From a virus: 64,000 nucleotides of DNA. A model generated the notes under the pieces. It made no database searches and had not been told where the DNA came from. It saw nothing but the letters and a program-made list of their open reading frames with translations. The position numbers and the translations under genes were made by a program. Positions 1 through 64,000 of this stretch are shown here, piece after piece (the first letter of the stretch is position 1; each line of letters begins with the position of its first letter). The stretch lies in IMG/VR virus record IMGVR_UViG_3300009164_000056, positions 1 through 64,000 of that record, one strand, 5' to 3'.

Positions 1-14
1 CTATAATACCTAAA

Positions 15-227
15 TTAGTCTTCATACTCATATTTTTCAGCTAGATCACAACCTACTATAGCAGCAGGTATCCATCCAAAGATTAACATAAGCATTAATG
101 TACCACCATGGGTAGCACAAGATTTTAAATCTGTGGCATCAGATAAGTAATAACCAATAGTGGTTATTGTAAGCCAAGTGATAAGGAATGTTGCTACTAC
201 AGCAAGCATAATTTTTGTTGTTTTCAT
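15..227 (-). CDS. Small two-helix membrane protein
   Basis: This 70-residue protein has two clear hydrophobic stretches (about residues 6-27 and 42-60) joined by a short polar loop with a cysteine and a histidine, and an acidic C-terminus ending in EYED. It therefore sits in the membrane. The start has the same context (agt-ATG-aaa) as two other leftward genes. It lies 6 bp downstream of the ParB-like gene and is probably co-transcribed with it. Two helices and small size would also fit a holin, but the amidase lies far away on the other strand, so no function is assigned. Confidence 0.7.
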   Translation of the reverse strand: MKTTKIMLAVVATFLITWLTITTIGYYLSDATDLKSCATHGGTLMLMLIFGWIPAAIVGCDLAEKYEYED

Positions 228-233
228 ACTGTT

Positions 234-950
234 TTAGTTAAAGATTTTAGTTCTAATATATTCTGTTGCATAATGTGGATCAGACATAGCTTTAATTGTT
301 GGTAAGTGTTTATCCAAATTAACTAAAGCTTTTTTGTGGTCATATAAACCATAAACTGATAAGAAGACTTCTAGGAAATTAAATTTAACCCATCTGTCTG
401 CTTTACCTATCTTAAGAAAGATATCAGAAAATTCTTTGCACATAATCTCTGTCTTAGAGTTATTGATGCTGAATGATCCTTCTTTAATAAGTTTGCTGAT
501 ACACGTTGACTTTGAATTGTTAGTAGCAATCATTGCTATCATTGTGGGTTCAAGATTATAGATATTGATATACTTCAATAGTTTCATATAATCATTGTTT
601 ACTACTTTGTAAGCATTGACATAATCTAACAGTCCCCAAGATTTACTTGAGTTGTTTAACATAGCCATACAAGATACTATTTCTTCAACAGTATTAAGTT
701 TCAGTGATCTATAAGATACTGGTGCATTCTGGCGTATTAATGCATTAAGCAAATGTTGACCATCTATAACATAAGTTTTAGTTAGACCTTCAAATGCATT
801 TGTGGTAACAACTATAACATCACGGATACATCCCATTTTGTTAAGTGACTTTACCATACTTTCTACATGCTTAGAATTTACTTCACGATTCATAGGAAGG
901 TAACTAAACATGTCATACTTTGTAGTTGTTTGTGATTTAATGTGTTTCAT
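234..950 (-). CDS. ParB/sulfiredoxin-fold domain protein
   Basis: A 238-residue protein whose first ~110 residues look like the ParB N-terminal domain. A segment with conserved spacing (residues 24-50, helix then VIVV strand) is followed by YVIDGQHLLNAL (residues 60-71), matching the DGxHR-type box of ParB, RepB and related nucleotide-binding proteins. The Arg of the canonical box is Leu here. The rest is helical and unrecognised; I see no classical ParB helix-turn-helix. In phages such proteins act as DNA-binding, nuclease or regulatory factors; which applies here cannot be told. The gene sits 24 bp downstream of a terminator-like hairpin and just upstream of the small membrane protein. Confidence 0.65.
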   Translation of the reverse strand: MKHIKSQTTTKYDMFSYLPMNREVNSKHVESMVKSLNKMGCIRDVIVVTTNAFEGLTKTYVIDGQHLLNALIRQNAPVSYRSLKLNTVEEIVSCMAMLNNSSKSWGLLDYVNAYKVVNNDYMKLLKYINIYNLEPTMIAMIATNNSKSTCISKLIKEGSFSINNSKTEIMCKEFSDIFLKIGKADRWVKFNFLEVFLSVYGLYDHKKALVNLDKHLPTIKAMSDPHYATEYIRTKIFN

Positions 951-1120
951 ACTATTTGTTTTAAGTGAATATTAAATAAAAAGTAGCAGGAGTTATTACC
1001 TAAACCCCTGCAAGAAAATTGGATTGTTACAGGCTTTGCACCTGTTTGGGAGCATATGAACCTCCACTTGTTTCTGTTTCTACATCTGCTAAATGTATTT
1101 GGATGTTTCATAGTGAACAT
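947..1120 (-). CDS. Doubtful small ORF overlapping the ParB-like start
   Basis: A 57-codon open frame (MFTMKHPNTFS...) whose TGA stop overlaps the ATG of the next gene as ATGA. It is Arg/Asn/Cys-rich and resembles nothing I know. A 9-bp stem hairpin with a T-run (974-1011) lies inside it, and the two other frames here also give plausible short peptides (one ends after a CKAC motif). This may be a decayed gene or simply chance. It is listed only because of the overlapping junction. Confidence 0.15.
   Translation of the reverse strand: MFTMKHPNTFSRCRNRNKWRFICSQTGAKPVTIQFSCRGLGNNSCYFLFNIHLKQIV
974..1011 (-). terminator. Hairpin terminator upstream of the ParB-like gene
   Basis: On the minus strand GCAGGGGTT pairs with AACTCCTGC (9 bp with one G-T pair) around an 8-nt loop and is followed by TAC and five Ts. 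It would end the transcript carrying the small lipoprotein. The ParB-like ATG begins only 24 nt downstream, so it could also be an attenuator or RNA-processing hairpin in that gene's leader. Confidence 0.6.
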
Positions 1121-1164
1121 CTAAGCTGCATTGTTTCATCACCACTTATGCTATGGTCTTAGGA

Positions 1165-1281
1165 TTACACAGCTCTGTGAGTACTCCAGTATCTTCTTTG
1201 TTGTTTACATCTAGAAGCACAGCTTTCTAATGTAACTACAAATAATAGCAATGCTATGATTGCAATGGCTTTTTTGTTCAT
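1165..1281 (-). CDS. Tiny predicted lipoprotein (38 aa)
   Basis: This 38-residue frame starts MNKK, followed by a hydrophobic stretch (residues 5-18) and then LESC at residues 18-21, so it reads as a short lipoprotein signal peptide with Cys21 as the lipidated residue. Glu at the -2 position is unusual for the lipobox. The mature part would be only 18 residues, basic and aromatic (Cys, Lys, Arg, Tyr, Trp, His). Small outer- or inner-membrane lipoproteins in phages often act in lysis (spanin-like) or superinfection exclusion; here this is only a possibility. A terminator-like hairpin precedes it by about 25 nt and another follows. The gene has the typical A-rich, SD-less leader of the window. 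Confidence 0.55.
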   Translation of the reverse strand: MNKKAIAIIALLLFVVTLESCASRCKQQRRYWSTHRAV

Positions 1282-1305
1282 GGTTTTAGTATTTAAAGGT
1301 TAATT

Positions 1306-1393
1306 AAAAAAACTTACTCAGTACTGTTTCATCTTTACGGTTTCACAGTTAACCCAGTTATTTCATAGGACAACAGCATACCTGAGTAAGTTT
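1306..1393 (-). terminator. Long-loop inverted repeat with T-run
   Basis: AAACTTACTCAG (1310-1321) and CTGAGTAAGTTT (1382-1393) form a perfect 12-bp inverted repeat enclosing 60 nt. Read leftward, the second arm runs into seven Ts (three belong to the stem). It follows the 1400-1732 gene directly, so it can serve as its terminator, but a 60-nt loop is much larger than in ordinary terminators; the interior could form its own structure. Confidence 0.45.
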
Positions 1394-1399
1394 ATTATT

Positions 1400-1732
1400 T
1401 TAACAAGTAGTTATTTCTTCTGGATCATTGGTCCAGGCATATCTTTCATTCAGTTTGTTAAGTTGGATATCTTTTAAAGATTTACCCACTGTTCTAAAGA
1501 CTACAAAATCTATTTCCCAATTCATACCAGTGTAACTGATTTCTATTAAGGATTGAACTTTGTTGTTTCTGTAACTATGAACGGGTTGTACTCTAATATC
1601 TTTACTTATCATATGTAAAGGAGCTAATACACTTTCATTAAAGTCTGAGTAACTTACTCTGATCTTAAAAGTGTTGACAGGTGTACCGTTTACTAATACG
1701 GTTTGCATTCCAAATAAATTGATTGATTTCAT
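1400..1732 (-). CDS. Hypothetical protein, 110 aa
   Basis: I do not recognise this protein. It is soluble, of mixed beta and alpha composition, with hydrophobic alternating stretches (TVLVNG, IEISYTG, EIDFVVF) suggesting a small beta-rich fold, and ends in a lone cysteine. There is no signal peptide, membrane segment or metal motif. The start context is agt-ATG-aaa, as in two neighbouring leftward genes. It is followed directly by the long-loop inverted repeat at 1310-1393. An early, host-interaction role would fit its place in the leftward arm but nothing in the sequence shows it. Confidence 0.6.
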   Translation of the reverse strand: MKSINLFGMQTVLVNGTPVNTFKIRVSYSDFNESVLAPLHMISKDIRVQPVHSYRNNKVQSLIEISYTGMNWEIDFVVFRTVGKSLKDIQLNKLNERYAWTNDPEEITTC

Positions 1733-1990
1733 ACTTTCTGTTTAATTAATGATTATTGATTTTTACAAGATTCCGGATGATAATGCTCTTATCCTATAGA
1801 GAGAGATAACAATTCTATAAGGGAAGAAGACTACCATGTGTAACTACTACTAATACTTTTGTTAGCTATATATATAATAGAAGGTGTAAGTATAATTATG
1901 AGTGTGATTAAGGTATGTATTTGGTAATATAAGATCACCCATATACATTGTGACACACAAATGAATACAAAATTCTTTTAAATAAATAGA
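1733..1990. other. Noncoding stretch upstream of the 110-aa gene
   Basis: About 260 bp without a convincing gene on either strand. It contains a weak bulged inverted repeat (CCTATAG near 1793 against CTATAAGG near 1815) and AT-rich tracts such as TATATATATAATA. It probably holds the leftward promoter for the 1400-1732 gene, but I cannot point to a clear TAnnTTTG box. Confidence 0.4.
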
Positions 1991-2018
1991 AAAAGGGATG
2001 ATTAGTAACCATCCCTTT
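1985..2018 (-). terminator. Terminator after first early paralog
   Basis: AAAGGGATG (1992-2000) and CATCCCTTT (2010-2018) form a perfect 9-bp stem with a 9-nt loop. On the minus strand it ends in CCCTTTTTCTATTT. It begins 4 bp after the stop of the 2023-2352 gene. Confidence 0.8.
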
Positions 2019-2022
2019 CCAA

Positions 2023-2352
2023 TTACATTGCTTCCACCCAATAGAGTGTAGTTTCTTCCCCTGTTACAAGGTCAACTACTCTATTATCAGATAATTTAAA
2101 GCCTGGCATCTCATCTCCTGCGTTCAACTTTTTCTGAAGTTGTGCAATTGTAGGATGATTGGCTTTCATTACTGTGTTAGTCTCTGGATCAATAAGGCTC
2201 AATACACCAAATGTAATATTACTTTGGGTTCTTGTTCCAACACTGATGCCGGCTAACGTTCCTATCTTTGATTGGATAGGTGCAGATGTAACAATAATGG
2301 TAGCAGTTCCCGTGCTATCATTCACTCTCAATTTTCTAAAAAATACTGACAT
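2023..2352 (-). CDS. Early paralog A, 109 aa, unknown function
   Basis: One of two adjacent paralogs of exactly 109 residues, 84 of which are identical. Both begin MSVFFRKLR and share a long conserved core (VGTRTQ, FGVLSLIDPETN, VMKANHPTI, LQKKLNAGDEMPGF) and a TTLxWxEA end. The start at 2352 is chosen because it aligns with the sister gene and sits after an A/T-rich leader; the open frame upstream runs through a GC-rich repeat and is not coding. The fold is probably a compact beta barrel with one helix, by the look of the sequence. Small, abundant early DNA- or RNA-binding proteins (for example SSB-type) would fit the size, but no such motif is evident. It has its own strong terminator. Confidence 0.8.
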   Translation of the reverse strand: MSVFFRKLRVNDSTGTATIIVTSAPIQSKIGTLAGISVGTRTQSNITFGVLSLIDPETNTVMKANHPTIAQLQKKLNAGDEMPGFKLSDNRVVDLVTGEETTLYWVEAM

Positions 2353-2390
2353 AACTAATTTATTAATTTGTTTTATTGCAATAGTGCAAC

Positions 2391-2443
2391 AATTAGCTGG
2401 GGAGCAGAGAGGAGCTGCGCGGAGCGCAGCAGCTGGAGAGCAG
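2391..2443. repeat. GC-rich repeat and hairpin upstream of paralog A
   Basis: An island of markedly high G+C in an AT-rich region. It contains two near-identical 13-mers (AGCTGGGGAGCAG at 2395-2407 and AGCTGGAGAGCAG at 2431-2443) and between them a 7-bp hairpin, GCTGCGC (2414-2420), loop GGA, GCGCAGC (2424-2430). The 16-mer AATTAGCTGGGGAGCA at 2391-2406 recurs exactly at 2971-2986, upstream of paralog B. It was probably copied with the gene and may be a regulatory or protein-binding site. Confidence 0.7.
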
Positions 2444-2540
2444 AAAGGTATGCGTAGTAGCTGATAGGCAGAACAATTGGTAACACTCAATAAAGTATGC
2501 GTAGTGCACCACAGCACAAAAAGGAGAATTAGTAACCTTT

Positions 2541-2573
2541 AAAAAGAAGAGGAGTGCTTTTACACACTCCTCT
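2541..2573 (-). terminator. Terminator after second early paralog
   Basis: AGAGGAGTG (2548-2556) and CACTCCTCT (2565-2573) form a perfect 9-bp stem with an 8-nt loop; leftward it is followed by TCTTTTT. It lies 9 bp after the stop of the 2583-2912 gene, so each paralog is a separate transcription unit. Confidence 0.8.
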
Positions 2574-2582
2574 GTTCTGATG

Positions 2583-2912
2583 TTACACAGCCTCAATCCA
2601 CATTAGGGTTGTTAGCTCACCAGTTTGAATATCAACCACAGGGTTGCTACTCAATTGGAATCCTGGCATCTCATCACCAGCATTTAATTTCTTTTGCAAG
2701 GCTAGAATAGTTGGATGGTTAGCCTTCATTACCTGATTAGTTTCAGGGTCAATCAAACTTAATACTCCAAAGGTTACACTACCTTGTGTACGTGTTCCCA
2801 CGTTCATTCCAGCAAGAGTAGTACTTTTGCTTGTGATTGGCTTGTCTGTAGCAATGATTGTTGCTGTGCCAGTTGATTCATTGATTCTCAATTTTCTGAA
2901 GAAAACACTCAT
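2583..2912 (-). CDS. Early paralog B, 109 aa, unknown function
   Basis: Sister of the 2023-2352 gene (84 of 109 residues identical, no gaps). The differences cluster at residues 21-46 and 86-109, while FGVLSLIDPETN and the NAGDEMPGF segment are unchanged, so these are the likely functional core. It is the first gene of the leftward arm, directly facing the divergent control region. A GC-rich hairpin and the 16-mer shared with paralog A lie 60 bp upstream of the start. Function unknown. A duplicated gene with two private terminators suggests a need for high or separately timed expression. Confidence 0.8.
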   Translation of the reverse strand: MSVFFRKLRINESTGTATIIATDKPITSKSTTLAGMNVGTRTQGSVTFGVLSLIDPETNQVMKANHPTILALQKKLNAGDEMPGFQLSSNPVVDIQTGELTTLMWIEAV

Positions 2913-2935
2913 AATATTATATTTTATTTGTTTTT

Positions 2936-2960
2936 GGGTACCACAGACGCGGGGGTACCC
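2936..2960. repeat. KpnI-type palindromic hairpin
   Basis: A 7-bp stem GGGTACC/GGTACCC with an 11-nt GC-rich loop, 24 bp upstream of the paralog B start. Each arm contains the self-complementary GGTACC, and a third GGTACC follows at 2998. It could be an operator or a transcript 5' structure. Confidence 0.55.
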
Positions 2961-3100
2961 TCACCGCAAAAATTAGCTGGGGAGCAATTTGGTAGTAGGT
3001 ACCACCATTGCAATACACACTATTTTTTTTGGGGACAAAAAATTTTTTTTATATTACTATGATTAAGTTCTGTGAAAATTATTTTATCTTTACACCAGAA

Positions 3101-3112
3101 ATTTGTATATTA
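3101..3112 (+). promoter_or_regulatory. Promoter-like box ATTTGTATATTA
   Basis: The sequence matches the TTTGTATATTA pattern found before several other rightward transcription units (23647, 32883, 47169). It resembles the Bacteroidota -7 box TAnnTTTG in its TTTG half. It lies about 40 nt before the first rightward start. Confidence 0.5.
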
Positions 3113-3144
3113 ATCTTATAGAAGGATAATTAAATAAATATAAA

Positions 3145-4278
3145 ATGAATATATTACAGGATATTATGGGTTTAATCTCTAAAGGTAAGGTGAAGACACC
3201 TACAGATAAAGATTACCTAGTAGTTGCTGCATACACTGATGTCCAAGAGGTGCTGAAACCTCAGCCAAAAATGCAAGCTAATTTAGTTAATATTGGGGCA
3301 CTAAAAAAATATATTGGAACTGGAATGCAAGGACCAACTGGTGCAACAGGTGCAACTGGACCAACACCATGGAACTTACCCGCTACAGTATATAATAATG
3401 GTTTAGATTATAATTATGGAGATGCAGTAATTTATGAAGGCGGATATTATTATAGAACAGGGAATCCAAATAATCCGGGTTATCCTCCAACACCCGGAAT
3501 CATAAATGAATCATGGACACCTGTTGCTGATAGAGGAGAACAAGGCATTCAAGGTATTCAAGGAATACAAGGAACAGCTGGTGCTTCTGTAACTATACTT
3601 GGTTCATATGCAGACTTAGCAGCATTTAATGCTGGAGCAGGTTCTTTACCTGGAGTTAATTTAGGAGATGCATGGATTTTGTTATCTGATGGATCTTTAA
3701 TGTCTTGGAATGGAACTGTATGGTTTGATGCTGGTGATATTCAAGGACCTCAAGGAATTGAGGGACCACAGGGACTGCAGGGTATTCAAGGGATTCAGGG
3801 TATTCAAGGTGTAAGTGGTACTTCGGGATTAGAAACTTCTACTAGATATTCTCCAACGTTTCAAGCAACAGGTATGACTTTTACCGGAACTGGGGCAACT
3901 TATCCTACTTATAATTCTTATTATGTTAAATCAGGTTTGCTAGTTAGCTTTGTAATAGAAATTGATTTTACAACAGTTACTAATTTTGGTACTGGTCAAT
4001 ATAAAGTTGCATTGCCATTTGCTCCTGCTTTTGGATATAACCATTTTAGTGGTTGGATATGGGCTGATCCAAACATTAGCCCAGATACTGGAACTGGACA
4101 CACAATACTTAATGCAGACACTGCTGGTATTACAACTGTCTTAGACTTACATTATTTGAAACAATCAGGAGGAGCTAATTCGCCTATTAGAGAAGGGTTA
4201 TGGACTCAAGGACTTCCTGTTCCATTAACAACAATAAGTAAAGCATATATTAATGGAACTTACATTTCCGCAACTTAA
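3145..4278 (+). CDS. Collagen-like fibre protein with shared N-terminal anchor
   Basis: A 377-residue trimeric-fibre type protein. Residues 1-58 form an anchor domain nearly the same as that of the next gene (MNILQDI...ALKKYI). Collagen-type Gly-X-Y runs follow at about 61-73, 131-146 and 200-230 (many GIQ and GPQ triplets), separated by a small domain of the kind found in phage fibres (residues 85-128, YNNGLDYNYGDAVIYEGGYYYR) and another at about 147-195. The C-terminal ~150 residues are a beta-rich knob. It probably decorates the virion as a head or tail fibre and binds carbohydrate or cell surface. Its place far from the tail cassette and next to a twin anchor favours a head fibre, but that is inference. 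Confidence 0.75.
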   Translation: MNILQDIMGLISKGKVKTPTDKDYLVVAAYTDVQEVLKPQPKMQANLVNIGALKKYIGTGMQGPTGATGATGPTPWNLPATVYNNGLDYNYGDAVIYEGGYYYRTGNPNNPGYPPTPGIINESWTPVADRGEQGIQGIQGIQGTAGASVTILGSYADLAAFNAGAGSLPGVNLGDAWILLSDGSLMSWNGTVWFDAGDIQGPQGIEGPQGLQGIQGIQGIQGVSGTSGLETSTRYSPTFQATGMTFTGTGATYPTYNSYYVKSGLLVSFVIEIDFTTVTNFGTGQYKVALPFAPAFGYNHFSGWIWADPNISPDTGTGHTILNADTAGITTVLDLHYLKQSGGANSPIREGLWTQGLPVPLTTISKAYINGTYISAT

Positions 4279-4287
4279 ATAAAAACT

Positions 4288-5487
4288 ATGAATATTTTAC
4301 AAGACATAATAGGTTTAATCACCAAACGTAAGATTAAAACTCCATCAGACAAAGATTATATTGTATCAGCAGCATACACTGATACATATGAAGTACTTAA
4401 GCCACAACCAAAAATGGAAGCAAGTTTGCTTAACATTGGAGCTTTAAAAAAATATGTACAAATTGGTACAGTTACAGGAACAGGTACTAATAACTTTCTT
4501 ACTAAATGGACAAGCAATGGTGTAATTGGAGATAGTTTATTTTATAGTGATGCAACTATTGCAAAAACTATTTACAGTGGTGCAGACAATGGTTTGTTTT
4601 TAGATTTTTCAAATGGTGTTTATAATTTAACTTCTAATGGTTCTTTAGGATTACAAATTTTTAATAATAAAGTTGAAGTTGGGGATTTTAATGGATATGG
4701 TAATACTACTATTTTTAGTATTGATGATTCATATCAAATTATGAAAACTCAAAGTGCAAATGCAGATAAAGGTTTGTTTTTAGATTTTGCAGCTAATCAA
4801 TATTCTTTTGGAGATTATGATGGAGCTATTAATGGGACAACTTTATCAGTTAATGATTCTATTCAAATAATTGAATTATTCTCTACAAGAGTTCAATATA
4901 CAGGTCAAACAACTGCAACTATTGCTGCGTTTACGGGAAACAAAGCAGGTCAATTAGCATACAATTCTGATTCAAATAATTTTCAATATTATAACGGAAC
5001 GGCTTGGGCACCAGTTGCACCAAAAACAACTTATATGATGACGGGTGTATTTTCCAATATGTTTGGTGGAGATCCCGGAGGACTTAATAAAGATATTTTA
5101 GAATGGAGTCCAACTACACCTGCTGCAAGTCATTCATCAGTATTACCTATACTTCAAAACTGTAGAATTACTGCTGCCTCATTAAAATGGATTAGTTCAA
5201 CTCCAATTGGTACAATTAATCCTACAGATAGTTGGACAGTTAATGTATATAAAATGACAAATCCATTAACGGGTTCTACTACAGCTGATGGTAACTTTAC
5301 TCTTATTGGAACTTTAGGTATAACATTAACTTCTGCAAATTCAGGAACTACTCCAGGAATATTTTCATCAGGTTTAAATGTTGTTTTAAATGCTGGAGAT
5401 ATTATTAGAATTGCAGGTATTGAAACAGGAACAATTGGAACAAGTACAGAAGAAGCACAATTATCAATATTGATTGAAGTAATTTAA
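4288..5487 (+). CDS. Second fibre protein with the same anchor
   Basis: This 399-residue protein shares roughly three quarters of its first 57 residues with the preceding fibre, then diverges completely. It has no collagen triplets. Instead residues ~60-80 carry the GTGTNNFLTKWTSNG motif typical of phage fibre shafts, followed by two related ~55-residue beta repeats (DNGLFLDFSNGVY and DKGLFLDFAANQY), a short AGQLAYNSDSNNFQYYNGTAW segment often seen before receptor-binding tips, and a ~150-residue C-terminal beta domain. Ten bp separate it from the first fibre. The pair looks like duplication of the anchor with exchange of the outer part. Confidence 0.75.
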   Translation: MNILQDIIGLITKRKIKTPSDKDYIVSAAYTDTYEVLKPQPKMEASLLNIGALKKYVQIGTVTGTGTNNFLTKWTSNGVIGDSLFYSDATIAKTIYSGADNGLFLDFSNGVYNLTSNGSLGLQIFNNKVEVGDFNGYGNTTIFSIDDSYQIMKTQSANADKGLFLDFAANQYSFGDYDGAINGTTLSVNDSIQIIELFSTRVQYTGQTTATIAAFTGNKAGQLAYNSDSNNFQYYNGTAWAPVAPKTTYMMTGVFSNMFGGDPGGLNKDILEWSPTTPAASHSSVLPILQNCRITAASLKWISSTPIGTINPTDSWTVNVYKMTNPLTGSTTADGNFTLIGTLGITLTSANSGTTPGIFSSGLNVVLNAGDIIRIAGIETGTIGTSTEEAQLSILIEVI

Positions 5488-5493
5488 TAAAAG

Positions 5494-5778
5494 ATGGCAA
5501 TTAAAAAAGACTCTAGATTAGCAAGTGCCGGAGTTGCTGGTTACAATAAACCAAAACGTACTCCGTCACATCCAACTAAGTCACATGTGGTTGTGGCCAA
5601 AGAAGGAGATACAGTAAAGACAATTAGATTTGGTCAACAAGGTGTAAGTGGTGCAGGAGCAAATCCTACCACACCAAAAGAAAAGGCTAGACAAAAATCA
5701 TTCAAGGCTAGACACGCATCAAATATTGCTAAAGGTAAAATGTCTGCTGCTTATTGGGCAGATAAAGTTAAATGGTAA
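5494..5778 (+). CDS. Small basic virion-associated type protein, 94 aa
   Basis: A lysine-rich 94-residue protein with a central KEGDTVKTIRFGQQG strand segment and a conserved-looking C-terminus (KARQKSFKARHASNIAKGK...AYWADKVKW). Proteins with this tail are widespread in phages of aquatic bacteria, from memory, with no firmly known function; their basic nature suggests contact with DNA or the capsid interior. It is the first of five consecutive tiny basic proteins, ending in a 1-nt stop/start overlap with the next. Confidence 0.7.
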   Translation: MAIKKDSRLASAGVAGYNKPKRTPSHPTKSHVVVAKEGDTVKTIRFGQQGVSGAGANPTTPKEKARQKSFKARHASNIAKGKMSAAYWADKVKW

Positions 5779-5957
5779 TGGCAAAAGCAAAATCTACAGT
5801 AAACGCAGCAGGTAACTACACAAAACCAGGAATGCGTAAAAATCTTTTTAATAAGATTAAAGCAGGAAGTAAAGGCGGAGATCCAGGAGAGTGGTCTGCA
5901 CGTAAAGCACAACTACTTGCTGTTCAATATAAAAAAGCAGGAGGAGGCTACAAGTAA
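5778..5957 (+). CDS. Small basic protein, 59 aa
   Basis: A 59-residue protein with the recurrent phage segment YTKPGMRKNLFNKIKAGSKG and the end WSARKAQLLAVQYKKAGGGYK. I choose the ATG at 5778, which overlaps the previous stop as TAATGG; an in-frame ATG at 5772 is also possible. The same TAATGG junction occurs at 5957, 8171, 9475 and 45519. Function unknown; nucleic-acid or capsid association is likely from charge. Confidence 0.75.
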   Translation: MAKAKSTVNAAGNYTKPGMRKNLFNKIKAGSKGGDPGEWSARKAQLLAVQYKKAGGGYK

Positions 5958-6193
5958 TGGCACTAGCAAAATCACAAGAGTCACTTAAGAAGTGGGGTAA
6001 TGAGAAATGGAAGACCTCAGACGGAAAACCGTCTAAAGGTAAGAAAAGGTATTTGCCTTCTGCAGCATGGGATGCATTGAGTGCTTCTGAGAAAGCAGCT
6101 ACTAATAAAGCCAAGGCAGCAGGTAATGCTAAAGGAAAACAATTCGTGAAACAACCAAAATCTGTAGCTAAGAAAGCTGCAAAATTTAGATAA
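5957..6193 (+). CDS. Small basic protein, 78 aa (DUF5872-like)
   Basis: 78 residues, about a quarter lysine. The order LKKWGNEKWKTSDGKPSKG - KKRYLPSAAWDALS - ASEKAATNKAKA - GKQFVKQPKSVAKKAAKF matches, from memory, a domain of unknown function found in phages and large algal viruses (I believe DUF5872). The start overlaps the preceding stop by one base. The run of Ala/Lys in the last 25 residues resembles histone tails or lysine-rich DNA-condensing peptides. Confidence 0.7.
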   Translation: MALAKSQESLKKWGNEKWKTSDGKPSKGKKRYLPSAAWDALSASEKAATNKAKAAGNAKGKQFVKQPKSVAKKAAKFR

Positions 6194-6210
6194 CATTAAA
6201 ACTTAAAATT

Positions 6211-6456
6211 ATGAAAACTGTAAAAAAAATGAACATGGGCGGAACAATGATGTCTGACTCAACAATGATGAAAAAAGGTGGTGCCGTAAAAGCTAAAATG
6301 AAAAAAGGTGGTGCAATGAAAGATGTACCTGCTAGTAAAAAAGGATTAGCTAAACTTCCAACAGAAGTAAGAAACAAAATGGGTTACAAAAAGAATGGTG
6401 GTTCTACTGATCCTAAAATGAAAATGGGTGGGGCTATGAAAGGCAAAAAATGCTAA
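6211..6456 (+). CDS. Met/Lys/Gly repeat protein with KxGG motifs
   Basis: An 81-residue protein built almost entirely from Met, Lys and Gly. Double glycines occur at residues 10-11, 23-24, 33-34, 63-64 and 73-74, nearly always after Lys-x or Lys-Met (KKGGAVK, KKGGAMK, KKNGGST, KMGGAMK). It ends in a single Cys. The same K-x-GG motif recurs in the internal virion proteins at 45519-51973. This suggests a sorting, scaffold-contact or cleavage signal; no enzyme function is likely. Confidence 0.7.
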   Translation: MKTVKKMNMGGTMMSDSTMMKKGGAVKAKMKKGGAMKDVPASKKGLAKLPTEVRNKMGYKKNGGSTDPKMKMGGAMKGKKC

Positions 6457-6458
6457 TC

Positions 6459-6566
6459 ATGAAGAAGACAGACAAAAAAAAGGTGGTCATCCCTAAAGGA
6501 TATCATAAGATGCCAGATGGTAAGATTATGAAAGATAGTGCCCATAAGAAGACTAAAAAGAAGTAA
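6459..6566 (+). CDS. Tiny basic protein, 35 aa
   Basis: A 35-residue frame 2 bp after the previous stop: MKKTDKKKVV, then the motif GYHKMPDGKIMKDSAHK and a Lys tail. That motif is one I recognise from many short phage proteins of the same neighbourhood type, which supports it as a true gene despite its length. About 40% of residues are Lys. Function unknown. Confidence 0.65.
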   Translation: MKKTDKKKVVIPKGYHKMPDGKIMKDSAHKKTKKK

Positions 6567-6597
6567 TATCAATCTTCCTATTAAAGGATTATGATTA

Positions 6598-6855
6598 ATG
6601 TGTATGAGAGAAATTGATTTAATTAAACTAGGGTTTCAACGTTTTGATGAAAGCCCTGAATCCAGCGGAAGCTCACAACCTTGGTACTATTATGCTAAGG
6701 ATGTGGGAAAGGTTGGCTTCTTATCCTGTGACAGTGATTCAGATGAAGCTAAGAAGGGTAAATGGACCGTTGATGTTTTAGACGGAGATATTGTTTTCAA
6801 TAAAGCGTCAGAACTGAAAACCGTAATTACTTTATTAGAAAAGAATAAAATTTAA
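6598..6855 (+). CDS. Small conserved phage protein, 85 aa
   Basis: An acidic 85-residue protein beginning MCMREIDLIKLGFQRFD, followed by a YYYAKDVGKVGF strand pair, a Ser/Asp-rich loop and a final helix (LKTVITLLEKNK). The true start may be the second ATG at 6604 (MREIDL). It looks like a small alpha/beta phage protein of unknown role. It ends the basic-protein cluster; a promoter-like box follows. Confidence 0.65.
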   Translation: MCMREIDLIKLGFQRFDESPESSGSSQPWYYYAKDVGKVGFLSCDSDSDEAKKGKWTVDVLDGDIVFNKASELKTVITLLEKNKI

Positions 6856-6895
6856 AAATAAATCCATTAAACTTTTTTTATTTAAACTATTATTA

Positions 6896-6903
6896 TATAT
6901 TTG
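6896..6903 (+). promoter_or_regulatory. TAnnTTTG promoter box (TATATTTG)
   Basis: An exact match to the Bacteroidota -7 consensus TAnnTTTG, 33 nt before the ATG of the 102-aa gene, in an A/T-rich gap that begins a new unit. Confidence 0.6.
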
Positions 6904-6935
6904 TAGTATATTGTTTAACTTAAAAAAATTAAAAA

Positions 6936-7244
6936 ATGGCAAATGCAAAAACCTCCAATCCTTTAGATGAGAAAGAACCTATCTTAACTAAAGAAGAATT
7001 AAATGCACGTAGAGAAGAAATTAGTGCATTCTACAAAGACAACATTCCACACTTAGAAGTACAAGCAGAGTATGAGATGCTTTTAGCTACTATTGAGAAA
7101 TCAAGAGCTGAAAGATTACAGGCTCAAATGTATATGGCACAGGCCTATGCTTCTCAAAAAGAAGGTGGACAAGTACCAGCTAATTCAGAAGAAGCAAGAG
7201 CTTTTAAAGAAGCAATGGAAAATGCTGCATCTCAAATAGACTAA
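6936..7244 (+). CDS. Helical protein, 102 aa
   Basis: A charged, helical 102-residue protein with a likely coiled coil from about residue 15 to 75 (KEELNARREEISAFYKDN..., EMLLATIEKSRAERLQAQMYM). It leads the unit that carries the endolysin, IHF-like protein and nuclease, and sits behind its own promoter. I do not recognise a family; a small virion or assembly role fits the context. Confidence 0.65.
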   Translation: MANAKTSNPLDEKEPILTKEELNARREEISAFYKDNIPHLEVQAEYEMLLATIEKSRAERLQAQMYMAQAYASQKEGGQVPANSEEARAFKEAMENAASQID

Positions 7245-7247
7245 ACT

Positions 7248-8171
7248 ATGAAGATGCTAAAGAGGGGGGATTCTGGACCAGATGTTCAGACCCTCCAATC
7301 TAAACTGTTATTAAAACAAGATGCACAGTTTGGACCCGCAACAGAAAAAGCTGTAATTAGATTCCAACTATCTAATGATCTACCAGTTACAGGAATAGTA
7401 GACGCAGATATGTGGACATTGTTATTTAACAAAGTACCTACATTACAAGAAGCTATTGATGAAGACTCAGATATATTTGGTCAGTACTTTAAAACTAACT
7501 ATGATCAGATAATTCACAAACATTATCTATCCCCTAAAGAATACATTAAAGGGCCCATTAAAAATGAATACATATTCTTACACCATACAGCTGGAGGAAA
7601 CAATCCGTATGCTTGTGTTGATATGTGGAATAAAGATGATAGGGGTGCAATTGGAACTGAATTTGTTTTAGGTGGTAAAAATCATAGTACTGGTGATGCT
7701 AAATATGATGGTCAAATGGTTCAAGCTTTTCCAACTGGAAATCAAGGCTGGCATTTAGGTTTAACTAAATCAGGTTGGATGAATAGACATTCTGTAGGTT
7801 TAGAAATTTGTTCAATGGGACAATTAACTAAAGATTATAAAACCTATGTAGGAACTAAGACTCACCCAGATGAAGTAACAACATTGAAAGAAGCATTCAA
7901 AGGATTTTTATACTGGCATACATATTCAGATAAACAAATTAAAGAAACTGAAAAGTGGATTAAGTATGTTGCTGAAAGAGATAGTATTGATATAAGATTG
8001 GGATTGAAACAATTAATACAAAAGTATGGTGCAACTAAAGCATTTGAATACAATGAAGATGCAGCTACTGGAAAAATTAAAGGATTACTAACCCATACCA
8101 ATGTAAGAAAGGATAAGTTTGATTGCTATCCACATCCAGACTTAGTTGATATGATAATGAGTTTAAAATAA
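7248..8171 (+). CDS. Endolysin: PG-binding domain plus N-acetylmuramoyl-L-alanine amidase
   Basis: The protein has 307 residues. Residues 4-60 form a peptidoglycan-binding (PG_binding_1) domain (RGDSGPDVQTLQ, FGPATEKAVIRFQ, VDADMWTLL). Residues ~105-305 are an Amidase_2 (T7 lysozyme-type) zinc domain: His112-His113 in FLHHTAG, His169 in GWHLG, and His283 with Cys293 in the final LTHTNVRKDKFDC segment; the usual zinc set is His, His and Cys. It cleaves the amide bond between muramic acid and the stem peptide, in the host cell wall at lysis. An insertion at about 190-260 is mostly helical. No signal peptide is present, so a holin or other export route is needed. The stop overlaps the next start by one base. 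Confidence 0.92.
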   Translation: MKMLKRGDSGPDVQTLQSKLLLKQDAQFGPATEKAVIRFQLSNDLPVTGIVDADMWTLLFNKVPTLQEAIDEDSDIFGQYFKTNYDQIIHKHYLSPKEYIKGPIKNEYIFLHHTAGGNNPYACVDMWNKDDRGAIGTEFVLGGKNHSTGDAKYDGQMVQAFPTGNQGWHLGLTKSGWMNRHSVGLEICSMGQLTKDYKTYVGTKTHPDEVTTLKEAFKGFLYWHTYSDKQIKETEKWIKYVAERDSIDIRLGLKQLIQKYGATKAFEYNEDAATGKIKGLLTHTNVRKDKFDCYPHPDLVDMIMSLK

Positions 8172-8542
8172 TGGCTATAGTAAACAAAGTAGATTTAAAA
8201 TTACAAGTAGATATTAATGAAACCATTAAGTATCAGATACTTACGTATTGTTTTTTTGAAAATATTTTAATTAGTAACTCAGATCTTAAATGTTTAATGG
8301 AGTTATCCAAACAACCAAAGGTTGAATTAACTAAGTTTTGTATATTTTTAACTGAACAACAAATATTTAAAAGTCCACAATCAGCTAGAAATGCTTTAGC
8401 AAAAGCAGAAAAGAAAAAGTTAATAGTAAAGAATGGTGTAAATAAAAAGACTATTTCAATTAACAAAACTATTAATGTTCAAATAGATGGTTTGGTATTG
8501 TTAGACTATAAGATATTAGGCCGTGAACCCAAAGAAGCATAA
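8171..8542 (+). CDS. Conserved protein preceding IHF gene, possible winged helix
   Basis: A 123-residue protein. A beta start (VDLKLQVDI) is followed by helices, then SARNALAKAEKKKLIVKNGVNKKTISIN, which reads like the recognition helix and wing of a winged helix-turn-helix. This is a guess from sequence pattern. It overlaps the endolysin by 1 nt and the IHF-like gene by 20 nt, so it is tightly coupled to both. The position next to an IHF-like gene is typical of crAss-like structural blocks. Confidence 0.65.
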   Translation: MAIVNKVDLKLQVDINETIKYQILTYCFFENILISNSDLKCLMELSKQPKVELTKFCIFLTEQQIFKSPQSARNALAKAEKKKLIVKNGVNKKTISINKTINVQIDGLVLLDYKILGREPKEA

Positions 8543-8873
8543 AGATTTTAAAGCAGGTATAGCTGAAGAAATTGGTGTGCATCCCCAAGTGGTGGATGAT
8601 TTTATAACATTTTACTATGGTAAGTTAAGAAAGAAATTATCAGCACTAGAATATCCAAGAATAAATGTAGATGGATTGGGAACATTTTATTTGAGAAAGA
8701 CTAAGTTAGAAAACTCAATTAAAAAGAATAAAAGTACACTGGGTAATTTAACTAAAAGAACATACAATGGTTATGCTCAGAGTGAAACTATACAGAATAA
8801 CATTGAACAAATGTCTAAGGCATTGGCACAAATGGAAGCTGATATATTAAGAAAAAAAGAATTTAAAACTTAA
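8523..8873 (+). CDS. IHF/HU-like DNA-binding protein
   Basis: This 116-residue protein starts with GTG at 8523, 20 nt inside the preceding gene. Residues ~8-65 follow the HU/IHF plan: helices (IAEEIGVHPQVVDDFITFYYGKLRKKL) then a beta segment with VDGLGTFYLRKTKLE, equivalent to the GFGxF turn of HU and IHF. The long DNA-gripping arm with its Pro is not evident, and the C-terminus is a ~45-residue helix. An IHF-like subunit is one of the conserved genes of crAss-like phages. It may bend DNA during packaging or transcription. Confidence 0.75.
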   Translation: MNPKKHKDFKAGIAEEIGVHPQVVDDFITFYYGKLRKKLSALEYPRINVDGLGTFYLRKTKLENSIKKNKSTLGNLTKRTYNGYAQSETIQNNIEQMSKALAQMEADILRKKEFKT

Positions 8874-8886
8874 TAACTTTTACAAT

Positions 8887-9207
8887 ATGGAAGGAAAATG
8901 GAAAAAATATTTAAGTGCATTTAAAAATGCTGATCAAATAATAGAAGGCATTAAAAATAACATGTTTAAAAAAGAGCATATTGAAGCTGTTGCTACAGAT
9001 AGATTTCAGATATGTATTAAGTGTTCTTTATTTGATGCTTCAGGAGATCATTGTTTAGCTCCCGGTACACAACCTTGTTGTTCAGATTGTGGATGCAGTC
9101 TTGCATTTAAAGTACGGTCATTATCAACATCTTGCCCTAAAGGGTTTTGGGATTCATTAATGACTGAAGAATTAGAAGAGAAAGTAAATCAACAAATTAA
9201 AAATTAA
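8887..9207 (+). CDS. Zinc-ribbon protein, 106 aa
   Basis: The central part carries CIKC, then HCLAPGTQPCCSDCGC and a later CP: at least seven cysteines in 45 residues with C-x2-C spacings, consistent with one or two zinc sites. The flanks are helical and charged. A small zinc protein in this position occurs in related phages. Role unknown; nucleic-acid binding or virion assembly are possible. Confidence 0.75.
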   Translation: MEGKWKKYLSAFKNADQIIEGIKNNMFKKEHIEAVATDRFQICIKCSLFDASGDHCLAPGTQPCCSDCGCSLAFKVRSLSTSCPKGFWDSLMTEELEEKVNQQIKN

Positions 9208-9211
9208 CATT

Positions 9212-9475
9212 ATGACAGTAACACAAATAGTAAATGATCTATTAGAAAATAATATGATTACTACGGAAGCAGCATCAGTTCTTTTACAAGCTGAAATTAA
9301 AGCTAATCTATTTGATAAAAAAAGTACCAATCAAGTATTTCAACCTTACCATGGAGTACCAAATGGAAGCACAACAAATCCATACTATGTTTCTACAACT
9401 ACTAATGATCCTATATTAGGTACAACTAATAGAGAAATAAGTACTGGTGCAAATGAACTTTTAAAAGCAAAGTAA
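9212..9475 (+). CDS. Hypothetical protein, 87 aa
   Basis: The N-terminal ~35 residues are helical (TVTQIVNDLLENNMITTEAASVLLQ), the rest is polar and probably disordered, rich in Thr, Asn and Ser. The stop overlaps the nuclease start by one base (TAATGG). I do not recognise it. Tight coupling suggests it works with the nuclease or in the same assembly step. Confidence 0.6.
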   Translation: MTVTQIVNDLLENNMITTEAASVLLQAEIKANLFDKKSTNQVFQPYHGVPNGSTTNPYYVSTTTNDPILGTTNREISTGANELLKAK

Positions 9476-10287
9476 TGGCTATTATATTTAAAGAAGATGG
9501 CCATACTTATGAAAGTATAGAGGAAGATAACATTGAATGGATAAGTGTTACTTCACTTGTTGGTAAGTTCAAACCTAAGTTTGATAAAGAAGGACAGGCA
9601 AAAAAATCTGCAAAGAATAAAAATTCTAAGTGGTATGGTATGACTGTAGAACAAATATTACAAGCTTGGGATAATGAAACTGAAAGAGCTGTTACTCTTG
9701 GTAACTTCTACCATAATCAAAGAGAATCAGACATGCTTGATTTTAAAACTATTGAGCGTAATGGAACTGAAGTACCTATTATCAAACCACTTGTGAATGA
9801 TGAAGGGATAAAATTAGCACCTGAACAAAAGCTATCTGATGGTGTTTATCCTGAGCATTTAGTTTATTTAAAATCTGTAGGGATTTGTGGTCAAGCAGAC
9901 GTAGTAGAAATTGTAGATGGTTATATTAACATCAATGATTACAAGACTAATAAAGAAATTAAAGAAAAAGGATATACTAATTGGGAAGGTATTACAAGTA
10001 AAATGTTTAAACCTGTTAATCATTTAGATGATTGCAATTTAAACCATTATTCTTTACAGCTCAGTATTTATGCGTATATTATTAAAAAGCATAATCCTTC
10101 TTTAAAGATTGGTAAACTTACAATTCAACATGTTAAGTTCAAACAGATTGGTGAAGACGCAAATGGATATCCAATAAATGAACACTATAATGGAGAACCC
10201 ATTTTAGATGAAATCAAAATGTATGAAGTTCCTTATTTAAAAGATGAAGTTAATTCATTAATCATGTGGTTAAAAGATAATAAATAA
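9475..10287 (+). CDS. PD-(D/E)XK nuclease
   Basis: A 270-residue RecB-family type nuclease. Key parts are Glu127 (PEHLVY), Asp142 in ICGQADVVEIVDG and the DYKTNK motif with Asp155 and Lys157; GxxDxV...DYKT is the classic Cas4/RecB active site, a Mg-dependent core that cuts DNA. His80 within NFYHNQRE may be the additional conserved His of this family. No cysteine cluster of the Cas4/AddB kind is present. PD-(D/E)XK nucleases occur in this place in crAss-like phages, close to the terminase; it may act in DNA processing for packaging or recombination. Confidence 0.85.
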   Translation: MAIIFKEDGHTYESIEEDNIEWISVTSLVGKFKPKFDKEGQAKKSAKNKNSKWYGMTVEQILQAWDNETERAVTLGNFYHNQRESDMLDFKTIERNGTEVPIIKPLVNDEGIKLAPEQKLSDGVYPEHLVYLKSVGICGQADVVEIVDGYININDYKTNKEIKEKGYTNWEGITSKMFKPVNHLDDCNLNHYSLQLSIYAYIIKKHNPSLKIGKLTIQHVKFKQIGEDANGYPINEHYNGEPILDEIKMYEVPYLKDEVNSLIMWLKDNK

Positions 10288-10302
10288 AATTAAAAATAAA
10301 TT

Positions 10303-10572
10303 ATGGCAAGTATAACAATTACACAAGTTTATTTAGAACAAGCAACTGCACCTAATGGTCCTCCAATAAATCAATATTGGAATACAGATAGTGCTGGGCA
10401 AATGAGTATAGATCCCACTAAAATTACTGCAGTATCTTATGTATGGGATATTGTAGGAAAAGTTTTTATACCTGGAATTATACAAATTTATTTAAATGGT
10501 ATTTTACAACCAATTTATAGTACAAACTCTTATGCATCAATAGTGGCATATATGAATCCAGTAACACCTTAA
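10303..10572 (+). CDS. Hypothetical beta-rich protein, 89 aa
   Basis: 89 residues with alternating hydrophobic strands (ITITQVYLEQA, ITAVSYVWDIVGKVFIPGIIQIYLNGILQPIY) and many Pro, Gly and Asn. It looks like a small beta-sandwich, possibly a virion decoration protein. No known family recognised. Confidence 0.55.
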   Translation: MASITITQVYLEQATAPNGPPINQYWNTDSAGQMSIDPTKITAVSYVWDIVGKVFIPGIIQIYLNGILQPIYSTNSYASIVAYMNPVTP

Positions 10573-10574
10573 TT

Positions 10575-11093
10575 ATGCTAGTAAGACTATTTGATATTCA
10601 GAACAGTAAAGTAATTCCATCAGAACATTGCTATGCTCTACCTTTTTTAAATGCTATTATGGAAAATTATCCTGATACTTATTTAAAAATTTATCAGTAC
10701 ATATTTTACATGAGCTGTCCTAACCCTGATATGAATCCATTTTTCAATCTACCAGAACATGAAAAAGAAGATATTATTATTGAAGAAGTTCAATTAGAAG
10801 ATTCTCCTGAAGATCCTAAAATAAGATATGCACTAGATATGTGTTATAAGTTATATGAAACACCTACCTTTAGAGCGTACAAAGGAATCAAATCAATGTT
10901 AGATAGATTGGCTAAGTACATGGAAGTAACTGCTATTGAACATGGTAGAGATGGTAACATAAACTCTATGGTAAATGCAGCATCTAAATTTGAACAAATT
11001 AGACAATCATATAAAGGAGCCTTTGTTGATATGAAACAAGAACAAGAAAGTTCTGTACGTGGTGGTGCAGGATTAGCATATGACCAAATATAA
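10575..11093 (+). CDS. Conserved pre-terminase protein, candidate TerS
   Basis: A 172-residue, mostly helical protein. It opens MLVRLFDIQNSKVIPSEHCY and has a MSCPNPDMNPFFNLPEHEKE segment, which I associate with crAss-like phages. The long C-terminal helices, and the position just before the large terminase (with only the GroES-like gene between), make small terminase subunit the best guess. I see no clear helix-turn-helix, so this stays inference. Confidence 0.6.
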   Translation: MLVRLFDIQNSKVIPSEHCYALPFLNAIMENYPDTYLKIYQYIFYMSCPNPDMNPFFNLPEHEKEDIIIEEVQLEDSPEDPKIRYALDMCYKLYETPTFRAYKGIKSMLDRLAKYMEVTAIEHGRDGNINSMVNAASKFEQIRQSYKGAFVDMKQEQESSVRGGAGLAYDQI

Positions 11094-11114
11094 TAAACCA
11101 TTAAAATCAAAAAG

Positions 11115-11393
11115 ATGATACAACAAGTAATACCAGTAGGAAAGAAATTATTAATTAAACAAAAGAAAGCTGAAGCATTTTTTAAAAATACTACAATCAT
11201 TATACCTGAAGCTGCTCAAAAAGTAGAAAATAAAGGTACTGTTGTAGCTGTAGGTGAGGGTGTTACAGAAATTAAAATAGGTGATGTGGTTCAATATAGT
11301 GAACATTGTCTGCCAACATCTATGATGCATGATGATGAAGAACACTTACTGATCCATGAAGGTGATGTATTTGCAAAATTCAAGTATGTATAG
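11115..11393 (+). CDS. GroES-like co-chaperonin (Cpn10)
   Basis: A 92-residue protein that matches the Cpn10 fold by order: VGKKLLIKQKKAE (first strand), IIIPEAAQKVENKGTVVAVGEG (conserved roof and strand), IKIGDVVQYSEHC (the GDxVxF segment) and LLIHEGDVFAKFKY (the final xEDDIxAxV segment). The mobile loop before IIIP is short (FFKNTT) and lacks the usual GGIVLT. Phage co-chaperonins such as T4 gp31 replace host GroES for folding the major capsid protein. It overlaps the terminase start by 8 nt and ends in TAG, the only TAG stop I noticed. Confidence 0.8.
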   Translation: MIQQVIPVGKKLLIKQKKAEAFFKNTTIIIPEAAQKVENKGTVVAVGEGVTEIKIGDVVQYSEHCLPTSMMHDDEEHLLIHEGDVFAKFKYV

Positions 11394-13572
11394 ATCCATA
11401 CCTACATATGAAAATGATTCTTGGACAACTACAGAATTTGAAACTAGGGAGGATTTTATTGAATATGTTTTAAGTATATTCAATGTTCCTGGTCATTATG
11501 AGTTTAATAAACTTTCTTTTAAGTTTAATGAGCAGGCTCAAATATTTAATAAACAAGGATTCTATTGTGATAAACCATTTAGATCTAAAGACTTTACTGA
11601 CTATTGGGAAGATCAAAAGATTAAATGTAGAGAAGGAGTTATCTATAATGATGGAGATAAAAGCTGGTATTTAACTAGAGATTATTACATGTGGTTAAAC
11701 TTTCTTCCAATCTTTGATAAAGAAGAAAAGAAATATGGTTTTGCTAAAGTACGTGATGCTCAGTATCATATGGCTTTATATGAACAACTTGCAGAACTAC
11801 ATTACAAGCATTCAGCTATATTAAAGAAACGTCAGATAGCATCTTCATATTTTCACATGGGTAAAATTATTAATACCTATTGGTTTGAGGAAGGAAGTAT
11901 CTGTAAAATTGGTGCATCACTTAAAGATTTTATAAATGATAAAGGATCATGGAAGTTTTTAGATGAATACAAAACATTCTTGAATGAGCATACTGCTTGG
12001 TATAGACCAAGTAATCCTGAAAAGGTTTTACTATGGCAACAACAAATTGAAGTTAAAATTGGAAATAGAAAAACAGCAAGAGGTTTAAAGTCTAAAATAC
12101 AAGGAGGTTCATTTGAAAAGAATGCAACAACTGGAGTAGGGGGACCTTGTTCAATTTTCTTTCATGAAGAAGCTGGTATTGCTCCAAAGATGTCTGAGAC
12201 ATATGAGTACTTACGTCCTGCAATGTCTTCTGGTATGATTACTACAGGTATGTTTATTGCTGCTGGATCAGTGGGAGATTTAGAACAATGTAATCCTTTG
12301 AAAGAAATGATTACTAATCCGGTGGCTAATGATATTTATGCTGTTGAAACAGATCTTATTGATGCAGATGGTACAATAGGTATGGCAGGTTTGTTTATTC
12401 CAGAACAATGGTCAATGCCACCATACATTGATGACTATGGAAACTCTTTAGTAAAAGAAGCTGAAGTAGCAATTAATGAAGAAAGAGAAAGATGGAAGAA
12501 TGAATTAAACGGTGAGCAGTTTCAATTAAGGATATCTCAGAAACCTTTAAACATTGCTGAAGCATTTGCTTATAGAAAAGCATCTGTATTTCCACAAGGT
12601 ATTCTTAGTAGACAACAAAAAAGAATTGAAGAAAAAGAATACCCTTATGAACTAATTGAATTAGATAGAGATGAGAAAGGTATTTTTGCCAAAAGAACAA
12701 ACAAACTTCCAATAAGTAGATTCCCTGTAGACAAGAAACAAGTGGATAAGACGGGGAGTATTGTTGTTTGGGAACGTCCAGTCAAGAGTCCTGAGTTTGG
12801 GGCTTATTACGCCTCTATTGACCCTGTATCAGAAGGTAAGACAACTACATCAGATTCCCTGTGTAGTATTTTTGTTTATAAGAATGCAACAGAGGTTACA
12901 AGGACTATGATATCTGGTGATGTAGAACAATTTTTAGAGAAAGATAAAATTGTAGCATCATGGTGTGGTAGATTTGATGACATAAATAAAACACATGAAA
13001 GATTAGAATTAATTATAGAATGGTATAATGCCTGGACTATAGTTGAGAATAACATATCTTTGTTTATACAACATATGATTTCTAGAAAGAAACAAAGATA
13101 CTTAGTACCTAAACAACAAATTTTATTCTTAAAAGATCTTGGTTCAAACAATACTGTTTATCAAGAGTATGGATGGAAGAATACAGGTACATTATTTAAA
13201 AGCCATTTGATTTCATATGCAATTGAATTTTTAAGAGAAGTCATAGATGAAGAAACTGATGTTGGTGGAATTGTTACAAATCAAACATTAGGTGTTGAAA
13301 GAATACCTGATGGAATGCTAATAAAAGAAATGCTTGCATATTATCCGGGACTTAACGTGGATAGACTTGTAGCATTTGGAGCTTTAGTAGCCTTTGTAAA
13401 AATACAACAATCAAATAGGGGTTTTTCAAAAAGACGTGAATCAGAAGAGAAATCTTTGGATAATTCAAAAAATTTGTATAAATTAAAGTATAGTCCGTTC
13501 AAGAATATTGGACGTGCTGGAAATAATGCTGGAAATACAATAAAAAGATCAGGCTTCAAAAATTATAAATAA
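11386..13572 (+). CDS. terL: Terminase large subunit (TerL)
   Basis: The packaging motor ATPase and nuclease. I start at the ATG at 11386 (MYRSIPTYEND), which gives 728 residues and an 8-nt overlap with the GroES-like gene; an ATG at 11356 would add ten residues deep inside that gene. The Walker B-like strand is CSIFFHEEAG (residues 255-264), with His in place of the usual Asp. An adenine/Walker A region lies around KKRQIASSYFHMGKI and is degenerate. The C-terminal RNase H-like nuclease opens with YYASIDPVSEG (Asp479). Order before portal, scaffold and capsid genes confirms the assignment. Confidence 0.9.
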   Translation: MYRSIPTYENDSWTTTEFETREDFIEYVLSIFNVPGHYEFNKLSFKFNEQAQIFNKQGFYCDKPFRSKDFTDYWEDQKIKCREGVIYNDGDKSWYLTRDYYMWLNFLPIFDKEEKKYGFAKVRDAQYHMALYEQLAELHYKHSAILKKRQIASSYFHMGKIINTYWFEEGSICKIGASLKDFINDKGSWKFLDEYKTFLNEHTAWYRPSNPEKVLLWQQQIEVKIGNRKTARGLKSKIQGGSFEKNATTGVGGPCSIFFHEEAGIAPKMSETYEYLRPAMSSGMITTGMFIAAGSVGDLEQCNPLKEMITNPVANDIYAVETDLIDADGTIGMAGLFIPEQWSMPPYIDDYGNSLVKEAEVAINEERERWKNELNGEQFQLRISQKPLNIAEAFAYRKASVFPQGILSRQQKRIEEKEYPYELIELDRDEKGIFAKRTNKLPISRFPVDKKQVDKTGSIVVWERPVKSPEFGAYYASIDPVSEGKTTTSDSLCSIFVYKNATEVTRTMISGDVEQFLEKDKIVASWCGRFDDINKTHERLELIIEWYNAWTIVENNISLFIQHMISRKKQRYLVPKQQILFLKDLGSNNTVYQEYGWKNTGTLFKSHLISYAIEFLREVIDEETDVGGIVTNQTLGVERIPDGMLIKEMLAYYPGLNVDRLVAFGALVAFVKIQQSNRGFSKRRESEEKSLDNSKNLYKLKYSPFKNIGRAGNNAGNTIKRSGFKNYK

Positions 13573-13593
13573 ATTAACTAAATTAAATTTAGA

Positions 13594-16341
13594 ATGAAAG
13601 TACTTAATGCAATGCAGTTAAAGGCCGGTGCAAAAAAAACAGAAGGACCTACCTTTTCTAGTTTGACGCAACCTATTCAGTTTTTACCTTACAGTGAAAA
13701 GACAGATGATTGGGCAGCGTGGAACTTAGATTGGTTAGAACTACAAGGTATTCAGTTTTTAAAACTAAATGCTAGAAGGCTTTTAAAAAATTATAAATTA
13801 GCTAAAGGAATTATAGATAAGACAGACTATATAGTTGAACCTGATAATGACTATAAAGATTTAATGGATGTTTTAACTAAAGAAAATGATTCAGCTTTAG
13901 AACTTAAATTTTATCCCATCATCCCAAATGTAATTAATGTATTAAGTGGAGAGTTTTCCAAAAGATACAATAAAGTACAATTCAGAGCAGTTGATGATAG
14001 ATCCTATAATGAAATGCTTGAGCAAAAAAGAATGCAAGTTGAAGAATCTTTACTTGCAGATGCTGAAAAAAAGTTAGTAGAAAAGATGATTCAAATGGGT
14101 ATGGACCCAGCATCTGATGAAGCTAAACAACAACTTGCTCCTGAAAATATTAAAACATTACCTGAAATTGAAGACTACTTTAGTAAGTCATATAGAAGTT
14201 CTGTAGAAGAATGGGCAACTCATCAATTAAATGTTGATGAAGAAAGATTCAAAATGCAGGAACTTGAGGAAAGAGGTTTTAGAGATTCACTTATTGCTGA
14301 TAGAGAGTTCTGGCATTTCCGTATGTTAGAAGATGATTATGATATTGAATTATGGAATCCTGTTTTGACATTCTATCAAAAGTCTCCAGATCAAAGATAT
14401 ATTTCTGACTCAGCCTATGTTGGTAAAATTGATTTGATGACAGTATCTGATGTTGTAGATAAATATGGATATTTGATGAGCCAAGAACAATTGGAATCAT
14501 TACAAAGAATTTATCCAGCAAGATCTGCTCAGTATCAAGTTAATGGATATCAAAATGATGGTTCTTATTATGATGCTACAAGATCACATGCTTGGAATAC
14601 TAATTCACCAGGTTTAGCATATAGACAATATACAAGTAATTACATGGCAGATCCTGCTAGAGGTGGTGATATACTGAATCAAATTTTAGGTGAAAGTGAA
14701 GATCTAAGTTATTTTGGTGATGGTAATTTAATGAGAGTGTCTACAATTTATTGGAAGACTCAAAGAAAAATTGGGCATCTTACTAAGATAGAATATGATG
14801 GTGAAGTAACTCAAGAGATAGTTGATGAAACATTTAAAGTAACAGAGAAAGCTGTTTATGATACATCAATATTTAAAAATAAAACAAAAGATACCTTACT
14901 ACAAGGAGAACATCTTGATTGGATCTGGATTAATGAAATCTGGGGTGGTGTAAAAGTAGGACCAAATGTACCTGCAATGTGGAAAAGTTCTACAAGTAGT
15001 GAAATAAATCCAATATACTTGGGTATTAATAGAACTAAACCAGGTAGATTACCATTCCAATTTAAAGGAAACAATTCTTTATATGGTTGTAAATTACCTG
15101 TAGAAGGTAGAGTATTCTCTGATAGAAATACAAGATCTACTTCTTTAGTAGATTTAATGAAAGCATATCAAGTTGGATACAACATGGTTAATAATCAAAT
15201 TGCTGATATCTTGATTGATGAATTAGGTACAGTAATTATGTTTGACCAGAATGCATTACCACGTCATTCTATGGGAGAAGATTGGGGTAAAAATAATTAT
15301 GCTAAAGCATATGTAGCAATGAAGGATTTCCAAATGCTTCCTCTTGATACTTCAATTACCAATACAGAAAATGCTGTAAACTTCCAACACTATCAGACTC
15401 TAAACATGGAGCAAACTAGTAGATTGATGAGCAGAATACAATTAGCCAATTATTTTAAACAACAATGTTTTGATGCTATTGGAATTAATCCTCAGAGATT
15501 AGGTGGTGCTGTATCAGCTGAAACAGCTACAGGAGTTGTTAATGCAATGCAACAGTCATATGCTCAAACAGAAATTTACTTTGTACAGCACTCTGATCAG
15601 CTTATGCCAAGAGTACATCAAATGAGAACAGACTTAGCTCAGTTCTACTATAGTACTAATCCAAGTGTAAGGTTAAGTTATATATCTACTGAAGCAGAAA
15701 AGGTAAACTTTACAATCAATGGTACAGATCTTTTACTAAGAGACTTCAATGTATTTGCTACAACTAAAACAAATCATAGAGCTATTCTTGAACAGTTAAA
15801 ACAAATGGCATTAACTAACAACACAACAGGTGCTAGTATATATGAACTTGGAAACATTGTTAAAGCAGACTCTATTGGTGAGGTAACAGATATCTTAAAA
15901 GATTCTGAAGCAAGAATAACAGCTCAGAGACAAGAGGAAATGCAACAACAACGTCAAATGCAAGAACAACAGTTACAAGCACAGGCGCAAGAAGCACAAA
16001 TGAAAGCTCAAATGCTACAACAAGAAGCTGATAAAGACAGACAGAATGATATTACTATTGCTGAAATTAGAGCTGCAGGATATGGAGCTGGTGTTGATGT
16101 AAATGAAAATAAAGTAAATGACTATCAAGATGCATTAAAAGATATTCAACAAACAACTCAATATAGAGAGCAAATGAATATGAAACGTGAGGAGATGGTA
16201 AGCAAGTCATCTACAGAAGCACAGAAACTTCAAGTTGAAAGAGAAAGAATTGCAGCACAAACACAGATATCAAATAATCAATTAAATATAGCCATACAGA
16301 ATAAAAACAAGTATGATGTTAAAAAACCAAAAGATAAATAA
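13594..16341 (+). CDS. Portal protein
   Basis: At 915 residues this is a long portal of the crAss-like type, following TerL directly by 21 bp. The N-terminal third is helical (clip and stem region), a central region includes RSTSLVDLMKAYQVGYNMVNNQIADIL, the long helix typical of portals, and an aromatic stretch. From about residue 770 to 905 it becomes a Gln-rich coiled coil (QQQRQMQEQQLQAQAQE), then NDITIAEIRA and another helix; this barrel-like extension projects into the head. It makes the twelve-part DNA entry ring. Confidence 0.88.
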   Translation: MKVLNAMQLKAGAKKTEGPTFSSLTQPIQFLPYSEKTDDWAAWNLDWLELQGIQFLKLNARRLLKNYKLAKGIIDKTDYIVEPDNDYKDLMDVLTKENDSALELKFYPIIPNVINVLSGEFSKRYNKVQFRAVDDRSYNEMLEQKRMQVEESLLADAEKKLVEKMIQMGMDPASDEAKQQLAPENIKTLPEIEDYFSKSYRSSVEEWATHQLNVDEERFKMQELEERGFRDSLIADREFWHFRMLEDDYDIELWNPVLTFYQKSPDQRYISDSAYVGKIDLMTVSDVVDKYGYLMSQEQLESLQRIYPARSAQYQVNGYQNDGSYYDATRSHAWNTNSPGLAYRQYTSNYMADPARGGDILNQILGESEDLSYFGDGNLMRVSTIYWKTQRKIGHLTKIEYDGEVTQEIVDETFKVTEKAVYDTSIFKNKTKDTLLQGEHLDWIWINEIWGGVKVGPNVPAMWKSSTSSEINPIYLGINRTKPGRLPFQFKGNNSLYGCKLPVEGRVFSDRNTRSTSLVDLMKAYQVGYNMVNNQIADILIDELGTVIMFDQNALPRHSMGEDWGKNNYAKAYVAMKDFQMLPLDTSITNTENAVNFQHYQTLNMEQTSRLMSRIQLANYFKQQCFDAIGINPQRLGGAVSAETATGVVNAMQQSYAQTEIYFVQHSDQLMPRVHQMRTDLAQFYYSTNPSVRLSYISTEAEKVNFTINGTDLLLRDFNVFATTKTNHRAILEQLKQMALTNNTTGASIYELGNIVKADSIGEVTDILKDSEARITAQRQEEMQQQRQMQEQQLQAQAQEAQMKAQMLQQEADKDRQNDITIAEIRAAGYGAGVDVNENKVNDYQDALKDIQQTTQYREQMNMKREEMVSKSSTEAQKLQVERERIAAQTQISNNQLNIAIQNKNKYDVKKPKDK

Positions 16342-16470
16342 TTTACGTTAGCTATATACTGCAAAAAACTTTGCAATATTATCAAATATAATAAGTTTAG
16401 GATAGTGCAAACTAAAATAAGAATTGTTATATTATATATATAAAGTATTAATTATTAAACCAACAATAAG
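16342..16470 (+). promoter_or_regulatory. Leader of the scaffold/capsid unit
   Basis: A 129-bp gap with a small hairpin (TGCAAA-AAAC-TTTGCA, 16360-16375) and AT-rich sequence (TTGTTATATTATATATATAAAG) before the scaffold gene. Likely promoter region for scaffold and capsid, though no exact TAnnTTTG box is present. Confidence 0.35.
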
Positions 16471-17772
16471 ATGAGTACCAAAAACAACACAATGAGTAGT
16501 AACGTAGAGACTTTAGATATTGACTTAGATACAATATTCAATGCAGCACCTAGCGGTGATGACATGACTTTGCCATCTGGAAAAGATTCTAAAGCTACAA
16601 ACAACATTTTTTCAGGACTAAATAAGAAAGCAGATTTTTCATTTGCTGATCCAGATGCAGATGATGCAGATGATTTAACTGATAAAGGTAAAACTCCAAC
16701 ATCAGGTGCAGATCTTCTTGCAGATGATGATGATGACATTACACCTAAAGCAACTAAAGAAGATGGCAAAAGCATCCTTGATAGTTTAGGTGATGAGGAA
16801 GATGATGAAGAAAAGAAAGAGACTAGAGGTAGAAAACCTATTTCTGGAATCTCAGATGTCTTCTCAAAAATGATTAAAGAAGATAAATTAGTACCATTTG
16901 ATGATGAAAAGTCTTTTGATGAATATACAGCAAAAGATTGGGAAGAATTGATTGAAGCTAATTTGGAAGAAAAAGCTAATCAAGTAAGACGTGAAACACC
17001 TAAACAGTTTTTTGCTAGCTTACCAGAAGAGTTACAAATTGCAGCAAGATATGTGGCAGATGGTGGTACCGACTTAAAAGGTTTGTTTTCCACTTTAGGT
17101 CAAGTAGAAGAAACTAAGGATTTAGATATTAAATCTGAAAGAGATCAAGAGACTATTATTAAAGAGTATTTAAATGCTACTGGTTATGGTACTTCTGATG
17201 AGATTGCTGAGGAAATTGAAATTTGGAAAGATTTAGGAAAGCTTGAACAACAAGCTGCTAAGTTTAAACCAAAGTTGGATAAGATGGCAGAACAAATTGT
17301 TATCAAAAAAGTGCAAGAGCAACAACTAAAACAAAAACAACAAGAGCAAGCATCAAAAGCTTATATGCAAAATGTATATGATACTTTGAAAGATGGTAAC
17401 CTTGGAGATATTAAAGTTGATAGAAAAACTCAAGCAATGTTATACAATGGTTTAGTTCAACCTAGTTATCCTTCAGTAAGTGGAAGAAATACTAATCTAT
17501 TAGGACACCTATTAGAAAAGTATCAATTTGTAGAACCAAATTATAAATTAATATCAGAAGCATTATGGTTATTGCAAGATCCGGAAGGATATAAAGCAAA
17601 GATCATGGATAAGGGAGCTCAACAAAGTATTGAGCAAACAGTAAGAAAACTAAAAACAGAACAGGGTAACCATAGTTCAAGTTCTCTTGGGATTCAAGAT
17701 AAAGATGAAGAAACAAGAAGACAACCAACTAAAAAATTACCTAGAACCAACAACATTTTCAAACGGATTTAA
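16471..17772 (+). CDS. Scaffold-like protein
   Basis: A 433-residue acidic, helical protein between portal and major capsid genes, the usual place of the scaffold. Residues ~30-125 are low-complexity and very acidic (DADDADD, DDDDDI, GDEEDDEEKKE), followed by a structured helical part (SGISDVFSKM to about 215), a long coiled coil (about 225-305, many Gln), and a basic C-terminus (TKKLPRTNNIFKRI). A basic helical C-terminus is typical of scaffolds that bind the coat protein. It would guide assembly inside the head and leave before or during packaging. Confidence 0.75.
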   Translation: MSTKNNTMSSNVETLDIDLDTIFNAAPSGDDMTLPSGKDSKATNNIFSGLNKKADFSFADPDADDADDLTDKGKTPTSGADLLADDDDDITPKATKEDGKSILDSLGDEEDDEEKKETRGRKPISGISDVFSKMIKEDKLVPFDDEKSFDEYTAKDWEELIEANLEEKANQVRRETPKQFFASLPEELQIAARYVADGGTDLKGLFSTLGQVEETKDLDIKSERDQETIIKEYLNATGYGTSDEIAEEIEIWKDLGKLEQQAAKFKPKLDKMAEQIVIKKVQEQQLKQKQQEQASKAYMQNVYDTLKDGNLGDIKVDRKTQAMLYNGLVQPSYPSVSGRNTNLLGHLLEKYQFVEPNYKLISEALWLLQDPEGYKAKIMDKGAQQSIEQTVRKLKTEQGNHSSSSLGIQDKDEETRRQPTKKLPRTNNIFKRI

Positions 17773-17817
17773 CAATCAAATATATAAACAATTAATAACT
17801 AAAAACAAGTAAAAATT

Positions 17818-19434
17818 ATGGCAACTCCAGTATTAAATAATGGGATTTTCCTAAGAGACACTAGCTACAAAGCAAGTTCTCATGTTGATTCTTATCACTT
17901 GACTCAGATGCTAGGTTCAGCAGAACCTATGGATATGGGACCAATTGATTTGTGGGCAATGACTCAAAAAGTTGAAATGCCTCTTTATCAAATGGCTTCA
18001 TTTGGTGGAAAGAATACAATCATGGTGGACAATGCTCGTGGTGAGTACAAATGGCAAACTCCTATTGCGCAAGATCTTCCATACATTGTGGCAGACATTG
18101 AACCAGCTAATGCCGCTAAAGGTGTAGATGGAACAACATTCAAAATTAAAATTTCTAAAAGAACATTTGGACATGGTGATATCATCACTTATGACAAATA
18201 CAATGGATTAGAACTTTACATCACAGCTGATGATATCATCCCTGCTGGTGACGGTTTTATCTATACTGTTCAATTAGTAAACAACAACAACGTAGCTAGC
18301 TTAGACAATAAGTATTTAGCTAAAGGTACTAAGTTCTTCAGAAAAGGTTCTGCAAGAGGTGAGTACGGAGAAAGATTCTCTGACATTGAAACAGGTTCTG
18401 GTTTCCGTGAGTTCTACAACTTTGTAGGAGGAGCTGAAGCACACGTACATTATTCTATTTCTAGCCGTGCTGATCTTATGATCAAAGGTGGTTTGAATGC
18501 AGATGGTACTGTACCTGTAACTGAAATCTGGAGAAACTTTGGTGCAAACAATGATCCTGCTGTACCTAGTATTGAAGGATTAATTGCTAACATGGGTAAA
18601 GCTGGTGCAAGAGAAGCATTTGAAAATGGTTCATTGACTAGAACATTTATCACAAACATGGAAGCTGCGCATTTATCTAAAATTGCTTCTGACATTGAAA
18701 CTTACTTAATGTGGGGTAAAGGTGGTAGAATCAAACAAGATGGTCCAGATGATATTAGATTATCTGTGGGATTATGGGCACAGTTGGATAACTCATTCAA
18801 AAGAGTTTACAACAAGTCTTCTTTCACACTTGATATGTTTAAATCTGAATTGTATAACTTCTACCAAGGTAAAGTTGAGTTCAAAGGTCCAGATCCACAA
18901 AGATCACTTGTTGTTCAAACAGGTATTGGTGGTATGCAATTGATCAACAAAGCTATTGCTGATGAAGTATATGGTTCTGGTTTAGTACAAAATGCTAGTG
19001 ATATTGGAGCTGTTAAAGGTTCTGGAATGGATCTAGATTATGGATTTGCTTACACTTCATTTACTATTCCTTTCTTAGCTAACGTTAAGTTTGTATTGAA
19101 CCCTGCGTTTGATAACTTGAATACTAATGATATTGAGAATCCATTAATTGATGGCCGTCCATTAAGTTCTTATAGCTTCATTATCTTTGACGTAACAGAT
19201 GAAGGAAATGATAACATCCATTTATTGAAATTATCTTGGGATAATCAATTGAAATGGTTCTACCAAAATGGAACTATGGATTACATGGGAAGAACTCAAG
19301 GTTTTGCATCTACTGGTAACTTCAACGGATACCGTGTAATGATGTCACAAACTATGCCTGCTATTTGGGTTAAGGATCCAACTAAAGTCTTGAAAATTGT
19401 AATGAGAAACCCAATTACTGGTGGATCATTCTAA
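17818..19434 (+). CDS. Major capsid protein
   Basis: A 538-residue protein following the scaffold, preceded by an A-rich leader and followed by a strong terminator, as expected for the most expressed gene. The middle region (GGLNADGTVPVTEIWRNFG, TFITNMEAAHLSKIASDIETYLMWGKGG) and the C-terminal VMMSQTMPAIWVKDP strand region fit HK97-fold coats of crAss-like phages. Its codons lean to C-ending forms (AAC, TTC, ATC) more than in its neighbours, a mark of high expression. No maturation cleavage site is obvious. Confidence 0.9.
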   Translation: MATPVLNNGIFLRDTSYKASSHVDSYHLTQMLGSAEPMDMGPIDLWAMTQKVEMPLYQMASFGGKNTIMVDNARGEYKWQTPIAQDLPYIVADIEPANAAKGVDGTTFKIKISKRTFGHGDIITYDKYNGLELYITADDIIPAGDGFIYTVQLVNNNNVASLDNKYLAKGTKFFRKGSARGEYGERFSDIETGSGFREFYNFVGGAEAHVHYSISSRADLMIKGGLNADGTVPVTEIWRNFGANNDPAVPSIEGLIANMGKAGAREAFENGSLTRTFITNMEAAHLSKIASDIETYLMWGKGGRIKQDGPDDIRLSVGLWAQLDNSFKRVYNKSSFTLDMFKSELYNFYQGKVEFKGPDPQRSLVVQTGIGGMQLINKAIADEVYGSGLVQNASDIGAVKGSGMDLDYGFAYTSFTIPFLANVKFVLNPAFDNLNTNDIENPLIDGRPLSSYSFIIFDVTDEGNDNIHLLKLSWDNQLKWFYQNGTMDYMGRTQGFASTGNFNGYRVMMSQTMPAIWVKDPTKVLKIVMRNPITGGSF

Positions 19435-19450
19435 TAATCAATAATTAAAA

Positions 19451-19483
19451 CGGGAGGCAGGGTAAAAGCTCCTCCCTTTTTTT
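19451..19483 (+). terminator. Terminator after the major capsid gene
   Basis: GGGAGG (19452-19457) pairs with CCTCCC (19471-19476) and is followed by seven Ts. It lies 17 bp after the capsid stop. Confidence 0.85.
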
Positions 19484-19504
19484 AATTTTTAAAATATAAA
19501 GAAA

Positions 19505-19705
19505 ATGGCACTAGATATAAAAAAAGCAAACAAAACATATGAGTTTTCAAACTTAAATGTTTCTGAGATAGTTGCCTCAAAAGCTGTAGGTAAAGATATA
19601 CTAGATAGAGATTATGCAGATAATGCTGCGGCAAAAGCAGCAGGATTAGGTAATGGAGATTTGTATCACACAGCAGGAGTATTAAAAATTGTTTACGCGG
19701 CTTAA
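19505..19705 (+). CDS. Small capsid-region protein, 66 aa
   Basis: 66 residues ending in AAKAAGLGNGDLYHTAGVLKIVYAA. The GDLYxTxGxLKVVY pattern is common in phage structural proteins and in parts of fibres. It sits between the capsid terminator and a promoter-like box, so it may be a decoration protein or a small fibre-base protein. Function not established. Confidence 0.65.
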   Translation: MALDIKKANKTYEFSNLNVSEIVASKAVGKDILDRDYADNAAAKAAGLGNGDLYHTAGVLKIVYAA

Positions 19706-19715
19706 GTCAAATAAA

Positions 19716-19744
19716 CTAGAGTAAGAATAAAAACCTTACTTTAG
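19716..19744 (+). terminator. 10-bp hairpin after the 66-aa gene
   Basis: CTAGAGTAAG (19716-19725) pairs with CTTACTTTAG (19735-19744), including one G-T pair, around a 9-nt loop. No T-run follows, so it is either a weak terminator or a transcript-end stabiliser. Confidence 0.4.
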
Positions 19745-19778
19745 AAATATTAATAATAATAAATTGTACATAATTATG

Positions 19779-19786
19779 TACTTTTG
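19779..19786 (+). promoter_or_regulatory. TAnnTTTG promoter box (TACTTTTG)
   Basis: An exact match to the -7 consensus, 43 nt before the ATG at 19829. Transcription would begin about where the upstream in-frame TTG and ATG codons (19784, 19790) lie, which argues for the later start. Confidence 0.55.
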
Positions 19787-19828
19787 ACAATGAGAAAACA
19801 ATTATTAAATTTTAAAGAAAACCAAATT

Positions 19829-20845
19829 ATGAATGATTACACAATTGTAGAAAAGTATCAGCAAACAAAAAGTCAAACTATTGCTATACGCCCTTATTTT
19901 AACTCTTCAAAAGAGAACATGGGTTTAGAGCATTACGGATTAGCTTTGCATGATGGAGTATTTCATGAAGAAACATTAGCTTGTTTAGAAATGAATGGGG
20001 TTAAACGTTATGTTACAGGATTAAATGAATTTGCTCCTGATGTAAAAATGTTACCTGCAAAAGAAAAGGAAGCAAAGATCAAAGAGATTAGAAAAGTTGT
20101 TTCTCAATTAGAAGCTGAATTAGCTGCTAATGTTGTTGCTGTTGATGACAAAGATTTTTGGAACAAGCTTACAGTAATGAAGCCTGATAATTCAAAGTTT
20201 TGGGATAAGATTAGTTTAAGATGTGGTAATGATCCTGTATTTTTAGATCCAGATAAAGATCCTTATGACTTAATTAAATTACATGCTATTCATGCGGGAG
20301 GTTTTTCTATTGTAGCAAAATCATTAAGAGAAGCAAGAGAATCAGGTAATCCACCTAAATTCTATCTTGATACAATGGAAGAAACATTAAGTACTAGAAC
20401 AGAACTTAGTAAATTAAAAAACAAAGCATTAGTTGAACTACAAAAAATGTATGACTCAAATGCTGCAAAATTAATGTATGTTGCTAAAATCTGTGATGCT
20501 GATAGTGTACAGTATGTGAAAAATACACCTAATGATATTCTTTATGAAAACATGGATGAGTATATTCATGGTAATGGTGCTGAGTCTTCAAAGAAAAGAG
20601 CAGCTTCACAATTCTTGGAGATATCTTTATTATCAATGGAAGAATTAAAAATAAGAGCTTTGATTAAAGACTCTTTATATTATAGATTTATTACTACTAA
20701 AGCTGGAGGTTGGATTGAACCAATTGATAGTGGAATTAGATTAGGTAAGTCACCATCTGAATGTTTAGAATTTTTGAAAAATCCAGAGAATGAAGAAACA
20801 TTGATGTCATTACTTAATAAAGTAGAGCCGTACTGGAACTCCTAA
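19829..20845 (+). CDS. Conserved post-capsid structural protein, 338 aa
   Basis: I start at ATG 19829 (MNDYTIVEKYQQTK), since a promoter box lies just upstream and the leader AAACCAAATT matches other genes. The protein is acidic and largely helical, with a GLEHYGLALHDGVFHEETLACLEMNG segment and two later helical regions. Genes in this place in crAss-like genomes encode head-completion or virion proteins; I do not recognise a domain. Spacing to the next gene is 10 bp. Confidence 0.7.
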   Translation: MNDYTIVEKYQQTKSQTIAIRPYFNSSKENMGLEHYGLALHDGVFHEETLACLEMNGVKRYVTGLNEFAPDVKMLPAKEKEAKIKEIRKVVSQLEAELAANVVAVDDKDFWNKLTVMKPDNSKFWDKISLRCGNDPVFLDPDKDPYDLIKLHAIHAGGFSIVAKSLREARESGNPPKFYLDTMEETLSTRTELSKLKNKALVELQKMYDSNAAKLMYVAKICDADSVQYVKNTPNDILYENMDEYIHGNGAESSKKRAASQFLEISLLSMEELKIRALIKDSLYYRFITTKAGGWIEPIDSGIRLGKSPSECLEFLKNPENEETLMSLLNKVEPYWNS

Positions 20846-20855
20846 AATATAAAAA

Positions 20856-21563
20856 ATGGATAATAACACACTCTTAATTAAATTAAAGCAGAGATTAAAT
20901 AAACTAGATAGCCAAGACTATGATAACATAGAATGTTGGCAGTTTGTTGAAGCATTTAATAAAGTACAAGTTGACTGGTGCAGAAGAAATTTGCATGGTG
21001 GTAATATGTATAAAGAGGGTGATGAATTATCTAAAAGAAGAATTGATGATTTGCAACCCCTGTTGAGAGAGTTATCTTTAACAGGTGTTGTAACTGATCA
21101 GTACTTTGAAACAAATAACTTTCCAGTGAGTACTTATTTAGAATACAAAAGAGTAAGTACAGATGCTACAAGTGAATGTTGTCCTGTTCCTAGATCAATG
21201 ACTGTATATTTAGCTGAAGAAGCTAATGTTTCTCTATTACTAAGAGATCCATTGAAGGATCCAAACTTTGAATGGGGTGAAACATTTTGTACAATGTTGG
21301 GAAACAAAATTAGAATCTATAGAAAACAAGATTTTAATATTGTAAATCCTGTATTGACTTACTATCAAAAACCAGTGTATATTCAAATACTAGGTTGTGT
21401 TGATCCATATACAGGAGTTGTTAGTACAGCTAACATACCTTGTCAATTTAAAGATGATGTAGTTGAGGTATTATTAGATGACACAGCTTCACTTATTGCA
21501 GGAGATATAGAGAATATTTATCAACAACAAAGGGGCCAAGGTTCTGCTGAAAGAAATAACTAA
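20856..21563 (+). CDS. Head-tail connector candidate, 235 aa
   Basis: The N-terminal ~75 residues are helical (LIKLKQRLNKLDSQDYDNIECWQFVEAFNKVQVDWCRRNL), the rest mixed with a beta-rich C-terminus (NKIRIYRKQDFNIVNPVLTYYQKPVYIQI) and a final helix (VEVLLDDTASLIAGDIENIYQQQ). This helical-beta-helical order with the ending LLDDTASLIAGD resembles adaptor or ring proteins such as those attached to portals of short-tailed phages. Inference from pattern and position. Confidence 0.6.
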   Translation: MDNNTLLIKLKQRLNKLDSQDYDNIECWQFVEAFNKVQVDWCRRNLHGGNMYKEGDELSKRRIDDLQPLLRELSLTGVVTDQYFETNNFPVSTYLEYKRVSTDATSECCPVPRSMTVYLAEEANVSLLLRDPLKDPNFEWGETFCTMLGNKIRIYRKQDFNIVNPVLTYYQKPVYIQILGCVDPYTGVVSTANIPCQFKDDVVEVLLDDTASLIAGDIENIYQQQRGQGSAERNN

Positions 21564-21565
21564 TC

Positions 21566-22012
21566 ATGAGAGCATTAAAAACTAAAAATACTGAAGAAAA
21601 AAGTGAAAAAACTTTAAAAAGACCCAATGCTGAATTAGGTCAAGAAACAGCTCAAGTAGTTACAGCTTTAATGAATGCAGCTACTAGTTTGCATAAATTA
21701 CATTTACAAATTACAGGTGTGGGTTCATATGCACAACATATAGCTTTAAATGAGTTATATGATACAATGCATGGTCACGCAGATACATTAGCTGAAGGAT
21801 TTCAGGGAGCATCTGAAACATTATTAAAATATGAAAATGATGCACCTATAGTATTAAATAGTGTAAAAGAGGCAATTGTATATTTAAGAGAATTGACAGA
21901 AGAGGTGGTAGAATTACAATCAATTATGCCTTACTCAGAAATTGTAAACAACTTGGATCTTGTAAAAGATTCAATTAATTCTGCAAAATATAAATTAATT
22001 TTCTTATCATAA
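21566..22012 (+). CDS. Helical virion protein, 148 aa
   Basis: A helical 148-residue protein with a charged N-terminus, a helix with His-rich segment (ALMNAATSLHKLHLQITGVGSY) and a C-terminal coiled segment (ELTEEVVELQSIMPYSEIVNNLDLVKDS). It is 2 bp from the connector candidate and closes that unit. No family recognised. Confidence 0.6.
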   Translation: MRALKTKNTEEKSEKTLKRPNAELGQETAQVVTALMNAATSLHKLHLQITGVGSYAQHIALNELYDTMHGHADTLAEGFQGASETLLKYENDAPIVLNSVKEAIVYLRELTEEVVELQSIMPYSEIVNNLDLVKDSINSAKYKLIFLS

Positions 22013-22032
22013 TTGGAAATTAAAAAGTTTTG

Positions 22033-22046
22033 CTTATATTGTATAT
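22033..22046 (+). promoter_or_regulatory. Weak promoter-like site before the 487-aa gene
   Basis: TTATATTGTATA lacks the TTTG core but shares the TTGTATAT part of the window's promoter family. It sits 51 nt before an independent, terminator-ended gene, so a promoter must lie near here. Confidence 0.3.
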
Positions 22047-22096
22047 GTACACGTAGTACAAATTTATATATTTATTAACAACAAAAAACAAAAATT

Positions 22097-23560
22097 ATGG
22101 CTTATTTTAATCATGCGTTTTACAAAACGTTTGTTGCTACTTCAACCCAAGCGGCTGCAGGTACTGCAACTTCAGCATTAACTGCTGGACAGCTAGGTTT
22201 AGTTACTGATTCAACATGGCAAACAATTGCTATTTCTGGAGGTACTTTACCTGCTAACTCATTAGCTTATCTTGTACAAGGTAGCTATTACACTAAAGAT
22301 ACTATTGGAAACAATCCAGGTAACGGTGGTTACAAGGAATCTGTTAAATCAAAAGGTATTAATCCTAAATTTATTTCAAGAGTATGGGTTACCAATTGTT
22401 TATTGGCTCAACAATCTACTGCTTCTTTGTCATTAGCATCTAATTGCGCTCCTTGTGGAAAAACTCAATTCATGAGAATGGATGTTAAGGGTTCTCCAAC
22501 ATTGCGTTTCTTAAATCACAATGCTTATTCTATTGGTGATAGTGCAAACATTTGCTGTATTGATGGACAAGAATTTTTGGATCCGGCATTAGTTTCTGCT
22601 ACTATGGCTCAAATGGTTCTTGCTAATCCTTTAATTACTCCATTTGTTGCTGAAGGTGACGTTAATGGTGTATTGACTGCTACATTAGCTGGTGGTTCTG
22701 GATACTCTGTTGCTTCTGGTGTTGCTACTACTGGTGGTTCTGGATCAGGTTTTAAAGTTAATATTTTAACTGTAACAACTGGTGCTATTGCTACTTATAG
22801 CGTTGCTGCACGTGGTGCTGGATATGTAGTAGGTGATGTATTAACAGTTGCTGGTGGAACTGGTGGAACTTTAACAGTTACTGCTCTTACTGCTGGTGGT
22901 GTTGTAGTTACTGCAACTACTGGTGCTGTAAGTGTACAGTCTGTATATACTATTGCTCAAACTTTAGGTACAGCTACTTCTGGAAATTATGTTCCTTCAA
23001 CTGATCCTAATGGTGCAACTAAAGTTAGTGCTACAGTTAATTTTGTAGGAGCTTATGTTGATACTAAGTTTGGTAATTGTTCATTTGATACTAGAGATCA
23101 TTTTAACGCTGAACCTGTAGTTATCATTGCTTCTATTCTTGATGAAACTGGAAATCCATGTAATGATTGTGGTGTTGCTACAAGCACTCCTGGTCAAATG
23201 CAACAAACTCAAGGTGAAAATGTAGTTAGAGATTTAATTTTATCTGAATCATACAGACAGTCTCCTTTTAACCAAGGAAATACTGATAGTGCAAGAATCA
23301 GAGAAATTGAAATGTCTGATGAGCTTTTAGCTGCTGTAGATAGATCTGCTATTTATAAAGCATACTATATTCAACATACTGTTCCAAGATTTAACAACCC
23401 AAGTGGTGTGTTTGATAATGATCAATATGTTTACCAAATATATGTAAAATGCTCTGATACAACTGCTAACACAAATGTATTAGCATTAGTTAACAAAGTA
23501 GTTGCTTTAGCAAATACTGCTGGTAATAACATTGCATTAGAAACTAACTCTTACTGGTAA
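22097..23560 (+). CDS. Major structural protein with inserted Gly-rich domain
   Basis: A 487-residue protein with its own promoter gap and a strong terminator, so probably abundant in the virion. The ends (MAYFNHAFYKTFVATS; DHFNAEPVVIIASILDETG; IREIEMSDELLAAVDRSAIYKAYYIQHTVPRFNNPSG) are complex and conserved-looking. Between about residues 190 and 275 there is a Gly/Thr/Val-rich stretch with the repeats GGSGYSVASGVATTGGSGSGF and GAGYVVGDVLTVAGGTGGT, a type widely found in phage fibres and surface proteins, here apparently inserted. Candidate auxiliary capsid or tail protein exposed at the surface. Paired cysteines (CAPCG, NPCNDCG, CC) suggest metal or disulfide contacts. Confidence 0.7.
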   Translation: MAYFNHAFYKTFVATSTQAAAGTATSALTAGQLGLVTDSTWQTIAISGGTLPANSLAYLVQGSYYTKDTIGNNPGNGGYKESVKSKGINPKFISRVWVTNCLLAQQSTASLSLASNCAPCGKTQFMRMDVKGSPTLRFLNHNAYSIGDSANICCIDGQEFLDPALVSATMAQMVLANPLITPFVAEGDVNGVLTATLAGGSGYSVASGVATTGGSGSGFKVNILTVTTGAIATYSVAARGAGYVVGDVLTVAGGTGGTLTVTALTAGGVVVTATTGAVSVQSVYTIAQTLGTATSGNYVPSTDPNGATKVSATVNFVGAYVDTKFGNCSFDTRDHFNAEPVVIIASILDETGNPCNDCGVATSTPGQMQQTQGENVVRDLILSESYRQSPFNQGNTDSARIREIEMSDELLAAVDRSAIYKAYYIQHTVPRFNNPSGVFDNDQYVYQIYVKCSDTTANTNVLALVNKVVALANTAGNNIALETNSYW

Positions 23561-23595
23561 TCAATATACCTTAAGAGGTTGATTTTTTAAAATTT

Positions 23596-23632
23596 AGAGT
23601 AGGGGCCAAAAACTCCTACTCTTTTTTTTTTC
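23596..23632 (+). terminator. Terminator after the 487-aa gene
   Basis: AGAGTAGG (23596-23603) pairs with CCTACTCT (23615-23622), 8 bp, and ends in about ten Ts. Confidence 0.88.
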
Positions 23633-23646
23633 TTTATACTAATTTT

Positions 23647-23656
23647 TTTGTATATT
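23647..23656 (+). promoter_or_regulatory. TTTGTATATT promoter-like box
   Basis: A TTTGTATATT motif 38 nt before the ATG of the next gene, right after the terminator. Confidence 0.5.
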
Positions 23657-23687
23657 GTATATATAGTGTATTAAAATAAATATAAAA

Positions 23688-24260
23688 ATGGCTGACAAAC
23701 ATATATTAAGCTTAGAAATACCAACAGTATCTAACTGCAATCTTTTATGTATTAAAGATACTAGTCAGTATTCTTCAGAACTTGCTGTTGATTGTGAGGA
23801 ATTATTAATTACACTTCCTGGATTTACAGTACCTGTATTAATAAAAGTAACAAAAGGTTTTGATATGTGCTTAACAGCATGTACACTTGCAATACAAAAT
23901 ATTAATTGTGGAACTATACAACAAGAGATTCCTGATGGAATTTATGTTGTTAGGTATAGTGTTTCTCCTAATTTAAAAGTTTATGTTGAATATAATCATT
24001 TAAGAGTAACTAGATTGATGACAAAATACTATGAAGTATTATGTGATCTAGATATTCAAGCATGTCAACCTCAATCATATAAACAAGAACTTTTAAATGA
24101 AATGAGTTATATTAAGATTATGATTGATGCTGCTGTAGCTAATGTTGAATATTGTCAATCTTCAGCTCAAGGCATGCAGTTATACAATTATGCAAAAGAT
24201 AGATTAAATAAAGTAATTTGCCCATCAGGAAATTGTGGTGGCAAAACATACCTATACTAA
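23688..24260 (+). CDS. Cys-containing structural protein, 190 aa
   Basis: 190 residues, beta-rich in the first half (LEIPTVSNCNLLCIKDTS, ITLPGFTVPVLIKV, GIYVVRYSVSPNLKVYVEYNHLRVTRL) and helical in the second (YKQELLNEMSYIKIMIDAAVANVEYC). It contains about ten cysteines. First gene of the receptor-binding cassette, upstream of a zinc protein and fibre adaptor. I do not recognise it; a small baseplate or adaptor protein fits. Confidence 0.65.
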   Translation: MADKHILSLEIPTVSNCNLLCIKDTSQYSSELAVDCEELLITLPGFTVPVLIKVTKGFDMCLTACTLAIQNINCGTIQQEIPDGIYVVRYSVSPNLKVYVEYNHLRVTRLMTKYYEVLCDLDIQACQPQSYKQELLNEMSYIKIMIDAAVANVEYCQSSAQGMQLYNYAKDRLNKVICPSGNCGGKTYLY

Positions 24261-24315
24261 TAGTATATACTAAAAGTATATTATAAAGATTTAAATAAAC
24301 CAAAAATAAATTAAT

Positions 24316-24519
24316 ATGAATTGTGCAAATTGTAATAAGACGTTTACCTGTGGTTGTCAAAAAGCATTTGATGATCAAGGAACAGCCATATGTAAAACAT
24401 GTGTTAATGAATGGACTGATAAAAAATTAAGTAGTCAAGCTCCTTTAAAGGAGTTACCTACAAGAGATTTAAATTTAGAACTAGCAGCTCAACAAATTAG
24501 AGATCTGAGAAATAAATAA
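24316..24519 (+). CDS. Small zinc-finger protein, 67 aa
   Basis: Cysteines at residues 3, 6, 12, 14, 26 and 29 (CANC, TCGC, CKTC) within the first 30 residues fit one treble-clef or zinc-ribbon site; a helical tail follows (LNLELAAQQIRDLRNK). TFTCGCQKAxDxxG is a motif I know from many phage genomes, usually next to tail genes, of unknown role. Confidence 0.7.
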   Translation: MNCANCNKTFTCGCQKAFDDQGTAICKTCVNEWTDKKLSSQAPLKELPTRDLNLELAAQQIRDLRNK

Positions 24520-24521
24520 AT

Positions 24522-25022
24522 ATGGAGCAAGCACTTATTAAAAGAATTAAGACTGAACAAAATTTTGCAGTACAAGCATATACAAATTTTAAAGAAATTA
24601 AATTTGGGATAGAACCATGCTGCTATGTTGATTTTGAAACAGCAACTTTAAATAAGTATTTATGTGATTGGCAAAATAGTGCCTCTAATAAAGTAGTTAT
24701 TGATAGTGGAATAATGGGTATATTTATTGAACCATTGGCAATAATCAATACTGAAGCAAGTATGGCTTGTCCAGTTGTACCTACTAATGTTTGTACAATA
24801 ATTGATTTAGAGAATATTTTATGTAATACAGGAACTTATATACACACACAAGATGTGCCATTAGCAGTTTGGGTTATAAACCATAATTTAGAAAGTTTTC
24901 CATCAGTGACAGTAGTTGATAATTTAAATCATGTTGTAGTTGGAGATATAGTTTATAATAGTTCACATACATTAACAATAACATTCAGTTCTGCTTTTGC
25001 AGGATATGCATATTTAAATTAA
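24522..25022 (+). CDS. Fibre or adaptor protein with C-terminal receptor-type domain
   Basis: 166 residues. The N-terminal ~100 are Cys-containing and unrecognised. The last ~60 (YIHTQDVPLAVWVINHNL, SFPSVTVVDN, VVVGDIVYNSSHTLTITFSSAFAGYAYLN) match a small beta domain that ends many phage fibres (H-x-Q-x-x-P-x-x-x-W-x-I-x-H-N-L). It probably belongs to the virion tip, possibly linking or capping a fibre. Two bp follow the zinc-finger gene. Confidence 0.7.
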   Translation: MEQALIKRIKTEQNFAVQAYTNFKEIKFGIEPCCYVDFETATLNKYLCDWQNSASNKVVIDSGIMGIFIEPLAIINTEASMACPVVPTNVCTIIDLENILCNTGTYIHTQDVPLAVWVINHNLESFPSVTVVDNLNHVVVGDIVYNSSHTLTITFSSAFAGYAYLN

Positions 25023-25048
25023 AAAAAAATAACTAAAAAAATATAATC

Positions 25049-27154
25049 ATGGCAATCAAGTATTTAAGTAGTATAAATCTAAATCAAAATGAACTACAGT
25101 TTGCTGTAATTCAGAACTTAGGTGCAGTTCCTGGAACCTCAACGGAAGGACAAATTTATTATGACACAGTAACAGATAAGTTACAGTTAAAAACTGCTGC
25201 AGGTTGGGTACCAATTCAATCAGGAACAGATTTTAATACAACATATACTTTGGCTACAGCTCCAACAGGAACTGCAATCAGATTAACGGGTAGTGATTCT
25301 ACTACCAATGATGTTACTTTAACTGGTGCAGGTACTGTTGTTGTTACAAGAACAAGTGCAAACACATTAACAATTACAGGAACTGATTCTGCTGCAGGTA
25401 CGGTAACTTCAGTAGTTGCTGGTACGGGTATTTCTATTACCGGAACTGCTACTATTACTCCTACAGTAAACATTCTTTATGCTGGTGCTTCAAATGCAAT
25501 CTTAGCTGCAACAACAGCTACTCCAGTTGGTGCTGATACATTATGGTTTAGTGATGCTACAGATAGTACAATTAAGAAAGCTTTACTTTCCACATTCCCT
25601 GGATTTGGTGCTGATGGTACTGTAACAAACGTTACTGGTGTTAACTCTACATTTATTTCAACTGCAGTAGCTACTGGAACAACAACTCCTGCTATTACAG
25701 CTAGTTTAAGTGCAACGGGTACACCAAGCGCATCTACTTATTTAAGAGGTGATAATACATGGGCATCTGTTCCTGCTGCTTATTCTTGGTCTATTGGTGC
25801 TACTACGGGACTTGCACAAAATGTTGGAAATGGTGCATTGGTAAGAATCCTTGCAGGTTCTGGTATTACAAGTACAGTAGCTGCAGGTGCTGGTGATCCA
25901 ACTGTAACTATTGTGAATACAGGGGTATTAGCACTTACTGCAGGAACTAACGTTTCTATTACAGGTACACAAGCAAACTTAACTATTAATGCAACTGACC
26001 AATATACAGGTACTGTAACAAATATTGCTACGGGTGCTGGTTTAACTGGTGGTCCTATTACTTCTACTGGTACAATTGCTGTTAAATACACATTTGCAGG
26101 TAACATTATAGATGCAGCACCTGCTGGATTACCTGGAGTAGCTCAAGATTATATTTTACTACATAATTTTATAACAAATAATGCTGAAAAGTCTCAACTT
26201 GGTGCAATATCAATAAGTGAATTAGATACACCTTCTGCAGATTTAAATATTAATACATTTAAATTAATTAATGTTGTTAACCCAACAAATGCTCAAGATG
26301 CTGCAACTAAAAACTACGTAGATACTACATTTGCTGGTTCTGGTGCATTAATTTATCAAGGTGGTTATAATGCATCTACAAATACACCTAATTTAGATGT
26401 ACCTCCTACAGGTACTATTAATAAAGGATTTACATATACTGTTACAGTAGATGGTGTATTCTTTGGAGAACAAGTTAGAGTAGGTGATTTGCTTATTGCA
26501 AACATTAATACTCCAACTGTATTAGGAGACTGGACAAGAGTACAAAATAACATTGACTTAGCTACTACAACTACTGTAGGTATTGCTAGCTTTGCTGCTG
26601 CAAGTTTTGCTGTAAGTGCTGCTGGTGAGGTTACCATTAAAAATGGTGGTGTAATTTTAGGTACGCAAACTACAGGATCTTATAACCCTACTGTTGGTAC
26701 AACAGCAAGTGTTAACATTGGAAATAATAGCACATTTGGTACTTTAGTATTTAATGATATTACATTAACAAATGGTGTAATTACATCATATACTACTGAA
26801 TACATTCAGTCATCAAGTACAACTAATCCTGGTGTAATTTTAATTGCAACAGATGTTGAAGCAACTGCTGGTTCAGTTACTACTAAAGCTGTTACTCCGG
26901 CACAATTGATTTCTAATGCAACTTCAGTAGCTAATACTGCTATAACAAGTAGAGAATTTAAAACATCTCTTGCTGCATCGGGTGTTGTATCACATAATAT
27001 GAACTCATTTGATGTAATGGTACAATTGTATGATTCACTTACTTTTGAAACTGTTTATGCAGATGTAGTTAGAACAAGTTCAAATGCAGTTACTGTTACT
27101 TTTGGTGCTGTTCCTACAAATCCTATCAAAATATTAATTATTAAAATAGGATAA
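25049..27154 (+). CDS. Tail fibre protein
   Basis: A 701-residue fibre. The N-terminus (MAIKYLSSINLNQNEL, then GTSTEGQIYYDTVTDKLQLKTAAGWVPIQSG) is the recurrent phage fibre opening. A long Thr/Gly/Val beta shaft follows with repeated units (LTAGTNVSITGT, GTVTNIATGAGLTGGPITSTGTIAVKY, TVVAGTGISITGTATITP). Around residue 410-425 PTNAQDAATKNYVDT is the fibre hinge motif seen in T4-like proteins. The end (ASGVVSHNMNSFDVMVQLYD) resembles the receptor-binding tail domain. Followed by a terminator. Confidence 0.82.
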   Translation: MAIKYLSSINLNQNELQFAVIQNLGAVPGTSTEGQIYYDTVTDKLQLKTAAGWVPIQSGTDFNTTYTLATAPTGTAIRLTGSDSTTNDVTLTGAGTVVVTRTSANTLTITGTDSAAGTVTSVVAGTGISITGTATITPTVNILYAGASNAILAATTATPVGADTLWFSDATDSTIKKALLSTFPGFGADGTVTNVTGVNSTFISTAVATGTTTPAITASLSATGTPSASTYLRGDNTWASVPAAYSWSIGATTGLAQNVGNGALVRILAGSGITSTVAAGAGDPTVTIVNTGVLALTAGTNVSITGTQANLTINATDQYTGTVTNIATGAGLTGGPITSTGTIAVKYTFAGNIIDAAPAGLPGVAQDYILLHNFITNNAEKSQLGAISISELDTPSADLNINTFKLINVVNPTNAQDAATKNYVDTTFAGSGALIYQGGYNASTNTPNLDVPPTGTINKGFTYTVTVDGVFFGEQVRVGDLLIANINTPTVLGDWTRVQNNIDLATTTTVGIASFAAASFAVSAAGEVTIKNGGVILGTQTTGSYNPTVGTTASVNIGNNSTFGTLVFNDITLTNGVITSYTTEYIQSSSTTNPGVILIATDVEATAGSVTTKAVTPAQLISNATSVANTAITSREFKTSLAASGVVSHNMNSFDVMVQLYDSLTFETVYADVVRTSSNAVTVTFGAVPTNPIKILIIKIG

Positions 27155-27171
27155 ATAACACTTTTATATTA

Positions 27172-27209
27172 AGGGGGGATTTCATAAATTCATGGTTTCC
27201 CCCTTTTTT
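27172..27209 (+). terminator. Terminator after the first tail fibre
   Basis: A GGGGGG run (27173-27178) pairs with CCCCC (27199-27203) followed by six Ts; the loop is about 20 nt. Confidence 0.75.
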
Positions 27210-27224
27210 ATAAATTAAAAATTG

Positions 27225-27232
27225 TACTTTTG
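27225..27232 (+). promoter_or_regulatory. TAnnTTTG promoter box (TACTTTTG)
   Basis: An exact -7 consensus match, directly after the terminator and 26 nt before the ATG of the S74 fibre. Confidence 0.6.
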
Positions 27233-27257
27233 GTACCAATATAAAATAAAATTATAG

Positions 27258-30200
27258 ATGGCAATAAGATTTTTAACCAGTCAAAATATACAAGCAGGTA
27301 CATTAACTGTATCAACTATAGCCAACTTATCTACAGCATCTAATGTATTTTTAGTTTCAGATAGTGGTTTAGTTAAATATAGAACCGCCACACAAGTGCG
27401 TTCTGATATTGGAGCGGGTACTGTAACATCTATTACAATAACTCCAGGTACAGGAATAAGTGGTGGAGGAACAATTACTTCATCAGGTACACTTACTATT
27501 ACAAATACAGACTTGGGTTCTTCTCAAGCTATATTTAAAAATATTGCAGCTGCAGGCGAAAGTACAATAGTTGCTGATTCTAATAATGATACATTAACTT
27601 TTGTCAATGGTTCTAATATTGCCATCACTACTAATGCAACAACTGATACAATAACTATATCTGCATCAGATACTAATAATTATCCAACTACTTTAACTTG
27701 GGATACTGGAACAGGTATTTTAGGTTTAGGAAGAAGTGGTTTATCTACTTTAACTGTAGATTTAGACGGAAGATATCCTGAAAATAATGGTACAGGTGCA
27801 AGTGGTACTTGGGGAATAAATATTACAGGTAATGCAACATATGCAACAAATGCAGGAAATGCTGATACAATTGATAACTGGGCATTTACAAATACAGGTT
27901 CTAATTCATCAACAGCACCTGATACTATTAATAGTAATGGTATAAGCTATACTGCTGTTGCATTACTTGGTCAATCAGATGGTGCGTTATATTCTCAAGC
28001 ATATAGTGTATCTTGGCAACATCAAATATTTGGTGATTATAGAACAGGACAGATTGCAATAAGAGGTAAAAATAGTGGGGTTTGGCAGGCTTGGAGAACT
28101 GTTTTAGATTCTAGCAACTACACTTCATACGCTCCAACTTTAACGGGTGGTGGAGCTTCAGGAACTTGGAATATTAATATAACGGGTGCAGCAGCTAGTG
28201 CAGCATTTGCAAATTATGCTGATGATGCGGGTTATGCAACTAATGCCAATTATGCAACTAACTCAGGTAATGCAACTATTTCTTTATATGTTTCTTCACC
28301 TGATGGTGATAGAGTTGCTAGTAATAAATTACCTAACGGTAATCCACCACGTGCTGTACAATATGATTTTGCTTCTGCAAGTTCAGTTACAGGAGCTACT
28401 GGTAATTATGCTGGTGTAATGACATATAGACCATGGGATGGTACAAGTATAAGTACTGGTGATTCATCTTATCAATTAGCTTTTGCTAATCAAAGTGGTG
28501 TAAATGCATCAGGTCCTGCACAGTTATTGCTAAGAAATGGTATTAATGCTACATGGAATGCTTGGCAAACAATGCTTTCTTCAAGTAATTATAATAATTA
28601 TTCACCAACTTTAACAGGAGGAGCTGCAAGTGGTACATGGTCAATTAGTATAACGGGTAGTGCAACTAGTACTCCATATGCTGACTATGCTGATACAGCA
28701 GGATATGCTCTTGATGCAGGTAATGCAACAACAGCAAATACTTTATCTAGTGGTCAAAGTAATTGGCTTGGTACAGGAGTTATTAATAATGTTGTAGGGA
28801 TGTTGGCTTGGAAAAATTATGGCAATGGTCACGTAATATTTGATGCTTCTAATTCAACTACCCCAAGTGGTGGAGCTTGTAATAATACAAATCCACAAAA
28901 TAACTGGACAGGCACATTCCCAACATTAATGGGGTGGAATGGAGTTAACACTTACGGAGTAAGAGTAGATAGTACAAGAGTTGCAGATGGATTAACATCA
29001 ATGAACATATCTCAGTTTACAAATAACTCAGGATATACAACTGGAACTGGTACAATAAACTATGTATCTAAATTTACAGGAACTACTACTTTTGGTAATA
29101 GTTTAATTTATGATGATGGCATTCTTGTAACTATTAATGGAGCATTAACCGTAACAGGTAGTCCAACAAATTTACAATACACTAGAGTAAATAATGATTT
29201 AGATATATTTAGTGGTGATATTGATTCAGAAAACTATGGAGCTACTGCTAGACTTAGACTATCAAGAGCATCTGGTACTTTAGTTTCACCTACAACCCCA
29301 AGTTCTGGGACTGCTATTGGTAGAGTAGAATTTGGTGCTTACAATAGTGGCACTGCATCGTTTATAATGACTGCAAAAGTTGAAGCAACTATGGATGCTA
29401 CAAGTGGAGCTAATGATTTACCAAGTAGATTAGGATTCTTTACTACACCAGATAATACTAGTACTATGGTTGAGAGAATGCGAATTAACAATGCTGGTCA
29501 GATAAGAATTGGTGGTACAACAATGAACTTTTCTGATATTTTAAATATTCAGGCTGGGTCAATAGCTTTTCAAAATGGATATGGTCTTAGATTTACAAGT
29601 ACATCAGGAAGTATATATGCTAGTGTATATTCTAGTAGTGACAATACAGTAATTAAATCATTAGGAACTGGTGTTTTAATTAAAAACTTAAGTGGTAGTG
29701 ATCTTGTAACAGTATTAAATTCAGGATCAGTTCGTTTCAATAGTTATGGAATTGGAACATATGTAGGAACAGCTACACAAAAATTAGCAGTAGATAGTTC
29801 TGGAAATATTATAGAGATTCCAATTGGTGCAGGTGCAGTAGATGGTTCTGGTACAGCTAATTATATTACTAAATGGACTAGTACAACTAGTTTAACTAAC
29901 TCAGCTATATTTGATAATGGTACAAATGTATTAATTGGTACAACTGATGTAGGTACACCTACTTTTGGTTCTGCACCACAATTTGTAGTTGCAAATGCTG
30001 CAGGTGGTGTTATAGATATAAGAAGTCTTAATACAAATATATTAGCCGGTAGTGTACTAGGTAGATTACAATTTACAGGAAAAGATGATGCAACTGTAGG
30101 ATATACTACTGCAGCTATTGAAGCTGTTGCAGTTGGAACAGCTGGTACAGGTAATGGTGGTGGTGGTAAATTAAAATTTATGACTGCTGCATTTGGTACT

Positions 30201-30881
30201 GGATCAAGTCCTTTACCAAGAATGTGGGTTAATAGTTCAGGTAATGTTACTATTGGGACAAGTGAATTAAATTATTCTAAATTAACTGTAGATGGTGACA
30301 TATATGCTACAACTTCAGTAAATGGTTATTTACTTTATGCTTATGGTGGTGGTTATGGTTGTGCTATTGGAAGTCCTGGTATTTTAGGTACTGATATAGG
30401 ATTATATGGTACAGCTGGTGATGAAGTAATTGCTATGTTAAATTATAGTGATGGTTATTATTATTATGGTGGTACTTCTATAAGAAGTAATGGTTCATTT
30501 GTTGGCATTAGTGCATTACCTGATTATCCATTACATGTAGGATCACAAAATGGAAATATTTCTATATATGCTGATTATGATATTGTAGCATTTTCTGATG
30601 AATCAGTTAAAGAAAATATTAGACCTATTGAAAATGTAATTGAAAGAGTACAAAAATCAAGAGGTGTACTATATGACAGAATTGATAGTGGTCATAAAGA
30701 CAATATTGGTTTTATAGCACAAGAGTTAGAACTTACTTTCCCTGAATTAGTTGTTACTAATGAAGATGGAACTAAAGCTGTTAAATATCAGAATGCTGTA
30801 GCTGTTATGTTTGAAGCTATTAAAGAACAACAAAAACAAATAGATGAACTAAAAGAATTAGTAAATAAATTAATCAAATAA
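27258..30881 (+). CDS. Tail fibre with C-terminal S74 chaperone domain
   Basis: A 1207-residue fibre. After the anchor (MAIRFLTSQNIQAG) come beta shafts with three copies of a repeat of type LTGGGASGTWxINITGxA followed by YADxAGYA. Two GxGTxNYxxKxTG motifs lie at about 600 and 865. Residues ~1110-1195 are a Peptidase_S74 (endosialidase-type intramolecular chaperone) domain: FSDESVKENIRPI, with Ser1113 and Lys1118 as the catalytic pair, then GFIAQELELTFPELV and a final coiled coil. It trimerises the fibre and cuts itself off on maturation. This is likely the main receptor-binding protein. Confidence 0.9.
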   Translation: MAIRFLTSQNIQAGTLTVSTIANLSTASNVFLVSDSGLVKYRTATQVRSDIGAGTVTSITITPGTGISGGGTITSSGTLTITNTDLGSSQAIFKNIAAAGESTIVADSNNDTLTFVNGSNIAITTNATTDTITISASDTNNYPTTLTWDTGTGILGLGRSGLSTLTVDLDGRYPENNGTGASGTWGINITGNATYATNAGNADTIDNWAFTNTGSNSSTAPDTINSNGISYTAVALLGQSDGALYSQAYSVSWQHQIFGDYRTGQIAIRGKNSGVWQAWRTVLDSSNYTSYAPTLTGGGASGTWNINITGAAASAAFANYADDAGYATNANYATNSGNATISLYVSSPDGDRVASNKLPNGNPPRAVQYDFASASSVTGATGNYAGVMTYRPWDGTSISTGDSSYQLAFANQSGVNASGPAQLLLRNGINATWNAWQTMLSSSNYNNYSPTLTGGAASGTWSISITGSATSTPYADYADTAGYALDAGNATTANTLSSGQSNWLGTGVINNVVGMLAWKNYGNGHVIFDASNSTTPSGGACNNTNPQNNWTGTFPTLMGWNGVNTYGVRVDSTRVADGLTSMNISQFTNNSGYTTGTGTINYVSKFTGTTTFGNSLIYDDGILVTINGALTVTGSPTNLQYTRVNNDLDIFSGDIDSENYGATARLRLSRASGTLVSPTTPSSGTAIGRVEFGAYNSGTASFIMTAKVEATMDATSGANDLPSRLGFFTTPDNTSTMVERMRINNAGQIRIGGTTMNFSDILNIQAGSIAFQNGYGLRFTSTSGSIYASVYSSSDNTVIKSLGTGVLIKNLSGSDLVTVLNSGSVRFNSYGIGTYVGTATQKLAVDSSGNIIEIPIGAGAVDGSGTANYITKWTSTTSLTNSAIFDNGTNVLIGTTDVGTPTFGSAPQFVVANAAGGVIDIRSLNTNILAGSVLGRLQFTGKDDATVGYTTAAIEAVAVGTAGTGNGGGGKLKFMTAAFGTGSSPLPRMWVNSSGNVTIGTSELNYSKLTVDGDIYATTSVNGYLLYAYGGGYGCAIGSPGILGTDIGLYGTAGDEVIAMLNYSDGYYYYGGTSIRSNGSFVGISALPDYPLHVGSQNGNISIYADYDIVAFSDESVKENIRPIENVIERVQKSRGVLYDRIDSGHKDNIGFIAQELELTFPELVVTNEDGTKAVKYQNAVAVMFEAIKEQQKQIDELKELVNKLIK

Positions 30882-30882
30882 T

Positions 30883-31203
30883 ATGAACACATATACCTGG
30901 TTTATTGCATCATTAGATTGCAAAATAAATGAAGACAACTTACAAGATGTTGTATACAATGTAAATTGGAGATACAGTGCTATTAATGAAGAGGGCGTAA
31001 TGGCTTTAACTTATGGTGGTTTATTAGTATCACCACCAAGTGCAGAAGATTTTACACCTTATGATCAATTAACTAAAGAACAAATAATTGGTTGGTTAGA
31101 AGCTGGCTTAAATGTTCCTGCAATAACTGCTGATTTGGATAATCAAATTAATTTGATTGTTAATCCTGTAGATGTAACACCACCTTTACCATTTGAAAAT
31201 TAA
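30883..31203 (+). CDS. Fibre-associated small protein, repeat family member 1
   Basis: A 106-residue protein directly after the S74 fibre (gap 1 bp). It begins MNTYTWFIASLDCKINEDNLQDVVYNVNWRYSA and contains FTPYDQLTKEQIIGWLE. Two later genes, 31670 and 32011, share this plan: Y-x-W start, N-x-V-x-V-x-Y strand, then FxxLTxExIxxWV. It matches a small phage family I know as DUF7936 (from memory). Placement after fibres suggests a fibre tip or adhesin accessory. Confidence 0.7.
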   Translation: MNTYTWFIASLDCKINEDNLQDVVYNVNWRYSAINEEGVMALTYGGLLVSPPSAEDFTPYDQLTKEQIIGWLEAGLNVPAITADLDNQINLIVNPVDVTPPLPFEN

Positions 31204-31209
31204 TAAGAT

Positions 31210-31647
31210 ATGTCATTACCATTAAGTGGACCTTTAAGCTTTTCAGATATAGCTAGTGTAATAGGTGTTGATTCACCTTACTCATTAGGGACTATGTCAG
31301 CTAATGCTGGATTTACATCACCAGATTCAGTATCTGAATTTTATGGTTATGGTCCTGGTGGTGGTTTGACATTATTCTTTGTAAGTCAACCTCCAACTAA
31401 CTTATCGCAAAAGGTTTGTCAGATGAGACCATCTTGTTGTACACCAGTTTGGCATAATGGAATTGGAGCGTTACCAGAACCTGGAGATTTTGTTTATACA
31501 GACTCTGCAGGAACAGTACCTTTAATGGGTTTTAAAGCTCAATTTTTTTATGGAATGGACATAGAAGAATGTGTTCCAGCATTTAATTGGCTTTTAATAT
31601 CTGATTTAGATTCTGGACAAGTTTTAGAAGTAGGTGGATGTTTTTAA
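31210..31647 (+). CDS. Small fibre-cassette protein, 145 aa
   Basis: The N-terminal 50 residues (LPLSGPLSFSDIASVIGV...SVSEFYGYGPGGG) are of the type found at the start of small phage tip proteins; a Gly linker leads to a beta domain with six cysteines (CQMRPSCCTPVW, ECVPAF, GGCF), likely disulfide- or metal-stabilised. It sits between two related ~106-111-residue genes and presumably belongs to the receptor-binding set. Confidence 0.65.
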   Translation: MSLPLSGPLSFSDIASVIGVDSPYSLGTMSANAGFTSPDSVSEFYGYGPGGGLTLFFVSQPPTNLSQKVCQMRPSCCTPVWHNGIGALPEPGDFVYTDSAGTVPLMGFKAQFFYGMDIEECVPAFNWLLISDLDSGQVLEVGGCF

Positions 31648-31669
31648 TAATTTAAATAAATAAAAAGAT

Positions 31670-32005
31670 ATGACAAAGTATATTTGGGATTGCAATATGA
31701 TTGAGGTTTTACCAACCTTAGATACATTTAATAATGTAGTATGTAAAGTACATTATAAAGTAACATGCATTGATGATGAAGATTTATCTGAGTCACCAAA
31801 ATCAGTTGATAAACTAGGTGTGCAAATATTAAATACAGAAAATATAACTAATTTTGTTAATTTTGAAGAATTAACAAATGAGACTATTACTGTTTGGGTA
31901 AAAGCAGCACTTGGTGAAACACGTGTTTCTGATATAGAATTAAAACTTAAAGTTAGATATGATAGTATGATTGACTCATATATCATATCTATTAATAAAG
32001 ACTAA
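31670..32005 (+). CDS. Repeat family member 2 (111 aa)
   Basis: Same plan as the 30883 and 32011 proteins: KYIWDCNMIEVLPTLDTFNNVVCKVHYKVT at the start, then FVNFEELTNETITVWVKAAL. It is more acidic and differs much from the others, so the duplication is old. Followed at 5 bp by the third member. Confidence 0.65.
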   Translation: MTKYIWDCNMIEVLPTLDTFNNVVCKVHYKVTCIDDEDLSESPKSVDKLGVQILNTENITNFVNFEELTNETITVWVKAALGETRVSDIELKLKVRYDSMIDSYIISINKD

Positions 32006-32010
32006 TAGTT

Positions 32011-32478
32011 ATGAAAAAACCAATTATTAAAAAAACTCTTGTAAAAAAAGAAGTTGTTAAAGAAGTTGCTATTAAAGCAAAACCTATTGCTAAAAAACCT
32101 ATTAAAGAAGTTAAAGCAATAAGTAAAATTGTAAAACCTGTATTTGTAGAGGAACCAATTATTGAGATCAAGTATAGTTGGGATATAGAAAACATTGAGA
32201 TTAACAACCTTACTAATATAATTACTCAAATTACCTATGAGCTTATAGGTACTTTAAATGATGAAAGTTACCCGGTTAGTGGTACAATCTTAATACCTAA
32301 AGATGGGATCCTTTCTAATAAAGTAGAAACAGGTGATTATAAAACTCTAACAAAACAAGAAATCATAGACTATATGGTTAGCAGAATATCTGATAAACAT
32401 GTGGAATCAATGAAAGCTTTGATTATTCAAAACTTCAATGGAACTAAAATAATTGATAAAACTTTTTGGAAATCATAA
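32011..32478 (+). CDS. Repeat family member 3 with Lys/Ala-rich N-terminal tail
   Basis: 155 residues. Residues 1-50 are a low-complexity basic tail (KKPIIKKTLVKKEVVKEVAIKAKPIAKKP...) ending in VEEPIIEIK. The rest is the family domain: YSWDIENIEINNLTNIITQITYEL, then YKTLTKQEIIDYMVSRI. The tail resembles histone H1-type or linker tails and is unlike anything in the two relatives. It might bind nucleic acid or acidic envelope polymers. Confidence 0.65.
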   Translation: MKKPIIKKTLVKKEVVKEVAIKAKPIAKKPIKEVKAISKIVKPVFVEEPIIEIKYSWDIENIEINNLTNIITQITYELIGTLNDESYPVSGTILIPKDGILSNKVETGDYKTLTKQEIIDYMVSRISDKHVESMKALIIQNFNGTKIIDKTFWKS

Positions 32479-32486
32479 ATAAGTTA

Positions 32487-32494
32487 TATATTTG
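32487..32494 (+). promoter_or_regulatory. TAnnTTTG promoter box (TATATTTG)
   Basis: An exact -7 consensus match, 36 nt before the ATG at 32530. Confidence 0.6.
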
Positions 32495-32529
32495 TAACAT
32501 AATTAAAAAACAATTTAAAACCAATAAAA

Positions 32530-32814
32530 ATGGCAAAGACAAAGTTACCACAAGAAGAAGCTGTTGAAGTTAAAAAACTTACAGCAGAAGAACTAGAAAA
32601 TCTAGTTAATGTTCAACAAAAGATTAACAACATTACTTTAAATTTAGGTAATGCTGAATTGGCTAAACAAGCCATGTTTGTTGAATATTCTAAAATTAAG
32701 GCTGAATGGGATGTAGTTGCAAAAACATTAGAAGAGAAGTATGGTCAGGTTAATGTTAACTTATCTGATGGTACAATTGCACCAATTGACCCTTCTGCCA
32801 ACCCGCTAGGGTAA
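32530..32814 (+). CDS. Small helical protein, 94 aa
   Basis: 94 residues with a likely coiled coil from 16 to 72 (LTAEELENLVNVQQKINNITLNLGNAELAKQAMFVEYSKIKAEWD) and a short polar end. It has its own promoter box and a terminator, suggesting high expression. It resembles small phage coiled-coil proteins with an LxxIxxxLGxxExxK core; role unknown, perhaps a chaperone or structural connector for the fibres. Confidence 0.65.
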   Translation: MAKTKLPQEEAVEVKKLTAEELENLVNVQQKINNITLNLGNAELAKQAMFVEYSKIKAEWDVVAKTLEEKYGQVNVNLSDGTIAPIDPSANPLG

Positions 32815-32838
32815 TTTCTTTATACGTAAATATTTTAT

Positions 32839-32885
32839 AAAAAATTTTATAACTGAACTTTTCTTGTTTGGTTATAAAATTTTTT
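32839..32885 (+). terminator. Perfect 15-bp terminator hairpin
   Basis: AAAAAATTTTATAAC (32839-32853) and GTTATAAAATTTTTT (32871-32885) are exact inverse repeats around a 17-nt loop. The T-rich right arm overlaps the next promoter-like box. Confidence 0.75.
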
Positions 32886-32892
32886 GTATATT
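32883..32892 (+). promoter_or_regulatory. TTTGTATATT promoter-like box
   Basis: TTTGTATATT overlaps the T-run of the preceding terminator by three bases, 58 nt before the vWA protein gene. Confidence 0.5.
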
Positions 32893-32943
32893 ATAATTGT
32901 ATAGAGCACAATAAACTATTACATTATAGTAAATAAAATATTT

Positions 32944-35214
32944 ATGATACCAACAAATTCAAGTAATACAACAAACGGATGTGATACCATTTCATCCAAT
33001 TGTGTCATTTGGCAGGGGCCGGATATTAGTTGTATAAACCTATGTAATGGTGATACAATTAGTGATGTAACAGCTAAACTAGCTGAATTAGTATGCTCAT
33101 TAATTGAAGATGGCGTTGCTGCTAATCCTAACCTAACAGGTTTAGACTTATCATGTCTTAATATTCCTGGTACAACACCTACTACATTAGTTCCTGTTTT
33201 ACAACAAATGGTTGATGCTATATGTGAGAAAAATACAGGAACTACAATTAACTCAGAACTAGTTAAAGCAAATCTTCCTATAATGACATTGCCTGCATGT
33301 TTAGTCTATGATGACGCATCAGGTAATCCAGTTACACAATTACGTTTAGATAACTTTACTCTTTTAATAGCACAGCAAGTTTGTGATATACTTGTTACAA
33401 TAGTTTATATTGAAACAACTTTAAATAACTACAACACTAGAATAACAACATTAGAAGCATGTGTATTACCATGTACAGGAGCTACAGCAGAAACACAGGT
33501 TGTTCCTACATGTATAATTAATGTAGGAGTACTAACAGATGTATCTGTTTTACTACTTGCTTTAGAAGTAAGATTTTGTGCATTAGAAACAGCTGTAGGT
33601 TTACCTGCTGCAATTAATGCTGCTATAAGTCAAGGATCATGTATATTATCAACCACTACTACATTAGCTAATTCATCAGTATCATATGGTTCAATACCAG
33701 GATGGAATAATACTCCAGTAAATTTAGCACAAAGCACACAAAATATATGGGCTGTGTTATGTGATATGTATGAAGCTATTTCAAGCATTCAAACTAACTG
33801 TTGTCCTTCAGGATGTTCTAGTGTAACTTTTGGTTACAATACAACTAACGTAATAAGCAGTACTGGTACTATATCAGGCATTAACTTTAATTTCCAAAAT
33901 ACAACAGGTACTGGATCTGTTATACCAGCAACATTTAATGATTGTGCTGGTAGTACAGTTATTACTGTTAGAGATAGCAATAATGTTGCAATTACAAGTA
34001 CAGTAAGTGTTTCAGCTTTACAAAACTCTGCGGGTGGAGTTACTATATCATTACCAGGTTTAAATACTTATGGTCCATTAACTACTACTGTAGCATTCTG
34101 TGTTACAGATGGTAGAGATACATGTAATGATGTTATAGTTAAATCAGTTGCGGGAGTTGTACCTTGTCCAACACCAGTTATGAGTGCAATTACAACAACA
34201 GGAGCTACTGTTACATTTACAAATATGTTAGGATCATCAGCAGTTTATGTTATAGATATTCTTAATTCTTTAACAAATGTTGTTGCAGCCACCTTTACTC
34301 AAAACGCTCCTGGTGCTACAGTAGTAAAAGCATTTACAGGTTTAGTTGCTGGTACAGCATATAACACTAGAGTAACTGTTCAAATTGGTGGTCAAACACA
34401 AGTATGTACTACACAAATAGTAACATTTACAACAGAGACTGCAGCTGCTCCATGTAGTAATGGATTAGATGTTGTATTCTTATTAGATTATACTGGAAGT
34501 ATGAGTACTACTATTTCTGCTATTAAAGCAGGTATTCCATCTACAATAAGCACAATACAAGCAGCTTCTGGAACTAATGATTATAGATTAGCATTAGTAT
34601 TAGCAGATGAAGGAGATACTTCAACACCAACTTATGCAACTTCAGTAGATTATTTAGCATTACCAGCTAATCAAAAAATTACAAATACAGGTTCTTATGC
34701 TGGTTCACCAAGATATCAATTTATTACAGCAGTAGAAAAATTTGCTACAAATAATACTACATCATTTACAACTCAATTAAATAAAATTGATACAGGAGCT
34801 GCACCAACATATTGGCCTATAGGTAATGGATATGGTAGTCCAGAACCTACAGATTTGGCTCTTGGATTTGTTGTTGAAGGTTTAAATTTTGCAGGTGCAT
34901 TTAGAACTAATGTTGCTAAATATGTACTTATTTATACAGATGATTATCCAAGTGGTACTGATGATAATTTTGATGCTACAGATGTTACTAGATTAGCATC
35001 ATTAGCACAGACTTGTTTAAATCAAGGTATTAAATGCTTTGTATTAGGTGCAGGTGTTGATTTAACATATACACCACCAGGAGGTACAACAACTTATCCT
35101 TGGAGAGTATTTGCAACAGCAACAAATGGAGCATGGAATGCGTCTTATTCAACAGCTACAGTAAATTCATTAATCACTAACGGTTGTGCAACAACAACAC
35201 CACCATTAACTTAA
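32944..35214 (+). CDS. FN3 and von Willebrand factor A domain protein
   Basis: A 756-residue virion-type protein. Residues 1-400 are Cys- and Thr-rich, with helical units (VTAKLAELVCSLIEDG, LVPVLQQMVDAICEK) resembling tandem domains. Residues ~407-499 are fibronectin III-like (CPTPVMSAITTTGATVTFTN...). Residues ~503-750 are a vWA domain: VVFLLDYTGSMS gives the MIDAS D515-x-T517-x-S519, then a helix, and later KYVLIYTDDYPSG provides the expected strand with Asp. vWA domains bind protein or glycan ligands through a metal ion. It most likely works in host adhesion. It is rare to see vWA in phage tails. Confidence 0.8.
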   Translation: MIPTNSSNTTNGCDTISSNCVIWQGPDISCINLCNGDTISDVTAKLAELVCSLIEDGVAANPNLTGLDLSCLNIPGTTPTTLVPVLQQMVDAICEKNTGTTINSELVKANLPIMTLPACLVYDDASGNPVTQLRLDNFTLLIAQQVCDILVTIVYIETTLNNYNTRITTLEACVLPCTGATAETQVVPTCIINVGVLTDVSVLLLALEVRFCALETAVGLPAAINAAISQGSCILSTTTTLANSSVSYGSIPGWNNTPVNLAQSTQNIWAVLCDMYEAISSIQTNCCPSGCSSVTFGYNTTNVISSTGTISGINFNFQNTTGTGSVIPATFNDCAGSTVITVRDSNNVAITSTVSVSALQNSAGGVTISLPGLNTYGPLTTTVAFCVTDGRDTCNDVIVKSVAGVVPCPTPVMSAITTTGATVTFTNMLGSSAVYVIDILNSLTNVVAATFTQNAPGATVVKAFTGLVAGTAYNTRVTVQIGGQTQVCTTQIVTFTTETAAAPCSNGLDVVFLLDYTGSMSTTISAIKAGIPSTISTIQAASGTNDYRLALVLADEGDTSTPTYATSVDYLALPANQKITNTGSYAGSPRYQFITAVEKFATNNTTSFTTQLNKIDTGAAPTYWPIGNGYGSPEPTDLALGFVVEGLNFAGAFRTNVAKYVLIYTDDYPSGTDDNFDATDVTRLASLAQTCLNQGIKCFVLGAGVDLTYTPPGGTTTYPWRVFATATNGAWNASYSTATVNSLITNGCATTTPPLT

Positions 35215-35232
35215 TTAAAATAAAATATAAAG

Positions 35233-35793
35233 ATGGCATGTAATTGTTCAAAATGTAGTAGTAAATGTGGTTGTGCTGATACAGCACTAACTAACCCATG
35301 TACATATACTGACTGTAGTGTTGGTAGTGAAAGATGTGATGATGTACAATGTGCAGAATGCGTTAGCTATTGTGGTACATCTTTTCAAATAGGAAACCCC
35401 GGAACTTTATTACAAATAAATAAAGGTGAAAGACTTGATTCTATTATACAAAAGTTTGCTATGATTTTATCTAATGGTTTAGGAGCATGTACTTCTAATG
35501 ATGTACAACATGATCCGTTTAATGTATATGCAGGTGTTATTACTAGTAGTACAGCATCAGTATTGTGGAATGGTACTTGGAGTGGAAGCACTGGAGTAAA
35601 TATTTATTATAATACTCAGATTGCTCCAACCACATGGATTTTAGCTAATCCAGTACCAATTGTTCCAACTATATTTAATTATACAATAACAAACCTTTTA
35701 GCTAGTTCAGCATATAAAGTAAAAGTAGTAGATGCAGGTAATTCATCAGCATGTAAACCAATTGAAATACTATTCTCTACCCTAGCAGTATAA
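35233..35793 (+). CDS. Cys-rich protein with FN3-like domain
   Basis: 186 residues. The first ~55 hold about 14 cysteines (MACNCSKCSSKCGCADT...), suggesting several metal or disulfide sites. A short helical part follows (DSIIQKFAMILSNGLGACT), of the same kind as in the vWA protein just upstream, then a ~90-residue FN3-like domain (VYAGVITSSTASVLWNGTWSGSTGVNIYYNT...SSAYKVKVVDAG). The two genes appear related and act together. Likely adhesion or fibre cap. Confidence 0.7.
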   Translation: MACNCSKCSSKCGCADTALTNPCTYTDCSVGSERCDDVQCAECVSYCGTSFQIGNPGTLLQINKGERLDSIIQKFAMILSNGLGACTSNDVQHDPFNVYAGVITSSTASVLWNGTWSGSTGVNIYYNTQIAPTTWILANPVPIVPTIFNYTITNLLASSAYKVKVVDAGNSSACKPIEILFSTLAV

Positions 35794-35813
35794 CATTAAA
35801 AAAAACAACAAGA

Positions 35814-35880
35814 GTGATGGTTTGTTGGTTTTCTATCACAGGAGTTGAAAGAGGCTGGGGTAACTCAGTCTCTTTTTTTT
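35814..35880 (+). terminator. Double hairpin terminator of the fibre cassette
   Basis: Two hairpins in a row: GTGAT/ATCAC (35814-35839) and AGAGGCTG/CAGTCTCT (35850-35857 and 35866-35873, one G-T pair), ending in a long T-run. It closes the receptor-binding region. Confidence 0.82.
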
Positions 35881-35912
35881 TAAATAAACCTGCAATTTTA
35901 TAATAAAATTTT

Positions 35913-35920
35913 TACATTTG
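35913..35920 (+). promoter_or_regulatory. TAnnTTTG promoter box (TACATTTG)
   Basis: An exact -7 consensus match, 26 nt before the phosphoesterase ATG and just after the cassette terminator. Confidence 0.6.
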
Positions 35921-35945
35921 TATAATTAATTTTAAAAAAGATTCT

Positions 35946-37151
35946 ATGAGTTATTTAAAAAATAAAATACTTGAGTCATTAAAATGGAAGAAATCACCGG
36001 CTTATTGCGCATCAAGATTAGGAATATCAGAGGAAGAATACATTAAGGTTAAAGAACAAATATCAAATAAATTTAAAAAATCTTCTTACAGACAAAACCC
36101 AGCAATAGCTGAATCTGTAGACTTAGAAAAGGGTCAATCAACAATATCAGGTTCATTTACATATGAGCCAAAGACAGCAGAAGAGATAATCAAACTTTTA
36201 CAAATTGATACAAAAGTCTGGAAGTTATCACAATATTGGAATAAACAAATGGGAGACCATTGGAGAGTTTCAGCTTTAATAACTAAAATTAAAGAAAATG
36301 CTAAAGAAGATTTATTAATAAATCTGTTAAACAATTGGAAACCAAAGGTTTATAAAACAACTAACACAAATAAATTCCATGACTCTAATAAAGAAGATGT
36401 ATGTGGAATAATATCTTTACAAGACATTCATTTTGGAAAACAAGGAAATGAAACTATTGATAAGGATTTTGAAGATACTATAAAAAATTTATTGAACAAA
36501 GGTGTAGCATCACATAACATTAAAGTATTGTACTTTGTGGTAGGCGGTGACTTAATCAATATGGATACTTTTGCTGGTACAACAACAAGTGGAACACCTC
36601 TTGATAATTGTATGTCTGCAACAGATGCTTACATGCAGGCATTTGATGCAATGCATTGGGCAATAAATTATATCAAAGAATATTGTGAGGAACTTGTAGT
36701 AGTATATGTTCCGGGTAATCATGATAGATTATCTTCTCATCATTTGGTACATGCTCTATCTAAATCTATTTACAATGATGGGGATATAACATGGGATATA
36801 AAATATGAAGAAAGAAAGGTACATGTATGGCATAATAATTTCAATGCATTTGAGCATGGAGATAAGACAAGTAAAAACAACCCTTTGATATATGCATCAG
36901 AATACCCTAAAGAATGGGGTAGCACAATAAACAGGACATTGTATAAGGGTCACATCCATACTGATAGAAAAGTAGAATACATGACATCTAATGAGACAGC
37001 AGGTTTTATAGAAAAGACACTTCCTAGTTTAGGTAAGACAGACTATTATCACTATAGTAATAAATATACAGGTAATAGAAGATCAGGTAAATTGGAACTA
37101 CAAGATCCAATTCTAGGAAATATATGTGAATTAACTCACCAATCAATATAA
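35946..37151 (+). CDS. Calcineurin-like metallophosphoesterase
   Basis: This 401-residue enzyme has the full family signature: D160-I-H162 (LQDIHFG), G-G-D202 (VVGGDLIN), G-N258-H259-D260 (VPGNHDR), H304 (FEHGDK) and G-H336-I-H338. These bind two metal ions and split phosphoester bonds, so DNA, RNA, nucleotides or other phosphates are possible substrates. The N-terminal ~50 residues (SPAYCASRLGISEEEYIKVKEQI) look like a helix-turn-helix. It forms its own transcription unit between the fibre cassette and the collar genes. A role in DNA metabolism is more likely than a virion one, but its place is unusual. Confidence 0.85.
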   Translation: MSYLKNKILESLKWKKSPAYCASRLGISEEEYIKVKEQISNKFKKSSYRQNPAIAESVDLEKGQSTISGSFTYEPKTAEEIIKLLQIDTKVWKLSQYWNKQMGDHWRVSALITKIKENAKEDLLINLLNNWKPKVYKTTNTNKFHDSNKEDVCGIISLQDIHFGKQGNETIDKDFEDTIKNLLNKGVASHNIKVLYFVVGGDLINMDTFAGTTTSGTPLDNCMSATDAYMQAFDAMHWAINYIKEYCEELVVVYVPGNHDRLSSHHLVHALSKSIYNDGDITWDIKYEERKVHVWHNNFNAFEHGDKTSKNNPLIYASEYPKEWGSTINRTLYKGHIHTDRKVEYMTSNETAGFIEKTLPSLGKTDYYHYSNKYTGNRRSGKLELQDPILGNICELTHQSI

Positions 37152-37156
37152 AGAAG

Positions 37157-37188
37157 CAACTTAAATTTCATTAAGTGGTCTTTTTTTT
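37157..37188 (+). terminator. Weak terminator after the phosphoesterase
   Basis: ACTTAA (37159-37164) pairs with TTAAGT (37171-37176) followed by a run of eight Ts. A-T rich and short, so weak. Confidence 0.45.
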
Positions 37189-37209
37189 GTAAATTATAAA
37201 TATACATGT

Positions 37210-37776
37210 ATGATAAACAATTTTAAAAAACCAGATTTAAAAGCACCAAGATATAGAGAGAAAAGATTAGGTATATTAAATGAAGAAACAATAAAAGAGT
37301 TTAAAGAAAAAAAACCTTTATATTCTAATATTGATAATGATAAATTAAAAAAAATAATAAAACTATATAATGTAAATTTATGGGAAGCAGTAATTAAAAA
37401 TAGAGATGGTGTAGAGTTACCTGATTCATTAGGATATTTGTTTATAGGCACATGTCCTTCTTCTAAAACGGTAAATACTAATTATGCACTATCTAAAGAA
37501 TATGGTAAAGTATTACAAAACAAGAATTGGGAAACTGATGGTAACTTGGGTAAAATATTTTATACTAACTGGTCAACCAAATATAGATTTAAAAATAGAG
37601 AGTTATGGAGATTTGTAGCTTGCAGAGAATTTAAAAGAGCGGTAGCTAAAACCTACCCAGAAAGCTGGACTAAATACGTTGTGATGAAAAACAAATATAG
37701 AGTTGCTCATTTATATGATGTAAATACAGAAGAAACCAAAAAGGAATTAGAGTTATATAATGAATTTGAAACATAA
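37210..37776 (+). CDS. Conserved unknown, 188 aa
   Basis: A basic 188-residue protein. The order LWEAVIKNRDGVELPDSLGYLFIGTC - GKVLQNKNWETDGNLGKIFYTNWS - LWRFVACREFKRAVAKTYPESW matches a phage family I know from T4-like and crAss-like genomes without known function. It lies 5 bp before the collar genes. A regulatory or DNA-binding role is possible; nothing catalytic is seen. Confidence 0.7.
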   Translation: MINNFKKPDLKAPRYREKRLGILNEETIKEFKEKKPLYSNIDNDKLKKIIKLYNVNLWEAVIKNRDGVELPDSLGYLFIGTCPSSKTVNTNYALSKEYGKVLQNKNWETDGNLGKIFYTNWSTKYRFKNRELWRFVACREFKRAVAKTYPESWTKYVVMKNKYRVAHLYDVNTEETKKELELYNEFET

Positions 37777-37781
37777 ACAAA

Positions 37782-38459
37782 ATGTCACAGATAATAATAG
37801 GAGAAGCAATATCAAGAATAAGAGGACAGGTTAAAGCTGAAGTCCAAGATTCTTTTGTAACAGACAGATACATTTACAGTTTAATAGAAAAGTTTTCTCA
37901 AGTTTTAATGAGGAGACAAGACTCATTAAACAAATTAATAAAATTCAACTCTGTGTGGAAAGCACTTCCATATGTTGAAATGATTGATGTAGATAAAGTA
38001 GAAGCAGGCTGTTCTGGAATAACTAGCGGATGTACAATCAAACGTACAAAACTTAAATTGCCTTCTATGATTGAAGGTTATTGGGGTCCGCTTATACGTA
38101 CTATAACTTCAATAGATGGTTCACAAGAACTTCAAGCAACATATCCTGGTACATATGTATCTATGACCAAAACAACATCTTTTAAATACAACAGAACAAA
38201 ATATTTTTGGTGGTTAGATGGATATGTTTATTCACCTAATATTGAATGGGATGCTATTAAAGTTGAAGGTGTATTTAATGATGACATTACAAAATGGAAT
38301 TGTGATGAAAAAGATGATTGTACTCCTAGATATAAACAACCAATGTATATACCTGAAGCAATGTTTGCAGAAATTGAATCTCAAATCATAAACATTATGA
38401 TGAATACAATGAAGGTACCAAGTGAAGATTCTGATAATAAACAAAACATAAATAGATAA
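37782..38459 (+). CDS. Collar (ring) protein candidate 1
   Basis: 225 residues: a helical start (IIIGEAISRIRGQVKAEVQDSFVTDRYIYSLIEKFSQVLMRRQD) then a beta-rich body (LPYVEMIDVDKVEAGCS, RTKYFWWLDGYVYSPN) and a final helix with IPEAMFAEIESQIINIMM. Position just before the large tail protein corresponds to the ring proteins of crAss-like tails. The stop overlaps the next start by one base. Family assignment is by context and pattern. Confidence 0.65.
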   Translation: MSQIIIGEAISRIRGQVKAEVQDSFVTDRYIYSLIEKFSQVLMRRQDSLNKLIKFNSVWKALPYVEMIDVDKVEAGCSGITSGCTIKRTKLKLPSMIEGYWGPLIRTITSIDGSQELQATYPGTYVSMTKTTSFKYNRTKYFWWLDGYVYSPNIEWDAIKVEGVFNDDITKWNCDEKDDCTPRYKQPMYIPEAMFAEIESQIINIMMNTMKVPSEDSDNKQNINR

Positions 38460-39400
38460 TGAGCGTATCACATAAATATAGAACATTCAGTCAGTTATAT
38501 GAAGATGTTGCGGTTGACTTTACAACTTATTCATTGGAAGGAATGATTGAACCACAGCAATTAATTAAAGTTGCTACTAGAATTAATTATGAACTTGGTC
38601 TAAAAATACATAGAACTAAAGAAACCATAATTGATGTAGAACATGGTAGAGCGCAATTACCTAGAGATTTTGCATATATTAACTATGCATTTCTTTGTGG
38701 TGAATATCATATTAATGAAACTATGCCATCAGGTACTCACGTTGAAACTTTTAATGATGTGCCTTATGTACCGGCACCTGGAGAAGTTGCTGCTTGTAGT
38801 ACAGGAACAGGATGTGCTGATGTATGTGTAGTTAAAACATGTGAAGATAAAAACAGTTATCAGTTAGTTCAAAGAATTTCTCCAAATCAATATAGAACTT
38901 ATAGTACTTGGACTGAATTGAAAATTCAAGATATAAATCAGAAAAGTTGTTTTTGTCCTGATTTAGCAGCACAAGCCCCAGACATTGCACAAATAGTTGA
39001 TGGATTTTTAATTACTAATTTTACTAGTGGTAGAGTTTATATAAGTTATCAAGGAGCTATGGAATCACCTGATGGAGATTTATTGGTTCTTGATCAACCT
39101 CTTTGTAATGAGTATTATGAATATGCATTAAAACAAAGAATATTAGAAAACATGATTTGGCAAGGTGAGCAAATGGCTCCTCAATTACAATTGGTTGAAT
39201 CACGTTTAAGACCTGCAAGAAACAATGCTTTGTCATTTGTAAATACACCGGATTTTGCTGAAATGCAAAAAGTCTTTGTAATGAATAGAAGAGCTCAATA
39301 TCATAATTATTATAATATGTTTATGAGTTATGCTCCTTATAATCCAAGACTTCATAAAGGAATTAATACATCCAGTAGTATTAACAATCCTACACACTAA
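38459..39400 (+). CDS. Collar (ring) protein candidate 2
   Basis: 313 residues. The opening (YRTFSQLYEDVAVDFTTYSLEGMIEPQQLIKVATRINYELGLKIHRTKETIIDVEHGRAQLPRDF) is a helix-then-strand plan typical of these proteins, followed by strands and a helical end (YEYALKQRILENMIWQGEQMAPQLQLVESRLRPARNNALSFV). It belongs to the tail assembly between portal and muzzle. The start overlaps the first ring protein by one base. Confidence 0.68.
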   Translation: MSVSHKYRTFSQLYEDVAVDFTTYSLEGMIEPQQLIKVATRINYELGLKIHRTKETIIDVEHGRAQLPRDFAYINYAFLCGEYHINETMPSGTHVETFNDVPYVPAPGEVAACSTGTGCADVCVVKTCEDKNSYQLVQRISPNQYRTYSTWTELKIQDINQKSCFCPDLAAQAPDIAQIVDGFLITNFTSGRVYISYQGAMESPDGDLLVLDQPLCNEYYEYALKQRILENMIWQGEQMAPQLQLVESRLRPARNNALSFVNTPDFAEMQKVFVMNRRAQYHNYYNMFMSYAPYNPRLHKGINTSSSINNPTH

Positions 39401-39417
39401 TAAAGAATTAAATTATT

Positions 39418-42400
39418 ATGGCACAGCAAAATGAAAATCCAGGGACATCTTCTGTAAATACTAATTCATTTATTAAAGGAATGAATAAAGATATTACGCA
39501 GGCAATGGAACCAAAAGAAAGTTGGTGGCATGCGCGTAATGCAATGAATAATTCTACTGATGGAGATCTTGGTGTAATAGGTAATGAACCATCAAACTTA
39601 CAATGTGGTGTTATTCCATATACAATTATTGGTGCTATACATAGATATGGTGATCAATGGGTTGTATATTCTACTGATGATACCAATTCAGAAATTGGAA
39701 CATTTGATGATAGTTTATGTGAATATAAAGTTATTGTAAATGATCCTTGTTTAAACTTTAATAGAAAGTATTTAATAGTTGGTGCAGCTAAAGAAAATTT
39801 TGATTGTACTTGGCAAGTATATTGGGATGATGGAAACAATCCTTCACGTTCATTAAACATTAATAAGGTTCCTTGGATTCAAACTATATCTTCTGCACCC
39901 GGTGATTCATGTATTACATATGATGATACAACACAATTGAATTGTGAAAAAATAAGATTAGCTCCTTTGGTTGATACACCTTGTGTTAGTTTAAGTAAAT
40001 CAATAGATGGTGGTATGTTACAGAATGGAGCATATCAAGCATTTGTTGCTTATACAGAGAATGAACAAAAAGTAACTGATTACATTGGTATTTCTAATGT
40101 TCAAACATTATGGTCACATTCTGGTACAGGTGGTTCATTAAACATTAAGGTAAACAATCTAGATAAAGATTATGATTACTATGAGTTAGTATTACTTATA
40201 AGAAATCAAGGTCAGATATATGCTAAACGTATAGGTCTTTATAGTACACAACAACAAGATATTAATATTGATTATATTGATGATACGTTAGTTGCTGTAA
40301 GTTTAAAAACAATACCACAGAGAAGTCCTGCTTATGAAAAATCAAATGCAATGTATGTTGTAAATGATTGGTTAATAAGACAAGGACCTGTAAGTCAGTT
40401 TGATTTTAACTATCAGCCAATAGCAAATGACATCAAGGTCAATTGGGTAGCAAATCAAATAGATTCTAGTTACTATCATTTAGGTGGTAATAAGTTGGGA
40501 TTCTTAAGAGATGAGCAATATGCATTCTTTATTAGATGGATTTATAATACAGGAGAAAGATCTTCTTCATATCATATTCCAGGAAGAGCACCAAGGCCAT
40601 ATACAACCCCTTCAGGGACATATCTAGAAACAGATATTATATACGGTAATAATGTTTTAGATGTTGCTGGAGATCCTTTATATAAGGTTTATAATACAGG
40701 AACAATTACAGCATCTGGTTTAACAGAAGTTCAGCCTGATGGATCACAGATTATTGCTAGAGGTGAAATGGGTTATTGGGAATCTACTGAAAGATATCCT
40801 GCTAATAGACCAGATATTTGGGGTAACCTTTGTGGTAAACCTATTAGACACCATAAGTTTCCTACTGAAGAAGTGGGAAGTGCTGGTTCACCATTACATA
40901 TAAGCACAACTGCCGGAGATTTAATTAATGTTTTGGGTGTAGAGTTTACAAATATAGGCAGACCAAAATATAATAATGGAACTTATATACCAAATGTAGT
41001 TGGTTATGAAATACTAAGAGGATCTAGAGCGGGTGCTAAATCTATTTTAGCAAAAGGGTTATTTAGAAATATGCGCAAGTATACAATACCTAATGCAGAA
41101 AACTTAATAGGTGGATCTGTCCAAGGTTTATATCCTAACTATCCATATAATGATTTAAGACCTGATGTTTTTTTCCATGATGGAAATGCAAACTCTATTC
41201 ATAGAACAGAAGGTTGTAATAACTATAGTCGATCAATAGGTAATTTTAACCCATTGGGATCTGCACCAGCTGTAGCTGGAGATCCTTCAGGGTATTCTAA
41301 AAAGGTGTTTACATTTTCTTCACCTGATTTGATGTTTACCAAACCTTTTCTTAATGCATATGAAACTAGATTATATGGATATGTAACTGGTAACTCAAGT
41401 GGTTATTTTAAAGCTTCTGAGGATCATCCTCAATTTAAACTATTAAGAAATGGTGCCGCAATTATAGCTGCTGTTATTGGTGTAGGATATGCTATGCATA
41501 AAATGTTAGGTACTAGAAGTAAAACTATAGAAGGTGCTAAAGGTAGTTATCAAGCAAATGATTTTTATTTAGGTTTTGGTACTGGTGGTACAACAGGTGG
41601 TGGTGCAAATCTTGCAGTAAATGCAGCTGGAGCTTTAACCGCTGCTGGAGGTTCAACACTTGGACAAATAGCTCTAAATACATTACTTAATGATGCACTT
41701 GGTTTATTAGATCTTTATGCTGGTGGAGTTGCTACATATACATTGGATATGGTTAATGCCGGAATTGTTACTGCTGCTGGTGCAGCACCTGGTACAATTG
41801 GTGGTTCACTGAATAATACACAAATAAATGATTCATCTGAATCTTCATTACCATATATTGTGAGACTATTTGTAGCTCAAGCTATGTCTAGAACTAATAT
41901 AGCAATTGGTGGAAATGAAATATTAGAATTAATTTATAACTTAATTAATAAGTCTGATTTTGTATTCAAATATAATTCTTATGGATTTTTTAATTCATTT
42001 ACTAAAATTAATACAGGATTATTTAGAATTAAAAATACAGATTCAAATTATTTAGGTCAATCATTTCAATCATTTGATAATGGTAATTATAAAATTAATA
42101 ATTTATTTAGACCATCTACCGTAGCTGTTTCATTAAGTAACCCCGTATCAGAACCAAGTGTAATTGATACATCAAGGTTTACAATTGGAGGTTCTGTTAG
42201 TACTTCTGGTAGTGTTAATGTTACAGATGGAAATATAACTAATCCATCAGTAAAACATAAAACACCTATATCAGCTTATTATGGTGCTCTAAAATTTAAT
42301 TTTGATAATCAATATGGTCAACTAGATGGTATTAAGCAAGTTCAAATGAGAGGTTGTGTAGAATATTTAGATCCTACTAAACCTGATGCTTTTAAATATT

Positions 42401-45400
42401 CTAGTTCAGCTATATTTGGTGGTGATATATTTATTACTAGATATACTGAAAAAGTTATAATGCCAATATTTGCTCAATACTTATTAGGTCAACCTGATGA
42501 ATTTACATATGATTATTCTCAACATGTTAATATACCATATCCAAGATTTTGGTTAAATTCTCAAAAATTTGACATGAGTGCTTTGGCTGGTGAGATTGCT
42601 TCTTTAGGTCTTATAAGTTCTAGTAATTTAGATACTATTTTTCCTAGTGATTTATTTTATTTAGATAGAGGTTCAAATAGTTGTGCTAGTGGTTTGGATG
42701 CAATTTTTGGTAATAGTGGTGATCCTAATCCTAGATTTGCTATGAGATATGCTTATATGTATACTCACGTTAATGGTATATTAGATTTCTTTGTAGAGTC
42801 TGAAGTTAACTTAGCTAATAGAGATTGGGAAGATAGAGCTGACGCAAGAATATATGATGTATATGGTTATAATGATGTAGATGAATTATTTCATGCTCAG
42901 ATTGAAAAGAAAGATAACTTCTATAAGTATGATGAATCATTAAGCCCATCTAAATTTGTAACCCAGTTGGGTAGTTTTGGTGAGATTCAACCAAGATACT
43001 ATGATCCATACACTGCAGAAACTTGTTATGTTAGTTATCCAAAAAGATTAATCTATTCATTACAAGCACAGAAAGAATCTAAAAAAGATTTTTGGAGAGT
43101 ATTCTTACCATTTAATTATCAAGACTTTAAAAATAAAGTAAGTGTAATTAAACCTATTAATAAAAATGGTGCTATTATATTCTTTCCTTTCTTATCTCCT
43201 CAAATGTTTCAGGGAGTAGATACTTTAAGAACGCAGTTAGATACTAAACTTACTATTGGTGATGGAGGATTATTTAGTCAACCATTTCAAAATATTGTTA
43301 ATTCAGATTTATCAAATGAGTATGGATCATGTGAGAGTTTAAGAAGTGTTATGAATACACCCGTAGGTTTGTTTTTTATATCTCAAGCCCAAGGTAAGAT
43401 ATTTCATTTTACTGGTCAAACATTGGATCCAATATCTAATGCGGGAATGAAATGGTGGTTTAATAAATATTTACCATCTCAATTAGTTAAACAATATCCA
43501 CAATTAGAAGCATCTCCATTATCAGATAATCCTGTAGTTGGTGTAGGTTGTCAAACAATTTATGATCCTAATGATGATATAGTTTACTTTATGAAGAAAG
43601 ACTATAGAGTTAAGGCTGAATATATTGCCAATGTTACATATACTGAAAATAGAGGATTTGCTTTATCAGGAAGTCCTATTACATTAGGTGACCCAATATT
43701 TTTTGATGATTGTTCTTGGACTGTAAGTTATGATCCTAAAGCTAAAGCTTGGATATCATTCCATGATTGGCATCCTGAATTTGCATTGCCTAGTATTAAC
43801 CATTTCTTTACTACTAAGACAATGGCTACTACTATACCACAATGTCCTCCGGGTTATAATTATAACTCTACTAATGGATTATGTGAAAGATCTATTAATA
43901 TTAATGAACCAGCTATTATTACAGTAGATCAAATAAATTCTGTTGTTAATGGTGGTCCTACAAATTGTTTAGTAGATATTGTTATTGCAATGGATGTATC
44001 TGGTTCTACAAATTCTAATGGAGCAAGACAAGCTCAACCAGCATGGTTAACTGCATTTTTAAATGATCCAAATATAACTGGACCAATGGCCGCTGGTACA
44101 ATGCAAATAGGATTTACTGCTTGGGATGGTGCTAATAGAAATTACAATATACCAAATCCAGCAGGTGGTACATGGTCAATGAGTAATACAGTTACTGAAC
44201 CACAAGTAACAGCATGGTATAATGCTAACTGGGCAGGTGGTTCTACAAATGTTTCATTGGGTATGTCTAGTGCTTTGACAATGTTAAATAATAAAACAGC
44301 TAGTCAACTAGGTAATAGAAGTGCACAACCATTTTTTAGACAAATAATTATATTGGTTACTGATACAACAAGTAATCCCGGTAATATTGGTTGTCCATAT
44401 CAAGGTACTGGTGTTTCTCCAAGTGCAACTGGTCCTGCAAATCAAAGAGTATATGCATTGTTCTGTGGGCAAAGTAGTGCCTCACCTAGTAATCCTGCTG
44501 TATTAGGTAATATATCTTGTACGCCAGGACCTGTAAATGTTGATGGTTATCAATTTGGAATTAATGCATCTGTACCTGCAACGTTTACTGCAGTAGCAAG
44601 TGCTATTGCAGGTTCTGTTTGTTCAATTCCATTTACTTGTGATTGTGCTCCCGGTTATACAAAAGTATTTTATAATACAGCAACAAGTGTTTATACTTCA
44701 CCAACGGGTGTGTGTGATGACATTACACCACCTGTATGTAGAAAAGTTACTTGTGCGTGTCCGGTATCTCCTGTAGGTACAACAACTACAACAACAGGAA
44801 ATTGTGATGATGTTTATTTAGTGGGTAATCCTACATATGTAAATCCAAATCCTCAGATTTGTAATTTCTTTAAATATGAATCTACACCTGCTAATTACAA
44901 AGTTGGTTCATTCTGGAGACACAATGTTAGATGTGATAGTTTTGCTAATTTCTATGGTACTGATTATCCATGGGAAGTAGAATTGGTTTCTAATACTGGA
45001 CAAATGGTTAACACTGTTAGAAGTATGGAGTATCAATTAGAATCTTATGTATATAAAGGTGATATGGGATTTGCTTGTAATGATGATAGATGGGAAGATT
45101 TGAATTTCAATTTTGATCAATCAGTTATTTATAACAATGAACAAGTATCAGGGTTATTACAATTAACTCCAACACCATATAACAATCCTGTTTTAGAATT
45201 GAGTTACCCTATTATTAACTTGAATAGTATGAATATACTATGTTCTAAAGTAGAACAGAAATATAGATTCAATCAGTTCTATGATATTACTAATGATAGA
45301 GGTGAATTTACAAACGTTGAACAAGCAATATGGGATACACAACCTAATGGATATATTAAAGTTTTAAATACTATAAACTTAAATTATAATAAACCTCCAT

Positions 45401-45519
45401 TACAGCATAAGAAGTTTAGACATTATTATAACAATGTTATTTTAAGAAGGGTTAAATCAGAAAATAGAAAGATGTTATTAAGATTAAATAATACTAAATT
45501 ACTTTTATCAATGAGATAA
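39418..45519 (+). CDS. Large tail (muzzle-like) protein with inserted vWA domain
   Basis: 2033 residues, the size and place of the crAss-like tail-tip (muzzle) protein. The N-terminus (SFIKGMNKDITQAMEPKESW, NAMNNSTDGDLGVIGNEPSN) and C-terminus (HNVRCDSFANFYGTDYPWEVE, KKFRHYYNNVIL) are of that family. Residues ~690-705 and ~750-800 are Ala/Gly-rich, probably internal. Between INHFFTTK (about 1468) and FWRHNVRC (about 1836) lies an extra block: CPPGYNYNSTNGLCE (1476-1490), a vWA domain with MIDAS D1526-V-S1528-G-S1530 (to about 1735), and a Cys-rich segment (CDCAPGY, CACPV). The vWA would give the tail a metal-dependent adhesion site. The stop overlaps the next start. Confidence 0.8.
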   Translation: MAQQNENPGTSSVNTNSFIKGMNKDITQAMEPKESWWHARNAMNNSTDGDLGVIGNEPSNLQCGVIPYTIIGAIHRYGDQWVVYSTDDTNSEIGTFDDSLCEYKVIVNDPCLNFNRKYLIVGAAKENFDCTWQVYWDDGNNPSRSLNINKVPWIQTISSAPGDSCITYDDTTQLNCEKIRLAPLVDTPCVSLSKSIDGGMLQNGAYQAFVAYTENEQKVTDYIGISNVQTLWSHSGTGGSLNIKVNNLDKDYDYYELVLLIRNQGQIYAKRIGLYSTQQQDINIDYIDDTLVAVSLKTIPQRSPAYEKSNAMYVVNDWLIRQGPVSQFDFNYQPIANDIKVNWVANQIDSSYYHLGGNKLGFLRDEQYAFFIRWIYNTGERSSSYHIPGRAPRPYTTPSGTYLETDIIYGNNVLDVAGDPLYKVYNTGTITASGLTEVQPDGSQIIARGEMGYWESTERYPANRPDIWGNLCGKPIRHHKFPTEEVGSAGSPLHISTTAGDLINVLGVEFTNIGRPKYNNGTYIPNVVGYEILRGSRAGAKSILAKGLFRNMRKYTIPNAENLIGGSVQGLYPNYPYNDLRPDVFFHDGNANSIHRTEGCNNYSRSIGNFNPLGSAPAVAGDPSGYSKKVFTFSSPDLMFTKPFLNAYETRLYGYVTGNSSGYFKASEDHPQFKLLRNGAAIIAAVIGVGYAMHKMLGTRSKTIEGAKGSYQANDFYLGFGTGGTTGGGANLAVNAAGALTAAGGSTLGQIALNTLLNDALGLLDLYAGGVATYTLDMVNAGIVTAAGAAPGTIGGSLNNTQINDSSESSLPYIVRLFVAQAMSRTNIAIGGNEILELIYNLINKSDFVFKYNSYGFFNSFTKINTGLFRIKNTDSNYLGQSFQSFDNGNYKINNLFRPSTVAVSLSNPVSEPSVIDTSRFTIGGSVSTSGSVNVTDGNITNPSVKHKTPISAYYGALKFNFDNQYGQLDGIKQVQMRGCVEYLDPTKPDAFKYSSSAIFGGDIFITRYTEKVIMPIFAQYLLGQPDEFTYDYSQHVNIPYPRFWLNSQKFDMSALAGEIASLGLISSSNLDTIFPSDLFYLDRGSNSCASGLDAIFGNSGDPNPRFAMRYAYMYTHVNGILDFFVESEVNLANRDWEDRADARIYDVYGYNDVDELFHAQIEKKDNFYKYDESLSPSKFVTQLGSFGEIQPRYYDPYTAETCYVSYPKRLIYSLQAQKESKKDFWRVFLPFNYQDFKNKVSVIKPINKNGAIIFFPFLSPQMFQGVDTLRTQLDTKLTIGDGGLFSQPFQNIVNSDLSNEYGSCESLRSVMNTPVGLFFISQAQGKIFHFTGQTLDPISNAGMKWWFNKYLPSQLVKQYPQLEASPLSDNPVVGVGCQTIYDPNDDIVYFMKKDYRVKAEYIANVTYTENRGFALSGSPITLGDPIFFDDCSWTVSYDPKAKAWISFHDWHPEFALPSINHFFTTKTMATTIPQCPPGYNYNSTNGLCERSININEPAIITVDQINSVVNGGPTNCLVDIVIAMDVSGSTNSNGARQAQPAWLTAFLNDPNITGPMAAGTMQIGFTAWDGANRNYNIPNPAGGTWSMSNTVTEPQVTAWYNANWAGGSTNVSLGMSSALTMLNNKTASQLGNRSAQPFFRQIIILVTDTTSNPGNIGCPYQGTGVSPSATGPANQRVYALFCGQSSASPSNPAVLGNISCTPGPVNVDGYQFGINASVPATFTAVASAIAGSVCSIPFTCDCAPGYTKVFYNTATSVYTSPTGVCDDITPPVCRKVTCACPVSPVGTTTTTTGNCDDVYLVGNPTYVNPNPQICNFFKYESTPANYKVGSFWRHNVRCDSFANFYGTDYPWEVELVSNTGQMVNTVRSMEYQLESYVYKGDMGFACNDDRWEDLNFNFDQSVIYNNEQVSGLLQLTPTPYNNPVLELSYPIINLNSMNILCSKVEQKYRFNQFYDITNDRGEFTNVEQAIWDTQPNGYIKVLNTINLNYNKPPLQHKKFRHYYNNVILRRVKSENRKMLLRLNNTKLLLSMR

Positions 45520-47138
45520 TGGAGAAAAAGATACAACATAAAGAACTTAGAGGATTACCTGGAGGCCCAAATGAAATGCCTGTTGATGTTACAAGGGTAT
45601 TTTCTACTGAAGGATATAGAATAGATAGTCCTGATGTAGATAATGATAAAAACATTATACCATCTGGATCTATTACTATGAAAGAAAAAGATGGAAGTCC
45701 TTTAAGAAAGGGTCCAATTCATGGTGTTGATAATTTAGGTAATGAACAAGTTATGTATCCTGGTTATGACTATGAGTTTCCTGGCACTGAAGTAACAGAA
45801 ACATTAATAGCCAAGATGGGTGGTGGCCTATTAGATAAAACTATCAAGTGTAGTAATTGTGGTTGGGAATGGAAAGCTGCTGATGGTGGATCTGATATTT
45901 ATGATTGTCATAAGTGTCCTGGTAAAGGTGTAGTAAAAGCACAAGCAGGAAAAGAAGTGAAAGAAAATACTTCTTGGACAGCATATCTTAATCCAGCAAA
46001 CTGGGGTACATCTAGGTATGATGATGCTGGTACATTTAAAGAAGCTTTTAGAGCAGCACGTAATGAAGGTGATTCTGATTTCTTATGGAAAGGTGATAGA
46101 TATTCTACTGAATTAAAAGCTGAATCAAAAGAACCGGCTAAAGCAAAAGGAATAACACCGGAACTTTTAATAAGACAAGCATATAGAGAATCTGCATTTA
46201 ATCCTAATACTGTTTCACCTAAAGGTTATAAGGGTTTAGGTCAAATTGGAGATGGTGTAATTAAAGATTATAAAAAGGCAAATAATATTACAGGTAATAT
46301 TGATCCTTTTAATATGAAACAAAACTCCGATGTCCAAAAATATTCAATGAATGAATTATATAATTCAAGTTTTATTAATAAACCAGGTCAATCAGAAAAT
46401 GTAAGATTAGCTAAAACATTAGCTTCTTATAACTGGGGCCGTGGTAATGTTATGAACTTACTAAATGATTTAAAAGAAGAAGGTGTTGACATTTATAATA
46501 GTTTAGATTGGGTTAGTAAATTACCTGAAGAACCAAGAAATTATATTAATGATATACTATTACAAAAAAACACTACCTTTAACACTGATTTTTCTAAAGC
46601 ACTGGGTAACCAAAAGAATAAACCTATAAAAAGTTTATATGGTTTTAAAGATGGTGGTGAATCAAAACCAGGACCATTAATGCAAGCATACAATAGACTA
46701 CTAGCAGAAAAGAAAATGGGTGGTGCTATAGATTACAAACAAGGTGGTGGTGAAAAGAAATATTCAGAACAAGATGGTAGATTAGTTGTAACTACAAAAA
46801 AAGTTGATACAGCAGATGGACCAAGATTTTATCAAGCCAAATCACCTGATTATAATTTTTCAATAGAATTGACAGATGCTAAAAAAGTTGGTGATTCAAT
46901 ACCAAGAGCTAATTTAAATCCGCGTATAATTGAAGTTTTAAATAAAAAAGAATTTGGTGGTCAATTAAATTCTGGTAATATTACTATGTATAAAGATTAT
47001 ATAAAAGGTAATGTTGGGAATGAAATAGAAGCAGTAAAAAACTATGATAAACTAAATAGAATTTATTATAGTAAAGCAAAAGAGTTAGGAATGACTGTTG
47101 CAAATTACATAATGACGCATGTTGTAGGCAATTCTTAA
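45519..47138 (+). CDS. Internal virion protein: zinc ribbon plus lytic transglycosylase
   Basis: 539 residues. Residues 111-133 hold a zinc ribbon, C111-x2-C114 (CSNCGWEWK) and C130-x2-C133 (CHKC). Residues ~210-345 are an SLT-type (soluble lytic transglycosylase-like) domain: LIRQAYRESAFNPNTVSPKG with catalytic Glu224, then GLGQIGDG and ASYNWGRGNV. It cuts the peptidoglycan glycan strand during DNA entry. K-x-GG motifs occur at 99-103, 379-380, 401-402 and 409-411 and another near 484. N-terminal NIIPSGSITMKEKDG and YPGYDYEFPG appear in other phage internal proteins. It follows the muzzle by a 1-nt overlap and is likely ejected with DNA. Confidence 0.82.
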   Translation: MEKKIQHKELRGLPGGPNEMPVDVTRVFSTEGYRIDSPDVDNDKNIIPSGSITMKEKDGSPLRKGPIHGVDNLGNEQVMYPGYDYEFPGTEVTETLIAKMGGGLLDKTIKCSNCGWEWKAADGGSDIYDCHKCPGKGVVKAQAGKEVKENTSWTAYLNPANWGTSRYDDAGTFKEAFRAARNEGDSDFLWKGDRYSTELKAESKEPAKAKGITPELLIRQAYRESAFNPNTVSPKGYKGLGQIGDGVIKDYKKANNITGNIDPFNMKQNSDVQKYSMNELYNSSFINKPGQSENVRLAKTLASYNWGRGNVMNLLNDLKEEGVDIYNSLDWVSKLPEEPRNYINDILLQKNTTFNTDFSKALGNQKNKPIKSLYGFKDGGESKPGPLMQAYNRLLAEKKMGGAIDYKQGGGEKKYSEQDGRLVVTTKKVDTADGPRFYQAKSPDYNFSIELTDAKKVGDSIPRANLNPRIIEVLNKKEFGGQLNSGNITMYKDYIKGNVGNEIEAVKNYDKLNRIYYSKAKELGMTVANYIMTHVVGNS

Positions 47139-47153
47139 ACCTTAAAAATTAGT

Positions 47154-47179
47154 AAATCTATAGATTTATTTGTATATTA
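47154..47179 (+). promoter_or_regulatory. Palindrome plus TTTGTATATTA promoter-like box
   Basis: A perfect 14-bp palindrome AAATCTATAGATTT (47154-47167) ends one base before TTTGTATATTA (47169-47179), which lies 27 nt before the GTG start at 47199. The palindrome may be an operator. Confidence 0.5.
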
Positions 47180-47198
47180 ATAATATAATGTAAGCACC

Positions 47199-49415
47199 GT
47201 GAAAGTAAACAAAATAAGTTTAATGCAAGAAGGAGGACAGAATACTGAACAAGTTGCAGCCCAGCCACAACAACAATCAGTAGATCCTGCTATACAACAA
47301 ATTTCAGATTATATTTCTCAAGCAATAGGTCAAGGACAGAATGCTGCGGAAGTTGTTATGGCTTTAGTTCAACAGCAAGTTGATCAACAAACTATTGGTC
47401 AAGCTTTAATGATGAATGGTTTTGAAGAAAATGATATTGCTTCTTTGTTTGAACAAATGAGTCAAGGTCAACAACCAGAAGAACAAGTTGGTGGTGAACC
47501 AATGCCTGTTGATCAATTAGATCAAACTTCACAACAATTAACTGAAAATGAAGACATGCATGCTGATGATATGTCAAAAGAAGAAACACAAGAACCCGGA
47601 ATGTCTATGGGTAAATCAGGAATAGAAATTAAACCTGAAAATGAAGGTAAGTTTACTAGATGGGCTCAAGCACGCGGAATGTCTGTGCAAGATGCTGCAA
47701 GTAAAGTTATGGCAAATAAAGATGAATATCCTCCAGCTGTAGTTAAGATGGCAAACTTTGCTAAGAACGCTGCTGGTTGGAAAAAAGAAGATGGTGGTGA
47801 ACAGTATGATATGGGTGGTACTCCTCAAGGTAAAGTAGGAGCAGTTAACAATGTATCTGTTAATAAAGATATGAATTGGCAACAAGCTCCTGTGTATATT
47901 AATCCAATGGCGTTTGAATATACTAATGATAACTTTAGTTTAGGTAAAGCAGCTGCTGTTGCTTATGGTGGTTATAAAGAATTTTTAAGTGGTGCAGATG
48001 AAAATAAAGATGGTGTCAAAGACGGATTCTTTAGAGATGGTTCAAAAAAAGCAGGGATAAGAGATGCCACTAAAGGTAATTATTATAATTATAAAATTAC
48101 CCAAGATGCTAATGATACAAATAAATACGTAGCAGACAATACAGATTTATTTAATGCATCAAAAGATAAAGGAAATTTAAGAACAATTGATCAATATGGT
48201 AAAGATGTAGCAAGTAATTCTAGATTTAATTATGATACTAAAACACATGATTATAATTCTATTATTAGCAGTAGACCTATAGATGAAAGAATTTATGACT
48301 CAGCTGCTCAAAAAAATGCAATAGCAGGTAAAGATTATAACTACTTAGCTAGCATGGATAAAGATACCAAAGCTATGATTATGAGTGGTAAAGATGATCC
48401 TACTGGAACTAGAATAGGTATTGATGAAAAAGGTAATGGTATGTCATATATGCCCGGTGCAGATAATCCATATGAGTATAATACATATATGGGTATTAAT
48501 AAAGTTGGTCAAAATACAATGATACCTACTGGAAACAATGGTCAACCCATAGCTGGTATGACTAATACTCAACCATCAGTATTGGCTGTTGCACCTTCTA
48601 CTACTCCACCTAATGTACCACAAAAATCATTTAAAGATTGGTATGTTACAGGAGATGCTGTAAGAAATCAAGGTAAAAATCAAGAACAACTTCAATCTGA
48701 GTATGACGCTTACCTTAAACAAGGATTTAAATATGGTGGTGACTTAGACAAAGCTCAAATGGGTCCTCCTGAATGGTTAGCTGGTTTAGCAAATCAAAAT
48801 TCATTTTATGATCCAATGCAACAACAAGGAATAAATAGTTTCTTTAGTAATATGGGTCAAACAGATTATATGTCAGATACACAAGCTGTAGCTGATGCTC
48901 AATTACAAAAACAAAATCCAGCATTAGGAGCAACTCCGCAACAACAACAAATGCAAAATATGTTTACTCCCCAACAAGGCAGTCCAACATTTAATGCACC
49001 AACAAAACCAGCTGCACCAACATTTGAACCACCAAAAGTAGAAAGAACAAATAAGTTTGAAGGTGGGATGAATAGACTAGCCGATAGTCCTGTAGTACAA
49101 GGTTATGGAAAATTGTCTAACTTTGCCGTTAAAGGTGCTGATGTTATTAATGATTGGTTTAGAGATAAAAATGTTAATCAAGCAAGAGAAGATAATTTTA
49201 ATAAATTAGGTGCTGATTATCAATATGCTACAGCAGAAGATCCTTTTAATAAAAGAGGAATGTGGGATGTTAATACTGGAACTGCAGGTAGTGAAGGAGA
49301 TAGAACAGTTGGTTTATACATGAGCAAATACGGTGGTGAAAACAATACTGTAAATGTTGATTCAAATATATTAGCAAAATTAATTGCAGCGGGAGCTGAC
49401 ATTGAAATATTATAA
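47199..49415 (+). CDS. Internal virion (cargo) protein, 738 aa
   Basis: Starts at GTG 47199, giving MKVNKISLMQEGG; an ATG at 47223 is possible but lacks the basic start. The first ~130 residues are Gln-rich and partly disordered. A module FTRWAQARGMSVQDAASKVMAN...VKMANFAKNAAGWKK lies around 150-195. K-x-GG type motifs occur at MQEGG (9-13), EDGGEQYDMGG (about 197-208), KYGGDL (about 511) and KYGGEN (about 711). The remainder is polar, flexible, with a Lys/Asp-rich folded stretch. It sits in the place of crAss-like cargo proteins packed in the head and tail. No enzyme seen. Confidence 0.72.
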   Translation: MKVNKISLMQEGGQNTEQVAAQPQQQSVDPAIQQISDYISQAIGQGQNAAEVVMALVQQQVDQQTIGQALMMNGFEENDIASLFEQMSQGQQPEEQVGGEPMPVDQLDQTSQQLTENEDMHADDMSKEETQEPGMSMGKSGIEIKPENEGKFTRWAQARGMSVQDAASKVMANKDEYPPAVVKMANFAKNAAGWKKEDGGEQYDMGGTPQGKVGAVNNVSVNKDMNWQQAPVYINPMAFEYTNDNFSLGKAAAVAYGGYKEFLSGADENKDGVKDGFFRDGSKKAGIRDATKGNYYNYKITQDANDTNKYVADNTDLFNASKDKGNLRTIDQYGKDVASNSRFNYDTKTHDYNSIISSRPIDERIYDSAAQKNAIAGKDYNYLASMDKDTKAMIMSGKDDPTGTRIGIDEKGNGMSYMPGADNPYEYNTYMGINKVGQNTMIPTGNNGQPIAGMTNTQPSVLAVAPSTTPPNVPQKSFKDWYVTGDAVRNQGKNQEQLQSEYDAYLKQGFKYGGDLDKAQMGPPEWLAGLANQNSFYDPMQQQGINSFFSNMGQTDYMSDTQAVADAQLQKQNPALGATPQQQQMQNMFTPQQGSPTFNAPTKPAAPTFEPPKVERTNKFEGGMNRLADSPVVQGYGKLSNFAVKGADVINDWFRDKNVNQAREDNFNKLGADYQYATAEDPFNKRGMWDVNTGTAGSEGDRTVGLYMSKYGGENNTVNVDSNILAKLIAAGADIEIL

Positions 49416-49417
49416 CT

Positions 49418-51973
49418 ATGGCAAAAATTAAAATAAATAGTTTACCTGCAGGCTTTAAATTAGTTAATGGTAAAATAGAAGAAGATCAAATAATGAAAGA
49501 AGGTGGCTATGTAACTGGTGACCAAGCTGGTTATGGATTAGTTACTCTACCACAGGAGTATTATAATAATGCTAATATAAATACTACAAGAGATGAATCT
49601 GTAAGATATAGTTTATCTGGCGTACCTAGGGACAAAGCAAACATTGAAGCTGAAGGTGGTGAAACTGTGTTAACTGATTTAAACAATGACAATCAATTTG
49701 GTCTATATAATATAACTGGACCAAGACACTCTAAAGGTGGTGTGCCAATGTTTTTACCAGAACAATCTTTTATTTATTCTGATACAGATAAAATGAGATT
49801 TAATCAAGAAGAATTAGCTGAGTATGGTATTGAAACCAAATTAAAAATGACTCCTGCTCAAGTATCTAAAAAATATGATCTTAATAAATACTATGGTGCT
49901 ATGAAAGATCAATTTGCAGATGATATAACTTCACGTAGTTCTGAAATAATGTTAAAGAAAAATATGATGGGATTATCTAAATTAGCATTTGGTCAAGAAC
50001 TTAAAAAGAAATTTGAAGATGGTGTGCCTTTAGCGGCTCATCCATACTTAGTTTCTATTGGAGAAGATCCAATTGAGTTTACTGCAAAAGTAGAAAACAT
50101 TACTAAGAAGCAAGCTCAGATGAAAGCATTTGCTGCTTTGTCTCCTGAACAACAACAACAATTATTACAGTTGCAAGAAATGATGGCTCAAGTTGATGGT
50201 CAACAACCTCAACAACAAGAACAATCTTTTGAAGATCCTTCAATGCAAGATCCTGGTATGCAAGAACAACAATTAGCTATGGCTGATCAAGATGTTATGG
50301 CTATGGGTGAAGAAGGAATGGCAAGATATGGTAGAGAAATTGGAATGTACCAAGATGGTAAAGAAAAACCTGTTAATCCTTTTCCTAAAGATGATCCTAA
50401 TTATGCTAAGGTTCAAGAAATGATTGACTCTGGTAAATATGAAATGACTAAAGGAGCTGTTGTAAATGGTAAACAGATGTATAAATTTAAAGAAATTTCA
50501 ACTGAAGATCCTAAATTTAAAGCAGATAAAGAAGCTCAACTAAAAAAAGAAAAAATTTCAGGCAAAGATCAAAAAGGACAAGGATCAACATCAATTTATG
50601 AAGAAGGTATTTCTGGTCAAGAACGAGCAATAAATGAAAGTCCTATTGGTTATTATATACCTGGTAGATTATCACAAGGTACTAGACCTTCATTTCAAAA
50701 TAAAGCAAGTGATAAAGCATATGGTTCAGCTGATATTGCAACTCCAGAATCACAAGCAGATTTTGAAGCTAGATGGAGTGATGTTATAGCACAAATACCT
50801 GGATTTGATTATAATAAACCTTTACCTAAAAATGCTAAAGGTGAAACATTAGCAGATCCTCAATGGACTCAGTTTCAAAAATTAGCAGAAGAAACAAGAA
50901 GAAAAGAACATATTGCTGCATTTGGAAATGATAAAGATTATGTACCATACTTTAAAGATAAAATAATAAAAGATGAAGACAAAGGAAAAGGTTTTGATGG
51001 TAAGATAGGATTGCATACTTATAATGCTCCACGTTTTAAACTAAATCCAGTAAAACCCGGTGATGTTGAATTTGGTCTTGATATACCAGAACCAAAAAGA
51101 CCAGATCTAGAAATTACTCCAATTAAAGAGTATATACAACCTGAAGGACAATGGTGGGCACAAGATGTTAATAACTTAAATGCTTTAAGTTTAGTTGATG
51201 ATAATTTGTATTTACCATGGGCACCAGATGCTGCACCTGCTAAAATAGATTATGTATTAGATGATTGGAGAAGTAATGCTAATGCAAATTTAGCAGCTGC
51301 AAATACTATGGCCGGAGCATTAGGTGCTGCCGGTGGACCACAAGCTGTAGCTACTTCAAACATTCAGGGTACTGCACTTGAAGGTATTGCTCAAGGTATT
51401 AATAGAGTCAATACTAATAATGTTGGCATAATGAATCAAGTAGCTCCAATGCAAGCACAATTAGATATGCAAGTTAATGGTATTAACCAAGCTAGGAATA
51501 CTAAAGTTTATGATGATACTCAAAAAACATTGCAGAATCATGACAACTTTAAAAATTGGAAGATTGGTAAAGAAGCAGAACTCTTTAATACAGCACTTAC
51601 TAATAGAGCTAATACATATAATTTAAATTCAACTTATGATAATTATTCAATTGATCCTACAACAGGTGGTCCTATTTATTATAAAAATAGTAAAGCCTTG
51701 CAGAAAGTTGGAAAAGAACCTGATAGACAAAAAATACTATTAGATTCATATGCTGAACTAAAGAAAAATTTAGGACCAGATCAAAAGGTTGATTTAGATT
51801 TCTTAAAAATGTATATGGGCATGAGTCCATCTGCTAACACTGATATAACTAATGCTCAATTAGAAATGCAAAAAAGAGGTACGCCAATGGGATATCCACA
51901 AGCTCAACTTAAATCAGGAAAAGAAATAAAAAGGATGGTAGTACCATTCTACACAGGAAAGATGGGAGCATAA
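49418..51973 (+). CDS. Internal virion (cargo) protein, 851 aa
   Basis: 851 residues, 2 bp after the preceding gene. The opening (INSLPAGFKLVNGKI...IMKEGGYVTGDQ) and RHSKGGVPMFLPEQSFIYSDTDKMRF segment are of a kind I have seen in large phage internal proteins. Residues ~245-290 are Gln/Met-rich (PEQQQQLLQLQEMM). The second half is helical with an Ala-rich region (NANLAAANTMAGALGAAGG, 620-640). KEGG, AEGG and SKGG motifs recur. Probably unfolds and is ejected with the genome. No catalytic motif seen. Confidence 0.72.
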   Translation: MAKIKINSLPAGFKLVNGKIEEDQIMKEGGYVTGDQAGYGLVTLPQEYYNNANINTTRDESVRYSLSGVPRDKANIEAEGGETVLTDLNNDNQFGLYNITGPRHSKGGVPMFLPEQSFIYSDTDKMRFNQEELAEYGIETKLKMTPAQVSKKYDLNKYYGAMKDQFADDITSRSSEIMLKKNMMGLSKLAFGQELKKKFEDGVPLAAHPYLVSIGEDPIEFTAKVENITKKQAQMKAFAALSPEQQQQLLQLQEMMAQVDGQQPQQQEQSFEDPSMQDPGMQEQQLAMADQDVMAMGEEGMARYGREIGMYQDGKEKPVNPFPKDDPNYAKVQEMIDSGKYEMTKGAVVNGKQMYKFKEISTEDPKFKADKEAQLKKEKISGKDQKGQGSTSIYEEGISGQERAINESPIGYYIPGRLSQGTRPSFQNKASDKAYGSADIATPESQADFEARWSDVIAQIPGFDYNKPLPKNAKGETLADPQWTQFQKLAEETRRKEHIAAFGNDKDYVPYFKDKIIKDEDKGKGFDGKIGLHTYNAPRFKLNPVKPGDVEFGLDIPEPKRPDLEITPIKEYIQPEGQWWAQDVNNLNALSLVDDNLYLPWAPDAAPAKIDYVLDDWRSNANANLAAANTMAGALGAAGGPQAVATSNIQGTALEGIAQGINRVNTNNVGIMNQVAPMQAQLDMQVNGINQARNTKVYDDTQKTLQNHDNFKNWKIGKEAELFNTALTNRANTYNLNSTYDNYSIDPTTGGPIYYKNSKALQKVGKEPDRQKILLDSYAELKKNLGPDQKVDLDFLKMYMGMSPSANTDITNAQLEMQKRGTPMGYPQAQLKSGKEIKRMVVPFYTGKMGA

Positions 51974-52032
51974 ACTTAAAAAGTTTTATGATTTATCTTG
52001 TTAAACTTAATAAATTTTAGTAATTTACAATT

Positions 52033-55000
52033 ATGGCAACATACGTACCAGGAGTAGAAACATATTTACCAGACATTAAACCGTTTACACCAGACTATAA
52101 ATTTTTGTCTGCTGTACTTGATATAAGACAGGATAAATATAACACTAATTGGAAGGCAACTAATGACCTTTACAATAAAATAGTCTATGCAGATTTGTCT
52201 AGAACAGATACCAAAGAACAAAGAGATCAATATATAAATCAATTAGCTCCATCTTTAGAGAAGATCTCAGGGATGGATTTATCATTGGCACAAAATGTAG
52301 ATGCTGCTAAATCAGTATTTGCACCATTCTTTGAAGATGATTTAATAGTAAGTGATATTATGCATACCACTAACTATAGAAAAGAAATGGATTATGCAAA
52401 TAGACTTATTGATTCTCCTGATCAAAAGCAAAGAGAAAAGTATTCTCAAGATGGGGTAAAAGGTTTACAATACCACATGGAGGACTTTATAAATGCTGCT
52501 CCTGATAAAGCAATGAAAATGGGGTTACCTAAATTTACTGAAGATGCTGATTTAATAGAATTATCACAAGAGGTTTTAGGTGCAATGAAACCACCTTTGA
52601 AAATGAAGGTAGATCATTATGGTGTAAATCCTGATGGTTCAGTAAATACTGATTGGATTATTACAGAACAAAATGGTAATTTAGTTACTGGTCCTGCATT
52701 ACAATATATTCAGAAAGCTTTATTAGATGATCCAAGAGTTGTAAGACATTATCAAAATCAAGCGTTTGTAAGAGGTAGAGATTTTGCTGCAGAAGGTATG
52801 GCCAGCGGAATGTTTACTAGTAAAGAAGAAGGTCAAGCTGCTTGGGCATCTGAAACTATCAATAGAATAAATAAACAAAATGAGTACTATGTAAAGAAAG
52901 ACATTAAAGCTTTAGCGTTAGCTCAAGATGTGAATGTTAGATGGGATAACTATCAAGCTTCTAATGGTATTGTTCCAGGTTCTGATGATGAAAAAGCAAT
53001 GCTTGGACAACGTTCATCTTATGAAGCTACTAAAGCAGCTTTAGATGCAAAGTTAAATATTCAGAAAACAGCTAATGCACCCGTTAAAGATTTTGAAGGT
53101 ACATTGAATAAAGCTTATAATCTTTTAATGCAGAATAACATATCTAAAGATATGCAAGCTGCTGCTCAAGCATATGGTGCTAGAGATATGGAGTATACAA
53201 TGAAGGTTAATGACTATGCTAAACAAAGAAAAGATTTTGAATATGACTTAGCTAAAATTGAAAGACAACATCAAAATGCAATTGAGTTAGCTAATGTTAA
53301 AGGTCAAATTGATTTTGATTTAGCTAAAGCAAAAGGAGAAATTCCAACTGAAAACCCTTTACTAAAGGCATTATTAAATGGTGCACCTACTGTTGGTGGT
53401 GCTCAAAATTCAAATTATCCAGTTGGTCCTGATGGATTAGCAGATAAAAATACAAATATGTATTTAATGGCAAGCAAAGAGTATGGTGAATTAAGAACTC
53501 CAGTTAGAGAGAAACAACTTGATGCTGCTACTAGTGTATTAACATTTTTAAATCCTGCGGGAGAAATAGATAATGCTGGTAAACCTACACAAAAATATAC
53601 AGTAAAAGTAGAGGGTCAAAATTTTACAGGAACAATTGATCAAATAAAAAATAAGCTTGGTACTAAAAATACAGATGGTACTTTTAAGTATAGAACAGAT
53701 ATAGATGATTTATATCAACAACAATCTGCAATATTGAATGATCCAAAACAAATGGCTAAGTATCCTGGTAAAGCTAAGACAGATACTTATAAAAATTTGT
53801 ATGCACAAATATATTCTGATCAAGGAATTAATAATCAAGTTCAAGTACTTGATCAAACAATTAATACTTTAACAACTAAGTATAAAAAAACACATGATGG
53901 AGTTGTAGAGTTAGTTAAAGGTGAAGATAGTAAGGTTAAAGAGTTAATGGAAAAAGGAGGGATGCCCGGTATATTTGAAACAACAGCATCTGGTTTTAAT
54001 CAAGAACTTTCTAAATCAGAATATATTGCTAAAGTAGCAAAATTAGCATCACAAGGAAAAGTAAAAAATATAGATCTTCCAGGATGGGATACTGGTACAA
54101 GTAATAGTAATTATATGCATACTGTTACAAAAGGTACCGGTGAATATTATTCAACTAGAGATGGTGAAGGTGGTAGTATACAAAAAGAAAGACAGACAAC
54201 TGTTACTGAATTAGATATGAGTGCTATTGAAGCTGAAGCAGGCAGGGTATATGATGCAATTAAAACAAAAAGTAATAGTGCTTTAACGGGGCATCTTGGT
54301 AATAAGTTTGAAACTGCAACTTATAAAGGTCTTTTATTTGGAAAAACAGGTGCTTCTGAAATAACTACAGCACCAGTTTATAGATCTGTTGTTGATCCTT
54401 TAGTTGCTTCCTCAGAAGGTCAAACTACCTTAGCTCAAATGGTAACGCAAAAGAATATGTTAGATTCACAAGGTGGTGGTTATTCAATAGTCCTTGGTAA
54501 TTTATCAGATAAAAAAGATGCTAAATCTATAGGTAATGATGCATTGGCTGCTAAAGCTTACAATGCTTATATAGCTGATATGACAACATGGTTAGGTAAT
54601 CCTAAACGTAGTAATGATGCAGGTAATTCTCCAAGAGCAACTATTACATATTCTGGTACATTGGGTGCTACAGGAGACGGAAATAAAACCACAGCCGGAT
54701 ATACTATTGATGGATTTAATGAATGGCTATCTAGTAAAGTTAAAGGTTCAGTAACAGAATCAAGTGGTGCTGCAGGTGAATATGGTTTATTTAGCAAATC
54801 AGAAGTAGAACAATTACGTAATGGAATTAGTATGGTGTTTGATAAAGGACAAGATATTAATCCTAGATCTAGTAATAGACAATACTATTCTAAAACATTA
54901 GCGGCTGTTGAAGCTAGTCCTGACAAATATGTAGAATATAATTATGGTGGAGTAGATGGTATGACACCAACTGGAACATATAGAATTGTTAAAACAGGAA

Positions 55001-55224
55001 CAGATCAGTTTTATGCTACATATAAATATAATACTTATCAACCTAATGGAACATATACCACAAGTGATTGGCAACAAATTCCTATAGAAATGGGTTCTTT
55101 TAATGCAGCTCAATCAATTGATGCGCAAGTACAAAAAATGAAAGAAACATTTGAAATTAAAAGACAAATGAACTTAGATGATTATAATAAAAACTCTGCT
55201 GTTAACGGAAGAAAAAATAAATAA
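52033..55224 (+). CDS. Internal virion (cargo) protein, 1063 aa
   Basis: 1063 residues, mostly helical, without membrane segments. It begins YVPGVETYLPDIKPFTPDYKFLSAVLDIRQDKYNTNWKATNDLYNKIVYADLSRTDTKEQRDQYINQLAP, a recurring opening of large phage internal proteins, and contains a long coiled stretch near 395-445 (MEYTMKVNDYAKQRKDFEYDLAKIERQHQNAIELANVKG). No K-x-GG cluster, unlike its two neighbours. Position suggests ejection or tail-lumen cargo. No enzymatic motif recognised. Confidence 0.7.
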   Translation: MATYVPGVETYLPDIKPFTPDYKFLSAVLDIRQDKYNTNWKATNDLYNKIVYADLSRTDTKEQRDQYINQLAPSLEKISGMDLSLAQNVDAAKSVFAPFFEDDLIVSDIMHTTNYRKEMDYANRLIDSPDQKQREKYSQDGVKGLQYHMEDFINAAPDKAMKMGLPKFTEDADLIELSQEVLGAMKPPLKMKVDHYGVNPDGSVNTDWIITEQNGNLVTGPALQYIQKALLDDPRVVRHYQNQAFVRGRDFAAEGMASGMFTSKEEGQAAWASETINRINKQNEYYVKKDIKALALAQDVNVRWDNYQASNGIVPGSDDEKAMLGQRSSYEATKAALDAKLNIQKTANAPVKDFEGTLNKAYNLLMQNNISKDMQAAAQAYGARDMEYTMKVNDYAKQRKDFEYDLAKIERQHQNAIELANVKGQIDFDLAKAKGEIPTENPLLKALLNGAPTVGGAQNSNYPVGPDGLADKNTNMYLMASKEYGELRTPVREKQLDAATSVLTFLNPAGEIDNAGKPTQKYTVKVEGQNFTGTIDQIKNKLGTKNTDGTFKYRTDIDDLYQQQSAILNDPKQMAKYPGKAKTDTYKNLYAQIYSDQGINNQVQVLDQTINTLTTKYKKTHDGVVELVKGEDSKVKELMEKGGMPGIFETTASGFNQELSKSEYIAKVAKLASQGKVKNIDLPGWDTGTSNSNYMHTVTKGTGEYYSTRDGEGGSIQKERQTTVTELDMSAIEAEAGRVYDAIKTKSNSALTGHLGNKFETATYKGLLFGKTGASEITTAPVYRSVVDPLVASSEGQTTLAQMVTQKNMLDSQGGGYSIVLGNLSDKKDAKSIGNDALAAKAYNAYIADMTTWLGNPKRSNDAGNSPRATITYSGTLGATGDGNKTTAGYTIDGFNEWLSSKVKGSVTESSGAAGEYGLFSKSEVEQLRNGISMVFDKGQDINPRSSNRQYYSKTLAAVEASPDKYVEYNYGGVDGMTPTGTYRIVKTGTDQFYATYKYNTYQPNGTYTTSDWQQIPIEMGSFNAAQSIDAQVQKMKETFEIKRQMNLDDYNKNSAVNGRKNK

Positions 55225-55261
55225 TCACTACATTTACAAAAAATAATTCAGGTACTAATAC

Positions 55262-58200
55262 ATGGAAAATCAAGTTGAAAATAACAGTTTAGATCAAACA
55301 ATTTTGAATAATCAGGTTACAGAAAATGTTATCCCAAAAGATAATTCATTTCAACCTGTAATGGATATGTTTGATAGTGAAGAAAATAATGCTCTTATGA
55401 GCAGAATGGATTTAGCCCAATTACAACAACTTGATGCATTAAAACCATTAATTGATAGTACCGGAATTAGAGCTAATGGAAATGCTGCTGCAAGAAGACC
55501 TACATTATCTTCTAATACCTTTGATCCTGTTCTTCAACAAAATCCTCCTAACTTAAATGAGCCAGGTGGATTTGAAAGAATGATGGAACAAAATGTAAAA
55601 ACTGGTTTTCAACAACAACAAAAAAGTATTAAACCAGGAACTGGTGTAGCTGCACCTGCTTTTACAGGAATGGTTCAAAGTAATTTCATGCGTTATTATG
55701 AGCATCCTGAATTTCAAAAATTAGGATGGAAACCATTTGCAGATAATGAAGCATACTATAATGCTAACTCAACCATCTATGATGATATGAGTAGAATGTG
55801 GGGTCAGTTTGGTAGTTTAGCAGGAACAGGATTTATGGGTGGTTATAGATCTATAGGATCTATGTTTACTGGTGAGTCAATGGTAACAGATTTAAAATCT
55901 GCAAATGAGTTTGAGGATGCAATGGCAATTGGTAACTCAAGTAGAGGTGGTGCATTAGCTTGGACTAATAACTTATTATTAAATTCAGCATATACTGTTG
56001 GTATTATAGGTTCTATTGCTGCAGAAGAGTTAGCATTAGCTGCTTTAGAAGTAGGAACATTTGGTGGTGCAACTCCCCTAGTAGCTGCAAGAACTACAGC
56101 CAATGCAGCAAGATTAGCAAGAGCTGTTGGTCAAGCTACTACTGTTGGTAGATTATATAGTGCTGGTAGAGGAATGATGACTACATTAAAAGGTCTTGAT
56201 GCAGCAAAAGATTTTTGGTCTGTTGCTAGAGCTGGTGGTAAAATGACAGCCGGATTATTTGCACCTGAAACATTAGCTGCTGTCAAAAGATTAAAGACTA
56301 CAGAAGTAGTTGCACAAAACTTAACTAATATGGCTAAAGCATCTGAGTATGCTGGTTCATTTTATAGAGATGTAAGAGCTTTAAATTTAGCATTATCAGA
56401 AAGTAAACTTGAAGGAGGTATGGTCTATAATCAATTGATTAAAGACGGTATGGATATTAAGTTTGCTGAAAATAATGGAGGTCCTGTTACTACAGAACAA
56501 GTTGCAGACATTCAGAATAATGCACACAAAGCTGCATTTGCAACTACAATGACAAACATGCCTGTGATATACTTGACTAATAAATTAGTTTTGGGTAATT
56601 CATTAGGCGGTTTTAATAAATCATTAGGTAGAGTATTTAATGAACAAGCAAAAGGTATTGGTAGCAGAATTATTAAAACTGCACAGACTGTTGGTAAAGA
56701 TGGTGTAAAATCACTATCTCCATTTAAAGATGCTGGTACAGGACTTAAAGGATTAATTACAACAATTGGTAATGCAGGAGTTAAAGGTAACCTGACAAAA
56801 TTAGGTCAAGGATCATTAAGATATTTTGCTGCAAATTTAGGAGAAGGTGTACAAGAACTTTCCCAAGAAGCTATTTCTGCTGGTACTAAAAATTATTATA
56901 CTTCTTTATTAAAGGATCCAATGAATGGAGGACCTGAATTGTTTAATGCTTCAGTCAAAGCTGGAATAGGAGAACAATTTTCAGCTCAAGGTTTTGATGT
57001 GTTTATGTCAGGATTTTTAATGGGTGGTGTAGTTTCTGGACCACAAAAATTATTTTTTCAAGGTGTACCTGCTTTATATCAAAGAGTTGCAAATCCAGAA
57101 AAGTATGCTGAGTATAAACAAAACAAAGAAGACTATATTAAATCTGTAGTTGATACTTATAATGCTGTTTGGAATACACAAGCAGAAGATCCAAATGCAA
57201 TGTTTGATCCTAAGAAATATAATTTCTTACAACAAAAAGCAGCAGCAACTGGTAAAACACTAGCATCTATTGCTAATGATCAATTTGATTTTATTGATGA
57301 AACAGATTTTGCTAAGTTTCAACAGATTCATACTGTATTAAGTACAGGTGGTGCTGCTTTATTTCAAGATCAATTAGTTGATTATATGAAAATGTCTGAT
57401 GAAGATTTAGCTACAGCTTTTCCTTCAAGCAAAAAAGATATTAAAAATGGAAAGATTAGAGAACGTCTTCAAAGTATGGTTAATCAAATTGACAAAACTG
57501 AAGATGTATATCAACAATCTAAAGATAGAAATCCAAATCCATTTATGCCTGAAGCTTATGAAAGAGGTTCAAGACAATGGACAGAAGAAACAATAAAGAA
57601 AGTTGCATTTGAACATGCAAGATATCTTTATATGTTTACTCAAGATGGATTTACTAGAGCATTGGAAAGATCAAATAGTATATATCAAAGTTTAACATCT
57701 GATCCATTGTTTGATAAAATGGCAGCAAGTGATTTAACTGTATTGTTAGATCAAGATTCTATTGATAAAGAAATACAAATGTTAACTGAAGAAGCTATTG
57801 TTTTATCAGGAGACAAAATTAATGAAAGCAAAGTAAAACAAAAGACAGAAAGAATAGAAAGACTATCTGCATTTAAAAATGTATTACTAGAAAATCAAAC
57901 TAAAGATGGTTCTTTTGATAAAAGAAAAATGGGCCTACTTAGAAATGAATTTGAAAAGTATGTTAAACACATGGCTAATCAATCTGGTACATTTGTAAAT
58001 AAAGAAAATATTGATGCTGCATTAAAACAAATTATAGATTATACTGCATTAAAAGGTAGAGCCAAGGTATATGATAAAACAATTGAGTATTTGAATGATC
58101 CTCAAAAGTTTGATCTAGTATTTGAAAGAACTGCTGAAGTATTGAAAGAACAATATAAAAACAGAAAATCAATATTTGAACAACAAGTACGTGATTACGT

Positions 58201-61200
58201 TGGTGTAATTGAAAGAAATGAATTAGCTAATCAAATTGCTAAATTAGGATTTATTCCTAATAATACAGAAATGAAAATGTTTTTAGAAACTGGAGACAGT
58301 AGATACTTAAAAACATTTTACAATCAAAAAGGAGAACAACTATCTGCTTATGATAAACAAGATCTAGAAGATATACAAGCATTGTTAAATGACTATGAAG
58401 AAACTAGACCTGATAAAAAAGTAGAAGAAGTTAAAGATGAAGAAGAAGTAGCAGAAGAAGCAAGAACTGAAGTAGATGATATATTAGATGGTATAAACAT
58501 TGAAGTTTCAGTTAAAGATTCAGTTGTATTAGATAATACAATGAAAAAAGCTTATGCTAAATATGCAGCTAAACAAACGGCAGCTGGTAAAAAACCAATC
58601 ACTTTAGATAAATGGATCAACAGTGAAGATGGTAAAAATCATAGAGCGGCATTTATTGCTGTTAAGAAAATTTGGATTGATAATGACACATTGATAAATC
58701 CAAATAATCCACTCACTGAAGCAGAAATCCAAAGTGAATCTAAGTTAATACCATGGTTACAAAGTCAAGAAGGTAAAACAAATGACTTAGTACAGAATGT
58801 TGTTAATGCATTAGGGTTAACTATTGATGATGTTACTGGTCAAACAGAGTTGTTACCTGCAGAAGGTGAAGCTGTTGAAGGTAATAAAAATATAACAATA
58901 GTTAAGAAAGGTAATACTGTTTCATTAATTGAATTAAAGACTGTTGACTCACAAGGTAACATAAGTACTTCATATCAATTAGTAGATCAATTTAAACAAC
59001 CATTAGAGGAAGAACTATTAAATAGATTTAATGTTCCTTCATTTGGTATTTTTGTTGAGGGAGATAAAGTTAAAGCATTGTCTATGCAAAAAGCTATTGA
59101 TGATGCAGCACCAGATACTACGTCATTTATTTTTGATGATGTAGAATTAAACTATGGTCAACTTGTTTATGATCAAACAGGTAAAGAATTTATTGTAGTA
59201 AGTCAACCAAAACAAGTTGGTACTGAACGTAAATTATTAGTTGTACCCTCTGATGAAATTAGTCCTTCAATAGAAGAGACTAAGAAAGCTACCTTTAGTG
59301 TTAAGCCGGGTGAGTTTAAAGCATCATTTAATGTGCAAGCTTTAGATCTTAAAGTACTACCACAAAGCGTTAGTAGGTTAAATATTAATGAACCTATTCA
59401 ACCTTATGCATATAGAAATAAAGATGCTGCTACTAATCAATGGTTAGAAACTCCTGAACAAGCAACAGCAAGATATAACTTAGTTATGTCTATGTTGTCT
59501 TCTGAAGAATTAAATGAATTAGAATTAATTGTTACATTAGATCCTGAAGGAGGATTAAATAATGGTAATTTAATTATCCCTGGTTTTAAAGAAGCAAACC
59601 CCTATATCCAAACAATAAGAGCAAACTATTCTGTTGGAATTAGAACTTCTAATCCTAATGTGCAGGCTAAGATTGATGCTGCTATTGAAAAGAACGGTTT
59701 AAATAAAAGCAATTCACCAAATGGTGTTTTTGGTTTTATGCAAAATGCAAATTTTGTAATAACTAATTCTCAAGGTACTGTAATTAATCCTGCTACTATG
59801 ACAGCGGATGAATACAAAAATATAGTATACACACCAGAAGGAATGGATGTAAATCTTGAAGAAGATTTAAAACGTGCTCAAAATAATTTTGCATTAAATA
59901 ATTTATTAAGTTCTATGTTACCTGAGTTAGTAGCAAATAATCCTGATGGAGTTATTGCACTTTCTAAATTACCAAACGGTTTATCATTCATCTCTAAACC
60001 AGGAGTAACAATGTATGATAAGTCTCCAAAACCATTAGGAGATTTACAATATAGTACTGCTGATGAAGAAGGTAATTATTTGATTTATCAATTAGAAAAT
60101 AATAAAGGAGGAGCAAGAACTAAAGTTGCTATATCTAATCTTGAAGGAGAAGAAAGAAGACAACTAATAGATAGAGTTGAAGAAAGCTTAACTAAACAAG
60201 GATTGTTAGATAGCATTACAAGTTTAACTGATGCTTATGTTGCTGCAGTATTATTACCTGATGGATCATATGCTTTAGTAAATCTAAAAGCTAAGTCTAT
60301 TGATTTGAATGCTAAATTTCTTGAATTAATAAATAGATCTGAAACAACTCTATCTGATAATCCTGAAGCTAATGCTGAAAAATTTGATAAAAGATTTAAC
60401 GTTGACTATAACAAAGCATTAAGAAGTGAATTATTTATTAGTGCTAAACCTGGCTATAGACTTTCATTACAAGTAAGTCCTTGGGGTAAGATTGAATTAG
60501 AAATTTCAGATTCTAATAATAAACAAATAGGTATAGTTAGATTAAATAAATCTGAGATTTCAAATAAAGATCTATCAGTTGATGATAAACTTAACTTACT
60601 ATTAGATAAATTTAATGCGTTACCAGCTGTTGTTGCTGCTGATGTAAATCTTACAGCTGCAAACTTTAGAGCTTCATACTCTAGAGAAGCGGGTGTTCAA
60701 GAAATACTTGATAAGACAACAACACAAGTTGCACCACAAGTAGTATCTAATAATGCAATTCAATTATCTGCAGATTCTTCAGCTATTCAAGCTGCTAAAA
60801 ATATTCCTATAGTTCAACGAACTGCTTTTGTTTCAACAGAAGAAATTCCTGTAGGAATTGATGAAATAGTTTTAGATTTAGATACAGCTGGTAAAAGACT
60901 TGATATAGAAAAAAGAAGAAAAGCAGAACTGGATGAATTAAAAAGAAAAAGACAGTTTGATAAAAAGAATACAGATCCTATTAATGCTAGGTATGATGCT
61001 GAGTTAGCTGCTTTAGATAGTAGTAAGGAAGTAGTAATAACTTCAGAAGAAAAAGCAGACGCAGTTAATACAGATAATATTAATCCTGAAGATATTAATG
61101 TAGATGATATTAATGCATTAAGAAATGGTGTTAGATTAAACAAATTAGAAGGTGTTAAGCAACAATTAGAAACTCTTAAAGCAAAACTTACCGAAGGGTT

Positions 61201-64000
61201 AGTTGGAGCAGCTAAAATTAAGGCTGTTAAAGAAAGCAAAGAGTATCAAGATCTTTTAGCTGAAAGAAAAAAATTAGAAAGTGAAGCTAATAAAATAGTT
61301 TCTATTGAAGATGCTGTTGCAGATGCTGAAGACATTAATGTATTTACAGAATGGGCTTCACAAAATCTTCCAAGTTTTATAACAATAGAAGATATTAAAA
61401 CATTAGGTGATAACCTTAAAGCTGGAGGTGTACGTGTTGGTGCATTTGTTTTAGGTCTTAATGATATTGGTGGAGGATTAACTGTTAATGGAACTTTATT
61501 TACTGGAGCTAAATCTCCATTTAAATATCATGAAGCATTTCACGGTGTATTCAGAATGTTATTAACTGATGCAGAAATTAAAAAATATTTAGCAATTGCT
61601 AGAAAAGAAGTAAGAGCAAAACTAAGAGCAGAAGGTAAAAACTTTGAGGCTGAATTAGAAAGATTCAGAAATTCAGCTAATACTTATTCTGATATGAGCC
61701 GTGAAAGATTAGAACAAGAATACTATGAAGAATACTTAGCTGATGAATTTGAAAAATTTAAAGCAAATGCAAAATCAACTCAAACAGATTCTTCTGTTAA
61801 GTCTTTATTCACTAGAATTATGGAGTGGATTAAATCTGTATTCAGCTCCTTTACTAAGAATCAATTACTTACTTTATATGAAAACATTGATGCGGGTAAG
61901 TTTAAAAATGCGGGAGTAAGTCAAAATCAATTTGTTACCAGCATGATGACTGGTATAGCATTAGAAGCTAATGCATTATTACCATATGATACAGAACAGA
62001 ATGCCAACAATAAAGTTGGATACTACTTCTTAGATAGTGCTATTGCTGAACCTTTGGTTTCAAGTATAGCTGCTATGTACATACAAGAAGTTCAAAAAGT
62101 AAGAGACCCAAATGTTAAACGCGGGGACATACTTGAGAATGTTATGAATGATTTTGCTGCTTTATATGATGAAGAAACTGAAGCAAATCAAAAACTTTCT
62201 GATGAACAAAAGAAATTTTTACCTCAGATTAGTGAAGTGTTTTATAATTTTTCTGATGAGTTAAAATCTGAAGTATACAAAGTATTAAACATTATAACTA
62301 AACAAACTCAAGAAGAAGAATATAATAATGAGTATTTTGAAGAAGAGGTTGGTTTAAGAAATGTAGAACAGTACAGTATGGATGCTTCTATGATTGGTGG
62401 TTTTGGTTCTTTATCTGAAGGATTGAGAAGTTACTTAGCTACAACAACTATAGAAGAAACAGATTACTTTGGTAACAAAGAATTAAAGCCAGGAGTAAAA
62501 CTAATTGTTCCTATCAACTTTACATCTGCTTATAATGGATTATTAAAAGCTGTTAAAAATATTGATGATTCTAAGAAGATGTTACAAAACATGTACTTCT
62601 TTGGGTTAGATAATCCTCAGACTGGTGCCGTTGTAACAAGATTATTACAAGACTTTGGTATATCTGTAGAAACATTGTTAGAGGCAGGTCCATTACCTAC
62701 TGAGATTAAAAATGCTGCTTTATTTACATCTGTTGTAAAAGGATTTACAACATTTAGAGTAGATTACTTATTTGTACAAAGAGATAATGCCGGTGCAGTA
62801 TTAATTTATTCTGCAGCACAAAGAGATGATATTAATTCACAATTAGAATCATGGTCTCAAGCTTGGGGTCAAGCTGAAAAGAAAATTAAATCTGATGTAA
62901 AAGTTAAAAATGAAACTGTTAGAACATTAGAAGATTTTGCAAGTTATTTAAAACCTAGTGATACAAAACTTACTGGTCCAAAATTATCTGAGTTATCTTC
63001 TAAGTATTCACAAGATATCTTTAGACTTACAGGTATTAAACTAAGCAAGCAGTTTATTGCATTTAGTATTGCATCATCAAGAAACAATCCTACAGTTGCA
63101 CAGGCAGCATTAGTAAATGCTAATTCTGAGCAAACACCAATAAGCTATAGTGATATTCTTGAAATGAATAAATTAATTCAACAGGGTAATGACATCTTTA
63201 GTGAAGGAGAAACAGGAGCTAGTTCTAGACTTAGAACATTAGCAATTCAAAATGCACCATTTGATGAAACAATTGGAGCATCTGTATTTAAAAATCCTGA
63301 AGGCAACTTAGTATATGCACATCAATTGCCTACATTCCATTTAAAAAGAATACAAGAGTTAAATGATGTTGCAGAATTAGAACGTCTTAAAGGATCTGAT
63401 CCTTACTTGACTAATAACTTCTTATTGAATAGTGATGCCTTTATACAAATGTCTGCAGAAAATAGACAAAGAGTTTTAAGAATTGCTGGAAGTAGTGTTG
63501 GTAAAATTAACAGTACTGAAGAAGAGCTTAATGATAAAATCTCAGGTGTATCTAATAAATCATCTTATGGTAATTATACACCACAAGAATTTGCATTAAG
63601 TATACTTAATACATACACTGCATTATTAAATACTAAAAGTAATAAAGTAGATACAGTTGAATACTTTGATGATGTATTAAATAAAAATGTAAAAGCTGCA
63701 TTAGCTCCAATTCTTATTAGAGTTTTAGAAGCATCTAATACTGGGGATTTAATGTATCTACCTGTAGTTAAAGCTGTTAGGTTTGAAAAAGCAGGTGCTG
63801 GTAAAGTTGTATTAACAGATGAAATAATAAATGCATTTGTAAATAGAATTGAAAGTGAATATGATAGAATTAGACGAGAGTCAAATCCAGAAACTAAAAC
63901 TGAAGAAACTCAACTTGGTTACAATACTGAAGATGGTAGAGCATTTCAATTAATAAATTCAGGTCTATTACTTACTCCAGAATTAAAAGTTTCTTTGGAA
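55262..64000 (+). CDS. Giant virion protein with HEAFH metallopeptidase motif (runs off window)
   Basis: The frame from ATG 55262 is open to the window end: at least 2913 residues. Residues ~160-330 are rich in Ala, Gly and small hydrophobics (AYTVGIIGSIAAEELALAA...), as in membrane-penetrating parts of ejected proteins. Around residue 2090 FKYHEAFHGVFRMLL provides the HExxH zinc site (His2090, Glu2091, His2094), followed by EYYEEYLADEFEKF, a plausible place for a third ligand, and a basic helical stretch (RIMEWIKSVFSSF). This pattern occurs in giant polyvalent phage proteins. It may process other virion proteins or host factors on entry. A crAss-like virion RNA polymerase motif (DxDxD) was not found in the parts I read; it could lie beyond the window. 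Confidence 0.78.
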   Translation, partial: MENQVENNSLDQTILNNQVTENVIPKDNSFQPVMDMFDSEENNALMSRMDLAQLQQLDALKPLIDSTGIRANGNAAARRPTLSSNTFDPVLQQNPPNLNEPGGFERMMEQNVKTGFQQQQKSIKPGTGVAAPAFTGMVQSNFMRYYEHPEFQKLGWKPFADNEAYYNANSTIYDDMSRMWGQFGSLAGTGFMGGYRSIGSMFTGESMVTDLKSANEFEDAMAIGNSSRGGALAWTNNLLLNSAYTVGIIGSIAAEELALAALEVGTFGGATPLVAARTTANAARLARAVGQATTVGRLYSAGRGMMTTLKGLDAAKDFWSVARAGGKMTAGLFAPETLAAVKRLKTTEVVAQNLTNMAKASEYAGSFYRDVRALNLALSESKLEGGMVYNQLIKDGMDIKFAENNGGPVTTEQVADIQNNAHKAAFATTMTNMPVIYLTNKLVLGNSLGGFNKSLGRVFNEQAKGIGSRIIKTAQTVGKDGVKSLSPFKDAGTGLKGLITTIGNAGVKGNLTKLGQGSLRYFAANLGEGVQELSQEAISAGTKNYYTSLLKDPMNGGPELFNASVKAGIGEQFSAQGFDVFMSGFLMGGVVSGPQKLFFQGVPALYQRVANPEKYAEYKQNKEDYIKSVVDTYNAVWNTQAEDPNAMFDPKKYNFLQQKAAATGKTLASIANDQFDFIDETDFAKFQQIHTVLSTGGAALFQDQLVDYMKMSDEDLATAFPSSKKDIKNGKIRERLQSMVNQIDKTEDVYQQSKDRNPNPFMPEAYERGSRQWTEETIKKVAFEHARYLYMFTQDGFTRALERSNSIYQSLTSDPLFDKMAASDLTVLLDQDSIDKEIQMLTEEAIVLSGDKINESKVKQKTERIERLSAFKNVLLENQTKDGSFDKRKMGLLRNEFEKYVKHMANQSGTFVNKENIDAALKQIIDYTALKGRAKVYDKTIEYLNDPQKFDLVFERTAEVLKEQYKNRKSIFEQQVRDYVGVIERNELANQIAKLGFIPNNTEMKMFLETGDSRYLKTFYNQKGEQLSAYDKQDLEDIQALLNDYEETRPDKKVEEVKDEEEVAEEARTEVDDILDGINIEVSVKDSVVLDNTMKKAYAKYAAKQTAAGKKPITLDKWINSEDGKNHRAAFIAVKKIWIDNDTLINPNNPLTEAEIQSESKLIPWLQSQEGKTNDLVQNVVNALGLTIDDVTGQTELLPAEGEAVEGNKNITIVKKGNTVSLIELKTVDSQGNISTSYQLVDQFKQPLEEELLNRFNVPSFGIFVEGDKVKALSMQKAIDDAAPDTTSFIFDDVELNYGQLVYDQTGKEFIVVSQPKQVGTERKLLVVPSDEISPSIEETKKATFSVKPGEFKASFNVQALDLKVLPQSVSRLNINEPIQPYAYRNKDAATNQWLETPEQATARYNLVMSMLSSEELNELELIVTLDPEGGLNNGNLIIPGFKEANPYIQTIRANYSVGIRTSNPNVQAKIDAAIEKNGLNKSNSPNGVFGFMQNANFVITNSQGTVINPATMTADEYKNIVYTPEGMDVNLEEDLKRAQNNFALNNLLSSMLPELVANNPDGVIALSKLPNGLSFISKPGVTMYDKSPKPLGDLQYSTADEEGNYLIYQLENNKGGARTKVAISNLEGEERRQLIDRVEESLTKQGLLDSITSLTDAYVAAVLLPDGSYALVNLKAKSIDLNAKFLELINRSETTLSDNPEANAEKFDKRFNVDYNKALRSELFISAKPGYRLSLQVSPWGKIELEISDSNNKQIGIVRLNKSEISNKDLSVDDKLNLLLDKFNALPAVVAADVNLTAANFRASYSREAGVQEILDKTTTQVAPQVVSNNAIQLSADSSAIQAAKNIPIVQRTAFVSTEEIPVGIDEIVLDLDTAGKRLDIEKRRKAELDELKRKRQFDKKNTDPINARYDAELAALDSSKEVVITSEEKADAVNTDNINPEDINVDDINALRNGVRLNKLEGVKQQLETLKAKLTEGLVGAAKIKAVKESKEYQDLLAERKKLESEANKIVSIEDAVADAEDINVFTEWASQNLPSFITIEDIKTLGDNLKAGGVRVGAFVLGLNDIGGGLTVNGTLFTGAKSPFKYHEAFHGVFRMLLTDAEIKKYLAIARKEVRAKLRAEGKNFEAELERFRNSANTYSDMSRERLEQEYYEEYLADEFEKFKANAKSTQTDSSVKSLFTRIMEWIKSVFSSFTKNQLLTLYENIDAGKFKNAGVSQNQFVTSMMTGIALEANALLPYDTEQNANNKVGYYFLDSAIAEPLVSSIAAMYIQEVQKVRDPNVKRGDILENVMNDFAALYDEETEANQKLSDEQKKFLPQISEVFYNFSDELKSEVYKVLNIITKQTQEEEYNNEYFEEEVGLRNVEQYSMDASMIGGFGSLSEGLRSYLATTTIEETDYFGNKELKPGVKLIVPINFTSAYNGLLKAVKNIDDSKKMLQNMYFFGLDNPQTGAVVTRLLQDFGISVETLLEAGPLPTEIKNAALFTSVVKGFTTFRVDYLFVQRDNAGAVLIYSAAQRDDINSQLESWSQAWGQAEKKIKSDVKVKNETVRTLEDFASYLKPSDTKLTGPKLSELSSKYSQDIFRLTGIKLSKQFIAFSIASSRNNPTVAQAALVNANSEQTPISYSDILEMNKLIQQGNDIFSEGETGASSRLRTLAIQNAPFDETIGASVFKNPEGNLVYAHQLPTFHLKRIQELNDVAELERLKGSDPYLTNNFLLNSDAFIQMSAENRQRVLRIAGSSVGKINSTEEELNDKISGVSNKSSYGNYTPQEFALSILNTYTALLNTKSNKVDTVEYFDDVLNKNVKAALAPILIRVLEASNTGDLMYLPVVKAVRFEKAGAGKVVLTDEIINAFVNRIESEYDRIRRESNPETKTEETQLGYNTEDGRAFQLINSGLLLTPELKVSLE

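Follow-up and report, generated by a model that had tools for sequence, protein, structure and literature searches.

Results and Discussion

A tiny basic gene in a crAss-like genome

The open reading frame at position 6211 encodes a small basic protein that repeats the motif K-x-GG, and the same motif is met again in much larger proteins encoded downstream of the muzzle gene. The locus thus raises the question of what such a tiny protein has in common with probable interior proteins of the virion, and whether the motif is more than a matter of composition. The window, i.e., the whole stretch of 64,000 bases analysed here, is part of an 89,570-base IMG/VR record of a crAss-like phage. Its features are listed in Table 1; larger proteins are named after their first nucleotide.

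Four tiny basic genes (5494, 5772, 5957 and 6211) are followed by an amidase-like gene (7248), the genes of the terminase large subunit (11356), the portal (13594) and the capsid protein (17818), the muzzle gene, and then 45519, 47199, 49418, 52033 and the giant of 4516 residues. With a muzzle protein matching Pfam crAss_MUZ encoded upstream (39418-45519), this is a virion module of the Crassvirales type. A tail-fibre-like protein of 1207 residues (27258-30881) carries a Peptidase_S74 chaperone domain at its C-terminus.

Table 1. Coordinates of the features discussed (positions in the window).
Feature	Position	Strand	Remarks
Tiny basic gene A, PHROG 7595, cassette of the 81-aa gene	5494..5778	+	
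Tiny basic gene B, PHROG 17747, cassette of the 81-aa gene	5772..5957	+	GG-fused to D in other viruses
Tiny basic gene C, PHROG 14910, cassette of the 81-aa gene	5957..6193	+	D-fused in Roseobacter phage CRP-13
81-aa basic protein, K-x-GG repeats flanking D core	6211..6456	+	pI about 10.4, net charge +18
D core, residues 37-64, KDVPASKKGLAKLPTEVRNKMGYKKNGG, most conserved part	6319..6402	+	alignment of relatives
35-aa ORF MKKTDKKKVVIPKGYHKMPDGKIMKDSAHKKTKKK (MPDG)	6459..6566	+	homologue joined to D through KKGG in L215
crAss-type muzzle protein	39418..45519	+	Pfam crAss_MUZ, E 1.9e-28; synteny anchor
539-aa protein, SLT transglycosylase domain, probable ejected cargo	45519..47138	+	
Module M45, 45519 residues 400-486	46716..46976	+	GG at both ends
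738-aa protein, probable C1-type cargo	47199..49415	+	K-x-GG or x-GG joints
Module G, 47199 residues 139-204	47613..47810	+	homologous to part of crAss001 gp45
851-aa protein, conserved GG dyads at residues 29, 80, 107	49418..51973	+	predicted disordered segments
1063-aa neighbour, internal control	52033..55224	+	GG dyads not conserved (0-13% kept)
Giant 4516-aa protein, HEAFH site	55262..64000	+	extends beyond the window

The 81-residue protein contains a conserved core

As described in the initial annotation, the gene at 6211 encodes 81 residues with K-x-GG units, which make up four of its five GG dyads. The description as little else than repeats does not hold: between the repeats lies a core of 28 residues, here called D (KDVPASKKGLAKLPTEVRNKMGYKKNGG), which is almost invariant in 22 close relatives, while the number of K-x-GG repeats varies widely in the same set. 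No family matches the protein in PHROGs or Pfam at E<=1, and the family of small proteins with a D module is defined in this analysis. Its pattern, G-L-x-x-L-x-x-x-V-R-N-K-M-G and then GG, is present in small proteins of viral genomes.

D was found in at least 521 viral loci, among them the Roseobacter phages CRP-1, CRP-13 and CRP-345, either free-standing or fused via K-x-GG to other tiny modules; the scored loci are mostly the best 80 of the 521 matches, and 521 is a minimum for the family. Among 84,980 cellular genomes, only six contigs carry D. Closed D reading frames (n = 104) have a median length of 127 residues. Partners fused to D through K-x-GG joints in other viruses are module B (nine distinct proteins), the modules H, H' and YRW, and the MPDG peptide; in the window, B and MPDG have genes of their own adjoining D (5772-5957 and 6459-6566). 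A protein of 383 residues (L145 2584-3735) combines D with a region matching tape-measure/endolysin families of PHROGs and is a possible further embedded case.

Genes A, B and C are as basic as the 81-residue protein. Their position 5' of the amidase-like and terminase genes is conserved in the crAss-like relatives viewed, and gene A has matches in 51 phage records.

K-x-GG is enriched and directional

Each protein of the window was shuffled 1000 times with its composition kept. K-x-GG occurs four times in the 81-residue protein (0.50 in shuffled sequences, p<0.001), four times in 45519 (0.58, p 0.002) and twice in 47199 (0.45), the last being marginal (p 0.08). The single copy in 49418 is no enrichment (0.51 shuffled). 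52033 has none (0.60 shuffled), and the same holds for the portal (13594) and the capsid protein (17818), which bears out the reported absence of a motif cluster from these three. All strings quoted in the initial annotation are present, i.e., KMGGG, KKMGGAIDYKQGGG, EDGGEQYDMGG, KYGGDL and MKEGG. Eleven of the 15 K-x-GG motifs in the 43 window proteins fall into 6211, 45519, 47199 and 49418, which hold 13% of the residues (binomial p 2e-7, for a post-hoc choice of proteins).

A clearer picture emerges from diverged relatives, for which 33 non-redundant loci with less than 70% identity of the 49418 homologue were collected from viral contig scans. K-x-GG occurs 42 times in their 45519 homologues (13.8 expected, z 7.9) and 61 times in their 47199 homologues (13.4 expected, z 13.2), whereas the mirror motif GG-x-K stays at expectation (14 vs 15.4 and 14 vs 13.4, respectively). 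K-x-GG outnumbers GG-x-K in 26 of 30 loci. The homologues of 52033 contain 22 copies (11.2 expected), but at no conserved position. In 56 distinct small D proteins, K-x-GG was counted 110 times against 21.7 expected (z 19.9) and GG-x-K 12 times against 21.6. Because the relatives share descent, the z-scores overstate independence and should be read as upper bounds; neither the mirror control nor the boundary test described below relies on them. Shuffling and mirror motif together rule out chance or composition as the source of K-x-GG.

The claim that the motif recurs in three large proteins consequently stands for 45519 and for 47199, where shuffling alone is weak and the 33 relatives confirm both, but not for 49418. 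The latter was rejected as a carrier: its homologues have 19 copies with 15.4 expected, and all that is conserved are three GG dyads. The protein is better left out of the K-x-GG group, as its GG is conserved but K-x-GG is not enriched. The internal virion proteins of Roseobacter phage CRP-345, considered as a second independent system, show no enrichment of the motif.

Conserved glycine pairs lie in predicted disordered joints

In 45519, K-x-GG is found at positions 45813, 46647, 46713 and 46737 of the window, and K-x-x-GG stands at the joint preceding the C-terminal module. K-x-GG or x-GG joints of 47199 are located at residues 12, 98, 199, 206, 513 and 712. In three close relatives, the GG dyads of 45519, 47199 and 49418 are almost all retained, and none of the six in 52033 is. 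In the wider set, the GG dyads of 49418 at residues 29, 80 and 107 are kept in 100, 85 and 100%, those of 47199 at residues 12, 513 and 712 in 88, 77 and 69%, and those of 52033 in 0-13%. The expected conservation at homologous positions is therefore seen for the glycines of all three proteins, but the preceding residues vary across relatives, so that GG is the fixed part of the motif.

AlphaFold models of 49418 (mean pLDDT 67.8) and 47199 (mean pLDDT 54.8) are of low confidence and were used for order and disorder only. In both, the conserved joints lie in segments with pLDDT below 50 between predicted domains. This applies to all six joints of 47199, while GG257 and GG622 of this protein are placed in helices. 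Residues 109-140 of 45519 (CSNCGWEWKAADGGSDIYDCHKC) resemble a zinc ribbon with a conserved GG within.

The same modules occur free and embedded

Residues 26-65 of the 81-residue protein match residues 540-581 of an 848-residue homologue of 47199 (L107 4452-6998) with E 6e-8. The embedded copy reads KFGGQ-LKQTPSGKKGKGLRKLPRQVRNKMGY-MKYGG and thus has GG on both sides; at the threshold used, no free D gene was found in the L107 genome. L107 is the one clear case of D inside a cargo protein. The tiny and the large proteins hence share more than composition, as had been supposed, with D embedded in a 47199 relative and K-x-GG enriched family-wide.

Other modules behave alike. D cassettes encode module H (LWDNIRANKGSGKKPT) as a free protein of 47-52 residues, and L070 3714-6998 has it embedded (E 9e-18), together with a D variant of Roseobacter phage CRP-9 (E 7e-6). 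Module P, which makes up a protein of 48 residues in Methylophilales phage MEP401, is also present inside 33 cargo reading frames (best E 4e-8). Module G is part of crAss001 gp45; DAC15 has two copies of it, cr128_1 has one, and in L125 it stands free. H, P and G are thus found both free and within 47199-type proteins, mostly adjoining GG joints. M45 of 45519 has a free relative of 106 residues, whose gene adjoins those of B, C and D in L021. In addition, about 16 homologues of 47199 carry a GG-bracketed, D-like repeat, GFKALPxxVQxNI, which is commoner than embedded D. Profile comparison gives no more than moderate support for its relationship to D, the hhalign score being 17.6 against 13.5 for the best of 40 nulls.

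In the boundary test, GG was sought within 10 residues of the ends of module matches. It lies upstream of P in 28 of 28 unique copies (3.6 expected), upstream of Q in 7 of 7 (0.9 expected) and downstream of G in 37 of 43 (6.7 expected). P is preceded by several different segments, with a GG joint between in every case.

The SLT cargo-like protein ranges from 539 to more than 2000 residues across relatives (homologues L027 1558-5769 and L024 3652-6225), and its growth in size consists of whole domains (LysM, YkuD and others) inserted between GG joints.

Relation to the crAss001 cargo protein and other known systems

In crAss001, the muzzle gene is followed by those of cargo protein gp45, gp46 and the RNA polymerase proteins (PMC10172136). 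Cargo C1 (gp45, PDB 7qog and others) resembles the proteins studied here in following the muzzle gene, in containing module G and in being rich in GG (21 vs 13 expected) at linker positions. GG-rich linkers are common to both sides, with conserved GG in 45519, 47199 and 49418 and enriched GG in crAss001 gp45 and DAC15_59. The gp45 homologues of DAC15 and cr128_1 have G once or twice, adjoining GG. Unlike our phage, which has three proteins (45519, 47199 and 49418) in that place, crAss001 has a single gp45 of 842 residues, and this is not enriched in K-x-GG (1 vs 0.92). The lysine is accordingly not universal, the gut phage protein being enriched in GG but not in K-x-GG. Residues 425-552 of gp45 form an ordered, portal-bound segment in cryo-EM (PMC10172136); the segment starts with AFGGWLNTQGG, goes on through FINEGGSHEENP and spans the GG dyads 427, 434 and 447.

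Module G is the sole significant homology between 47199 and gp45 (hhalign 97%, E 8e-11). For 49418, a likeness to the gp45 C-terminus seen by eye (GG..H..GG.P..LPE.SF..SD) was confirmed neither by profile search (E 0.14 and 0.047) nor by a fold match in PDB, and 52033 was not confirmed as a gp46 homologue. Sequence searches of PDB with 47199 and 6211 gave no meaningful match. By synteny and the one common module, proteins of the 45519 and 47199 type are probably the counterparts of the C1 cargo (gp45) region in crAss001. In Cellulophaga phage phi14:2, post-muzzle proteins are annotated as virion proteins from MS/MS.

Ejection proteins of the T7 gp16 type carry cell-wall hydrolase domains, similar to the SLT transglycosylase domain of 45519, whose relatives swap in LysM and YkuD domains; for T7, the open-access literature searched mentions neither GG joints nor shared tiny modules. 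Homologues of A, B and C with 53-83% identity occur in phages of Roseobacter, SAR11, SAR116, OM43 and cyanobacteria. Marine podoviruses (HMO-2011-type Roseobacter phages CRP-1/CRP-345/CRP-13, Pelagibacter HTVC033P/104P, Methylophilales MEP401 and Synechococcus S-CRES1) hold them, together with D in the Roseobacter phages, in cassettes often near lysis, terminase and portal genes, although these viruses belong to other phage lineages with hosts of other phyla. PHROG 7595, 17747, 14910, 20603 and 16028 and Pfam DUF6321 give profile matches for A, B, C, G and D-fused modules; all are functionally uncharacterised, and none covers D, the K-x-GG joints or the pairing of free and embedded copies.

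A joint between exchangeable modules and its alternatives

The positions of the motif, at module boundaries and in predicted disordered linkers, fit a joint best; in sequence, a sorting signal or a partner-binding site, both initially suggested, would look like such a joint. We lean towards K-x-GG as an unstructured joint that connects exchangeable modules of probably ejected cargo proteins, and the 81-residue protein is probably a stand-alone copy of a module that relatives build into probable virion-interior proteins. Direct support comes from the enrichment and asymmetry of the motif, its conserved positions, its location at module borders and the modules that are both free and embedded. 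The modules would be small, mostly basic units of about 25-80 residues, bounded by a joint of the form [K/R/Q/M]-x(0-1)-GG-[E/A/S/Q] and shuffled between tiny free proteins, such as the one at 6211, and long proteins like 45519 and 47199, which are made of several modules. As an unstructured hinge, the joint would permit separate folding and the exchange of modules with the chain intact and, if the long proteins are cargo, would let them thread through portal and tail. The tiny protein could be a virion-associated or DNA-binding companion made from the same module, and the directional lysine that precedes GG may contribute a weak interaction with DNA or a virion protein. We infer the hinge and companion roles, as well as those in packaging and binding. 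Gene position and one shared module suggest that 45519, 47199 and 49418 are cargo; 45519, 47199 and the 6211 product would reside inside the virion and be ejected.

A rather unlikely reading, which may hold alongside the joint, takes K-x-GG as a short linear binding motif, each copy docking on a repeated site of the portal wing, the tail barrel ring or another virion protein, with the tiny protein competing for or filling these sites. A directional motif, with K before GG and E, S or A after it, is in good agreement with docking, as is position conservation beyond the needs of a neutral flexible linker. Also, GG lies within a docked region of gp45, whose portal-bound segment begins with AFGGWLNTQGG (PMC10172136). 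However, no common partner was identified, only module G significantly ties these proteins to gp45, and K is missing from the crAss001 joints. As a quite improbable alternative, GG could be a proteolytic site, cut after the second glycine during head maturation, perhaps by the zincin-like HEAFH site of the giant. Other viral proteases do cut at GG-x sites, GG stands between modules here, and some modules exist as separate proteins. The HEAFH residues are indeed present in the 4516-residue protein, but nothing ties them to GG and no protease was identified here. Double-glycine cleavage as a general rule, as initially suggested, is disfavoured by gp45, in which residues 425-552 run continuously across all three GG dyads and the capsid and tail parts are described as one bridged chain (PMC10172136). 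For D and its relatives a cut is unnecessary, because they are encoded as separate genes.

The charge of the 81-residue protein, its three equally basic cassette neighbours and the variable number of repeats would also suit a DNA-condensing peptide, whose Lys/Met/Gly repeats would owe their likeness to the cargo joints to convergence. This, too, has little probability in our judgement, since the 28-residue core is homologous to a cargo-embedded module, K-x-GG has the same direction in both protein sets, and composition-preserving shuffling does not yield the motif; as the whole story, DNA condensation is already unlikely. The modular joint may be part of something wider. Quite tentatively, one may imagine that aquatic viruses with hosts among Bacteroidota, SAR11, Roseobacter, SAR116, OM43 and cyanobacteria share a kit of interchangeable tiny GG-jointed modules, carried in the virion and delivered with the DNA, as separate small proteins or as strings within cargo proteins, for which K-x-GG would be the assembly or threading tag.

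Modular phage proteins are already familiar. Within the libraries and open-access papers searched, three things are new: the D family without Pfam or PHROG match, the K-x-GG joint rule, and the fact that a tiny module forming a free protein in one phage can be part of a cargo-region protein in a second. In the open-access literature searched, neither a GG motif nor a module system is described for these proteins. Aquatic phages encode many tiny basic hypothetical proteins, for hardly any of which an explanation exists. Reading several of them as modules of crAss-like cargo-region proteins would give a first concrete hypothesis for their role, and the largely disordered cargo proteins would gain a readable module grammar. 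The hypothesis is testable by virion proteomics on existing isolates, namely phi14:2, crAss001, DAC15 and the CRP and HTVC phages.

Two minor observations concern further tiny proteins. A second GG-rich one of 94 residues, with KMRKGGDAMRY and YKMGGYVQS, is encoded in the same genome outside the window (G000 79820-80104, equal to L032 4921-5205), at the same location as a D-bearing tiny protein of relative L135. In Roseobacter phages (L028 2935-3093, L029 1444-1821 and L042 3551-3961), small proteins that are otherwise unlike end in an identical C-terminal tail, KCGASYKG, which follows KGGYA or a similar sequence.
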